Under the pieces are notes generated by a model. That model was given only the letters and a program-made list of their open reading frames with translations. It searched no databases and had not been told where the DNA came from. The position numbers were made by a program, and so were the translations under genes. A DNA stretch of 39,936 bases from assembly GCA_947176765.1 (NCBI GenBank), contig CAMWRX010000019.1:1-39936 (forward strand), written 5' to 3'. Origin of the DNA: an uncultured bacterium. GTDB taxonomy: Bacteria; Bacillota; Clostridia; Oscillospirales; Oscillospiraceae. Positions 1-39,936 of the stretch are shown piece after piece; position 1 is the first letter of the stretch, and every line of letters starts with the position of its first letter.

Positions 1-1
1 C

Positions 2-154
2 CCGCTGGGGGGCATGGAGTGGCTGGAAAGCCTGGGCGAGCCCACCCCCGCCCAGATCACCGCCCTCCCCGTCATCGCGGCCATTGCGGGCGTCGTGCTG
101 CTGGCGGTGTCCTTCCTGCTGTCCCGGCATTTTTACGGAGCAAAAGACGTTTGA
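2..154 (+). CDS. C-terminal end of a membrane protein (partial)
   Basis: An open frame enters from the left edge and stops at 152-154. The visible 50 residues are an amphipathic stretch, then a hydrophobic helix of about 20 residues (VIAAIAGVVLLAVSFLL), then a short basic tail ending GAKDV. This is the usual end of an integral membrane protein such as an ABC-transporter permease, but the family cannot be told from this piece. No start is in the window. A strong promoter for the next gene begins about 100 bases downstream, so it is probably a separate transcription unit. Confidence 0.6.
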   Translation, partial: PLGGMEWLESLGEPTPAQITALPVIAAIAGVVLLAVSFLLSRHFYGAKDV

Positions 155-256
155 GCGGGAGAAAGCACTCCCGCTGACGCGGCGGTCATCCGCAGTCAGG
201 CAATCCAAATCCGAAAATGTTTATGGATACAGTTCCTCAAAAAATGTAAAATGTGC

Positions 257-285
257 TTGACATCATATGGCAAGGATGTTATACT
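257..285 (+). promoter_or_regulatory. Strong sigma-A promoter of the TraB-family gene
   Basis: TTGACA (257-262), a 17-bp spacer and TATACT (280-285), with an extended TG motif at 277-278. The -35 is a perfect match and the -10 has five of six bases. The start codon at 377 leaves a 5' leader of about 85 nt. Confidence 0.8.
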
Positions 286-291
286 GCAACA

Positions 292-307
292 GTAAAGCAA
301 ACTTTAC
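292..307. promoter_or_regulatory. Operator-like dyad over the transcription start
   Basis: GTAAAG, CAAA, CTTTAC form a perfect 6-4-6 inverted repeat directly after the -10 box, where transcription should begin. This is a classic repressor position. The regulator is not identifiable and no regulator gene is adjacent. Confidence 0.5.
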
Positions 308-376
308 ACCCTTTGTATCCAAGCAAGGAACGGATCATATGGAAGACATTTTCGTATTTGAAGGAGGCAAATCACC

Positions 377-1765
377 ATGAAAGCAAGAAAAATCCTGTCC
401 GCACTCCTGGCGCTGGCCCTGACCCTGTGTCTGAGCACACCTGCCCTGGCGGCGGAAGCACCGGCTCAGCAGCCCTCGCCCTGGAGCTATGAGTATATGG
501 CCGACGGCTATGCCCTGGGGCTGGTGGACGACGATATGGGGCAATACATCCTCAGTCCTGTCACCCAAGAGCGGCTGGATACTATGACCGCCGCTGCCGC
601 GGCCAAACTGGCACTTCTGGATCTGCCCCGGCGCACAGCCACGGATGAGCCCCTGGTGGTGGATCTGACCCGGGGCGGGGTGATGAACGCCCTCTACCAG
701 ATCTGTGCCGACTACGAGCTGGACGGCATTGAGGACGGGCCCATCCCCTTTCTCACTCGCCTGGGGGTAGTACGCGGCGTCAACAAGGCGGGCGACCTGG
801 ATCTGGAGCGCGCCTGCACCTGCCAGGAAGCCATGGTTATGACCCTGCGCTTGGTTCTGGCGGTCTATGACCAGGCGGATGCCGGGTCCCATGGCCTGCT
901 GTGGAAGGCTACCAATGGGGGCAACACCCTCTATCTGCTGGGCACCGCTCATATGGATCGCGGCAACATCTATCCCTTCCACCGTTCCCTCCGCGCCGCC
1001 CTGGCCTCCGCTCAGGAGGTTATCTTCGAGCTGGACTTCAATGACCAGGAGGGGATCGCTCAGCTTACCGCTATGCAGTCCTACACCGACGGCACGACCC
1101 TGAAGGATCATATCAGCGCCGAACTCTACGACCAGACTGTGGAACTCGTTTCCTCCCTCACCGGACTGCCCGAGGAGACCATCGCCTCCCTCAAGCCCTG
1201 GGCCCTGGCCGCCAGCCTCTCGAGCTTGCTGACTCAGGATGAGAGCACCGGCGACGCGCCCCTGGCCATTGACCTCTACCTGAACACCGCCGCGGTCTAT
1301 CAGGGAAAGGCCATCGGCGCGGTGGAGACCTATGCCTTCCAAGGCGGTATCTTTGATACCCTGTCCCCGGAGTATCAGGAGGCATATCTGGCATCCAGCG
1401 TTGCCCTGTGCCTTGCTGCCAGCGGCGGGACCCCGGATCTCACTGAGGAGGAGCAGCAGGCAGTCCAGGAGGCGCTGGAACTCCAGAATCAAATGCTGGA
1501 CGCCATGATTGACGCGTGGAAGGCAGGGGATGCCGAAGCCTTTGGGCTGGTCTATGACAAGGCCGCCATAGTGAACAGTGACGACGAATTGAATTCCCGC
1601 CTGTTTACCGACCGGGATCCCAATATGATTAAGTATGCGGCCCAGCTTCTGGAGCGGGAGGGGGAGAACATCTTCTTCCTGGCCGTGGGTGCGGGTCATA
1701 TGGTAGACCCGGGCGGCATTGTCAGCGGACTGCGGGCGCTGGGCTATACCGTGGAACCGGCATAA
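377..1765 (+). CDS. Secreted TraB/GumN-family protein with SLH-like N-terminal region
   Basis: The protein has 462 residues. Residues 1-26 are a typical signal peptide (basic MKARK, hydrophobic core, cut after PALAA). Residues about 35-170 contain degenerate S-layer-homology-like segments (LGVVRGVNKAGDLDLERA, then a hydrophobic helix). From about 178 the TraB/GumN (PF01963) domain begins: LLGTAHM at 187-193 matches the conserved GxxH motif near the start, and AVGAGHMVDPGGIVSGL near 436-452 matches the second conserved histidine motif at the end. Family members are proposed metal-dependent hydrolases, best studied for degrading peptide pheromones; the substrate here is unknown. The start is set by GGAGG at 362-366. 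It is monocistronic, with its own promoter and a terminator at 1891. Confidence 0.85.
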   Translation: MKARKILSALLALALTLCLSTPALAAEAPAQQPSPWSYEYMADGYALGLVDDDMGQYILSPVTQERLDTMTAAAAAKLALLDLPRRTATDEPLVVDLTRGGVMNALYQICADYELDGIEDGPIPFLTRLGVVRGVNKAGDLDLERACTCQEAMVMTLRLVLAVYDQADAGSHGLLWKATNGGNTLYLLGTAHMDRGNIYPFHRSLRAALASAQEVIFELDFNDQEGIAQLTAMQSYTDGTTLKDHISAELYDQTVELVSSLTGLPEETIASLKPWALAASLSSLLTQDESTGDAPLAIDLYLNTAAVYQGKAIGAVETYAFQGGIFDTLSPEYQEAYLASSVALCLAASGGTPDLTEEEQQAVQEALELQNQMLDAMIDAWKAGDAEAFGLVYDKAAIVNSDDELNSRLFTDRDPNMIKYAAQLLEREGENIFFLAVGAGHMVDPGGIVSGLRALGYTVEPA

Positions 1766-1890
1766 AAGCATTATAAAGTTCGGATCATATGGGTTTGGCG
1801 CAGCCTGATGAACATGCGCTGTGACATCAAGCGCTGATCCAGTTTTCCGCATGAAAAAAAGAACACGTATTTATCGCTGTTTAGTCGGAA

Positions 1891-1925
1891 CGGGGCTGCT
1901 CTTTGGAGCAGCCCCGTTCATTGTT
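1891..1925 (+). terminator. Intrinsic terminator after the TraB-family gene
   Basis: Perfect 11-bp stem CGGGGCTGCTC (1891-1901) and GAGCAGCCCCG (1906-1916), four-base loop TTTG, followed by the T-rich TTCATTGTTTCC. The T run is weak, but the position fits the end of the upstream gene. Confidence 0.7.
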
Positions 1926-2022
1926 TCCATCCGCTCGTTTCAGCGTATGGGTCTGTGCCGAAAAACCATCCGCCCCATCCTCCATATTGGAGGCGGGACA
2001 GGGCAAAACGAACTTCCCTCAG

Positions 2023-2517
2023 TTACAGGGTAATTTGGATCTTCTCCTCGTCCGCAAACAGGATCTTACAGGTGTCGTTGAGATAGGTCCGCTCGGGCAG
2101 GCAGATGAGCACCGTGCCGTCGTGATGGACGGGGAAAGGGGCCCCGTGCCACGCCCCCGCCCGGAACACCACCATGGTGCCCGCTGGGACGATGAACGCC
2201 TCCTGCTTGTCGAACTCCACCTCGCCGCCGTTGGCGGGGGCGGCGGCCATAACCATGTCGTCATCCAGAGGCATCATCACCTCCATGGCGTAGCTGTGGT
2301 ATTCCGCGTCGGCGATGACCATATCCCGCTTGCCCACTTTCAGGCTTCCGAACGCGGTGATGGCGGGGCTGGCGTTGGGCACCAGCACCATGTCCCGGTG
2401 GAACACGCTGGGGTACTCCCCCATGCCGTAGGCATCGCCGGGCTCCGTAATGTTGGCGATCCAGCCGTAAGGGGCAAAATTTTCCGCCGTAATGGGGACA
2501 GCTTTTATCGTTTTCAT
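2023..2517 (-). CDS. Ureidoglycolate lyase (AllA)-like cupin protein
   Basis: The protein has 164 residues. The N-terminus (MKTIKAVPITAENFAPYGWI) and overall length match the AllA/ureidoglycolate lyase fold, a double-stranded beta-helix enzyme of allantoin breakdown. Later blocks EAFIVPAGTMVVFRAGAWHG and PFPVHHDGTVLICLPERT are the expected cupin strands. No other purine-degradation gene is nearby. Instead it is the last gene of the lsrR-lsrK-cupin unit, 12 bases after the cupin gene, with GAGGAGAG placed to serve its ATG. A role in processing phospho-AI-2 or a related phosphosugar is therefore inferred from context only. True ureidoglycolate activity remains possible. Confidence 0.75.
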   Translation of the reverse strand: MKTIKAVPITAENFAPYGWIANITEPGDAYGMGEYPSVFHRDMVLVPNASPAITAFGSLKVGKRDMVIADAEYHSYAMEVMMPLDDDMVMAAAPANGGEVEFDKQEAFIVPAGTMVVFRAGAWHGAPFPVHHDGTVLICLPERTYLNDTCKILFADEEKIQITL

Positions 2518-2529
2518 CCCGCGCTCTCC

Positions 2530-2880
2530 TCAATATACCGGGTTATCCACGTTGACCTTGTCCACTTCCTGATAGGGGGCAAGGGTGGAGATCATCTTCA
2601 TCGGCTCATCATAGGAATTCTTTACATAGTGGACCTCGCCGGGTTCAATGTGGATGAGGTCGCCCACGCCCAGCACGTGCTTCACCCCGTCCACCACGAT
2701 GTCCACCTTGCCCTCCAGGATGAAGAAGTCCTCCTCCATCACGTTGTGGTAGTGGGCCTGGAAGTCCTCTCCGGGGCGGAACCGCACCACGGCAAAGTTC
2801 ATCCGGGGGCCCTTCATGAGATATTTCGGGCCGCTCTCCCCAAAGCGGTATTCCCGCTCATTCTCGTTGATGATAAACAT
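2530..2880 (-). CDS. Small single-domain cupin
   Basis: The protein has 116 residues and one cupin_2 domain. Motif 1 is complete: G, five residues, HYH, then E and G in the block starting GEDFQAHYHNVMEEDFFILE. Motif 2 is also complete (GDLIHIEPGEVHYVKN). The two motif-1 histidines, the glutamate and the motif-2 histidine would bind a divalent metal. Single-domain cupins include sugar and keto-sugar isomerases and dioxygenases; the reaction here is unknown. It lies between lsrK and the AllA-like gene on the same strand, behind the ribosome binding site GGAGGAG. With no lsrG in the window, an isomerase role on phospho-AI-2 is a reasonable but unproven idea. Confidence 0.85.
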   Translation of the reverse strand: MFIINENEREYRFGESGPKYLMKGPRMNFAVVRFRPGEDFQAHYHNVMEEDFFILEGKVDIVVDGVKHVLGVGDLIHIEPGEVHYVKNSYDEPMKMISTLAPYQEVDKVNVDNPVY

Positions 2881-2916
2881 ACTCTTCTCCTCCTATCCAA
2901 AATTGGCCCGACGGGA

Positions 2917-4479
2917 TCACAGACCGGGGGCAATCCACATATTCCGGGTCAGCCCTTGACCGCACAGCGCCAGCTGGGCGGGGTAGATCTGCTTCCAGCT
3001 CGCGTACAGCTCGTCGTACACCGCCTTGACAGAGGCATCAGGCTGGTACACCCGGTCCCACTTCACCGTGCACTCCACCGCCTCCTCCAGGCTGGCGTAC
3101 AGCCCCACGCCCACGCCCGCCAGGATGGCCGCGCCCAGGGCGGTGGCCTCTTTCACCACGGGCACCTTCACCGGCTTGCCGGTGACATCCGCCACAATCT
3201 GGCTCCACAGCGGGCTTTTGGCCGCGCCGCCGGCGAAGATCAGCTCCTCCGGCTCGTGGCCGGTGGCCTCCTTCACCAGCTCGATGTGGCTGCGCACCAG
3301 CAGGGCGGTGTTCTCCAGGATGGCCCGGTAGAAGGTGTATTTGTTGAACTTCTCCGGCTCCAGCAGGAAATTGGTGAAGGTGGGGCTGGCGTGCCGCCAG
3401 TCGATGAAGTTCATGGTGTCGCTGAAGCAGCACTGCATCCCGTAGGATCCGGCGGGGATGTCGCGGGCCTTCTCGTTCATCAGGTCGTAGGGGTCCCGGC
3501 CCGTACGCTTGGCCTCCTCCACCTCCGCCTGGCAGAAGCCATCCCGGAACCAGCGCATCACCAGCCCGGGCTTGAAGGCCAGAGCCTCGTACTGCCACAG
3601 GTTGGGCACCGCGGCGCAGTTCACCCGCACCCGGCAGCCCGGGTCGGTCTTGCCCGAGTCGGTGTTGAACTCGTACTGCCAGAAGCTGCCGCCGAACACG
3701 GCGGCCTGGTTGGCCTTATAAGCGCCCACACCCAGCGTGCCCAGCTGGCAGTCGCCGCCGCCCACCACCACGGGGGTGCCCTCCAGCAGCCCGGTGTCGG
3801 AGGCTCCCTTGGCGTTCACCTGGGCGAAATTAGCGCCGCACTCCACTACAGGGGGGAAGATGTCGGCGCGTAGGCCGCACTTTTCCGCAATCTCCGGCAG
3901 CCAGTCCCGGCTTTGCAGATCCATGATACCGGTGGTGCTGCCGTTGCTGGGCTCCACCGCCAGCTTGCCGGTGAGCTTGTAGATGAGCCAATCGTTGAAC
4001 ATCCCCACCGTGGCGGTCTTTTCATACACCTCGGGCAGATTGTCCCGTACCCAGAGGATCCGGGGCAGCGCCCCCAGGGCATAGGTCTGGCCCGACTTTA
4101 AGTAAACTTCCTTCTCCAGCGCGGGATCCAGCTCCTTGAGCTGGGCCACCTGGGCATCGCTGCGGGCGTCCACGTTGGCGCAGGCCCAGATCTCGTTCCC
4201 GTCCTTATCGTAGAGCAGGATGCCCTCCCGCATACAGGTGGTGGACACGGCGGCGATGTCGGCGGGGGCGATGCCCGTCTCCTCCAGCACGCCCCGGACA
4301 CAGCCCCGGGCCAGCTCCCAGTTGTGCACCCAGTCAAAGTCCATGCTGCCCGGCCAGCGCGGATCCTCCCGGTGGGACCACTCCTGCTGGACGCAGCCCA
4401 CCTGCTCGCCGTCCAGGGAAAAAACCACTGCCCGGACGCTGCCGGTGCCGGCGTCCACTGCCATCAGGTATTTCGCCAT
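2917..4479 (-). CDS. lsrK: Autoinducer-2 kinase LsrK (FGGY family)
   Basis: The protein has 520 residues; E. coli LsrK has about 530. It phosphorylates imported AI-2 (DPD) at C5, trapping it inside and producing the LsrR inducer. The FGGY-kinase N-lobe begins YLMAVDAGTGSVRAVVF (phosphate-binding DxGT). Blocks recalled as shared with E. coli LsrK include MREG, IWACANVDAR, GTPVVVGGGDCQLG, MRWFRD, the ATP-site region FAGGAAKSPLWSQI, VPVVKEATALG and the extreme end WIAPGL. These identify it as LsrK rather than a generic xylulokinase. The start is fixed by AGGAGG eight bases upstream. It follows lsrR with a 55-bp gap and is read with it. Confidence 0.93.
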   Translation of the reverse strand: MAKYLMAVDAGTGSVRAVVFSLDGEQVGCVQQEWSHREDPRWPGSMDFDWVHNWELARGCVRGVLEETGIAPADIAAVSTTCMREGILLYDKDGNEIWACANVDARSDAQVAQLKELDPALEKEVYLKSGQTYALGALPRILWVRDNLPEVYEKTATVGMFNDWLIYKLTGKLAVEPSNGSTTGIMDLQSRDWLPEIAEKCGLRADIFPPVVECGANFAQVNAKGASDTGLLEGTPVVVGGGDCQLGTLGVGAYKANQAAVFGGSFWQYEFNTDSGKTDPGCRVRVNCAAVPNLWQYEALAFKPGLVMRWFRDGFCQAEVEEAKRTGRDPYDLMNEKARDIPAGSYGMQCCFSDTMNFIDWRHASPTFTNFLLEPEKFNKYTFYRAILENTALLVRSHIELVKEATGHEPEELIFAGGAAKSPLWSQIVADVTGKPVKVPVVKEATALGAAILAGVGVGLYASLEEAVECTVKWDRVYQPDASVKAVYDELYASWKQIYPAQLALCGQGLTRNMWIAPGL

Positions 4480-4534
4480 GGGGATACCTCCTAATTTCGA
4501 TTTATGATAGATTTTGTTTTTCTACACAACAAGG

Positions 4535-5485
4535 TTACGAATTGGGGGCCTCCAGCAGCAGCTGGGCGGTGTCCTCGTCAGTAATCAGCACATCCAGATA
4601 GCCCCCCCGGAGGACAGCCAGGATGGCCTCTGCCTTGTCCGGGCCCCCCGCCGCGCCGATGACGTTGTCCAACGTTTTGAGCTGGCTCATCGGGGTGCTC
4701 ATGAGCCGCCCTTCCAGGTCGTGGGAGACGATCTCCCCGTTTCTGTCCAAAAAATGGCTGAGCACGTCCCCCACCGCCCCCTGCATTTTCAGGAAGGTGA
4801 AATCGTTGTGGTTGAGGATGCCGTTTTTCACGATGGTGGCCCGGTCATTCAGGCACCCGATGCCCACCACGCTCATGCTGGACAGGGGGATCATGCGGAA
4901 AATCTCCTCCACGTCCGGCTCCCGCCGCAGGGAGTCCCGCAGCGACCCACTGGACAGCAGCAGAGGGGAGGGGATGAGGTACAGCCGGGCGTTGAACACG
5001 TTGGAGTTGGTGTTGGGCAGGTAATAGTTGACGCCGCCCGCCAGGCTGACCACATTCAAAGGGATCTGGGCCGCTGTGGCCAGGTGGTTGAGGATACGGC
5101 TGGTGGTGTCGCCGTAGCCCATGTTGATAAACGCGTCGTCCGCCGCGCGGCGCAGGATATACATGGCGGCGGCCTGGGCGATGCTCTCGTTGGGGTTGGC
5201 CAGGGTGCCCGCGCTGGGGACGATGAACGCGTCCCGCAGGCTGAAACGGGAGAGCAGCTCCCGTTCCATCTCCATCCGGCGGCCGCTGTCCTGCTGGACG
5301 TTGAACTGGATGACCCCCGACTGGCGGGCCCGCTCCAACAGGGCAATGACTTTTGAGCGGCTCACCCCCAAAAGATGGGAAATATTCTGCTGGGTGTAGT
5401 TTTCTATGTAATAGTACCACACCGCTTTAATCATCAGGCGGTGCTCATAATCGGCCCGATTGAGCCTGTCTATCCTCTCGTCCAT
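4535..5485 (-). CDS. lsrR: LsrR-type transcriptional regulator (SorC/DeoR family)
   Basis: The protein has 316 residues from the ATG at 5485, preceded by TTGGAGCGG; E. coli LsrR has 317. An upstream in-frame extension would lie inside its own promoter and is rejected. Residues about 10-60 form an HTH (YTQQNISHLLGVSRSKVIAL) and the rest a SorC sugar-binding domain (GYGDTTSRIL, GCLNDRATIV, GAAGGPDKAEAILAVLRGG). LsrR binds the lsr promoters and is released by phospho-AI-2. Its gene is divergent from lsrA across 352 bp and heads the unit containing lsrK, the arrangement seen in enteric bacteria. Confidence 0.88.
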   Translation of the reverse strand: MDERIDRLNRADYEHRLMIKAVWYYYIENYTQQNISHLLGVSRSKVIALLERARQSGVIQFNVQQDSGRRMEMERELLSRFSLRDAFIVPSAGTLANPNESIAQAAAMYILRRAADDAFINMGYGDTTSRILNHLATAAQIPLNVVSLAGGVNYYLPNTNSNVFNARLYLIPSPLLLSSGSLRDSLRREPDVEEIFRMIPLSSMSVVGIGCLNDRATIVKNGILNHNDFTFLKMQGAVGDVLSHFLDRNGEIVSHDLEGRLMSTPMSQLKTLDNVIGAAGGPDKAEAILAVLRGGYLDVLITDEDTAQLLLEAPNS

Positions 5486-5542
5486 TCCATCCGCTCCAAA
5501 ATCGACAAAAGTTTTAATCGCCAGCAAATGTCTTATGCCAAT

Positions 5543-5572
5543 AGTATAGCACCCTGGCGCGGCCACTGTCAA
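5543..5572 (-). promoter_or_regulatory. Promoter of the lsrR-lsrK unit
   Basis: Read on the minus strand: TTGACA (5572-5567), 18-bp spacer, TATACT (5548-5543), with TGC just before the -10 (extended -10). It gives a leader of about 50 nt before the lsrR ATG. Confidence 0.8.
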
Positions 5573-5685
5573 ATGAAAGCGAAAGAATTCCTTCATTTTC
5601 CTTAAAATCGTTGAAAACGACAAAATTTCAAAATTTTTGTTGTGCACTTACTACAAAAATCCGGGAATCATCATGGGGAAAAAGG

Positions 5686-5714
5686 AATTTTTCACCGAAA
5701 ACACCTGAAAAATT
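5686..5714. promoter_or_regulatory. Inverted repeat upstream of the lsrA promoter, possible LsrR operator
   Basis: AATTTTTCA (5686-5694) and TGAAAAATT (5706-5714) are a perfect 9-11-9 dyad about 25 bp upstream of the lsrA -35. It lies between the divergent lsr promoters, where an LsrR tetramer could bind. Binding is inferred. Confidence 0.45.
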
Positions 5715-5738
5715 TATGAAGGAAAAGCGTCCCCACTG

Positions 5739-5767
5739 TTGACAAACGCGGGAAAAAACCTTATGAT
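5739..5767 (+). promoter_or_regulatory. Promoter of the lsrACDB(F) operon
   Basis: TTGACA (5739-5744), exactly 17 bp, then TATGAT (5762-5767). Transcription would start near 5774, leaving a leader of about 64 nt to the lsrA ATG at 5838. Confidence 0.8.
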
Positions 5768-5802
5768 AAAGCATACAGCAAAAGACGATTTGTCGAGACA
5801 TT

Positions 5803-5818
5803 TGTGCGGCGCAGCACA
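5803..5818. promoter_or_regulatory. Dyad in the lsrA leader, possible second operator
   Basis: TGTGCggcgcaGCACA is a perfect 5-6-5 inverted repeat between the predicted transcription start and the lsrA ribosome binding site. It could be an LsrR site or only a small RNA hairpin. Confidence 0.3.
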
Positions 5819-5837
5819 GGAATGGAGGAGTATCGGA

Positions 5838-7370
5838 ATGGAAGCCAGGGAAAACGCGGGGAAAACTGCTCCCCTGCTGTCTGTGCGGGGCATCTATAAA
5901 TCCTTCGGCCTGAACGCCGTGCTCAAGGGCATCAATCTGGACGTCATGCCCGGGGAAGTGCTGGCCCTCATCGGCGGCAACGGCGCGGGCAAGTCCACCC
6001 TGATGAAGATCATTATGGGCATCTACAGCCACGACCAGGGAGAGATGTCCATGAACGGTCAGGCGGTGGCGCTGAACCGCCCCTCCGACGCTTTGGCCCA
6101 GGGGATTTATATGGTGCCCCAGGAGCCGCTGCTTTTCCCGAACATGACGGTGGAAGAGAACGTGACCATCGGCTTTGACAAGGGCAAGGCGGAGCTGCAT
6201 AAAGAGCTGGTGGACACCATGGCGGACATCGGCTGGAACCTGGACCTGGGCCGCAAGGCCAGCAGCCTCTCCATCGCCGAGCAGCAGCTTGTGGAGATCC
6301 TGCGGGGCATCCTGCGCCACGCCCGGCTGCTCATCCTGGACGAACCCACCTCCGCCCTCACCTTCGACGAGGTGAAGAGCCTGTTCAACGTGGTGCGGGA
6401 CTTGAGAGAAAAGGGCATCGGCATCATTTACATCACCCACCGTCTGGCGGAGGTGTTCGACATCGCCACCCATGTGGCCATCATGCGGGACGGCACCATC
6501 ACCGTCCAGGGCCCGGTGGAAAACTTTACCCGCGAAGATCTGGTGAAAGGTTTGCTGCCCCCCGACGCGGAGGTCAACACCCAGAACCGGGCGGCGGCCC
6601 CCTCCAAGGTGGATTACAGCGCCAGGCCCGTGCTGGAACTGGAAGATTTCAGCGGCTACGGCTTCTCCAACGTGAGCCTGAAGGTCTGGCCCGGCGAGAT
6701 CCTGGGTGTGGCCGGCGTGGTCGGCGCGGGGCGCACCGAGATGGCCACCACCATCTTTGGAATGGATAAGGTGCTGGGGGGCCGGGTGATCCTCAACGGG
6801 AACGACATCACCGGCAAAAAGACCCGGCAGGTCATCGCGGCGGGGCTGAACTACGTGCCGGAGGATCGCCACCTCAACGGCCTGTTCAAGATCTGTGACG
6901 TGTCCGCCAACACCACCAGCGCCAGCCTCTTTGGCGGCGCCCTGGGCAAGGTGTTCCTGAACCGCAGGGCGGAGTACGGCATCACCGACAAATACGTCAA
7001 GAACTTCCGCACCAAGATCACCGGCCACGACCAGCTGACGGGCAGCCTGTCCGGCGGCAACCAGCAGAAGATCGTCATCGGCCGCTCCCTGGCCACCGAC
7101 CCGGGCATCGTCATCCTGGACGAACCCACCCGGGGCATCGACGCGGCAGCCCGCGGCGACGTGTACCACATCATCCACCAGCTGCGGGAGCAGGGGCTGT
7201 CCATCCTGCTCATCTCCAGCGATATGGAGGAGCTGGAGGAACTGGCCGACCGGGTGGTGACCATGTATCAGGGCCGGATCAACGCCGAGTTCCAAAAGGC
7301 GGACATCAACCAGGACAATCTCACGGCCGCCGCCTTTGGCATCGTGGAACAGGAGGCGAAAGAGGCATGA
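5838..7370 (+). CDS. lsrA: AI-2 import ATP-binding protein LsrA
   Basis: The ATG at 5838 is preceded by GGAGG (5824-5828), giving 510 residues; E. coli LsrA has 511. Two fused ABC domains are present, as in RbsA/MglA-type sugar importers. Domain 1 has Walker A GGNGAGKST, signature SLSIAEQQ, Walker B LLILDEPTSAL and the switch histidine in YITHRL. Domain 2 has the degenerate P-loop GVVGAGRTEM, signature LSGGNQQK and Walker B VILDEPTRGID. Degenerate second P-loops are normal in this family. It powers import of AI-2 through LsrC and LsrD. The stop overlaps the lsrC start (ATGA), so the genes are translationally coupled. Confidence 0.9.
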   Translation: MEARENAGKTAPLLSVRGIYKSFGLNAVLKGINLDVMPGEVLALIGGNGAGKSTLMKIIMGIYSHDQGEMSMNGQAVALNRPSDALAQGIYMVPQEPLLFPNMTVEENVTIGFDKGKAELHKELVDTMADIGWNLDLGRKASSLSIAEQQLVEILRGILRHARLLILDEPTSALTFDEVKSLFNVVRDLREKGIGIIYITHRLAEVFDIATHVAIMRDGTITVQGPVENFTREDLVKGLLPPDAEVNTQNRAAAPSKVDYSARPVLELEDFSGYGFSNVSLKVWPGEILGVAGVVGAGRTEMATTIFGMDKVLGGRVILNGNDITGKKTRQVIAAGLNYVPEDRHLNGLFKICDVSANTTSASLFGGALGKVFLNRRAEYGITDKYVKNFRTKITGHDQLTGSLSGGNQQKIVIGRSLATDPGIVILDEPTRGIDAAARGDVYHIIHQLREQGLSILLISSDMEELEELADRVVTMYQGRINAEFQKADINQDNLTAAAFGIVEQEAKEA

Positions 7371-8386
7371 ACGCGGTAAAAAAGATTGTGAAGGCCAGGG
7401 AGTTTACCAGCTTCCTGTTCCTGGCCGGGCTGTTCCTCGTCGTGGGGATCATCAATCCGGCCTTCCTGTCCGTGGACAACATCAGCGCCTGCTTCAACAG
7501 TTCTATGGTGTACACCCTCATCGCCGTGGGCATGGCCTTCGCCATCTTCATCGGTGAGATCGACGTGTCGGTGGGCTCCACCATGGGCCTGTCCGCCGCC
7601 GTGGCGGGCACCATGATCCAGAACGGCTCCAACTGGTTCCTGGCCTTTGCCGTAGGCATCCTCATCGGCGTGGTGGTGGGGCTGGTCAACGGCTGGGGCG
7701 TGGCCGTCATGAAGATCCCCTCCCTCATCTTCACCCTGGGCACCAACGGCATCCTCCGGGGGATGATGTACTTACAGGTGGGCGTGGAGCAGGTCAACAG
7801 CCTGCCCAAAGAATTCAAGGATATGTCCTCCAAAACCCTGGTGGGCCGCTTCACCGTCTACTACTGCTGCGCGGTGCTGCTGACCATCGGCATCCATTTC
7901 CTGCTCACCCGCACCAAGCGGGGGCGCTACTTCATCGCCGTGGGCGACAACGCCGGCGGCGCGGAGCTGGTGGGCATACCCGCCACCCGCACCAAGGTGA
8001 CGGCCTACCTGATCTGCGGCGTGCTCAGCGCCGCGGCGGGCATCATCTTTGCCAGCCGCATCGGCATTGTCACCTCCCTCAGCGGCAACGGCTACGAGAT
8101 GAAGGCCGTGGCGGCCTGCGTGCTGGGCGGCATCAGCCTGTCCGGCGGCGTGGGCTCGGTGATTGGCGCGGGCATCGGCGCGGTCATCATGGCCTCTATT
8201 AGCTACCTGCTGGTGTTCATGGAGGCCCCCTCCAACTACGACAACGCCATCACCGGCGTGATCCTCATCACCATCGTGGTGGTGGACGCGCTGATGCAGC
8301 ATAGGGCCGCGGTGAACAACCGCCACGCCCGTCTGGCCGCCCGCACTTCGGCGGTCCCCGGTGGAAAGGAGGGGCTGGAGCAATGA
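7367..8386 (+). CDS. lsrC: AI-2 import permease LsrC
   Basis: A polytopic membrane protein of 339 residues from the RbsC/branched-chain permease family (BPD_transp_2). It contains the family blocks FIGEIDVSVGSTMGL near the start and ACVLGGISLSGGVGSVIGAG near the end. It starts at ATG 7367 inside the lsrA stop, with AGGAGG eleven bases upstream. It forms the channel with LsrD. The assignment as C rather than D rests on gene order; the two permeases resemble each other. Confidence 0.85.
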   Translation: MNAVKKIVKAREFTSFLFLAGLFLVVGIINPAFLSVDNISACFNSSMVYTLIAVGMAFAIFIGEIDVSVGSTMGLSAAVAGTMIQNGSNWFLAFAVGILIGVVVGLVNGWGVAVMKIPSLIFTLGTNGILRGMMYLQVGVEQVNSLPKEFKDMSSKTLVGRFTVYYCCAVLLTIGIHFLLTRTKRGRYFIAVGDNAGGAELVGIPATRTKVTAYLICGVLSAAAGIIFASRIGIVTSLSGNGYEMKAVAACVLGGISLSGGVGSVIGAGIGAVIMASISYLLVFMEAPSNYDNAITGVILITIVVVDALMQHRAAVNNRHARLAARTSAVPGGKEGLEQ

Positions 8387-9450
8387 GCGATAAGACTCCG
8401 AAGCTGGGCGGGCAGAACGGCCTGCGCCGCCTCTGGAACGGCCCCAATTTCCGCTGGAACCTGTTTCTGCTGCTCCTCATCACGGTGGAGTGCGTCGTGT
8501 TCGGCGCGACCAACTCCAAATTCCTCTCCCTCACCCGCATTTTCGCCTCCGCCAACGGTGACCTGACCTTCTGGTACGTCTCCATTTTTGTCACCTTCGT
8601 CATGATTACCGGCGGCATCGATATCCAGTCCTGCTCCATCGTGGGCCTTACCTCCATCATCATCGGCGTGGCCTGGCAGGACTTTGGGATGAACATCTGG
8701 GCGGCGGCGGCGCTGGCCGTGGCGGTGTCCGTGGCCTGCGGCGCGCTGAGCGGCTTCTTCGTGGCGTACTGCGGCGTCCAGGCCATGGTGGTCACCCTGG
8801 GCGGCAGCTTCCTTTACTCGGGCCTTGGCCTGCTGGTGTCCGGTTTATCCAGCACCGAGGCATATAAGGGTATCAGCGGCTTCCCCGACAGCTTCAAGGC
8901 GCTGACCAAGACGAAGATATTCGACCTCATCCCCCTGCAAATGATCATCTTCCTGGTGCTGCTGCTGGCGGCGTATCTGCTGCTCCACCGGAGCAAATAT
9001 GGCCGGAAGGTGTTCCTGGTGGGGGTCAACCCCTCTGCGGCGGAGTATTCCGGCGTGAACAGCCGCTGGATCACCATGTCCACCTACATCCTCAGCGGCC
9101 TGGCGGCGGGTATCACCGGCGTGGTCATGACCTCCCAGTTGGGCACGGCCAAGTCCGACCTGGGCGGCAACTTTACCATGACCATCATCACCGCCTGCGT
9201 GCTGGGCGGAACCCTGTCCACCGGCGGAAAGGGCAGCGCCATCGGCACCGCCCTGGCGGCCATCTCCATCACCCTGCTGCGGTTCGGGATGCCGCTGTGC
9301 TTCGGCATCAACAAGCAGTATCTGGACATCCCCATCGGCGTGCTGCTGGTGGTGGTGGTCGTGGGCCGGGCCATCGTCAGCAATCCCACCGTTATCGCCT
9401 GGGTGGGGAAGCTGCGCGGCAAGGGGAAAGAAGCCAAGGCTGGCGCATAA
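8383..9450 (+). CDS. lsrD: AI-2 import permease LsrD
   Basis: The second permease, 355 residues, overlaps lsrC by the ATGA motif and has AAGGAGGGG upstream. About ten hydrophobic segments are visible. Family blocks include MITGGIDIQSCSIVGLTS and ACVLGGTLSTGGKGSAIG. It pairs with LsrC. After its stop (9450) there are 61 bases before lsrB with no terminator, so lsrACDB is one unit. Confidence 0.85.
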   Translation: MSDKTPKLGGQNGLRRLWNGPNFRWNLFLLLLITVECVVFGATNSKFLSLTRIFASANGDLTFWYVSIFVTFVMITGGIDIQSCSIVGLTSIIIGVAWQDFGMNIWAAAALAVAVSVACGALSGFFVAYCGVQAMVVTLGGSFLYSGLGLLVSGLSSTEAYKGISGFPDSFKALTKTKIFDLIPLQMIIFLVLLLAAYLLLHRSKYGRKVFLVGVNPSAAEYSGVNSRWITMSTYILSGLAAGITGVVMTSQLGTAKSDLGGNFTMTIITACVLGGTLSTGGKGSAIGTALAAISITLLRFGMPLCFGINKQYLDIPIGVLLVVVVVGRAIVSNPTVIAWVGKLRGKGKEAKAGA

Positions 9451-9511
9451 TCAAACGTATATTCCGGGGCTGAGCTGTCCCTGAATATAAAAAATTATGG
9501 AGGTATGAAAC

Positions 9512-10639
9512 ATGAAACTGAAGAGACTCGTAGCACTTCTTCTGGCCCTGGGCATGATCCTTGCTCTGGCCGCCTGCTCCGGCAACAAGCCCACCGAAAC
9601 CAAGCAGGGCGGCAACGATCCCGCCCCCGCCGCCGACGGTGTCAAGTCCGTCGAGGGCAAGACCGTAGCCTTCATCCCCAAGCTGACCGGCAACGCCTTC
9701 TTTGAGGTGGCCAACACCGGCGCCCAGGAGTTCGCCAAGGACTGGGGCATCACCGTTGACTACATCGGCTCCCCCAACGCCACTGCCGCCGACCAGGTGC
9801 AGTGCATTAACGACGCCATCTCCAAGGGCGTGGATGCCATCTGTATCTCCACCGTGGATGCCGCCGGCGTGGCTGACGCGCTGAAAGAGGCCATCAACGC
9901 GGGTATCGTAGTCTGCACCTGGGACTCCGACGCCGCCGCCTCTGACCGCGCCCTGATGGTTTCCCAGGGCACTCCCGAGGTGCTGGGCCAGATGCTGGTG
10001 GACCTGGCCGTCAACGGCCTGAAGGACCGCGGCATTGACCCCGACAAGGACACCGTGAAGTACGCCTGGCACTACTCTCAGGCCACCGTCACCGACCAGA
10101 ACTCCTGGCAGGTCGAGGGTGAGAAGATCATCAAGGAAAAGTATCCCAACTGGGAGAACGTCCATCCCGACAACTACTACTCCGAGCAGGACGCGGAGAA
10201 GTCCGTCACCATCGGCGAGGCCGTTCTGGCTGACAACCCCGACATCGACCTGATCATCTGCAACGACTCCACCGCCCTGCCCGGCCAGCTCCAGGCCGCC
10301 GAGAACAAGGGCCTGACCAAGGCTGACGTGACCATCACCGGCTTCGCCACCCCCAACGCCATCAAGGCTTACTGCACCAACGGCACCCTGTTCAACTGGG
10401 GCCTGTGGGACTGCAAGATCCAGGGCGGTCTGGGCTGCTATGTGGCCGCTTACATCGCCGCTGGCAACGACGTTAAGGTTGGCGACGTCATCGACGTCCC
10501 CGGCATCGGCAAGTGCGAGGTCATGCCCAACAACTGCCTGAATCCCGACGACGCCACCGGCGACACCAACAACGGCGTGGTGCTGCTGCCCGAGCGCGCC
10601 ATCTTCAACGCCGACAACATGGACAACTACGACTTCTAA
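9512..10639 (+). CDS. lsrB: AI-2-binding lipoprotein LsrB
   Basis: The protein has 375 residues. A signal peptide with lipobox LAAC puts the lipidated cysteine at position 22, as expected for a Gram-positive binding protein; the E. coli form is a free periplasmic protein. The periplasmic-binding-protein type I domain starts at about residue 48. Residues aligning with the known AI-2 ligands of Salmonella LsrB are K57 (in FIPKLTG), D138 (TWDSD) and D195-Q196 (TVTDQN). The remaining two ligand positions, Pro and Ala in enteric LsrB, are N251 and S253 here (CNDSTALP). The C-terminus VLLPERAIFN...YDF matches E. coli. GGAGG at 9499-9503 sets the start. Confidence 0.92.
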   Translation: MKLKRLVALLLALGMILALAACSGNKPTETKQGGNDPAPAADGVKSVEGKTVAFIPKLTGNAFFEVANTGAQEFAKDWGITVDYIGSPNATAADQVQCINDAISKGVDAICISTVDAAGVADALKEAINAGIVVCTWDSDAAASDRALMVSQGTPEVLGQMLVDLAVNGLKDRGIDPDKDTVKYAWHYSQATVTDQNSWQVEGEKIIKEKYPNWENVHPDNYYSEQDAEKSVTIGEAVLADNPDIDLIICNDSTALPGQLQAAENKGLTKADVTITGFATPNAIKAYCTNGTLFNWGLWDCKIQGGLGCYVAAYIAAGNDVKVGDVIDVPGIGKCEVMPNNCLNPDDATGDTNNGVVLLPERAIFNADNMDNYDF

Positions 10640-10686
10640 TCTAAGTCAACTTGTCTTGCAGCAGGTCTTTAAGGGCCTGTGACAGG

Positions 10687-10762
10687 CGGAGCGGGGCGTA
10701 AAATACCCCGCTCCGCTCCCAAAAAAGCGCCGCCGCTTGACGGCGCTTTTTTGGGAGCGGAG
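10687..10762 (+). terminator. Competing hairpins between lsrB and lsrF (terminator/attenuator)
   Basis: Hairpin 1 pairs CGGAGCGGGG (10687-10696) with CCCCGCTCCG (10706-10715). Hairpin 2 pairs 10711-10732 with 10741-10762 over 22 bp; its core GCGCCG/CGGCGC is followed by TTTTTT (10747-10752), a classic intrinsic terminator. Bases 10711-10715 belong to both, so the full forms exclude each other. It should reduce lsrF and transporter expression relative to lsrB. Confidence 0.75.
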
Positions 10763-10813
10763 GGAATCCCTTCGCCGCTGATCATTTTACCAATACAAGG
10801 AGGATATATTGTT

Positions 10814-11695
10814 ATGGCTGATTTGGAAGGCTTGAAGGTTTCAAAGGACTATCATGTGGACGTCCCCTTTGCCAATCAGAAGGGGTTTTTCCTCAAGGGC
10901 ATTAACAGCCTGGACTGGGGCATGAAGAAGCACATGGCCAACATCTTCAACCCTGAGAGCGGCAACACCGTCATGTTCGCCTTTGACCACGGCTACTTTA
11001 TGGGCTCCACCGCCGGTCTGGAGCGGCTGGATCTGCTGCTGCCCCAGCTGGCCCCCTATGTGGACTGCTTCATGGGCACCCGGGGCGCCCTGCGCACCTG
11101 CGTCCCCCCCGAGATCGTGAAGAGCGTAGCGCTGCGGGTCACCTCCGGCTCCTCTATGCTCCAGGACGATTTGAGCCACGAGGTGGTGGCGGTGGACATC
11201 GAAGACGCCATCCGCATGAATGCCGACTGCATGGCGGTGCAGACCTTCATCGGGGCGGACGGCCAGCTGTCCAGCCTGGAAAACTTGAATAAAGTGGTCA
11301 ACGCCGGTATGCGCTACTCCATCCCCACCATGGGCGTGTGCGCCGTGGGCAAGGATATGGCCCGCACTGACCGCTTCTTCAAGCTTGCCACCCGCATCAT
11401 CGCCGAGATGGGCGTGCAGGTGGTCAAGACCTATGACTGTGAGAACTTTGAGGAGGTCGTGGCGGCCTGCCCGGTGCCCATCGTGGTGGCGGGCGGCAAG
11501 AAGCTGTCCGAGCCCGACGCCCTCAAGCTGGCCTACAGCGTGATCCAGAAGGGCGCCCACGGCGTGGACATGGGCCGGAACATCTTCCAGAGCACCCATC
11601 CTGTGGCCATGGCCCAGGCGGTGTCCATGATCATCCACAAGGGCGCCACCGACAAGGAGGCCCTGGAGTTCTTCCAGGACGAAATCCACAAGTAA
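10814..11695 (+). CDS. lsrF: LsrF, 3-hydroxy-5-phosphonooxypentane-2,4-dione thiolase
   Basis: The ATG at 10814 follows AAGGAGGA (10797-10804) and gives 293 residues; E. coli LsrF has 291. The protein begins MADLEGLKVSKDYHVD, like the enteric enzyme (MADLDDIKDGKDF). Shared blocks include IFNPESGNTVMFAFDHGY, TRGALR, VGKDMARTDRFFKLATR, VKTYDCENFE, VVAGGKKLSE and GVDMGRNIFQS. The fold is a class I aldolase TIM barrel; the Schiff-base lysine would be the K in VVKTY. It transfers the acetyl group of isomerised phospho-AI-2 to CoA, giving DHAP and acetyl-CoA. A longer upstream ORF would run through the terminator and is rejected. Confidence 0.92.
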   Translation: MADLEGLKVSKDYHVDVPFANQKGFFLKGINSLDWGMKKHMANIFNPESGNTVMFAFDHGYFMGSTAGLERLDLLLPQLAPYVDCFMGTRGALRTCVPPEIVKSVALRVTSGSSMLQDDLSHEVVAVDIEDAIRMNADCMAVQTFIGADGQLSSLENLNKVVNAGMRYSIPTMGVCAVGKDMARTDRFFKLATRIIAEMGVQVVKTYDCENFEEVVAACPVPIVVAGGKKLSEPDALKLAYSVIQKGAHGVDMGRNIFQSTHPVAMAQAVSMIIHKGATDKEALEFFQDEIHK

Positions 11696-11710
11696 GAGAG
11701 CGGCCCAAAC

Positions 11711-11744
11711 AAGGAGGGGAAAGACGGCTGCCTTTCCCCTCCTT
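11711..11744 (+). terminator. Hairpin between lsrF and the AEC transporter
   Basis: AAGGAGGGGAAAG (11711-11723) pairs perfectly over 13 bp with CTTTCCCCTCCTT (11732-11744), loop of 8. There is no T run, so it may act as an RNA stability element or partial terminator rather than a full stop. Confidence 0.5.
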
Positions 11745-11767
11745 TCCCAAAAGCAGGAGGAATGGAT

Positions 11768-12694
11768 ATGGTATTGCAGGTAGTTCAAATGGTGCTGCCC
11801 ATTGTGGTGCTGCTGGGGCTGGGCATGGTGTGCCGCCGGAAAAAGGTCTTTGACATGAACGGCTTAGCGGGCCTGAAAGCGGTGGTGGGGGACATCTGCC
11901 TGCCGGTGGTGCTGTTCAACGCCTTTTTTACCGCCCACTACTCGGCGGCGGTGGCGCTTATTTTTGTGCTGGTATATGCCGGGTTTGGGCTGGCCCTGGG
12001 GCTGGGGTTCGCGCTGAGAAAACTGGCCGCCCCTCACGGGAAATTTTTCCCCTTCCTGCTGGCCAGCGCCGAGGGCGGTATGCTGGGCTACGCGCTTTAC
12101 GGCGTGCTCATGGGGGAGCAGTCCGGCTTTGCCGCCGTGGATTTAGGGCAGACCGTGTTCGCTTACACGGCGTTTTTGGGCTTCCTGGCCCTCACCGACG
12201 GGCGCAAGCCCACGGCGGGCGGGCTGGTGAAGAATATGGTCACCAACAAGTGCTGCATCGGCATGGCCTTGGGCATCCTGCTGGGGGTGCTGGGTGTGGG
12301 ACAGTGGGTGCTGGCCAGCCCCGCCGCCGGGATGGTCACGGAGATTATTTCCATGATTACCGCGCCTACCAGCGCCCTTGTCCTGCTGGTTGTGGGTTAC
12401 GAGCTGGATCTGGACAGGAACCTCCTGCGCCCGGTGGCGGTTACCGTTCTGTGCCGTCTGGCCGTCATGGGATGCCTGCTGGCCCTGGTCAGTTTTGTCT
12501 TATTCCGCATCGTCCCCTATGACAAGGGGCTACAGATCGCCCTGATGATCCTCTACTCCCTGCCCGCGCCCTTTATCATCCCCCTATTTGCCGACGTGGG
12601 GGATGAGGGCAGGTATATTTCCACCAGCCTGTCGGTCCATACCTTGTGTACGATTCTGCTGTTCATCGCTATCGCGGCGTTCAGCCTGCGGTGA
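11768..12694 (+). CDS. AEC (auxin efflux carrier) family transporter
   Basis: About 308 residues with ten predicted membrane helices in two halves. The conserved intramembrane break LPVVLFNAFF near residue 48 and the final block YSLPAPFIIPLFAD...ISTSLSVHTL are typical of the AEC/MleP family (PF03547), which moves organic anions such as malate. The ATG at 11768 is chosen over 11762 because AGGAGG ends at 11760. Its position at the end of the lsr operon suggests export or import of a small carboxylate linked to AI-2 metabolism, but the substrate is unknown. A terminator follows at 12750. Confidence 0.8.
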   Translation: MVLQVVQMVLPIVVLLGLGMVCRRKKVFDMNGLAGLKAVVGDICLPVVLFNAFFTAHYSAAVALIFVLVYAGFGLALGLGFALRKLAAPHGKFFPFLLASAEGGMLGYALYGVLMGEQSGFAAVDLGQTVFAYTAFLGFLALTDGRKPTAGGLVKNMVTNKCCIGMALGILLGVLGVGQWVLASPAAGMVTEIISMITAPTSALVLLVVGYELDLDRNLLRPVAVTVLCRLAVMGCLLALVSFVLFRIVPYDKGLQIALMILYSLPAPFIIPLFADVGDEGRYISTSLSVHTLCTILLFIAIAAFSLR

Positions 12695-12749
12695 ATATGA
12701 AACGCCGCCGTCCTGGCACAAAGTCAATTGCACTGTTATACCGAAAATG

Positions 12750-12790
12750 AACTGCGCCGTCGGGCTGACGGCGCAGTTCTATTTTTATCC
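12750..12790. terminator. Bidirectional terminator
   Basis: Perfect 12-bp stem AACTGCGCCGTC (12750-12761) and GACGGCGCAGTT (12767-12778), loop GGGCT. CTATTTTTATCC follows on the plus strand; on the minus strand the tail is CATTTTCGG. It separates the convergent AEC and LacI-family genes. Confidence 0.85.
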
Positions 12791-12826
12791 ATATTCAACC
12801 CTCGATCCCGTCCGTAAACGAAAGAT

Positions 12827-13810
12827 TCACTGGGTAGACTCGTTCTCCACAATCGTATACCCCAGCTTGATCTCCTTTGCCGGCGTCTCCGGGTTTTCCA
12901 GCCGTTCCAGCAGCAAAGCCGCCGCGTTGGCCCCGCTGTCCTCATAAAAATAGCGGATGGTGGTGAGGGTAGGGGTGGTCACCCCGCACAGGTCGGCCCC
13001 GCCCTGGCCGGTGAGCCGGATGTCCTCCGGCACCCGGATACCCTGGCTTTTCAGATATTGGAGCGCCCCCACCGCCACGCTGTCGGTGGCGCAGATCAGC
13101 GCGTCCAGGGGCCCGTATGCCTCCAGCAGTTCCCGGGCCTTTTCCCGCCCGGAGAAAACGCTGAAATCGGCCACGGCGATGTGGCCCGCCTGATCCTCCA
13201 GCCCGGCGTCCCGCACCGCGTCGCAATAACCCCGGCTGCGCTCCTGGCCCACGGCCTTGTCCTGGGGCAGCGCGCCCATGTAGCCCAGCCTGCGGCAGCC
13301 CTTGTCCGTCATCAGGCGGGTCATGTCATAGAAGGCGTGGTAATCATCGTGGTAGACGCAGGACACGCCGGCCAACTGCTGCCCCACCACCACCACCGGC
13401 ACCCGGCTCTTTTTCAGCATGGCGATGTGCCTGGCGGTGAACACGGTGCCAATGAAAATCACGCCGTCCACCCGCTGGTCGTCAAAGCCGTCCAGGTAGT
13501 CCAGCTCCCGGCTGGGGTCGTTGTGGGTATCGGCCAGCAGGATCTGAAAGCCCCTACGCTCCAGCACAGAATCAATGCCCGCCATGATGCTGCTGATAGA
13601 AAAGGAGTCAATTTTGGGCAGAATAACTCCGATGGTCTTTGTCTTTCGGGTGCGCAGGGCCTGGGCATGGGCCAGCGGGCGGTAGCCCGTCTCCTCAATC
13701 ACCTTGCGGATCGCTTCTTTTTTCTCTTGGGACAGATAACCCTGGTTCAAATAGCGGGAGACTGCGGAGGGGGATACCCCCGCCAGCTTGGCGATTTCCG
13801 CGATGTTCAT
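12827..13810 (-). CDS. LacI-family repressor of the sucrose-type operon
   Basis: The protein has 327 residues. Residues 1-55 are the LacI HTH and hinge (MNIAEIAKLAGVSPSAVSRY, YLSQEKKEAI, GYRPLAHAQAL). From residue 60 the sugar-binding core follows (TIGVILPKIDSFSISSIMAG, DGVIFIGTVF, ICATDSVAVGAL). The start has AGGAGG eight bases upstream. It is divergent from the HAD-PTS-GH13 operon. The palindrome TGAAATCTATTTCA sits in its own leader and related palindromes sit at both operon promoters, so it probably represses itself and the operon. It is likely equivalent to ScrR, with a sugar phosphate or sugar as inducer; that is inference. Confidence 0.88.
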   Translation of the reverse strand: MNIAEIAKLAGVSPSAVSRYLNQGYLSQEKKEAIRKVIEETGYRPLAHAQALRTRKTKTIGVILPKIDSFSISSIMAGIDSVLERRGFQILLADTHNDPSRELDYLDGFDDQRVDGVIFIGTVFTARHIAMLKKSRVPVVVVGQQLAGVSCVYHDDYHAFYDMTRLMTDKGCRRLGYMGALPQDKAVGQERSRGYCDAVRDAGLEDQAGHIAVADFSVFSGREKARELLEAYGPLDALICATDSVAVGALQYLKSQGIRVPEDIRLTGQGGADLCGVTTPTLTTIRYFYEDSGANAAALLLERLENPETPAKEIKLGYTIVENESTQ

Positions 13811-13825
13811 AGGCGCCTCCTGTTT

Positions 13826-13839
13826 TGAAATCTATTTCA
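13826..13839. promoter_or_regulatory. LacI-family operator 1 (regulator autoregulation)
   Basis: TGAAATCTATTTCA lies between the regulator's -10 (TATGAT on the minus strand, 13847-13842) and its ribosome binding site. It matches the other three palindromes. Confidence 0.75.
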
Positions 13840-13960
13840 TATCATAGCACAGGGCGCAATAGATTTCCAGTAGTGAACCGCACAAACTTTCCGGGCCTCC
13901 CTGACATATTCGCCAAATTCTCGCTGTAAGATTTGGCGAAACCAACGGCGATACAGCCCC

Positions 13961-13989
13961 TTGCGCTGAGCCCGGCTTTCTGATATCAT
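13961..13989 (+). promoter_or_regulatory. Promoter of the HAD phosphatase gene
   Basis: TTGCGC (13961-13966), 17 bp, TATCAT (13984-13989). The operator at 13996-14009 covers the expected transcription start. Confidence 0.65.
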
Positions 13990-13995
13990 TTCACA

Positions 13996-14009
13996 TGAAA
14001 TCAATTTCA
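13996..14009. promoter_or_regulatory. LacI-family operator 2
   Basis: TGAAATCAATTTCA, a near-perfect 14-bp palindrome, begins six bases after the -10 of the HAD promoter. This is the classic position for blocking initiation. Confidence 0.8.
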
Positions 14010-14038
14010 GCTTTAGGCTGCGATGACAGGAGGATATT

Positions 14039-14869
14039 ATGGAACGCAAACTGATTTTTCTGGATATTGACGGGACCCTCACCGAGCCGGGACATAACGT
14101 CCCCCCCGACTCCGCCGTGGAGGCCGTCCGCCGTGCCCGGGCAAACGGCCACAGGGTAATGCTGGCCTCCGGGCGCAGCTACGGCATGCTGTCCCCCCTG
14201 CTGCGCTACGGCTTTGACGGCCTGGTGGGCAGCGCGGGAGGCTATATCATGTACGGCGAAGAGGTGGTCTATGACTGCCCCATGACCCCCGAACAGCAGA
14301 AGCTGGCGATGGACGTTTTCCTGCGCAGCGGTGTTTACCGCACTGTGGAGGGTAAAGACACCAGCTACACCGACGAGAGCTTCAAGGATTTCCTCCGGGA
14401 AACCGCCCAGGCCGAGGGCAACAGCGAGCTGCTGCGCTGGCGGGAACAGATCGAGAACGAGCTGGGCATCCGCCCCATGGCCGAGTACCATGGAGAGCCC
14501 ATCTATAAGATCGGGTTTGTGTCCCGCAGCGCCAACGACCTGCGGGAGCCTATGCGCGTTTTGGGAAGCAGCTTCGATTTCTGCCTTCAGGGCACGGACC
14601 AGTTCGGCGCCATCAACGGGGAGCTGATTAATAAAGCGTTCAACAAGGGTTTGGCCGTGGAGCGGCTGTGCGAGTATCTAAACATCTCTATTGATGACAC
14701 CATCGCGTTTGGGGACAGCATGAACGATTTGGAGATGATCCAGACCGCCGGGGTGGGCATCTGCATGGGCAACGGCAGCGAAGCGCTGAAAAAGATCGCC
14801 GACGAGGTGTGCCCCCCGGTAGGGGAGGACGGGCTATACCGAGCTTTTGAGCGCCTCGGCCTGATATGA
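14039..14869 (+). CDS. HAD-IIB (Cof-type) sugar phosphatase
   Basis: The protein has 276 residues. Motif I (LIFLDIDGTLTEPG) carries the nucleophile aspartate at residue 8 and the acid aspartate at residue 10. A threonine/serine motif II (MLASGR) and motif IV near the end (GDSMNDLEMIQTAGVGICMG) complete a class IIB HAD phosphatase with a large cap domain. AGGAGG at 14028-14033 sets the start. It shares the operator system with the PTS and GH13 genes. Sucrose-phosphate phosphatase also belongs to HAD-IIB, so dephosphorylation of the sugar phosphate delivered by the PTS is plausible. HAD enzymes are promiscuous and substrate cannot be read from sequence. Confidence 0.85.
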   Translation: MERKLIFLDIDGTLTEPGHNVPPDSAVEAVRRARANGHRVMLASGRSYGMLSPLLRYGFDGLVGSAGGYIMYGEEVVYDCPMTPEQQKLAMDVFLRSGVYRTVEGKDTSYTDESFKDFLRETAQAEGNSELLRWREQIENELGIRPMAEYHGEPIYKIGFVSRSANDLREPMRVLGSSFDFCLQGTDQFGAINGELINKAFNKGLAVERLCEYLNISIDDTIAFGDSMNDLEMIQTAGVGICMGNGSEALKKIADEVCPPVGEDGLYRAFERLGLI

Positions 14870-14871
14870 CA

Positions 14872-14885
14872 TGAAATCAATCTCA
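14872..14885. promoter_or_regulatory. LacI-family operator 3
   Basis: TGAAATCAATCTCA, one mismatch from operator 2, lies just after the HAD stop and about 45 bp upstream of the PTS -35. With operator 4 about 100 bp away it could support DNA looping. A further half site TGAAATC is at 14901. Confidence 0.65.
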
Positions 14886-14930
14886 TTATTGTGCACAAAA
14901 TGAAATCGGAAGATTTGGCGCACTTATCAA

Positions 14931-14959
14931 TTTACACCGTCTTTTCCATTTGCTATAAT
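14931..14959 (+). promoter_or_regulatory. Promoter of the PTS-GH13 genes
   Basis: TTTACA (14931-14936), 17 bp, consensus TATAAT (14954-14959) with TGC before it. It is the strongest -10 in this operon and gives the PTS gene its own transcription start near 14966. Confidence 0.8.
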
Positions 14960-14971
14960 CGTACCAAGTTA

Positions 14972-14985
14972 TGAAATTGATTTCA
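14972..14985. promoter_or_regulatory. LacI-family operator 4
   Basis: TGAAATTGATTTCA is a 14-bp palindrome at the expected transcription start of the PTS gene. Confidence 0.8.
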
Positions 14986-15024
14986 TGCCGAAATTCAATT
15001 TCTAAAAGAATGGGAGGAATATCA

Positions 15025-16935
15025 ATGGCACTGGATTACAGGAAATGCGCGCAGGACATTTTCAGCCATCTGGGCGGGAAAGAAAACCTGGTAAGCGCCG
15101 CCCACTGCGCCACCCGGCTGCGCCTGGTGACCGTGGACAACAGCAAGATCGACATGAAGGCCCTGGAAGATGTGGACGGCGTGAAGGGCGTGTTCAGCGC
15201 CTCCGGCCAGATCCAGATCATCCTGGGCACCGGCACGGTGAACAAGGTCTATGACGAGTTTCTCGCCATCACCGGCCTGTCCGCCGCCAGCAAAGAGGAT
15301 GTGAAGGCCGCGGCCGCCGCCAAGCAGCCCCTGCCCAAGCGGATGATTAAGACCCTGGGCGACATTTTTGTGCCCATCATCCCCGCCATCGTGGCCAGCG
15401 GCTTCCTCATGGGCATCATGGAGGCCCTCACCTTCATGGTGGGCAAAGGCTTTATCGACATCGACACCTCCGGCTCCCTCTACGTGTTCGCCAACCTGTT
15501 TGCCAACACCGCCTATACCTTCCTGCCCATTCTGATCGCTTACAGCGCGGCCAAGGCCTTCGGCGGCAACCCCTATCTGGGCGCGGTCATCGGCATGATT
15601 ATGATCCACCCCAATCTGGTCAACGCCTGGAGCGTGGCCGGCATGATGGAAGCAGGAACCCCCATCCCCAGCGTGAGCGTGTGGTTCGGTCTGTATGACG
15701 TGAATCTGGTGGGCTACCAGGGCAGCGTCATCCCGGTCATCATCGCCGTATGGGTGATGTGCTTCATCGAGAAGCGGCTGCACAAGATCGTCCCCGCCAT
15801 GTTCGACCTGTTCGTCACCCCCCTGGTCAGCGTGTTTGTCACCGGCTACCTGACCCTGTCCATCATCGGCCCCATCTTCTCCTTTGTGGAGCACAACATC
15901 ATCGACGGCATCCAGTGGCTGATCGCCCTGCCCCTGGGCATCGGTTCCCTCATCATGGGCGGCCTGTACTCCACCACCGTGGTGGCCGGCATCCATCATA
16001 TGTACACCGTCATCGACATGGGCCAGATCTCCCAGTACCAGATGACCTACTGGCTGCCCCTGGCCTCCGCCGCCAACATCGCCCAGGGCGCCGCCTGTCT
16101 GGCGGTGGCCCTGAAGGCCAGGAACCAGAAGACCAAGTCCGTGGCCGTGCCCTCCGCCTTCTCCTGCTTCATGGGCATCACGGAGCCCGCCATCTTTGGC
16201 GTCAACCTGCGCTTCTTCAAGCCCTTCATCTGCGGCGCCATCGGCGGCGCGGCGGGCGCCATGTACGCCTCCCTGGTGGGGCTGGCCGCCAAGGGCACCG
16301 GTGTCACCGGTCTGTTCGGCCTGCTGCTGTGCCTCCATGACCCCATCAACTATATCATCATGTTCCTCATCGCCTCCGGCGTGGCCTTCGCCCTGACCTG
16401 GATGTTCGGCTATAAGGAAGAAGCCCCCGCTGAGAAGAAGTCCGCTGAGCCCCAGCCCGAGGCCGCCCTTCCCGCCATCGACTGCCAGCCCGGCACCGTG
16501 TACGCCCCCGTGTCCGGCACGGCTATCCCCTCCGAGGAGATCCCCGATGAGACCTTTGCCACCGGCGTTCTTGGCCAGGGCGTGGGCATCAACCCCAGCG
16601 AGGGCGTTGTGGTCGCCCCCTTTGACGGCGAGATTTCCTCCGTCACCGACACCCATCACGCGGTGGGCGTCACCTCCCCCGACGGCATGGAGCTGCTGAT
16701 CCATGTTGGCGTGGACACCGTGGCCATGAATGGCGAAGGCTTCCAGTGCTTCGTCCAGGAGGGCCAGCAGGTGAAAGCGGGCGACAAGCTCATCGCCTTC
16801 GATCGGGATAAAATCGCCGCCGCGGGCCACCCTGACGTGGTGGTAGTGCTGGTGACCAACTCCGACGATTACGAAAATCTGACCATTCAGCCCGGCTCCT
16901 GCAAGGCCATGGATCAGGTGATCCAGGTTAAGTAA
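15025..16935 (+). CDS. scrA: PTS sucrose-type EIIBCA
   Basis: The ATG at 15025 follows GGGAGGA and gives 636 residues. Domain order is B-C-A in the glucose/sucrose superfamily. IIB (1-85) carries the phosphocysteine C28 in SAAHCATRLRL. IIC (about 105-465) has ten helices and the sucrose-family blocks VGYQGSVIPVIIAVWVM and MGITEPAIFGVNLRF. IIA (about 490-630) carries the active histidine H560 in LLIHVGVDTVAMNG. It imports and phosphorylates a disaccharide, most likely sucrose to sucrose-6-phosphate; trehalose or beta-glucosides cannot be excluded. It has its own promoter and two operators and is followed 41 bases later by the GH13 gene. Confidence 0.88.
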   Translation: MALDYRKCAQDIFSHLGGKENLVSAAHCATRLRLVTVDNSKIDMKALEDVDGVKGVFSASGQIQIILGTGTVNKVYDEFLAITGLSAASKEDVKAAAAAKQPLPKRMIKTLGDIFVPIIPAIVASGFLMGIMEALTFMVGKGFIDIDTSGSLYVFANLFANTAYTFLPILIAYSAAKAFGGNPYLGAVIGMIMIHPNLVNAWSVAGMMEAGTPIPSVSVWFGLYDVNLVGYQGSVIPVIIAVWVMCFIEKRLHKIVPAMFDLFVTPLVSVFVTGYLTLSIIGPIFSFVEHNIIDGIQWLIALPLGIGSLIMGGLYSTTVVAGIHHMYTVIDMGQISQYQMTYWLPLASAANIAQGAACLAVALKARNQKTKSVAVPSAFSCFMGITEPAIFGVNLRFFKPFICGAIGGAAGAMYASLVGLAAKGTGVTGLFGLLLCLHDPINYIIMFLIASGVAFALTWMFGYKEEAPAEKKSAEPQPEAALPAIDCQPGTVYAPVSGTAIPSEEIPDETFATGVLGQGVGINPSEGVVVAPFDGEISSVTDTHHAVGVTSPDGMELLIHVGVDTVAMNGEGFQCFVQEGQQVKAGDKLIAFDRDKIAAAGHPDVVVVLVTNSDDYENLTIQPGSCKAMDQVIQVK

Positions 16936-16976
16936 TCATATCAAGCCCATTGCGGATGGGAAATGAGGTGCGATCC

Positions 16977-18821
16977 ATGACGAAAAAAGAGGAAGCCCTG
17001 TTCCAGTCACGGCTGGCCCGGCATTTGGACGAGCTGCGTTGGCTGTACATGGAGCTGTACGGCAATGATTCCATGTTCGACGAGCTGTGCGATGAGATGC
17101 GCCGCTTCGCGGACGAGCGCCCCGCGGCGCTGAAAAAGCGGGATCTGGCGCGGGAAGCTGACCCGGAATGGTATAAATCCAATGAGTTGGCCGGCATGAT
17201 GCTGTATATCGACAACTTCGCCGGGGATTTGAACGGCGTGCGCAAAAAGCTGTCCTACATCGAAAAAGCCGGCGTGAACCTCATCCACCTCATGCCCTTC
17301 CTGGACACCGTCCCCGGCCGGAGCGACGGCGGCTACGCCGTGGCCGACTTCCGGGCGGTGCGGCCCGACCTGGGCACCATGGACGACCTAGAGAAGCTCA
17401 CCGCCGCCTGCCACAAAAAGGGCGTCAACGTGTGCATGGATTTCGTGATGAACCACACCAGCCAGGACCACGAGTGGGCGAAAAAAGCCCGGGCCGGGGA
17501 CGAGGAGTATATGAGCCGCTACTTCTTTTTCGCCGACCCGGCCATCCCCCAGGAGTACGAGAAAACCGTGCCCCAGGTGTTCCCCACCACGGCCCCCGGC
17601 AACTTTACCTGGCTTGACGACTGCCAGCACTACGTCATGACCTCCTTCTACCCCTACCAGTGGGATCTGAACTACCGCAACCCCAGGGTGTTCAACGAGA
17701 TGATGTACAATTTCCTGTTCCTGGCCAACAAGGGCATGGACATGATCCGCATCGACGCGGTGCCCTACATCTGGAAGGAGCTGGGCACCGACTGCCGCAA
17801 CCTGCCCCAGGTCCACACCATTGTGCGCATGATGCGCATGATCGGCGAGATCGTCTGCCCCAGCGTTATTCTGCTGGGCGAGGTGGTGATGGAGCCGGTC
17901 AAAGTGGTGCCCTACTTCGGCACCGTGGAAAAGCCGGAGTGCCATCTGCTCTACAATGTGACCACCATGTGCACCACCTGGCACACCGTGGCCACCCGGG
18001 ACACCCGCCTGCTGCGCAGGCAGCTGGACATTGTGAGCGCCCTGCCCAAGCAGTATGTATTCCTCAACTACCTGCGCTGTCACGACGACATCGGCTGGGG
18101 TTTGGACTACGACACGCTGGCCCGGTGGGGCATGACCGAGGTCCCCCACAAAAAGTTCCTCAGCGACTGGTTCCAGGGCCATGTGGAGGGCAGCGTCAGC
18201 CGGGGCGAACTGTATAATGACGACCCCGCCAGCGGCGACGCCCGCCAGTGCGGCACCACCGCCAGCCTGTGCGGCATCGAAAAGGCCGGGTCTGAGGGCG
18301 ACGCGGACGCCATGGACCGGGCGGTGCGGTTTGACCTCACCCTCCACGCCATGATGTTCATGCAGATGGGCATCCCCCTGCTGTACAGCGGGGACGAGAT
18401 CGCCCAAGTGAACGACTACAGCTATAAGGACGACCCAAACAAGGCGGACGACAGCCGCTATCTGCACCGGGGAAAAATGCGCTGGGACTTGGCGGAGCAC
18501 ACGGACGACCTGGCCACCCCAGAGGGGCGGGTGTTCTGCGGGCTGAACACTTTGGGGGGCCTGCGCAAGGTCAACCCCGCCTTCGGCGCGGCGGCAGACG
18601 TATGGACACTGGACACCGGGGACGACGGCGTGCTGGCCATCGGGCGGTACTTCGACGGCCAGAAGGTCATTGGCGTGTTCAACTTCACCGGGGAGGAGAA
18701 GTCCGTCACCTTCCCCTATGACGAAGGCGAGTTCACCGACCTGCTCACCGGGGAGAAGTACGTGCTGGAAAACCTGCCCGTCCCAGCCTATGGCTTCTAC
18801 TATCTGGAACAAAGTATTTAA
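16977..18821 (+). CDS. GH13 subfamily 4 enzyme (amylosucrase / sucrose hydrolase type)
   Basis: The ATG at 16977 has GAGGTG upstream and gives 614 residues; Neisseria amylosucrase has 636. The N-terminal helical region (about 1-75) and barrel (about 85-510) follow amylosucrase order. Matching blocks are SDGGYAV, DFVMNHTSQDHEW, FYPYQWDLNY and DPNKADDSRYLHR. The nucleophile D260 is in IRIDAV, the acid/base E302 in LLGEVV and the transition-state D370 in RCHDDIGW. Amylosucrases use the energy of unphosphorylated sucrose to build alpha-1,4-glucan; relatives simply hydrolyse it. It has no signal peptide, so it is cytoplasmic. Finding it behind a PTS instead of a GH32 sucrose-6-phosphate hydrolase is unusual. 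Confidence 0.88.
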   Translation: MTKKEEALFQSRLARHLDELRWLYMELYGNDSMFDELCDEMRRFADERPAALKKRDLAREADPEWYKSNELAGMMLYIDNFAGDLNGVRKKLSYIEKAGVNLIHLMPFLDTVPGRSDGGYAVADFRAVRPDLGTMDDLEKLTAACHKKGVNVCMDFVMNHTSQDHEWAKKARAGDEEYMSRYFFFADPAIPQEYEKTVPQVFPTTAPGNFTWLDDCQHYVMTSFYPYQWDLNYRNPRVFNEMMYNFLFLANKGMDMIRIDAVPYIWKELGTDCRNLPQVHTIVRMMRMIGEIVCPSVILLGEVVMEPVKVVPYFGTVEKPECHLLYNVTTMCTTWHTVATRDTRLLRRQLDIVSALPKQYVFLNYLRCHDDIGWGLDYDTLARWGMTEVPHKKFLSDWFQGHVEGSVSRGELYNDDPASGDARQCGTTASLCGIEKAGSEGDADAMDRAVRFDLTLHAMMFMQMGIPLLYSGDEIAQVNDYSYKDDPNKADDSRYLHRGKMRWDLAEHTDDLATPEGRVFCGLNTLGGLRKVNPAFGAAADVWTLDTGDDGVLAIGRYFDGQKVIGVFNFTGEEKSVTFPYDEGEFTDLLTGEKYVLENLPVPAYGFYYLEQSI

Positions 18822-18923
18822 TCTATTCCCCGGGCCTGCCAAATGGTACAGTATGGATAAATCTATGCAGACGACTTGCTTCCGGGCCGCATACGATGGA
18901 TTCCGTGCGGTGCCCAAAAAAGC

Positions 18924-18947
18924 GTTTCGATTTCCGAAACTTTTTCC
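18924..18947 (+). terminator. Probable terminator of the sugar operon
   Basis: GTTTCG (18924-18929), ATTTC, CGAAAC (18935-18940), then TTTTT (18941-18945). The stem is short but the T run is good. It lies just before the next promoter. Confidence 0.55.
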
Positions 18948-18955
18948 GTTTCGTA

Positions 18956-18984
18956 TTGCATTTTCCAGCGAGGTTATATATAAT
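18956..18984 (+). promoter_or_regulatory. Promoter of the riboswitch-adhesin transcript
   Basis: TTGCAT (18956-18961), 17 bp, consensus TATAAT (18979-18984). Transcription should start near 18991, making a leader of about 546 nt before the adhesin start codon. Confidence 0.75.
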
Positions 18985-18990
18985 AATACT

Positions 18991-19116
18991 AAAGACTCAG
19001 GGGTCTTTGTTCGTGCTGAAGGGCGGCATGAACAAAAATGTTCCGAACGGAGGGGGGATGCGTATGATCGACGGCCCGCCGCGCGACGCGCCTTAGGGCG
19101 GCGGATGACACATAAG
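18991..19116 (+). other. First part of the adhesin leader: hairpins and a possible leader peptide
   Basis: A small hairpin AAAGAC/GTCTTT (18991-18996, 19003-19008) begins the transcript. A very G-rich ribosome binding site (19049-19057) precedes ATGs at 19058 and 19064, which open a 10-12 codon frame ending TAG at 19094. The frame overlaps a GC hairpin CCGCCGC (19076-19082) with GCGGCGG (19098-19104). A translated leader peptide is possible but unproven. Confidence 0.35.
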
Positions 19117-19223
19117 ACGCAGTAGCAAACCATCGGAAACGATGGGGCGCCAAGCCAGAGGCTGTCGGACGGTCGCTTTCGCGAAACACGGGCCCGTCCT
19201 ACGCTCGTTCGGCTGCACTGTGT
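19117..19223 (+). promoter_or_regulatory. c-di-GMP-I (GEMM) riboswitch aptamer, copy 1
   Basis: The core GCAAACC starts at 19125. P1b is CCATCG-GAAA-CGATGG with the GNRA tetraloop. The P2 closing strand AGCC pairs with GGCT (19211-19214), and the outer helix ACGCAGT (19117-19123) pairs with ACTGTGT (19217-19223). The base equivalent to Vc2 G20 is G, which favours c-di-GMP over cGAMP. The usual GGGACGCAAAGCC segment reads GGGGCGCCAAGCC, so this copy is the most diverged and may bind less well. P2 carries GGACGG/CCGTCC. Confidence 0.85.
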
Positions 19224-19237
19224 AACCCCCAAGGGGG

Positions 19238-19338
19238 AGACTGGCAAACCATTGGAAACAATGGGACGCAAAGCCAGAGGCTGTCGGGCAGGCTTCCGCG
19301 AAATGCGGGGCTAAGCCCTATGCTCGTTCGGCTGCATA
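19238..19338 (+). promoter_or_regulatory. c-di-GMP-I (GEMM) riboswitch aptamer, copy 2
   Basis: The core GCAAACC is at 19244-19250. P1b is CCATTG-GAAA-CAATGG, followed by canonical GGGACGCAAAGCC. The P2 closing pair is AGCC with GGCT (19330-19333); the distal P2 stem GGGC/GCCC carries a further CCGC/GCGG hairpin. The G20 equivalent is G. It is separated from copy 1 by a short linker containing CCCCCAAGGGGG. Confidence 0.92.
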
Positions 19339-19413
19339 CGCAAACCATGGGAAACTGTGGGACGCAAAACCAGAGGCTAAAACGCGCCTGCGCGTCATGC
19401 TCGATCGGTTGCA
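19337..19413 (+). promoter_or_regulatory. c-di-GMP-I (GEMM) riboswitch aptamer, copy 3
   Basis: The core GCAAACC is at 19340-19346. P1b is CCATGG-GAAA-CTGTGG, with wobble pairs. Then comes GGGACGCAAAACC, and P2 is closed by AACC with GGTT (19407-19410), a compensatory change against copies 1 and 2. The distal P2 is ACGCGC/GCGCGT. Only six bases separate it from the closing strand of copy 2. The G20 equivalent is G. Confidence 0.9.
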
Positions 19414-19491
19414 TCGCAAACCACGGGAAACCGTGGGACGCAAAACCAGAGGCTAAGGGGCCTCTGTGCCCTATGCCCGTTCGGTTGCCGG
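19414..19491 (+). promoter_or_regulatory. c-di-GMP-I (GEMM) riboswitch aptamer, copy 4
   Basis: The core GCAAACC is at 19416-19422. P1b is CCACGG-GAAA-CCGTGG, then GGGACGCAAAACC. P2 is closed by AACC with GGTT (19483-19486); the distal P2 is AGGGGC with GCCCT. The G20 equivalent is G. Five bases separate it from copy 3. It is the aptamer nearest the adhesin ribosome binding site. Confidence 0.9.
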
Positions 19492-19539
19492 ACTTCTTTG
19501 CGTCCGAGCAAAACCGCAAAGAAAGGAAGAAGTGTAGTG
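19489..19539 (+). promoter_or_regulatory. Probable expression platform controlling translation of the adhesin
   Basis: Directly after copy 4, ACTTCTTT (19492-19499) can pair with the Shine-Dalgarno region GGAAGAAGT (19525-19533). The same bases can instead form TTCTTTGCG (19494-19502) with CGCAAAGAA (19515-19523), or sit in the loop of CGGAC (19489-19493) with GTCCG (19502-19506). No T run follows, so translational rather than transcriptional control is more likely. Confidence 0.5.
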
Positions 19540-22500
19540 AAAAACATGAAGAATTTGTGCAAGCACGGCCTTTTCATGCCGCTGCTGGCCCTGGTTCTCT
19601 GCATGGGTCTGGCCTCCACCCCCGCGTTTGCGGCGGACGTGGACGGGACTGAGAACCCGGCCTCCTCCATTGAGAACGTCGAGGGCCAGGAGACCAACGG
19701 CAGCGACGAGTCCTACGTGGACAACGACAACGAGGCGTCTGGCGAGGACAACGACTCCGACACCCCCGTAGGCGACACCACCGAGGACGGCGAAGAACCC
19801 AGCGAGGGCAGCGACGTCGAAATCGGCGACAGCCAGGAGCCCGGCGAGGGCGGCGACGTCGAGACCGGCGACAGCCAGGAACCCAGCGAGGGCGGCGACG
19901 TCGAAACCGGCGACAGCCAAGAGCCCCTCGTGTGCACCTGCACCACAAAGTGCGGCGACACTGCCAACGAGGCGTGCGAAGTGTGCGCCGCCGGTGGCGA
20001 GTGCAAAGCTACGAGCAGCGGCGTCACTTGGGACGCCGAGACGGGGACCCTGACGGTCACCGGCAGCGGCGAGGCGCTAAATGCCGCCAACCTGACGGTG
20101 AACGGCGAGGCGGTCACAAACCTGAAGCCCAACCATCTGGTGATCGACGGGTTCAGCACGGTCGGCAGCGACTTTAAAGGAATGGCCGACGGGCTGAAAA
20201 GCCTGGAAATCAACAATGTTGGCACAGTTGGGGATCAGGCGTTCAGCTACCTCTACAACGTGGATCTGAAAATCACCGTCAGCAACAGCAAGTTGGATAA
20301 CTGGGCGTTCTGGAAGAGTGCGGTGTCCGAGATCGTGCTGGACAACGTCGACGCCGGTTACGGTTCTGTCGGTGGACTTGGTGCCTATGACCCGAGCGAT
20401 CCGAAGGTGAAGCTCAGCGTCAGGGGCGGTCATCTGAGCGGGAGCGCGCTCATGAGCAGCAAGCTGTCCGAGCTTGAGCTGGAGGGCATCGACATCACCG
20501 ATTCCCCCTTCTCCGGGACCACCGCTGATATGGTCACCGTCACGGACGGCAAGCTGGGGACCAATGCGTTCAGCGGCTTCACGGTGTATGATCAGCTTGT
20601 GCTGAACAACGTCACCGTTGATAACTGGAACTATCCTTTCAACGGGTTCGGCGGCAGCGACCTGGATGTTACCATCAACGGCGGCAACTTCGGGACGTGG
20701 GCGTTCTATGGATCCAGCGCCAATAAGGTCACCGTCAACGGCAGTAACTTGGGCGACTCCTCGTTCCAAGGCTGCACGATGTCCGAGCTGGAGCTGAACA
20801 ACGTCGACATCGCCGACAATATGCACCCCTTCTATGAGGCCAGCAGCAACAAGGTCACCGTCAATGGCGGCAGCGCCGGAACGTACGCGTTCTGGAAGAC
20901 CACGATGTCCGAGATCGAGCTAAACAACACCACCGTTTCCAACGGCGCGTTCTATCAGGCCAACACCAACGATAAGGGCCTGAATGTCACTGCCACCAAC
21001 AGCAATCTGTCCGAGGATGCCCTCAACGACGTCAATGTGGGCCGCTATGTGAAGGACGGCGTGATCGTCAAGGCGACCACTGATTCCCTGCAAGACCTCA
21101 TCAACAAGTCCGAAGGCCCCACCAAGCTGGTCATCAGCGGTGTCATCCACAGCACGGGCAATTCCATTCGCATCGCCGCGGGCAAGGACATCACCCTGGT
21201 CACCAACGGGGAAGACGCCAGCATCGAGGCTCCCAACGAATTCAACGACTCCCTGTTCGTCATCGAGAACGGCGGCAAGCTGACCATCGACGACGACAAG
21301 CTCACCATCAAGGGCGCGGCCGAGGGCAAAACGGTAGACAGCAATTCCGAGTCGGCCCTGGTGTTCCAGGTCAGCGGCGAGCTGGTCCTGAACAACGGCA
21401 CCATCATCGGCGGCGGCTCCGGCCTGGATAACTCCAAGGGCGCGGTCGTGCTGAAGGATGGCGCGAAGTTCACCATGACCGGCGGCACCATCCGCGACAC
21501 CAAGCTTTATACCTGGTACAGCGCCCCCGTGGTGGTAGGTTCCGGCGCCGAGTTCATCATGAAGGGCGGCAAGATCACCAATAACCGCAATAACCTGGGC
21601 GCCGGCGGCGTTGCGATCGTCGGTTGGTACCACAACGATCCGTCTGCCACGATGAAGCTGACTGGCGACGCGGAGATCAGCAACAACGTGACATACAAGG
21701 ATGCCGGCGGAATTGCCCTGTGGGGCAATGCCGATCTGTACATGAACGGCGGTAAGATCATCGGCAACACGTCGCACTGGGGCTACGGCGGCGGCATCTC
21801 TGTGGCGGGCCGCACCGGTGATATGATCGGTGTAAACAAATATTATGACCCCAAGTGCGTGTTCACCATGGACGGCGGCGAGATTTCCGGCAACTACGCA
21901 GTTTACGGCGGCGGCATCTATGTCAATTCCAACGATGTGACGCTGAATGCCGGCTTGATTGCCGACAACACCGCAAGCGAGACCGGCGGCGGCGTGTATG
22001 TGGAGACCCCCGAGGACAACTCCGACGCCAACTTCACCTCCGCCCATCTGTCCAACGCCGTGATCCACGGCAACAGCGCGACCCTCATGGGCGGCGGTAT
22101 GTACTTCTGCCCCACCGGCTCCAGCGAGCAGTACGTCAACGAAGGCCCGGCCATCTTTGACAACAAGGCTGACGGCGCCGCGGATGACCTCGTGTCCGTT
22201 GTGCTCGTGGGCTTTGGCGAGGCCGAGGATGGGAAGTTTGCTGACCTGACTGAGCGTATGCTTGGCGGCGGCAAGGTGGACTGGTACCTCGATGGCAGCG
22301 TGTTTGAGAACTATGCCAGCGGCCAGGGCCGGGTCGAGGAAGATTCTGTGCGCTATAATGCCGAGACCTATGCCAAGCTGGTGGCGTCCGGTCGGTACAC
22401 CACGAACATCGCCGTGAAGGCGGTCGTGTCCGATGAGGCGAAGGAACTGGCGCTGGCCAGCGCTAAGCTGGTCATCACCGGCAACAAGGCCACTCGCGGC

Positions 22501-23103
22501 GGCGGCGTGGGTTCCAACGGCAATGTGACCGCTGGCAACGCCGAGGCCCCCGAGTACGAGCTGACCGTCAACAAGGTTTGGGCGAACGTCCCCCAGAACG
22601 AGCAGAAGGACGTCGTCATCCAGCTGGTCATTGACGGCGTTAAGCTGGACACCGTGGTGCTGAATGCCGAGAACGGCTGGAGCGCCAGCTTCACTGGCCT
22701 GCCCGAGGACGTGAAGGATAAGCTCGCAGTTCTGGAGCAGACCGAAGGCTACGATGTCAGCTATTCTGAGGTCACCGGCGAGGACGGCGCGACGACCCTG
22801 TCCGTCACCGTCACCAACTCCCTCACCCCCACGACCCCGGATCCCGATCCCGATCCTGATCCCGATCCCGATCCTGATCCCGAGCCCCCCGCTCCCGAGG
22901 TGGACATCCCCGACGAGGAGCCGCCCCTGTCCGAGAAGCCCGACGAGGAGCCCGACGTGGAAATCCCCGATGTGGAGGTTCCCCTGAGCAACGTGCCCCA
23001 GACCGGCGACAACTCCGGCATTTGGTACGTTCTGGCGGTTCTGTCCGTCTCTGGCCTGGCTGTTCTGGCGCTCGTTGACAAGCGCAAGGAGCAGGAGGGC
23101 TAA
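19537..23103 (+). CDS. Large wall-anchored adhesin-like protein under c-di-GMP riboswitch control
   Basis: The GTG at 19537 lies seven bases after GGAAG and gives 1188 residues; ATG at 19546 is a less well placed alternative. A signal peptide ends near AFA. Residues about 40-130 are acidic, with three 14-residue repeats, then a cysteine cluster (CTCTTKCG, CEVCAAGGEC). Residues about 208-500 are beta-rich repeats of the BspA/LRR_5 style (DNWAFWKSAVSEIVLDNV). Residues about 515-830 look like a right-handed beta-helix (FTMTGGTIRDT, GGGIYV). A CnaB-like domain spans about 1007-1092, then an Asp-Pro repeat and a Pro/Glu-rich linker. The sorting signal is NVPQTGD (1152-1158), a membrane helix and a KRKEQEG tail. 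It probably binds a surface or host ligand; the ligand is unknown. Confidence 0.88.
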   Translation: MKNMKNLCKHGLFMPLLALVLCMGLASTPAFAADVDGTENPASSIENVEGQETNGSDESYVDNDNEASGEDNDSDTPVGDTTEDGEEPSEGSDVEIGDSQEPGEGGDVETGDSQEPSEGGDVETGDSQEPLVCTCTTKCGDTANEACEVCAAGGECKATSSGVTWDAETGTLTVTGSGEALNAANLTVNGEAVTNLKPNHLVIDGFSTVGSDFKGMADGLKSLEINNVGTVGDQAFSYLYNVDLKITVSNSKLDNWAFWKSAVSEIVLDNVDAGYGSVGGLGAYDPSDPKVKLSVRGGHLSGSALMSSKLSELELEGIDITDSPFSGTTADMVTVTDGKLGTNAFSGFTVYDQLVLNNVTVDNWNYPFNGFGGSDLDVTINGGNFGTWAFYGSSANKVTVNGSNLGDSSFQGCTMSELELNNVDIADNMHPFYEASSNKVTVNGGSAGTYAFWKTTMSEIELNNTTVSNGAFYQANTNDKGLNVTATNSNLSEDALNDVNVGRYVKDGVIVKATTDSLQDLINKSEGPTKLVISGVIHSTGNSIRIAAGKDITLVTNGEDASIEAPNEFNDSLFVIENGGKLTIDDDKLTIKGAAEGKTVDSNSESALVFQVSGELVLNNGTIIGGGSGLDNSKGAVVLKDGAKFTMTGGTIRDTKLYTWYSAPVVVGSGAEFIMKGGKITNNRNNLGAGGVAIVGWYHNDPSATMKLTGDAEISNNVTYKDAGGIALWGNADLYMNGGKIIGNTSHWGYGGGISVAGRTGDMIGVNKYYDPKCVFTMDGGEISGNYAVYGGGIYVNSNDVTLNAGLIADNTASETGGGVYVETPEDNSDANFTSAHLSNAVIHGNSATLMGGGMYFCPTGSSEQYVNEGPAIFDNKADGAADDLVSVVLVGFGEAEDGKFADLTERMLGGGKVDWYLDGSVFENYASGQGRVEEDSVRYNAETYAKLVASGRYTTNIAVKAVVSDEAKELALASAKLVITGNKATRGGGVGSNGNVTAGNAEAPEYELTVNKVWANVPQNEQKDVVIQLVIDGVKLDTVVLNAENGWSASFTGLPEDVKDKLAVLEQTEGYDVSYSEVTGEDGATTLSVTVTNSLTPTTPDPDPDPDPDPDPDPEPPAPEVDIPDEEPPLSEKPDEEPDVEIPDVEVPLSNVPQTGDNSGIWYVLAVLSVSGLAVLALVDKRKEQEG
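19804..19929 (+). repeat. Three tandem 42-bp coding repeats
   Basis: Units begin at 19804, 19846 and 19888, each encoding a 14-residue acidic segment of the type EGGDVETGDSQEPS. They are nearly identical in DNA, so copy number is likely to vary between strains. Confidence 0.85.
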
Positions 23104-23117
23104 TCCCCAGCAGCAGC

Positions 23118-23153
23118 GGATGGCCAGGGTTTCATGCCCTGGCCATCCTTTTT
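23118..23153 (+). terminator. Intrinsic terminator between adhesin and sortase
   Basis: Perfect 12-bp stem GGATGGCCAGGG (23118-23129) and CCCTGGCCATCC (23137-23148), seven-base loop, then TTTTT. The sortase start follows only 20 bases later, so the sortase depends on readthrough unless an unseen promoter exists. Confidence 0.9.
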
Positions 23154-23172
23154 CAAGAAGATGGGTGATGTG

Positions 23173-24006
23173 ATGAAAAAGAAACTGCGTCTGATCTTAA
23201 CCGTCGCTTTGGCCGGAGTGCTTGCCGTCAGCCTGACGGCGATTGTGCGCGTGCAGCTGCAATACCGGGAAAACGCGGCGTCTTACGAGGACGCGGCCCG
23301 GGTGGCGCGGTTTGAACCGCCCAAACCGGCCGCGGAGCAGTCCGCCCGGCCCGGGCCGACCGATGAGGGCCCGGACACCGGAGAGGCGGCAGACGACCCC
23401 CTGCGGAAAGCGCTGGAGGCCATTGACCTCGCCGCGCTCCAGGCGGTCAATCCCGACGTCGTTGGATGGATTTGTATCCCCGATACCCAGCTGTCCTACC
23501 CGCTGCTTTATGGGACGGACAATTCTTTTTATTTAACACATACCTGGAATCGGGCCTACAACGGCGGCGGCTCCATCTTTATTGACTGCCGCTGTTCCCC
23601 CGGCCTGGACACATTTCACACGGTCATATACGGCCACCGAATGAACAACGACTCCATGTTTGGAACGTTGAAATATTATAGAAATCAGGATTTCTGGCAG
23701 GAGCACCCCACAATTTACCTTGTGGACAACTCCGGCGTACATCTCTATGATATTTTTGCGGCCTGGGAAGCCGGCGTCACCAGCATTGTCTATGAGATGG
23801 ACCTGAGTACACCCCAGCGGCAGCAGGAATTTCTGGACACGTGCCTGGCTGCAAACTGTTTGGACACCGGCATTACGCCCGACACAGGGGATCGGTTCCT
23901 GACCCTCTCCACCTGCACCGGGAGCGGCGGACACGCCACCCGCTGGGTGGTTCACGGCGTGTTGACGCAGACCTATGACATCTCCGAGGCGGAGCCGTCC
24001 CCATGA
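23173..24006 (+). CDS. Class B sortase
   Basis: About 277 residues from the ATG at 23173; ATG 23161 is an alternative, and neither has a strong ribosome binding site. An N-terminal signal anchor (KLRLILTVALAGVLAVSLTA) is followed by a low-complexity linker. The sortase domain runs from about residue 80: YPLLYGTDNSFYL, catalytic histidine in VIYGHRMNNDSMFG, catalytic cysteine in FLTLSTCTGSGG and arginine in HATRWVVHG. The TLSTC motif and the extra helix region mark class B. It presumably anchors the adjacent adhesin through its VPQTG signal. Membrane-bound, facing outward. Confidence 0.9.
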   Translation: MKKKLRLILTVALAGVLAVSLTAIVRVQLQYRENAASYEDAARVARFEPPKPAAEQSARPGPTDEGPDTGEAADDPLRKALEAIDLAALQAVNPDVVGWICIPDTQLSYPLLYGTDNSFYLTHTWNRAYNGGGSIFIDCRCSPGLDTFHTVIYGHRMNNDSMFGTLKYYRNQDFWQEHPTIYLVDNSGVHLYDIFAAWEAGVTSIVYEMDLSTPQRQQEFLDTCLAANCLDTGITPDTGDRFLTLSTCTGSGGHATRWVVHGVLTQTYDISEAEPSP

Positions 24007-24046
24007 TGGGGAATGGAACTCGCTAATAGACATCCTCAAACGCAAC

Positions 24047-24090
24047 CGGGCGGCGCTCCGCAGATGTGGAGCGCCGCCCGAGTTGTTTCC
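24047..24090 (+). terminator. Terminator after the sortase gene
   Basis: Perfect 13-bp stem CGGGCGGCGCTCC (24047-24059) and GGAGCGCCGCCCG (24068-24080), loop of 8, then AGTTGTTTCC. Confidence 0.8.
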
Positions 24091-24415
24091 CCGTGTCAGC
24101 TTGCCTGTATGGAATATATGGATCGCCTTGCGCTATTACGTCAAGGGCCGGGAAACCATATCCAAGGCCGCCGCCGTTGTTGACCGAGCCTATTCCTCAT
24201 AACCCCGGCAGTTGCAGGAAATTTACAAGGCCCAAAACCCCGAAACCGTTGCGGCACAACGGTTTAAAGGCCCTCGACCCCCTCAAAAACTGCAAAATCT
24301 TTTGCAAAAAGCCCACTTTTCCAACAACGAGGTCTTTCGAGATTTCCAAACAGCTTCAAAAAGTTAAAATTTTAAAGCAAAAACCGCCTGAATCCAATAA
24401 TTCGATCGGTCTTTG
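24091..24415. other. Non-coding junction left of the integrated element
   Basis: No convincing gene. A short plus-strand open frame ends at 24202 (IALRYYVKGRETISKAAAVV and a short tail). It has no good start and may be the tail of a lost gene. A hairpin AAACCGTTG (24243-24251) with CAACGGTTT (24257-24265) follows. The stretch 24300-24415 is AT-rich and unassigned. This is probably the original chromosomal flank downstream of the tRNA-Thr gene. Confidence 0.4.
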
Positions 24416-24461
24416 TGGAGCTGCTATCCAGATTTGAACTGGAGACCTCATCCTTACCAAC
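24416..24461 (-). repeat. tRNA-Thr(GGT) 3'-half, left attachment-site repeat
   Basis: On the minus strand these 46 bases read from the anticodon loop TTGGTAA through the variable region, the T-arm (TCCAGTTCAAATCTGGA) and the acceptor strand TAGCAGC to TCCA. The 5' half of the tRNA is absent. An identical copy is at 36502-36547, the signature of integration into the 3' end of a tRNA gene. Confidence 0.85.
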
Positions 24462-24681
24462 AGCAAAAGGAAATTTTTTGTAATCTTTTTTGATTGTTTC
24501 CAGCGGCTTGCGCTCCAACTCAAATGCTTTCCGGCACTTTCTAAACACAGGTGCTCCGTTGTTTCCACGTCTGTCTGTGGCTGGTTATGTGGTCAAAGCT
24601 ACAGACAGCGGTTCCCTGTGCAGGAAAATTCACAACACTTTCCCACGATGGATTGCACCAGTGTCTACAAAGAAGAAGCCC

Positions 24682-25176
24682 TCAAACAATCCCCGGTATG
24701 CTTTCGCACAATCCGGGAGCCGCTTTCAGTTCCCGCAGCAGATGATGGGGCAGCATTAGACAGGCCGGGCAGGAAAAGTGGGCCGCCCCTGTGGACTCCA
24801 AAAGCTCCGCCACAAATTGAGAGCAGAAGTAATGCCTGTGCCGCCGGAAAGGGATGTGAAGAAGGGCACAGAACACGCCAAATGTGGTATATTCGTAATT
24901 GTGTGAGTTCCTTTCCACGAAATCCACTTTCTGCTGCAGCCCCTCATAAACATCGTCCGGGACCTCCAGCCGCAGGCGCAGGCTCTTTTTGACCCCTCTG
25001 CGGCGGTATTTCTCCACCGTTTCCCGGCGAAAACCTTTGAAGCAAAAGCTGTAGTAATAGGAACAGTCTTCCTCCAGAGAGATGGCGGCATGAGTATAGG
25101 TCCGGCCTGTCAGGTTGTAGACCAATTCGGACACAGGATCCGAGTATTTCGTCCAGATAATAGATATGAATCTCAT
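24682..25176 (-). CDS. Permuted papain-like (YiiX/NlpC-P60 superfamily) protein
   Basis: The protein has 164 residues and no signal peptide. An N-terminal histidine in GRTYTHAAISL (H29) and a downstream cysteine in HYFCSQFVAELLESTGA (C118) appear in the order His then Cys. This is the circularly permuted arrangement of the YiiX/YaeF/LRAT group of the NlpC/P60 superfamily. Such proteins act on peptides, acyl groups or lipids; the substrate here cannot be named. Start supported by GAGG upstream of the ATG at 25176. It is the first gene inside the left element boundary and follows a 17-bp hairpin that separates it from the upstream operon. Confidence 0.65.
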   Translation of the reverse strand: MRFISIIWTKYSDPVSELVYNLTGRTYTHAAISLEEDCSYYYSFCFKGFRRETVEKYRRRGVKKSLRLRLEVPDDVYEGLQQKVDFVERNSHNYEYTTFGVFCALLHIPFRRHRHYFCSQFVAELLESTGAAHFSCPACLMLPHHLLRELKAAPGLCESIPGIV

Positions 25177-25210
25177 TTTGCCTCACACCTCATCAGGATT
25201 TTGGTTTTGC

Positions 25211-25250
25211 TGGAGCGGTATCCGTCTGACATAAGACGGATACCGCTCCA
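25211..25250. repeat. Perfect 17-bp hairpin
   Basis: TGGAGCGGTATCCGTCT (25211-25227) pairs with AGACGGATACCGCTCCA (25234-25250), loop of six bases. Neither strand has a T run after it. It may limit readthrough or protect the upstream mRNA. Confidence 0.7.
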
Positions 25251-25256
25251 TGCCGT

Positions 25257-25343
25257 TCAGGTCCGGCTCCTTTTGACCACGACCACAGCGACACCCGCGA
25301 CGGCGGCAACGGCAGCGATGGCCGCGATTATCTTGGAAAGCAT
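25257..25343 (-). CDS. 28-residue single-pass membrane peptide
   Basis: ATG at 25343 with a very strong GGAGGAGG upstream. The peptide is MLSKII followed by an Ala/Val-rich helix of about 17 residues and a basic tail VKRSRT. It lies downstream of the 178-residue two-TM protein in the same minus-strand unit. Too small for family assignment, but the ribosome binding site and clean signal-anchor-like layout argue that it is translated. Confidence 0.6.
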   Translation of the reverse strand: MLSKIIAAIAAVAAVAGVAVVVVKRSRT

Positions 25344-25388
25344 ATGCACACCTCCTCCTTTTTTAGATTTTCCCATAGGGGAACCGGA

Positions 25389-25925
25389 TCAAGCTGTCTG
25401 TACCAGATGGCTGGCCTTTTCACAGACTGCGTAAATCTCATCGTATTTCTGGTCGATCATCGGCGTGACCTCCACAGACTTCCGTTTGCAGATGGTTCGA
25501 TAGAGAAGGTAGGGGGCGATCCAGCCTAAAAAGCCGGGGATGGCCAGGGTCACACTGGGCAGGATGTGGCCGGCGAGGAAACAGAACACGGATCCGGCCA
25601 TGAAGGCGGTTCCGATTACACCGACCAAATAGGCCACAGCCGCAGCCTGGAACACCTTGGACCGCTCCAGCGATTTGATCTTATCCACGCCGATGTCGAA
25701 CTGCCGCTGGAGCCGGGACAGCTCCAGCTTGTTGCGGAGTTTCCTGTTCCGCTTGAAGCGCAGGACCACAAAGGTGCTGCCCTGGGGCGGGGTGCTGCTC
25801 CCCTCAAGCTGCCAGCCGAAGCTGGGGTAGCTATCGGTGTAAACCGACTCCAGCCTGCGCTGGGTCGTGACCTCGGTGTACTCGTAGGCGGTAAAGCCAG
25901 GGGTTCGCTCAATCGTTTCGCTCAT
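25389..25925 (-). CDS. Two-TM membrane protein, paralogue of the gene at 27513-28037
   Basis: The protein has 178 residues and AGGAGG before the ATG. The soluble N-terminal part contains the YEYTEV and SFGWQLEG blocks. A basic helical segment (FKRNRKLRNKLELSRLQRQF) precedes two membrane helices (IGTAFMAGSVFCFLAGHI, SVTLAIPGFLGWIAPYLLY), and the tail has QKYDEIYAVCEKA. The same order and many identical blocks occur in the 174-residue protein at 27513-28037 (GTAFMAGSVF, LAIPGFLGWI, KYDEIYEICE). Family function is unknown to me. It is in the operon driven by RR-type promoter C. Confidence 0.7.
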   Translation of the reverse strand: MSETIERTPGFTAYEYTEVTTQRRLESVYTDSYPSFGWQLEGSSTPPQGSTFVVLRFKRNRKLRNKLELSRLQRQFDIGVDKIKSLERSKVFQAAAVAYLVGVIGTAFMAGSVFCFLAGHILPSVTLAIPGFLGWIAPYLLYRTICKRKSVEVTPMIDQKYDEIYAVCEKASHLVQTA

Positions 25926-25973
25926 GCTGAATTCCTCCTAATCATTTTTTAGCAGATGCTTCCGGTAGCTGTT

Positions 25974-26051
25974 TCAGAAAAGATCCTGGTAGGTATATTT
26001 TCCAGTCAGCACCACAGCGGCGATGGCCGCAAAAGCAATCAAGATATCCAT
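25974..26051 (-). CDS. 25-residue membrane peptide
   Basis: ATG at 26051 follows AAAGGGGCG and lies about 33 nt after the predicted start of promoter C. The peptide begins MDILIAFAAIAAVVL and ends in a polar tail. As first gene of the transcript it could be a small regulatory or structural membrane peptide. It is similar in kind to the 28-residue peptide at the end of the same operon. Confidence 0.5.
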   Translation of the reverse strand: MDILIAFAAIAAVVLTGKYTYQDLF

Positions 26052-26090
26052 GTCTTCGCCCCTTTCCGCGTTCCTTGCTTTGTTGACATG

Positions 26091-26135
26091 ATATTAGCAC
26101 TGAATTGTGTGCAAATTGTCAGATTTTTGTTTGAG
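26091..26135 (-). promoter_or_regulatory. Response-regulator-type promoter C
   Basis: Minus strand: three consecutive 11-mers (CTCAAACAAAA, ATCTGACAATT, TGCACACAATT; 26135-26103), six bases, then the -10 TAATAT (26096-26091). No good -35 is present, as expected for an activated promoter. It matches the four other sites of this set. Confidence 0.7.
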
Positions 26136-26155
26136 TAAAATTAAAAAGCAAAAAG

Positions 26156-26184
26156 GCACCCCGCACAACCGTTGTGCGGGGTGT
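26156..26184 (-). terminator. Terminator of the four-TM protein gene
   Basis: Minus strand: ACACCCCGCACAAC and GTTGTGCGGGGTGC pair almost fully, followed by TTTTTGCTTTTT. The T run continues into the AT-rich upstream part of promoter C. Confidence 0.8.
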
Positions 26185-26210
26185 CTTACTGGGTGTTCGC
26201 CCTGTTTTAC

Positions 26211-26582
26211 TTAATCGTGAATGCCCTTGAGCAGGGGGATCAGCATCAGCAGCACCACGATACCCACCAAGCCGATCACGATGCCCAGAACCATCTTGTC
26301 AAACACCATGACCATGCACATACCCACACCCAGCAGCAGAGCACCCAGCACGCCGACGAACACGGACAGCAACGTCTTACCATTGAACTTGATGGGGGCC
26401 TTGTGCTCCATCTTCCGCCAGATCAGCAGGTCGGCCAGCAGTACCACCAGACCGACCACACCGCAGATCACACCCTGTTTCTCCATGCCCCACTCCGGCA
26501 GCAGGGCCATACACATTCCCAGCGCGAAAAACACGCCGCCGATGGTTCCCAGGATCAACGCCACAAAATTGCTTTTCTTCAT
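26211..26582 (-). CDS. Four-TM membrane protein of unknown function
   Basis: About 123 residues from the ATG at 26582, chosen over 26591 because GGGAG directly abuts the earlier ATG. Four hydrophobic segments in two pairs are separated by a short basic loop (LLIWRKMEHKAPIKFNGK). Both pairs contain a G-M-C-M motif (GMCMALLP, GMCMVMVF), suggesting internal duplication. It is monocistronic, with promoter B upstream and a terminator downstream. No family recognised. Confidence 0.65.
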   Translation of the reverse strand: MKKSNFVALILGTIGGVFFALGMCMALLPEWGMEKQGVICGVVGLVVLLADLLIWRKMEHKAPIKFNGKTLLSVFVGVLGALLLGVGMCMVMVFDKMVLGIVIGLVGIVVLLMLIPLLKGIHD

Positions 26583-26641
26583 GATAAACATCTCCCACTT
26601 CTTTTTTTCAGAATTTTGGCCTTTGCCGTTTCTGTAATGCT

Positions 26642-26686
26642 ATCATAGCGGAGGTTTGTTTGCGGATTGCTTGTTTTTTGTTTGAG
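26642..26686 (-). promoter_or_regulatory. Response-regulator-type promoter B
   Basis: Minus strand: CTCAAACAAAA, AACAAGCAATC, CGCAAACAAAC (26686-26654), six bases (CTCCGC), then TATGAT (26647-26642). Drives the gene at 26211-26582. Confidence 0.75.
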
Positions 26687-26725
26687 TAATATTAAAAAGC
26701 AGTTTTTTGTGTTGTGCCGCTATAT

Positions 26726-26869
26726 TTATTTCGTATCTGAAGTCTTTCTGTCCGGCTTCATGAACCGCGTGACCACGGCGATGATCGGATACGCGATGAG
26801 CTGCACACCGATCACACAGAAAATAATGAACGATTGAATGGCGTCGTTCTGCACAGGAATCACATCCAT
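26726..26869 (-). CDS. 47-residue single-pass membrane peptide
   Basis: The frame starts at ATG 26869 and encodes MDVIPVQNDAIQSFIIFCVI, a continuing hydrophobic helix and a charged tail (KPDRKTSDTK). The ribosome binding site is weak. A better ribosome binding site (AGGAGG) lies about 70 bases upstream in front of an ATG that opens only eight codons, so translational coupling or a frameshift here is possible. Confidence 0.4.
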   Translation of the reverse strand: MDVIPVQNDAIQSFIIFCVIGVQLIAYPIIAVVTRFMKPDRKTSDTK

Positions 26870-26993
26870 GGCCGGGGCCTAATATCCCAGGTGTGAGATA
26901 CCGTAGTTAAAGATGCACCTTTATTTCTTCCATGTTTGCCTCCTATTGGATCACGCGCCGCACAGCCTCAGCCTGTGCGGCGCATGATCGCCC

Positions 26994-27368
26994 TCAGTGC
27001 TTTCCGGCGTTTCTGCTGGCTTCTACGCTGGCCCTGGCGGTTTCAAGGCTTCTTTTCACGCTGGCCCTTCCGATGTCTGTGCCGGAGTGGATCCTGGCCT
27101 GCATCTCGGCGGATCGTTTTTCTTCCGCCTCCTTCGCCGCGGCTGCCCGCTGCGCCTGTTCTTCGGCAAGACGCTTCTTTGCGTCCTCTGCGGTTTCACC
27201 CTCATGGGTCAAGAATTTCTCCACGAACCCGTCCTCGATCTGCTTGTAGCCGCCCACCACGGTGTCCTCCACCTTTTTGTAGGCGCCCACCACCGTCTCC
27301 TCGATCTTCTTGTAGGCCCCGACCACGGCCTCGGCCTGCTTGGGGGGAGTCAGATTGTATTCGCTCAT
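26994..27368 (-). CDS. Helical protein with VVGAYKK-type 11-residue repeats
   Basis: About 124 residues from ATG 27368. After MSEYNLTPPKQ come three near-identical repeats: AVVGAYKKIEE, TVVGAYKKVED, TVVGGYKQIED. A charged helical region (FLTHEGETAEDAKKRLAEEQ, AAAAKEAEEKRSAE) and a basic Ser/Arg tail follow. No signal peptide or TM. The amphipathic repeats suggest a membrane-surface or coiled-coil role; similar repeats occur in uncharacterised clostridial proteins, from memory. It is the first gene after promoter A. Confidence 0.7.
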   Translation of the reverse strand: MSEYNLTPPKQAEAVVGAYKKIEETVVGAYKKVEDTVVGGYKQIEDGFVEKFLTHEGETAEDAKKRLAEEQAQRAAAAKEAEEKRSAEMQARIHSGTDIGRASVKRSLETARASVEASRNAGKH

Positions 27369-27421
27369 GATATTGTCCTCACTTTCCATGAAATAGGTTT
27401 GAGCTCTCAACTCATAGGCCT

Positions 27422-27466
27422 ATCATAGACCGCGAATGTTTACCGATTGCTTGAATTGTGTTTGAG
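27422..27466 (-). promoter_or_regulatory. Response-regulator-type promoter A
   Basis: Minus strand: CTCAAACACAA, TTCAAGCAATC, GGTAAACATTC (27466-27434), six bases (GCGGTC), then TATGAT (27427-27422). The transcription start near 27415 leaves about 47 nt to the gene at 27368. Confidence 0.75.
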
Positions 27467-27478
27467 AAATATTAAAAA

Positions 27479-27510
27479 GTCTCCCCTCCGCAAAAATTCG
27501 GAGGGGAGAC
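27479..27510 (-). terminator. Terminator of the two-component operon
   Basis: Stem GTCTCCCCTCCG (27479-27490) and CGGAGGGGAGAC (27499-27510), 12 bp, loop of 8. On the minus strand it is followed at once by TTTTTAAT, which is also the upstream end of promoter A. Confidence 0.85.
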
Positions 27511-27512
27511 TT

Positions 27513-28037
27513 TCAGTTCAGAAGCTTGTTTCCCTGTTCGCAGATTTCATATATTTCGTCATATTTCCGTTCCACCAGCTCTGCCACCAGCTTGGAGCGG
27601 CGAGCGACTATTTTACGATAGATGAACCAAGGAAGTATCCACCCCAGGAACCCCGGGATTGCCAGGATTACGGACAGTACCACCAACGGCGGGACGTGGG
27701 TCACGGCAAAGACAGACCCGGCCATAAAGGCGGTCCCAATCAGCCCCACGATCAAAGCGGCAATGGTTCCATTCGTTGTTTTGGAGCGCTCCAATGCGGC
27801 AATCTCATCCATACACGCCTCAAAGTGGCGCTGCAAGCGGGTCAACTCCGCTTTGTTCATGATCTTCCGTTCCCGCTTCAGCACCAGCTTCCCTTTCCCG
27901 GTTTCCATCCGTTCGTCCGGCGCCCAGCCGAAGCTCTGATAGCAGTCCAGATAAAAGGAGGCCCGCTCCCCGCTGGCGGTGAGTTCCTTGTACTCATATC
28001 CAATGTAATCCTTGCCGTCCTTTTTGATCTCGCTCAT
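27513..28037 (-). CDS. Two-TM membrane protein, last gene of the two-component operon
   Basis: The protein has 174 residues; its ATG overlaps the kinase stop (ATGA) and GAAGGGAA lies upstream. The layout is that of its paralogue at 25389-25925: soluble N-terminus with GYEYKELT and SFGWAPDE, a basic helix ending LTRLQRHFEA, two membrane helices (IGTAFMAGSVFAVTHV, LAIPGFLGWILPWFIY) and a tail with ERKYDEIYEICEQG. Translational coupling to the kinase suggests it modulates or is sensed by the two-component system. Function unknown. Confidence 0.75.
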   Translation of the reverse strand: MSEIKKDGKDYIGYEYKELTASGERASFYLDCYQSFGWAPDERMETGKGKLVLKRERKIMNKAELTRLQRHFEACMDEIAALERSKTTNGTIAALIVGLIGTAFMAGSVFAVTHVPPLVVLSVILAIPGFLGWILPWFIYRKIVARRSKLVAELVERKYDEIYEICEQGNKLLN

Positions 28038-29119
28038 TGAATATTCCCTTCTTTCGCTGCTGGTATTTTTACAGTAAATGTACTGCCTTTGCCGGGGGTG
28101 CTGGTGACGGAAATATCCCCGCCCAGCATCCGCAGGATGCGCAGCACCAGCGCCAGACCCAGACCGTTGCCCTCTGTGGAATGGGAGGTGTCGCCCTGGT
28201 AGAACTTGTCGAAGATATGCTCCAGCGTTCCTGAGTCCATGCCGCAGCCGGTGTCGGATACCTCCACCACCACCTCGTCTGCCGTGGAGGTCTGCCGGAG
28301 CGTGACCGTCCCGCCCGGTTCGGTGAACTTGATGGCGTTGGACAGCAGATTATTCCACACCAACTCCAGCAGGCTGGCGTCTGCTTCAATGGTGGCCTGA
28401 TCCTCGATGTCCGCCTCAAATTCGATCCCCTTTTTCTCCCAGCGGTCCTCAAACAGCAGCGCGCACTCCGCCAGCTGCTCACATAGATCATAAGGCTCCG
28501 GAACGGGCTGGATGTTCTGCTTTTCCAGCTTGTTCAGCTTCAGAATGTTGGTAATCAGGCCGTTCAGCCGCCGGGATGAGCGAGCGATGGTGTCCACATA
28601 TTCCATCCGTTCCTCCTCCGGGAGGGTCGGGCTTTTCAACATATCTGCAGAATTTTGAATGACTGCCAACGGCGTTTTGATCTCGTGGGAGACGTTGGAG
28701 AAGAAGTCGGTTTTCAGCGTCTCGATGCTGCCCAGCTCCGCCACCATTTTGTTGAAGTCCTGAATCATAGCGTCCAGGTAGTCTACCTTATCCGCAGCGT
28801 GGATGGCGGGAACAAACACGGAAAAATCTCCATTGGCTACCTGTCGGTTGGCCTCCGCCAGCATTTGCATAGGCCGCTCATAGGTGTTTCGGATGATCCA
28901 CATGGAGAACAGGGTCAGCCCGGCGGACACCAGCGCCCAATACACGATGGGCACGATTGGCTGCACCCATTCGTTCCATTGGAGAGTGTTCATCAGCACA
29001 ATCAGCCCTACATGAACGCCGGAGGCCAAAAGCATCCCGCCGAAAATCACGCCAAACAGCAGCAACGGGAAACGGCTGGAGCGGACCGGTCCCCATGGAT
29101 GCCGGCTCTCCCGCTTCAT
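28034..29119 (-). CDS. Membrane sensor histidine kinase
   Basis: The protein has 361 residues. Two TM helices near residues 15-38 and 50-72 leave almost no outside loop, so the signal is probably sensed in the membrane or through a partner protein. A HAMP domain (RPMQMLAEANRQVANGDFSV) follows. The DHp helix contains the phospho-accepting histidine in FFSNVSHEIKTPLAV. ATPase boxes are N (WNNLLSNAIKFTE), G1 (VSDTGCGMD), F (IFDKFYQGD) and G2 (GNGLGLAL). It overlaps the response regulator gene by ATGA. Its membrane partners are likely the proteins encoded on either side. Confidence 0.92.
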   Translation of the reverse strand: MKRESRHPWGPVRSSRFPLLLFGVIFGGMLLASGVHVGLIVLMNTLQWNEWVQPIVPIVYWALVSAGLTLFSMWIIRNTYERPMQMLAEANRQVANGDFSVFVPAIHAADKVDYLDAMIQDFNKMVAELGSIETLKTDFFSNVSHEIKTPLAVIQNSADMLKSPTLPEEERMEYVDTIARSSRRLNGLITNILKLNKLEKQNIQPVPEPYDLCEQLAECALLFEDRWEKKGIEFEADIEDQATIEADASLLELVWNNLLSNAIKFTEPGGTVTLRQTSTADEVVVEVSDTGCGMDSGTLEHIFDKFYQGDTSHSTEGNGLGLALVLRILRMLGGDISVTSTPGKGSTFTVKIPAAKEGNIQ

Positions 29120-29787
29120 TTCAGCACCGCCTTGTAGCCCAGGCCCCGCACTGTTTTGATCTCAAAGCCGTCGCAGTCTGAGAATTTGTCCCGCAGTTTG
29201 GTGATGTACACGTCCACCGCCCGCAGGCTGGTCTCGCTGTCCACACCCCAGAACTCGTCCATAAGCTGGGCGCGGGAGAAAGTCTTTTTCGGGTAGGACA
29301 GCAGCTTGTAGAGGATGTTGAACTCCCGGGTGGTAACAGGCAGCTCCTCGCCGTCCACCTCCGCCGTCATGCCGTCCGCATCCAGCACCAGGTTGCCCAC
29401 GGTGATCTTCCGCTCCATCTCGATGTTGGCCCGGCGCAGCAGGGCCCGCACCCGGAGCTGCAGCTCGTCCAGCTCGAAGGGCTTCACCATGTAGTCGTCG
29501 ATGCCCAGCTGGAAGCCCTTCTGTTTGGCGGGCAGGTCGTCCCGGGCGGACATGAACAGGATGGGGATATGCTTGTTCACCTGCCGGACGGCCTGGGCAA
29601 ACTCGAAGCCGTCCACCTCCGGCATCATGATATCCGAGATGATAAGGTCGTACAGGCTGTTGTACATCTCGTCGTAGGCGTCATTGGCGTTCAGACAGCC
29701 CTTCGTCTCAAAGCCGCAGTCGCTGAGATAGGTACACACCAGCTGGTTCAGCTTGGCATCATCCTCTACTACTAAAATATGGATCAT
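29116..29787 (-). CDS. OmpR/VanR-family response regulator
   Basis: The protein has 223 residues. The receiver domain has the acidic pair in VVEDD, phospho-acceptor D52 in LIISDIMMP, the conserved Ser in LFMSARDD and the conserved Lys in MVKPFE. The C-terminal winged helix has VTTREFNILYKLLSYPKK, the recognition region SLRAVDVYITKLRDKF and the wing TVRGLGYK. Regulators of this family bind direct repeats with 11-bp spacing. Five promoters here have exactly such repeats, including the one in front of this operon, so autoregulation is likely. Starts overlap on both sides (ATGA). Confidence 0.93.
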   Translation of the reverse strand: MIHILVVEDDAKLNQLVCTYLSDCGFETKGCLNANDAYDEMYNSLYDLIISDIMMPEVDGFEFAQAVRQVNKHIPILFMSARDDLPAKQKGFQLGIDDYMVKPFELDELQLRVRALLRRANIEMERKITVGNLVLDADGMTAEVDGEELPVTTREFNILYKLLSYPKKTFSRAQLMDEFWGVDSETSLRAVDVYITKLRDKFSDCDGFEIKTVRGLGYKAVLK

Positions 29788-30680
29788 CGTTTGGTTCCTC
29801 CTCTTTCATCAGGTTTCAATTCCATGAGTATCTTCCTTGATCTTCTTACCATGTAAACTGCGCTACCCAGTACGGTGACGCAGACCGCAAAAGCGGTGCA
29901 GGATGTCATAATCAGCCGGAACTGCGGCTGGTCCGCGCCGAATTGGGCAATCAGCGCCGTCTCCAGGGAAAACATGGATACCAGCGCTGTGGTCAGGTTG
30001 ACCGCCTTAGCGGCGGACAGCACCGGGCTGTTGAACCTACGATACTTGATTGCGTTGATGATTGCAAGGGCCAAGCTGTAAAAAGCGTAGCACGCCATCG
30101 CATAGACCAATGTTCCGGGGTAAAGGTAGCCGTTGCCTCTCAATACGATCATCGTGGAAATAACAGCCAGCGCCGCGTCCAGCAGGAACAGGAGCCGGCC
30201 CGTCATTCGATACCGCCGCCATTCTTCCCGATCACTGAACCGCTTTTGCCCTTTTGGAAAACTTGCAAGGAGATAGAGCCGCACCACGCACAGCAGCATA
30301 TTGTAGATTGCCAGTCCTCCCTCCCAAAAGGAGGAATACAGCACCGCATAGGCCAGCTTCAGCATGGCAAAGCCCAGGTTAATAATAAAAGAAAGGGCAA
30401 GCCCATACCACACAGAAAAATATTTGTCAGTCATATAGCGGTGGGCCAGGGGGATGCTGTGCAGGAAGCGCGGCGCCTGTCGGAGCGCCGGCACAATAGC
30501 GGCCACAAATATGGTCAGTCCATAGGCGGACAGGCAGTAGGCTGCATAGGGAAAGGGGGTCTCTCTCAGCCTCGTCCCAAAAGCCAGAAACAGGGCAGCG
30601 GCACTGAGAAGCACCATCAGGATGGCCCATCGACCACCCGGCCAGAGCAGCTTTTTCAGAATGGCTTTCCAGCGTTCCAT
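29784..30680 (-). CDS. Polytopic membrane protein heading the two-component operon
   Basis: About 298 residues from ATG 30680, eight bases after GGGAGGA. The longer frame from 30710 would start inside the -10 box. About eight hydrophobic segments are visible, including GRWAILMVLLSAAALFLAF and YAAYCLSAYGLTIFVAAIVP. The basic tail is MVRRSRKILMELKP. No family recognised. Being first in the operon and coupled to a kinase without a sensor loop, it may be the sensor module or transport partner. Confidence 0.75.
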   Translation of the reverse strand: MERWKAILKKLLWPGGRWAILMVLLSAAALFLAFGTRLRETPFPYAAYCLSAYGLTIFVAAIVPALRQAPRFLHSIPLAHRYMTDKYFSVWYGLALSFIINLGFAMLKLAYAVLYSSFWEGGLAIYNMLLCVVRLYLLASFPKGQKRFSDREEWRRYRMTGRLLFLLDAALAVISTMIVLRGNGYLYPGTLVYAMACYAFYSLALAIINAIKYRRFNSPVLSAAKAVNLTTALVSMFSLETALIAQFGADQPQFRLIMTSCTAFAVCVTVLGSAVYMVRRSRKILMELKPDERGGTKR

Positions 30681-30705
30681 AACCCATCCTCCCTTCACTG
30701 GACAG

Positions 30706-30750
30706 AGCATAGCACCGGCAGGTTTGCGTTTTGTTATAGAATTGTTTGAG
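30706..30750 (-). promoter_or_regulatory. Response-regulator-type promoter D (two-component operon)
   Basis: Minus strand: CTCAAACAATT, CTATAACAAAA, CGCAAACCTGC (30750-30718), six bases (CGGTGC), then TATGCT (30711-30706). Start predicted near 30699, just before the ribosome binding site. Suggests autoregulation. Confidence 0.75.
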
Positions 30751-30797
30751 AATTGTTAATTTTGACTTTTGCAAAAAATTTTTGCATTTTGATTTAA

Positions 30798-30842
30798 CTG
30801 AAACAATTCGGAATCAATTCTCAAACACAATGCCCCTATCCT
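30798..30842 (+). promoter_or_regulatory. Response-regulator-type promoter E (SDR gene)
   Basis: Plus strand: CTGAAACAATT, CGGAATCAATT, CTCAAACACAA (30798-30830), six bases (TGCCCC), then TATCCT (30837-30842). It faces away from promoter D, about 50 bp distant. Confidence 0.75.
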
Positions 30843-30872
30843 TTTCAAAAACACACCGAAAGGATGGGGCAT

Positions 30873-31910
30873 ATGGCGACACGATATATTGTAACGGGCG
30901 CGGCAGGCCATTTGGGAAGTACGGTGGTGCGCATTTTAGTAGAGCGGGGAGAATCGGTGCGCGGGCTTTTGCTGCCCGGTGAGCAGCCCGCCGTTCCCGG
31001 CGCGGAGTACATACATGGCAATGTGCTGGAGCCGGAGAGCTTAGTTCCGCTGTTCTGGCGGGACAAGAACGAAGTGCTGGCGCTGATCCATACCGCCGGG
31101 ATCATCGACGTGACCGGTGAAATGAGCCAGCGGCTCTATGATGTCAATGTCAACGGAACAAAAAATATACTGGCGCTCTGTCAGAAATACCAGGTGGACA
31201 AGCTGGTGTATGTCAGTTCGGTACACGCGATTCCGGAAAGCGGAACCTCTGTCCCGCAGGCAGAGATCGCCGCATTTTCGCCTGACACGGTTATTGGCGG
31301 CTACGCCAAGACAAAAGCGGAAGCAACTCAGGCTGTACTGAATGCCGCTGCTAACGGTCTGCCTGCGGTAGTTGTTCATCCTTCCGGGATCATCGGCCCC
31401 TATGACGAGGGCCGCAATCATTTGGTACAGATGGTGAGGGATTTCATGGAGGGCAGGCTGCCAGTCTGCGTCAAAGGCGGATATGACGTTGTGGATGTCC
31501 GGGATGTGGCGGCGGGCTGCATCGCTGCGGCAGAGCGGGGCTGCGTGGGTGAGTGCTATATTCTGTCCGGCGCGTACCATGAAATTCAGAAGATTTTGGG
31601 AATCACGGCGGTGCTGTGCAGGAAAAAGACGCCACCGATGCTTCCTATGCCGCTGGCCCGGTTGGCGGAGCCACTCCTGTGCGCCCTGGCCCGCAAACAG
31701 GGGCAGAGGCCGCTCTATACCCGGTATTCCCTTGATACGGTTGAAAGCAAGACCAGGTTCTCATCCCAAAAGGCCAGGGAGAAGTTGGGATATACCACGC
31801 GCAGCATTCAGATCACTATCCGGGATACGGTTCAGTGGCTGAAGGAAAAGCCGTATCGGTGCGGGCAATCAACTCCTGATATCGAAAGCAGCCTTCCCAA
31901 TGGTCATTGA
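30873..31910 (+). CDS. NAD(P)-dependent extended SDR (epimerase/dehydratase family)
   Basis: About 345 residues from ATG 30873, with AAAGGATGG upstream; ATG 30864 lies inside that site. The Rossmann motif TGAAGHLGST sits at residues 8-17 and the catalytic YxxxK in GGYAKTKAEA. The extended-SDR block VVHPSGIIGPYD follows, as does the cofactor-proximal VYVSSVHAIPE. Substrates of this branch range from nucleotide sugars to sterol-like compounds and cannot be fixed here. It is driven by promoter E and so probably belongs to the two-component regulon. Its 3' end overlaps the Tag gene on the other strand by 95 bp. Confidence 0.8.
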   Translation: MATRYIVTGAAGHLGSTVVRILVERGESVRGLLLPGEQPAVPGAEYIHGNVLEPESLVPLFWRDKNEVLALIHTAGIIDVTGEMSQRLYDVNVNGTKNILALCQKYQVDKLVYVSSVHAIPESGTSVPQAEIAAFSPDTVIGGYAKTKAEATQAVLNAAANGLPAVVVHPSGIIGPYDEGRNHLVQMVRDFMEGRLPVCVKGGYDVVDVRDVAAGCIAAAERGCVGECYILSGAYHEIQKILGITAVLCRKKTPPMLPMPLARLAEPLLCALARKQGQRPLYTRYSLDTVESKTRFSSQKAREKLGYTTRSIQITIRDTVQWLKEKPYRCGQSTPDIESSLPNGH

Positions 31911-32424
31911 TGATGCCGCAGGCTTGCAGATGGGAATAGACCGTGATAGAGCCCATGTATTTCAGTCCCCGCTTTTTTAGGTCGGCGCTGGTCCGGTCAG
32001 ACAAACCATTCCTGGACGGGACACTCCCCTCCTGGTGGCCCATGTAGAGGTAGGTCTTCCCCTTGGTGAAGCTCCAGATGTAGTCGCTGAACGAACCAAA
32101 CTCGGCCCGTATTTTTTGAAAGCACTGGGCGTTGTGAATGACCGCTTCGATTTTTCGCCGGGAGCGGATCATTCCTTCGGTGCCCAAAATACGCTCAATA
32201 TCCGCCTCACCGTAGACAGCTACTTTATCGAAATCGAAGTTGTCAAAACACTTTCGGAAAGTTTCCCGCTTCTGGATCATCATGTTCCAGTTCAGGCCGC
32301 ACTGCATGACCTCCATCATCAGGAACTCAAACTGCTTTTGGTCATCATGAACTGGTACGCCCCACTCCTCATCGTGGTAGCGGATCATCTTCTCGTTTCC
32401 CAAACACCATGGACAGCGTTCCAT
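31816..32424 (-). CDS. tag: DNA-3-methyladenine glycosylase I
   Basis: The protein has 202 residues, somewhat longer than E. coli Tag (187). It removes 3-methyladenine from alkylated DNA. Recognisable blocks are MERCPWCLGN (zinc-ligand cysteine), YHDEEWGVP, GLNWNMMIQKRETFRKCFDNF, RSRRKIEAVIHNA, YIWSF, LKKRGLKYMGSITVYSHLQ, then ACGIINDHWEGCFRY with the C-terminal zinc ligands. GGAGGGG precedes the ATG at 32424. The last 20 residues past the usual end are encoded antisense to the SDR gene. Confidence 0.92.
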   Translation of the reverse strand: MERCPWCLGNEKMIRYHDEEWGVPVHDDQKQFEFLMMEVMQCGLNWNMMIQKRETFRKCFDNFDFDKVAVYGEADIERILGTEGMIRSRRKIEAVIHNAQCFQKIRAEFGSFSDYIWSFTKGKTYLYMGHQEGSVPSRNGLSDRTSADLKKRGLKYMGSITVYSHLQACGIINDHWEGCFRYQELIARTDTAFPSATEPYPG

Positions 32425-32507
32425 TATAACCCCTCCACATTTGTTTAGCTGCTACGAATTGCACACTGCAAAGGAAAGAGCTACCACGCCCTCGGCCTGC
32501 ATCCTCC

Positions 32508-33590
32508 TCACAACTCCGCCAGTCTGCGCTTCAGTTCCTCGTCCGTCATCTCGCCGCGCTCAGACCGGACTACCAGATCCTGCGCCGCTGCCACAGCGGC
32601 GTTCCATTCACCTGCGCTGATTTTACCCCTCTGCTTTCTGACCTTCAAGCGATTGTAGGTTCGGTCGTATTCCTTCTGCGCCGGGGTTCGGTTCTCCTTA
32701 CCCTGCGCCTCCTTGCGGTGCGCACCTACCTTCCGGCAGGTGCGTTCGGTCTCGCCCGGAGCAATATTGTTGCAGTAGCAGGTGTTGTATCCCGCCGTCA
32801 ACAGAAAGTACCGCCCGCAGTTATGACAGCGCCGCGGTGCATTTCCTATGGCGAGCCCCCGGTAAAACTCGGTCCGAAGAAAATCCGTCAGGCATCTGAA
32901 TGTAGCCTTCTCCGCGATAAAAATTTTGCCCTCCTCAGTGGGGTGCATCATAGGGACAAAGTTCACTTCCAAGGGAAAGCTCTGCTCAAAATCCTCATTG
33001 AAAAGCCGTGCACCAACAGAAATCATCTGGCCATAAAAGTCGGCGTATGCTTCGGCATATGCGTTGCTGTTCCTCCGTTCCAGTGGTTCAAAATACCGTT
33101 CCGCCATCCCGCTAATCTGCCCGCGGAAATTGAGGAGACTATCCGCGAAACAGGCCAGTTCAGCCAGCATCCCCTGGTATATTGCGTGCCCCTCCGAATT
33201 TGGATCCTGCACCTGCGCCCATTTTTCTGGGTCCGCCATCAACCGCTGGAAGGTGTGGTAGTTGACCTCTTTGTCCATGTTCAAATCCCGGTAGACAGGC
33301 AACGTAAATACGATATCCCAGACATCGTTCAGTCTTTCCTGTGCAAAGGCTGCGGCGCTGTCTGTCTTTTTTGTGAGCAAATCAACAGCGGCAGAGATAC
33401 ACACCTTGACCCGACGCGCAATTTTTTTGAGAACCGACTCATTCAAATTCATCACGTCTACGCAGCCCTGACCGATAGGATATTCCTTCCCCCCGATGAA
33501 AACATGGTCTCCATAGAAGAATACCGTAAACTGGTCATAGGTGTAGGTGTACATGAATGTTGCCTGAGTGCGCTCCAATCCCTCTGTCAT
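32508..33590 (-). CDS. DUF6076-like protein with a C-terminal zinc-finger-like region
   Basis: About 360 residues from ATG 33590; the ATG at 33599 sits directly on the AGGAG. The N-terminal two thirds are helical and unassigned. From about residue 250 come ARRCHNCGRYF-like and CYCNNIAPGETERTCRKVGA blocks with four or more cysteines, and a basic helical tail that looks nucleic-acid binding. Proteins with this CxxCGRYF tail are common in mobile elements of Clostridia and are annotated DUF6076 in my recollection. Function unknown. Confidence 0.6.
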   Translation of the reverse strand: MTEGLERTQATFMYTYTYDQFTVFFYGDHVFIGGKEYPIGQGCVDVMNLNESVLKKIARRVKVCISAAVDLLTKKTDSAAAFAQERLNDVWDIVFTLPVYRDLNMDKEVNYHTFQRLMADPEKWAQVQDPNSEGHAIYQGMLAELACFADSLLNFRGQISGMAERYFEPLERRNSNAYAEAYADFYGQMISVGARLFNEDFEQSFPLEVNFVPMMHPTEEGKIFIAEKATFRCLTDFLRTEFYRGLAIGNAPRRCHNCGRYFLLTAGYNTCYCNNIAPGETERTCRKVGAHRKEAQGKENRTPAQKEYDRTYNRLKVRKQRGKISAGEWNAAVAAAQDLVVRSERGEMTDEELKRRLAEL

Positions 33591-33949
33591 GGTACTCATC
33601 TCCTGTATCCGATTGAGTTTTGGGATTTGCCGGACATGGCCCAGATCTATTGAACTGGTAAATTTTCTCTGCTATGATTCTACCAGATTTGAAACCGGGA
33701 TTCAATCTGATCGTCAGAAAATGATTTGCACCTCGATAACTGAATACCCACCACCGAAGCACATACTCCCTGGGAGAAGTACCGCCAAGACCCTCGAACG
33801 AGGAAAGCGTGCCAGCAGGGTGAAAACGCTGCAGAAGAATTCTGGGGCTGGAACGGGTACGGTGTGTGGCCAGTAAAATTTTTGCGGAGTGCAGGGCGAT
33901 GGCTTTGCGGTCTTCTCTCTGCACTCCAGTTCAAAGAAAGGAAAAGCAA
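33591..33949 (+). other. Non-coding leader upstream of the HTH gene
   Basis: No gene seen. The right half is likely a transcribed, structured leader. GGAGTGCAG (33886-33894) pairs with CTGCACTCC (33919-33927), enclosing a smaller stem around GGCTTTGC. From memory, similar sequence precedes excisionase-like genes in clostridial integrative elements; this could not be checked. Confidence 0.45.
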
Positions 33950-34273
33950 GTGAAAATATCTGAGTACAAAAGTTACGATGACCTGCCGCTGTTCCTCAAC
34001 GCGGCAACGGTGGCAAAGGTGCTGGGCGTGTCGCCGTCCAGCGGTTATGAGTTGATGCATGTCGTCGGCACAAGCTCCGCATTCCTCGCTTCCGGCCAAG
34101 GCCAAAAGCTCGTCCGCTCCACTGTGCCTCCTCTCCCCACAAAGCCAAAGGACGGCTTTGCGGGGACCCCTTTGGATTTCCCTGTGCTCAAAGTGGGCAG
34201 CCGGATGGTGGTTCCCAAGGAAAAATTTGTGGAACGGGTGGAACAGCACACCAGTGGAGGTAGTCGCCGGTGA
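33950..34273 (+). CDS. Small HTH (excisionase-like) protein with an internal insertion
   Basis: GTG start at 33950 after AAAGGAAAAG gives 107 residues. The first part (KISEYKSYDDLPLFLNAATV, AKVLGVSPSSGYELMH) and last part (DFPVLKVGSRMVVPKEKFVE) form a MerR/excisionase-type winged HTH, normally continuous in about 65-70 residues. Here about 38 residues (34062-34175) are inserted between the recognition helix and the wing, in frame, including a DNA hairpin CAAAGCC/GGCTTTG. The fold is probably broken or altered. The stop overlaps the next start (GTGA). Confidence 0.65.
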   Translation: MKISEYKSYDDLPLFLNAATVAKVLGVSPSSGYELMHVVGTSSAFLASGQGQKLVRSTVPPLPTKPKDGFAGTPLDFPVLKVGSRMVVPKEKFVERVEQHTSGGSRR

Positions 34274-34965
34274 GAAAATACACTCCGCTCATAGGGTGGC
34301 CCAAGCGTGATCCACGCCACTATCGCTTCCCACTGCCCAATGCGGTATGGGAATATAAACTCAAACCCATTGAGTTTGTGATCCTGTCCTATCTCTGCTG
34401 TCAGCACTCCCATGGTGGTGCGAATCTATCTCCAGAGGTGATCGCGAAGGGCGTCCACATGACAATGGTCACGGTGAAAAAGTATCTGGTCAGTCTGGTT
34501 GGTAAAGGGCTCATCACCAATGAGTACACTCCCACTTTCCAATGCGCTGACAGCAGAAAGTTTTTCACCCTGCCGAACGAAATCTTTCTGCTGAGCCTTC
34601 CGTCCTCTGCGTTCATGGTCTACGCCTATCTCCTGCTGATTGAGGATCGCAGGACGCACACCTGCCATCCCAGCTACAACACTATCGCCGCCGAGACAGG
34701 CATGACCAAGAACACCGTGATGAAAAATATCAGCGCCCTTCTGGATGCTGGGCTCATCACGATGGAGCACAGCAACTATTTCGACAAATGCGGAATGAAG
34801 TGGAAGGGCAACAATCTCTACACAATCCTGCCGGCACAGATAGCAGCGGATCAATTCCACCAGCGGCAGCTCCACCAATTGGAGCTGGATGCGGAGCGCA
34901 GGCGTGTCCGAAAGCGGCAGGAGCGCTTTGCCCGTGACCGCCCCCATGCGGCCCCGAGACCATGA
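34270..34965 (+). CDS. Replication-initiator-like double winged-HTH protein
   Basis: GTG start at 34270 with GGAGG nine bases upstream; 231 residues. Two winged-helix modules are visible: LKPIEFVILSYLCCQHSHGG to TVKKYLVSLVGKGLITNEY, and SSAFMVYAYLLLIEDRRTHT to NTVMKNISALLDAGLITME. A basic Arg-rich tail follows. This layout is that of plasmid/ICE RepA-N or DnaD-like initiators seen next to excisionase-like genes in clostridial elements. No relaxase follows, so the element core is incomplete. Coupled to the HTH gene by overlap. Confidence 0.65.
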   Translation: MRKYTPLIGWPKRDPRHYRFPLPNAVWEYKLKPIEFVILSYLCCQHSHGGANLSPEVIAKGVHMTMVTVKKYLVSLVGKGLITNEYTPTFQCADSRKFFTLPNEIFLLSLPSSAFMVYAYLLLIEDRRTHTCHPSYNTIAAETGMTKNTVMKNISALLDAGLITMEHSNYFDKCGMKWKGNNLYTILPAQIAADQFHQRQLHQLELDAERRRVRKRQERFARDRPHAAPRP

Positions 34966-35042
34966 AGGCCCCTGTTTCGCGTTGTAAGGCCGTTTGTGCC
35001 CATCCTAGGCGGCACCATTTTCTAATACAGTTGGAGGAATTT

Positions 35043-36284
35043 ATGGAGTACCTTGCAAAGCATCCTAATGGGAATCTGTCTAATGAGCCATTTTTAATCA
35101 CAAACGATAATATCAGGAAGATGTATGAAGAAAATTTGCGTGATGCTTACGAATGTGATCGGGTCACTGAAAGTACGCGACGAGGAGAATCCTATTATGC
35201 CAATGACGGCAGACCCGGAGACGAAAAAATTAACCATTCTCGTTTGGAGTTTTTCAAAGAAGTTCTCTATCGTGACGCAAAGACCTCCGGTTTTGTAATG
35301 GGATGTCCACATGGAACGGTAATTATGCAGGGAGAAAGGGAAAGCTATTATCGCGGTGAGAAGCAGATCTACCCGCAGAGTGGAACCACGCTGAGCAGGC
35401 CGCTTGCAAACCTCTCCTCTGAGAAAGACAGGCTGTTGTATCGACTCGTTGCAGATATGCGTATCGCTGAGTTTGATGATTTCCTCCGAAAATTCAATCG
35501 AACACAATGCTGGGAGAAAAACGGCCTGACAATATTGTCTGATCCGTTGGCGCAACACTATGGTTTAGAAACTGATTGGCTGGATATCACAAATGATTTC
35601 AATGTTGCGCTGTTTTTTGCCAATTGCTACTGGGATCACAGGACAAAGAAATGGTATCCGTTGACGAAAAAGCAGACTGAACTAAATGCTCAGACCCAAT
35701 ATGGCGTAATTTTTCACGCACCAGCAAGGAACGTGATGTTAGAAAATATGATCAAAAGCACATCAGGCAGTGATGAGGGCATGATTCTTCCAATTGGCTA
35801 CCAGCCGTTTATGCGCTGCCACAGCCAGTACGGATATGGGATGCATATGAAAACATCGATCCCGCTCCAGAACAATCCAACCTTTGAAAAGCTTTATTTC
35901 CGTCACAATGAAAAATTGTCAAAGGATATTTATGAATTGATGGATTGTGGCAGAAAGATATATCCCGAAGAAGGTCTCGATGATTTTCAGGATATTATTG
36001 ACTTGATTATCCATACAACAGTCTTTTCCGAAGCATCTTTCTTGTCTGCTCTTCAAAAGAACAATCTGTCTTCCCAGGCCGACAGCTACAGGCTGGAATT
36101 AGAAAAAAGCAGCATATGCTCGACCCCCATTCGCATCTGCGGTGAACAACATCCCTATAAGGTGTCTCGACAGCGAGTACGGCGGGCAAACAGGAAAGAT
36201 GACGGGTTTTCAATTGAAGAAAACTATGGCATACAGCTTGGAACAAGATATGTATATCTTCCACCTTCAAGCGTTAGTGTTTGA
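35043..36284 (+). CDS. FRG-domain protein
   Basis: About 413 residues from ATG 35043, five bases after GGAGG; the longer frame starting 34962 lacks a ribosome binding site. The defining blocks of the FRG domain (PF08867) are present: SYYRGEKQIYPQSGTTLSRP near residues 101-120 and DPLAQHYGLETDWLDITNDF near 168-187, followed by NVALFFAN. The domain is named for its F/Y-R-G motif; its biochemical function is not established. The gene is clearly AT-richer than its neighbours, suggesting separate acquisition. As cargo beside a Rep-like gene it could be a defence or toxin gene; this is speculation. Confidence 0.8.
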   Translation: MEYLAKHPNGNLSNEPFLITNDNIRKMYEENLRDAYECDRVTESTRRGESYYANDGRPGDEKINHSRLEFFKEVLYRDAKTSGFVMGCPHGTVIMQGERESYYRGEKQIYPQSGTTLSRPLANLSSEKDRLLYRLVADMRIAEFDDFLRKFNRTQCWEKNGLTILSDPLAQHYGLETDWLDITNDFNVALFFANCYWDHRTKKWYPLTKKQTELNAQTQYGVIFHAPARNVMLENMIKSTSGSDEGMILPIGYQPFMRCHSQYGYGMHMKTSIPLQNNPTFEKLYFRHNEKLSKDIYELMDCGRKIYPEEGLDDFQDIIDLIIHTTVFSEASFLSALQKNNLSSQADSYRLELEKSSICSTPIRICGEQHPYKVSRQRVRRANRKDDGFSIEENYGIQLGTRYVYLPPSSVSV

Positions 36285-36327
36285 TTGACAACGCATAAAA
36301 AGATGCTTATTCCATTAGAAGCATTGA

Positions 36328-36369
36328 AAAGCACCGGGTAGGAAGGCCAAACTTCCTGCCTGGTGCTTT
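36328..36369 (+). terminator. Hairpin after the FRG gene
   Basis: Bases 36328-36345 and 36352-36369 pair over 18 positions with two G-T wobbles, loop GCCAAA. There is no strong T run; likely the FRG transcript terminator. Confidence 0.6.
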
Positions 36370-36393
36370 CTAAACCTTTCCGCACATTTCACC

Positions 36394-36444
36394 GTGTGGG
36401 TCACTGTGTGGGTCAGCCCGGTTGACCCACATTTTGACCCACAC
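36394..36444. repeat. GTGTGGGTCA decamer array left of the second tRNA fragment
   Basis: Two direct copies (36394-36403, 36406-36415) and two inverted copies (36423-36431, 36435-36444), each pair spaced by 12 bp. A further direct pair lies on the other side of the tRNA fragment. They resemble integrase arm-type sites. Confidence 0.6.
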
Positions 36445-36467
36445 AAAATTTAGCAAAAACAGAACAA

Positions 36468-36499
36468 AAACTCCCGAAATCAAGCGATTTCAGGAGTTT
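36468..36499 (-). terminator. Terminator-like hairpin adjoining the tRNA fragment
   Basis: AAACTCCCGAAATC (36468-36481) pairs with GATTTCAGGAGTTT (36486-36499), one mismatch. On the minus strand it ends in GTTTTTGTTCTG, directly downstream of the tRNA-Thr 3' end. In the intact arrangement it would serve as the tRNA terminator. Confidence 0.65.
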
Positions 36500-36501
36500 C
36501 T

Positions 36502-36547
36502 TGGAGCTGCTATCCAGATTTGAACTGGAGACCTCATCCTTACCAAC
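36502..36547 (-). repeat. tRNA-Thr(GGT) 3'-half, second attachment-site repeat
   Basis: Identical over 46 bases to 24416-24461, from the anticodon loop to TCCA of tRNA-Thr(GGT) on the minus strand. The 5' half is missing here too, so the functional tRNA gene should lie to the right of the window, behind a further element. Confidence 0.85.
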
Positions 36548-36659
36548 TGATTGCCAACCCTCAATGTGCCGCTTTCCGGCGCTTTGGGGGCCTTTTTGTT
36601 CCGGGTGGACGTGGTCTTTGGCGCTTTCCCGCCCATTGATTCCGCCCGCTCGTTTCCCC

Positions 36660-36681
36660 GTGTGGGTCACGGTGTGGGTCA
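36660..36681. repeat. GTGTGGGTCA decamer pair right of the tRNA fragment
   Basis: Two direct copies at 36660-36669 and 36672-36681 with the same 12-bp spacing as the array at 36394-36444. Confidence 0.6.
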
Positions 36682-36685
36682 AGCC

Positions 36686-36907
36686 CTAAGCATTCGCCTG
36701 CTGAAGGTAGAACTCACTCTCCGCCACCCGGATCACAAAATCGTACTCCAGCCGAGTAGCCTTAGAGGGAACGATGTTATACCGCTTGAACACCGTCCGT
36801 AGATAGGCAAAATACTCTTTATCCTCCTGTGTCAGGGGCGCGACCCATCCCTGTTCACTGCCGATAGCTTCGGCGCGCAACAATTCTTCTCTGCTCATTT
36901 CAGCCAT
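36686..36907 (-). CDS. Small protein paired with the GNAT gene
   Basis: 73 residues from ATG 36907, which follows GGAGGGATACCA and overlaps the end of the GNAT gene by eight bases. Sequence is charged and helical (MSREELLRAEAIG, EDKEYFAYLRTVFKRYNIVP) with no TM. The overlap implies coupled translation. No family recognised; a partner or antitoxin of the GNAT protein is one possibility. Confidence 0.6.
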   Translation of the reverse strand: MAEMSREELLRAEAIGSEQGWVAPLTQEDKEYFAYLRTVFKRYNIVPSKATRLEYDFVIRVAESEFYLQQANA

Positions 36908-37427
36908 TGGTATCCCTCCTGTACTCTGCAATGATCCGCCCTGCTGCATTCTCCCAAATTATCATCCGAAACGGGTCATACGCCGCGGCCCGCCGTGCGC
37001 CAAATTCTCGCGCATAGTAGTCCAGTAAATCGCTGGTTTTCGCCCTGAACACCAGGACACCATCAAAGCCCGCATCCAAGGACACCTGCACCGCATGGGC
37101 GAACAAGGCCTTGGCAATCCCATAATATCGTTTATGCCCACCTTCAGCGTGAAGGAGATTTGCGTTGCTGTGGCGGGCGCTTTCCATGTAGATGACCTCT
37201 ACCGCTAACCCCTTTTCATCTAACTCATAGGACATCAGGCCCAGCAGCTCGCCACTATCCGCCCGTCGCAATGCCACCTTATTGGGCAGTTTGAGCGCAA
37301 AAGGCGTTGCCCAGCTTGTCTGCCAATCTCTGGTCACAGCCAAATCCTGCTCTGTAGCCGCATCAATAGCGGTCGGGATCTTCTCCCCAGAAACGGTATC
37401 CCGCACAAACAAGTCAAGCATCTGCAA
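36900..37427 (-). CDS. GNAT-like acetyltransferase
   Basis: 175 residues. Central strands and the acyl-CoA loop region resemble GNAT folds: VALRRADSGELLGLMSYEL, AVEVIYMESARHS, then YYGIAKALFAHAVQVSLDAG, with the typical late block GVLVFRAKTSDLLDYYAREF. The canonical Q/RxxGxG/A loop is represented only weakly by RYYGIAK, so substrate and activity are uncertain. It is followed by the overlapping 73-residue gene. Two-gene GNAT modules include toxin-antitoxin systems, but the usual order there is antitoxin first. Confidence 0.6.
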   Translation of the reverse strand: MQMLDLFVRDTVSGEKIPTAIDAATEQDLAVTRDWQTSWATPFALKLPNKVALRRADSGELLGLMSYELDEKGLAVEVIYMESARHSNANLLHAEGGHKRYYGIAKALFAHAVQVSLDAGFDGVLVFRAKTSDLLDYYAREFGARRAAAYDPFRMIIWENAAGRIIAEYRRDTNG

Positions 37428-37524
37428 CGTCCCCTTTTTACAGATAGTTTACCATAGTGAACCGAGAAATACAAGCGCACCCACACTCAGAATTTGCGTC
37501 ACTGTAAACAAAGAAGCATCCCCA

Positions 37525-39090
37525 CTATCTAAGCGGGAACAGCTCAATGGTCTTGCTCTCCCCATTCCACTGCACATCTACGTTCAAAAGGTTCATCGCG
37601 GGCCGGAGCATCACATATTGAATGCCTTGATATATAAAAGAGGGCACATTGGCAAAAGCATCATTGCTGCACAGGGGGATGTCGGATAAGAAAACCCGAT
37701 TTGTATGGTACATTGGAACTGGTAAATAGGAAGCTTGATTTCTTAACAGTTCATCTGTGGCTTCGTCATTTACCGAATCTTGATTTGCTGCCCCTATGGA
37801 TCCATAAGCCGATCTGTTATCTGCCCTATGCTCTTCAGCAAATTCTTCCGCTTGTAAATCTGGCACAGTTCCCAGCTCTGGAAAAACCTGGCTCAGCACT
37901 TTTAAGGGAACGTAATTCGAGCCGCCGATGATCAGCATAGGCCAATCCAAAGGATCTCCATTCAAAAGGACTTTAGCAGAGGACACTGTTGGTGTTGACA
38001 TCTTGGAGAGCAACGCATACAGTGCTTTCGCTATGTCTGCACGAATCGTATAAGGGGTCAGCATATAACTGAAATCGCCTTTGGAAAAATCAAACTGCTG
38101 ATCCTCCTGTCCAACATAGGCCAATGTACGGGAAATGATTGCCTGCGCTTCGGTTCCAGAGATATAAATATTCGGTTTAAACATATTGCAGCCAGTTCCA
38201 TTCACAATACTTGCGGAGCGGGCGGTCATGGCTGCATCATAGTAAGTGCTGCTTTCAGGGACATCATCAAATGGTTCGGTCTCCGCCTCCCATCCGGAAA
38301 GCCCATAGAGCTTCATGACTATTGCAAGAAAGTCACCCCGAGTCATGCCATATCTCGGAGAAAATGTATAGGGACTCGTTCCTAACATGATGTCTTGTGC
38401 TGAAAGCGTGTCAAATATTTCTCGTAAAGGCGCATATTTCCCAAGATCGACCCATCCATCATGTTCAAAAGCATTCCTATCGCCATAGTTTGGAACTGCA
38501 TAGCCATGTATTTGAGGCTCATCTAATGGATAGCATTTTACCGCAACATAGTCATTTGGCTCGAGGCTGACATCGCGCAGGGGGTCAACGCACTCATAGT
38601 ATGGGTAGTCCAAACGATTTGTGAGGGTATTGCCCTCAACGGTAAAAACATACCTGTTTTCAACACACAGGACAATTCCAACATGACGTATTACATTTGC
38701 TTTTGGGTAGTCCACATAGTTGTAGAAAAAAATCACATCGCCTTGCTGGGGGACATAGCTTCCGCCTCGTGCAGTACTCACATAATATGGACTACTTTTG
38801 CCGAACAGCCTGACGTGCGTGGTGCAACCAGCTGATCTTGGAAAAACTGACGTGGAGAGACCGGCTTGATTAGCGCACCACGATACGAACATATCGCACC
38901 AATCTCCTCGTGGAACCCCAAACCATTCCCCGTATTTTGAATAGCTGTATGGCTCCTCTTCATAATCAAGCTGGGTGAGCGCAGTCGAAATGAGATTTGC
39001 TGAACTGCCGCCCGACGCGGCCTGTGCTTTGCCGAAAAGCGTAGGAAGCACCAGTAAGCAAGCAAACACACCACATATGATTCGTTTCAT
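37525..39090 (-). CDS. Secreted CHAP-domain amidase with SLH domain
   Basis: About 521 residues from ATG 39090 with AAGGAG upstream; TTG 39093 is an alternative. A signal peptide (MKRIICGVFACLLVLPTLFG) is cut near AQA. The CHAP/NlpC-like domain (about 30-190) has the catalytic cysteine in GDWCDMFVSWCANQAGL and histidine in VIRHVGIVL. SLH-type repeats follow (DIMLGTSPYTFSPRYGMTRG, FKPNIYISGTEAQAIISRTL), then a C-terminal region resembling copper-amine-oxidase N-domains (YVPLKVLSQVF, IELFPLR). It likely cleaves peptidoglycan peptides at the cell surface and binds secondary wall polymer. It is AT-richer than the lsr region. Confidence 0.85.
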   Translation of the reverse strand: MKRIICGVFACLLVLPTLFGKAQAASGGSSANLISTALTQLDYEEEPYSYSKYGEWFGVPRGDWCDMFVSWCANQAGLSTSVFPRSAGCTTHVRLFGKSSPYYVSTARGGSYVPQQGDVIFFYNYVDYPKANVIRHVGIVLCVENRYVFTVEGNTLTNRLDYPYYECVDPLRDVSLEPNDYVAVKCYPLDEPQIHGYAVPNYGDRNAFEHDGWVDLGKYAPLREIFDTLSAQDIMLGTSPYTFSPRYGMTRGDFLAIVMKLYGLSGWEAETEPFDDVPESSTYYDAAMTARSASIVNGTGCNMFKPNIYISGTEAQAIISRTLAYVGQEDQQFDFSKGDFSYMLTPYTIRADIAKALYALLSKMSTPTVSSAKVLLNGDPLDWPMLIIGGSNYVPLKVLSQVFPELGTVPDLQAEEFAEEHRADNRSAYGSIGAANQDSVNDEATDELLRNQASYLPVPMYHTNRVFLSDIPLCSNDAFANVPSFIYQGIQYVMLRPAMNLLNVDVQWNGESKTIELFPLR

Positions 39091-39126
39091 CAAAAGTAAC
39101 GCTCCTTAACGCAACCGCAGGGATAA

Positions 39127-39162
39127 GGGAGGACATATTCCGGTCAGGAAATATGTCCTCCC
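39127..39162 (-). terminator. 13-bp hairpin between the YD-like fragment and the amidase gene
   Basis: GGGAGGACATATT (39127-39139) pairs perfectly with AATATGTCCTCCC (39150-39162). The minus-strand tail TTATCC is only mildly T-rich. Confidence 0.55.
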
Positions 39163-39182
39163 TCCGTGCTGTTTGTGTTTAT

Positions 39183-39848
39183 TTATTTACTGGGAATGGT
39201 GACAGTTTTATATTGAGAATCAAAATACGGACTGTTGAGGGAAATTCCTATCGTCAATTGTGGGTTCTTATCTTCAGTTTTAGCCGAGAAACGATAATCT
39301 ATCAGGGAGTACCTGCTGTGCCAACCATCAGAAAAATATTCTTCCCCCGCGACATAGTTTCCCCCGTGAGTGCCATCATCCAGATCCTCGATTTGCAATC
39401 CGGACACCTGGTGGTTGTCATCATAGGAAAACAACCACGGCCATTTGCTATAATCACTGTCATCAAAGCGGGTCATGGCCCCGTTTTCGTAGAGGAATTT
39501 TCGCTCCCGCACTTCAGAATAATCCTTTCCATCTTCATCCTTGTAGCGTATCGTTTCAGAAAATGCTACAACATTCCCCCGGGCATCATATAATACCTTG
39601 GCATTAGCGTTATCAAACCACCATGCAGTTTCGTTATCATCTGTTCTGATAGACACCACGTTACCTTGGTTGTCATAAGTATACTCTGTGCTGATATGCA
39701 AGTCTGAATATGGCGAGTACTCCTCTATGATATTTCCGTGTTCATTCATAGAAAAGCGAAGTTTTCCGTCATCATCGTAAGCGTTAATCAGTTTCCCTTC
39801 ATATCGGTACTCCAGAGTATCCTCGAAAAGGCTGCCGAGGGGTCCCAT
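39183..39848 (-). CDS. YD-repeat (RHS)-like protein or fragment
   Basis: 221 residues from the only plausible ATG at 39848; an in-frame stop lies about 75 bases upstream and no clear ribosome binding site is seen. Sequence is rich in Y-D-x-x-G-N units (YDDDGKLRFSMNEHGNI, YDNQGNVVSI, YDARGNVVAF, YDDNHQVSGL), as in RHS/YD repeat proteins, with no signal peptide or toxin tip. It may be a truncated 3' part of a larger surface protein or a small stand-alone repeat protein. Confidence 0.5.
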   Translation of the reverse strand: MGPLGSLFEDTLEYRYEGKLINAYDDDGKLRFSMNEHGNIIEEYSPYSDLHISTEYTYDNQGNVVSIRTDDNETAWWFDNANAKVLYDARGNVVAFSETIRYKDEDGKDYSEVRERKFLYENGAMTRFDDSDYSKWPWLFSYDDNHQVSGLQIEDLDDGTHGGNYVAGEEYFSDGWHSRYSLIDYRFSAKTEDKNPQLTIGISLNSPYFDSQYKTVTIPSK

Positions 39849-39936
39849 GGCGCCATGCGCCTCATGTACTTCCGTGCTGGTGCTGTCAGCGCCAGTGATA
39901 AAATGTCAGAAAACGCCGAGGAAAAAATGTAGTAAA

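What the first reader, a model, noticed from the sequence alone, without database searches (positions are those of the whole stretch)
19117..19491. Four c-di-GMP-I riboswitch aptamers in tandem before one adhesin gene
Four GEMM-I aptamers lie in about 375 nt. Each has GCAAACC, a GAAA-capped P1b and the ACGCAAA-type segment (degenerate in copy 1). Compensatory changes support real RNA helices: the P1b stem sequence differs in every copy yet still pairs, and the P2 closing pair is AGCC/GGCT in copies 1-2 but AACC/GGTT in copies 3-4. Tandem pairs and a few triples of this class are known; a quadruple array with only 5-6 nt between copies 2, 3 and 4 is unusual. It could give a very steep or multi-input response to c-di-GMP.
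Basis: partly seen in the sequence, partly recalled or inferred. Interest (0 to 1): 0.93.

Follow-up and report, generated by a model that had tools for sequence, protein, structure and literature searches.

The report
Four-sensor c-di-GMP riboswitch array
A gut-type bacterium puts four RNA sensors for the signal molecule c-di-GMP, three of them nearly fused, in front of a surface-protein gene, and relatives use two to five such sensors that lead into one shared, conserved piece of RNA at the ribosome binding site.

Summary
All four copies score above the RF01051 cut-off (38.4, 52.3, 51.2, 63.7 bits) and their helices covary across relatives. The gene behind them is a BspA-repeat/Cna_B protein with a VPQTG sorting signal, followed by a sortase. 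The array is not a one-off: 79 sources hold 84 arrays, 7 of them quadruple and 2 quintuple, and a quadruple precedes the same surface protein in four species. The unexpected part is the architecture. Copies 2-4 lie 3 and 2 nt apart, too close for separate P1 helices or expression platforms. In 58 of 60 tight arrays one conserved RNA (CGGA-N-CUUUGC-R-UCCG-N-GCAAAG, then the Shine-Dalgarno) starts right after the last copy. Used as a probe it found four new loci, all directly behind c-di-GMP-I copies. I read this as a c-di-GMP-I subtype in which several aptamers share one translational platform. The papers I could search describe doublets and triplets as independent switches. Copy 1 has lost A47, copies 3-4 have C at position 20, and whether ligand raises or lowers translation is undetermined; folding did not settle it.

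The parts
19075..19104 (+). GC-rich hairpin upstream of copy 1 (stem 19076-19082 with 19098-19104); in relatives its loop pairs with the bases just before position 20 of the first copy
   Evidence: 54 of 60 upstream stretches have such a hairpin (counted by eye); own loop pairing better than permuted in 0 of 5000; weak in the window, -7.3 kcal/mol
19117..19223 (+). P1 helix of copy 1: 19117-19123 with 19217-19223
   Evidence: read by eye
19124..19216 (+). c-di-GMP-I aptamer copy 1, core from position 20 to C92; A at position 20, C in place of A47
   Evidence: RF01051 38.4 bits; core model 73.8 bits
19217..19242 (+). 26-nt spacer with a C-rich/G-rich hairpin between copies 1 and 2
19243..19335 (+). 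aptamer copy 2; G at position 20
   Evidence: RF01051 52.3 bits; core model 81.1 bits
19336..19338 (+). 3-nt linker between copies 2 and 3
19339..19412 (+). aptamer copy 3; C at position 20
   Evidence: RF01051 51.2 bits; core model 76.2 bits
19413..19414 (+). 2-nt linker between copies 3 and 4
19415..19488 (+). aptamer copy 4; C at position 20
   Evidence: RF01051 63.7 bits; core model 85.1 bits
19489..19521 (+). shared expression platform: S1 CGGA 19489-19492 with UCCG 19503-19506; S2 CUUUGC 19496-19501 with GCAAAG 19516-19521
   Evidence: motif in 58 of 60 tight arrays; pairs kept in 98.9% of cells but nearly invariant; probe finds 28 sites, control 0
19497..19505 (+). strand UUUGCGUCC, complementary to GGACGCAAA in the cores of copies 2, 3 and 4 (possible alternative partner)
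   Evidence: longest Watson-Crick run 10, 9, 9 with copies 2, 3, 4; low probability in the folded leader
19522..19529 (+). Shine-Dalgarno sequence AAAGGAAG
   Evidence: sequence; aligned
19537..23103 (+). surface protein, GTG start (aligned with ATG in L048), BspA-type repeats, Cna_B, VPQTG sorting signal
23134..24006 (+). sortase
   Evidence: Pfam Sortase 1.7e-12

Best explanation
This is a multi-aptamer c-di-GMP-I riboswitch: several closely packed aptamers share one expression platform that controls translation of a surface-protein/sortase operon. Shown by comparison: the aptamers are genuine; copies 2-4 are too close for each to have its own P1 or platform; one conserved RNA starts at zero distance after the last copy and ends at the ribosome site; and that RNA goes with tight arrays, rarely with single or widely spaced copies. 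Inferred: the platform strand CUUUGC-R-UCC has two possible partners, either CGGA plus GCAAAG beside the Shine-Dalgarno (S1+S2) or the core GGACGCAAA(G) of an unliganded aptamer. Ligand on the aptamers would remove the second partner and favour S1+S2, which crowds the ribosome site. Because any empty aptamer could capture the strand, the output would depend on how many are occupied. I lean slightly (about 55:45) to ligand lowering translation. The confidence given is for the shared translational platform, not for the toggle or the sign.
For: Aptamers. Spacing: tight arrays have 1-11 nt between cores, widely spaced ones 107-174 nt, with a separate 22-31 nt spacer after the first copy in 14 arrays. 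Platform motif: 58 of 60 tight arrays, 3 of 15 singles, 1 of 9 loose arrays (the last, L034, has a gap misplaced by the model). As a probe: 9 sites in this genome, all directly after c-di-GMP-I copies, and none in the other 393 genomes sampled from the order; 28 sites in 9 of 300 family genomes, reversed control 0, all 9 genomes with RF01051 hits. Four of the 28 sites were new: all four start directly behind a c-di-GMP-I copy, with a second copy 5, 11 and 4 nt upstream in three, and 126 nt by the model (about 10 nt by eye) in L146. Start codon 37-50 nt after C92 in platform-bearing arrays with an open frame. Platform strand against aptamer cores: longest run 7.3 against 5.3 shuffled, 8 or more with some copy in 40 of 60 tight arrays. 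A P1-less c-di-GMP-I aptamer that binds is known (Cd1, PMC9262584). The genome has 2 GGDEF proteins.
Against: The motif was written after seeing the alignments, and many arrays are close relatives. Platform pairs hardly vary: one compensatory change, covariation not significant (39 of 500 shuffles as high). For the toggle: R is A in 21 of 62 platforms and the aptamers do not compensate; in the folded window leader the strand pairs with a core at probability 0.10 or less; forcing the aptamer raises S2 on average (0.51 to 0.65, 47 arrays) but forbidding the core pairs raises it too (0.71), the Shine-Dalgarno stays about equally open (0.71, 0.68, 0.68), and in the window S2 falls (0.36 to 0.15). 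Vc2 needs P1 to bind (PMC9262584), so copies 2-4 may bind weakly. The B. thuringiensis adhesin switch of this class is ON (PMC4933901 abstract).
Confidence: 0.65

Rival explanations
1. Only the last aptamer regulates; the other copies are recombination by-products of a family of near-identical repeats, neutral or merely helpful for folding.
For: Arrays of this genome are alike and several lie near contig ends. Copy 1 lost A47 here and in first copies of L048 and L054. Two singles, L053 and L079, carry the platform and are not obviously cut.
Against: Four copies are kept before the same gene in four species although individual copies were replaced. A47 is kept in the other 147 of 150 aligned copies. 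Last copies are the ones that most often depart from G20.
Confidence: 0.2
2. Same architecture but an ON switch: ligand disfavours the S1+S2 fold and opens the ribosome site, as expected for adhesins.
For: The class I switch on an adhesin in B. thuringiensis is ON (PMC4933901 abstract). In some arrays with 4-5 nt linkers the linker (AUCC, AUUC) could pair with GGAU of the platform as a P1 that excludes S1 (by eye).
Against: With the 2-nt linker of the window that P1 cannot form. Forcing the aptamer fold raises S2 in 24 and lowers it in 9 of 47 arrays, though it lowers it in the window.
Confidence: 0.4
3. Independent tandem riboswitches, each with its own platform, acting pseudo-cooperatively as described for other c-di-GMP-I tandems.
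For: This is the published reading of c-di-GMP-I doublets and triplets (PMC9481103, PMC4759541). Copy 1 has its own P1 and a 26-nt spacer.
Against: 2-3 nt between copies 2, 3 and 4 leave no room for platforms.
Confidence: 0.08
4. A mixed-ligand device: copies with A or C at position 20 sense cGAMP or another cyclic dinucleotide.
For: Position 20 is A, G, C, C in the window; last copies of tight arrays are G in 33 of 60 against 57 of 60 for first copies. A at this position goes with cGAMP binding (PMC9481103 passages; PMC7288161 passages).
Against: The equivalent base is described as a selectivity factor, not a hard filter (PMC9262584). C92 is kept in 149 of 150 aligned copies. Orthologue L039 has G in all four copies.
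Confidence: 0.15

Closest known systems
Tandem c-di-GMP-I riboswitches, e.g. triple Bc3-5 of Bacillus thuringiensis (PMC4759541)
   Same: Same aptamer class, several copies before one transcription unit.
   Different: There each copy is complete, with its own terminator platform (passages); here copies 2-4 are 2-3 nt apart with one platform at the ribosome site, and there are four.
Tandem glycine riboswitch
   Same: Several like aptamers followed by one expression platform (PMC9481103 passages).
   Different: Other ligand class; usually two aptamers; glycine quadruplets there are two complete two-aptamer switches. Cooperative binding is untested here.
Vc2 and Cd1 c-di-GMP-I riboswitches (PMC9262584)
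   Same: Vc2: translational control; Cd1: binds c-di-GMP without P1.
   Different: Single aptamers; no platform of this sequence is described in the parts I saw.
cGAMP-type and UAU/GGC variants of c-di-GMP-I
   Same: Copy 1 has A20; L048 and L054 first copies have G in place of A47; copy 3 drew a weak RF03168 match.
   Different: RF03168 scored 23.3 bits against 65.9; C92 is kept; C20 fits none of the variants as I recall their definitions.

Membership tests
c-di-GMP-I riboswitch (RF01051) | covariance-model score over the curated cut-off | tested here: met
   all four copies over 35 bits; three of four in the clan-resolved cmscan
c-di-GMP-I riboswitch (RF01051) | conserved helices with compensatory changes | tested here: met
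   17 of 21 pairs, 0 of 500 shuffles
c-di-GMP-I riboswitch (RF01051) | ligand contacts G20, A47, C92 (roles from PMC7288161/PMC9262584 passages and recall) | tested here: inconclusive
   C92 in all four; A47 in copies 2-4, C in copy 1; position 20 A, G, C, C
c-di-GMP-I riboswitch (RF01051) | binds c-di-GMP | not testable with these tools
   needs probing
independent (pseudo-cooperative) tandem riboswitches | each copy has its own expression platform | tested here: not met
   gaps of 3 and 2 nt between copies 2-4; copy 1 stands apart by 26 nt
tandem aptamers with one platform (glycine type) | adjacent aptamers followed by a single platform | tested here: met
   one conserved platform directly after the last copy
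tandem aptamers with one platform (glycine type) | cooperative ligand binding | not testable with these tools
   needs binding curves
c-di-GMP-I-UAU (RF03168) | score over its gathering cut-off | tested here: not met
   23.3 bits against 65.9 for copy 3

The most novel reading that the evidence does not exclude
A distinct riboswitch architecture: two to five c-di-GMP-I aptamers, mostly without individual P1 helices, act as one sensor. A shared strand (CUUUGC-R-UCC) is captured either by an unliganded aptamer core or by a mimic of that core split around the ribosome site, so the output counts empty sensors; last copies have drifted at position 20 and add a second threshold or ligand. It is used at many surface-protein genes in gut Oscillospiraceae-like bacteria.
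Probability: 0.3. Interest if true: 0.88.

Novelty: new variant of a known kind. Interest (0 to 1): 0.7.

Why it matters
c-di-GMP riboswitches are normally one sensor, one switch. Two to five aptamers feeding one conserved translational platform would be a natural RNA device of adjustable steepness, used at many surface-protein genes. It makes testable whether packed aptamers bind cooperatively, whether P1-less aptamers work in series, and how these gut bacteria tune their surface by c-di-GMP. The platform sequence is a simple search handle for the subtype.

Tried and rejected
A P1 shared by the whole array (5' flank of the first copy with 3' flank of the last): read by eye; no consistent pairing.

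A terminator platform: the scan found one terminator-like + strand site at the array end, 19479-19493, inside copy 4 and the platform. Relatives have no T-run longer than the CTTT of the motif there. I keep it only as a possible competing hairpin.

Switch direction by folding without pseudoknots: inconclusive. Covariation in the platform: not significant because it hardly varies. Promoter: the scan found none on the + strand of 18800-19560; TTGCAT-17-TATAAT near 18955-18984 is by eye.

Limits of the counts. 'Tight' (smallest gap 11 nt or less) was set after seeing the gaps. Loci were chosen because they had RF01051 hits, so array counts are not frequencies; L088/L089 and L101/L102 are near-identical pairs. 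Two singles (L035, one in L037) lie near contig ends; L057 is cut by a contig end. Alignment A4 holds 150 of 193 matches. One search covers 58 arrays (54 for the core measures) and one search covers 47. One search covers 82 of 84 arrays (45 nt of downstream sequence needed). One search scored 14 candidates a genome and listed a capped set of matches; of its 85 positive genomes I searched 14 again fully, chosen for many or closely spaced hits plus some others.

Full report
Observation. The window is contig C19 of a 2.67-Mb genome in 122 contigs. Between an alpha-amylase-like gene ending at 18821 and a surface-protein gene starting at 19537 lie four c-di-GMP-I aptamers. cmscan gave three over the gathering score; the whole-genome search scored all four over it. 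Counted from position 20 to C92, the gaps are 26, 3 and 2 nt.

The gene. The protein has a signal-peptide-like start, BspA-type repeats (LRR_5, 2.3e-9), a Cna_B domain (6.1e-7) and a C-terminal VPQTG signal with a hydrophobic stretch. A sortase gene follows after 30 nt. 'Adhesin' is a fair label; binding is not shown. Two GGDEF proteins in the genome make c-di-GMP synthesis plausible.

How common arrays are. RF01051 gives 22 hits in this genome, most of them clustered, and hits in 17 of 42 genomes of the genus. I fetched 78 stretches, aligned 37 copies trimmed to the core and built a covariance model. Over the window and the 78 loci it found 193 matches, which group into 84 arrays: 15 single, 40 double, 20 triple, 7 quadruple, 2 quintuple. 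The quintuples are near-identical and lie in one genome of another genus. The window's quadruple is conserved: L039, L048 and L061, from three other species, have four copies before genes with matching N-termini, the leaders align throughout, and the L048 protein is 71% identical.

Architecture. Widely spaced tandem copies are 107-174 nt apart; the tight arrays have 1-11 nt between cores, plus a 22-31 nt spacer after the first copy in 14 arrays. Two or three nucleotides cannot serve as P1 strands for two neighbours or hold a platform. Right after the last C92 comes CGGA-N-CUUUGC-R-UCCG-N-GCAAAG and then the Shine-Dalgarno. The motif is present in 58 of 60 tight arrays, 3 of 15 singles and 1 of 9 loose arrays. 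I wrote it after seeing the alignments, so the fair test is its use as a probe. In 300 genomes of the family it matched 28 times in 9 genomes of 8 genera, with no match to the reversed pattern. Twenty-four of these sites were already held. The other four (L144-L147) lie in four genera other than the window's, three of them not sampled before. Each starts directly behind a c-di-GMP-I copy, with a further copy 5 nt (L144), 11 and again 11 nt (L145, three copies) and 4 nt (L147) upstream; in L146 the model puts the second copy 126 nt away, which by eye is a truncated match and about 10 nt. Among 394 genomes sampled from the order only this genome matched, nine times, each time behind an array or copy already listed. 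A stricter pattern in named contigs gave 27 stretches: 16 from Clostridiales, Oscillospiraceae, Oscillibacter or Lachnospiraceae records and 11 from unrelated bacteria or archaea, which I did not inspect and which may be chance. 'Mgla' in several names probably means bank vole (recalled).

Platform structure. CGGA can pair with UCCG and CUUUGC with GCAAAG, together an H-type pseudoknot. The ten pairs hold in 98.9% of cells, but the region is almost invariant: one compensatory change (CAGA/UCUG in L055), covariation not significant (39 of 500 shuffles as high). The strand CUUUGCGUCC is also complementary to the aptamer core GGACGCAAAG: in the window 10 pairs with copy 2 and 9 each with copies 3 and 4. 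Over 60 tight arrays the longest run with the last copy averages 7.3 against 5.3 for shuffled platforms; 28 of 60 reach 8 with the last copy and 40 of 60 with some copy; the three singles or loose arrays that reach 8 are ones that carry the motif. Against this, R is A in 21 of 62 platforms without compensation in the aptamers. Pseudoknot-free folding of last copy plus platform gives S2 0.53, anti-aptamer 0.24 and S1 0.09 on average; in the whole window leader S2 is 0.69 and anti-aptamer pairing at most 0.10. Forcing the aptamer raises S2 from 0.51 to 0.65 over 47 arrays (up in 24, down in 9), but forbidding the core pairs raises it to 0.71, the Shine-Dalgarno hardly changes, and in the window S2 falls. 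So the toggle is a proposal and the sign is open.

Upstream module. In 54 of 60 upstream stretches (by eye) a GC-rich hairpin precedes the first copy, and its loop can pair with the bases ending just before position 20. Own pairing is better than permuted: -10.9 against -9.7 kcal/mol (sd 0.23) for all 60, -11.2 against -10.1 (sd 0.23) for the 57 with a good stem, 0 of 5000 permutations as good in either case. Relatedness of the arrays inflates this. The window's own version is weak (-7.3), and copy 1 has a 7-bp P1 instead. The four arrays of G110 lack the hairpin.

State of the copies. A47 is lost in copy 1 of the window and in the first copies of L048 and L054, and kept in the other 147 of 150 aligned copies. 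Position 20 is G in 57 of 60 first copies but 33 of 60 last copies of tight arrays (A 16, C 10, U 1; p 4e-7, relatedness not corrected). In the window it is A, G, C, C. Published work calls the equivalent base of Cd1 a selectivity factor and shows that Cd1 binds without P1 while Vc2 does not (PMC9262584, passages and section 21). So P1-less copies can bind, but these have not been shown to.

Comparison with print. PMC9481103 (section 26 and passages) lists 347 doublets and 12 triplets of c-di-GMP-I under pseudo-cooperative systems; its three mentions of quadruplets concern glycine. PMC12452182 (passages) finds c-di-GMP tandems enriched as complete units. PMC4759541 (passages) describes a triple of complete switches. 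Searches for quadruple, quadruplet or four-copy c-di-GMP-I/GEMM riboswitches, for tandem aptamers with an expression platform, and for c-di-GMP riboswitches with Oscillospiraceae returned no paper whose listing describes such arrays (open-access library, no supplements, most hits seen as listings). Tight doublets may be inside the published doublet counts.

Verdict. Real and more than a curiosity: a conserved subtype of c-di-GMP-I riboswitch in which packed aptamers share one translational platform. What four copies gain, and the sign of control, need experiments.

Noticed in passing
contigs behind L030-L051: The arrays precede a family of large secreted or anchored proteins with alike signal peptides (MKKLSKILSVGLSLAMCASMVAPA...), which suggests a genome-wide surface-protein regulon.
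   Followed up: partly
L031 (G000), L062, L086: In the same genus, pairs of copies about 156-166 nt apart lack the platform and run into another leader (C[GA]GAATTTCA...), a second type of c-di-GMP-I leader.
   Followed up: no
window 34962-36284: Protein with an FRG domain next to a DnaD/HTH-like protein (34270-34965), perhaps part of a mobile or defence segment.
   Followed up: no
window 28034-30710 (-): Histidine kinase and response regulator genes side by side with a third gene without a Pfam match.
   Followed up: no
window 37525-39093 (-): Protein with CHAP and SLH domains, a possible cell-wall hydrolase.
   Followed up: no
window 335-1852 (-) and 1903-3873 (+): Two long open frames (505 and 656 aa) without any Pfam match.
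   Followed up: no
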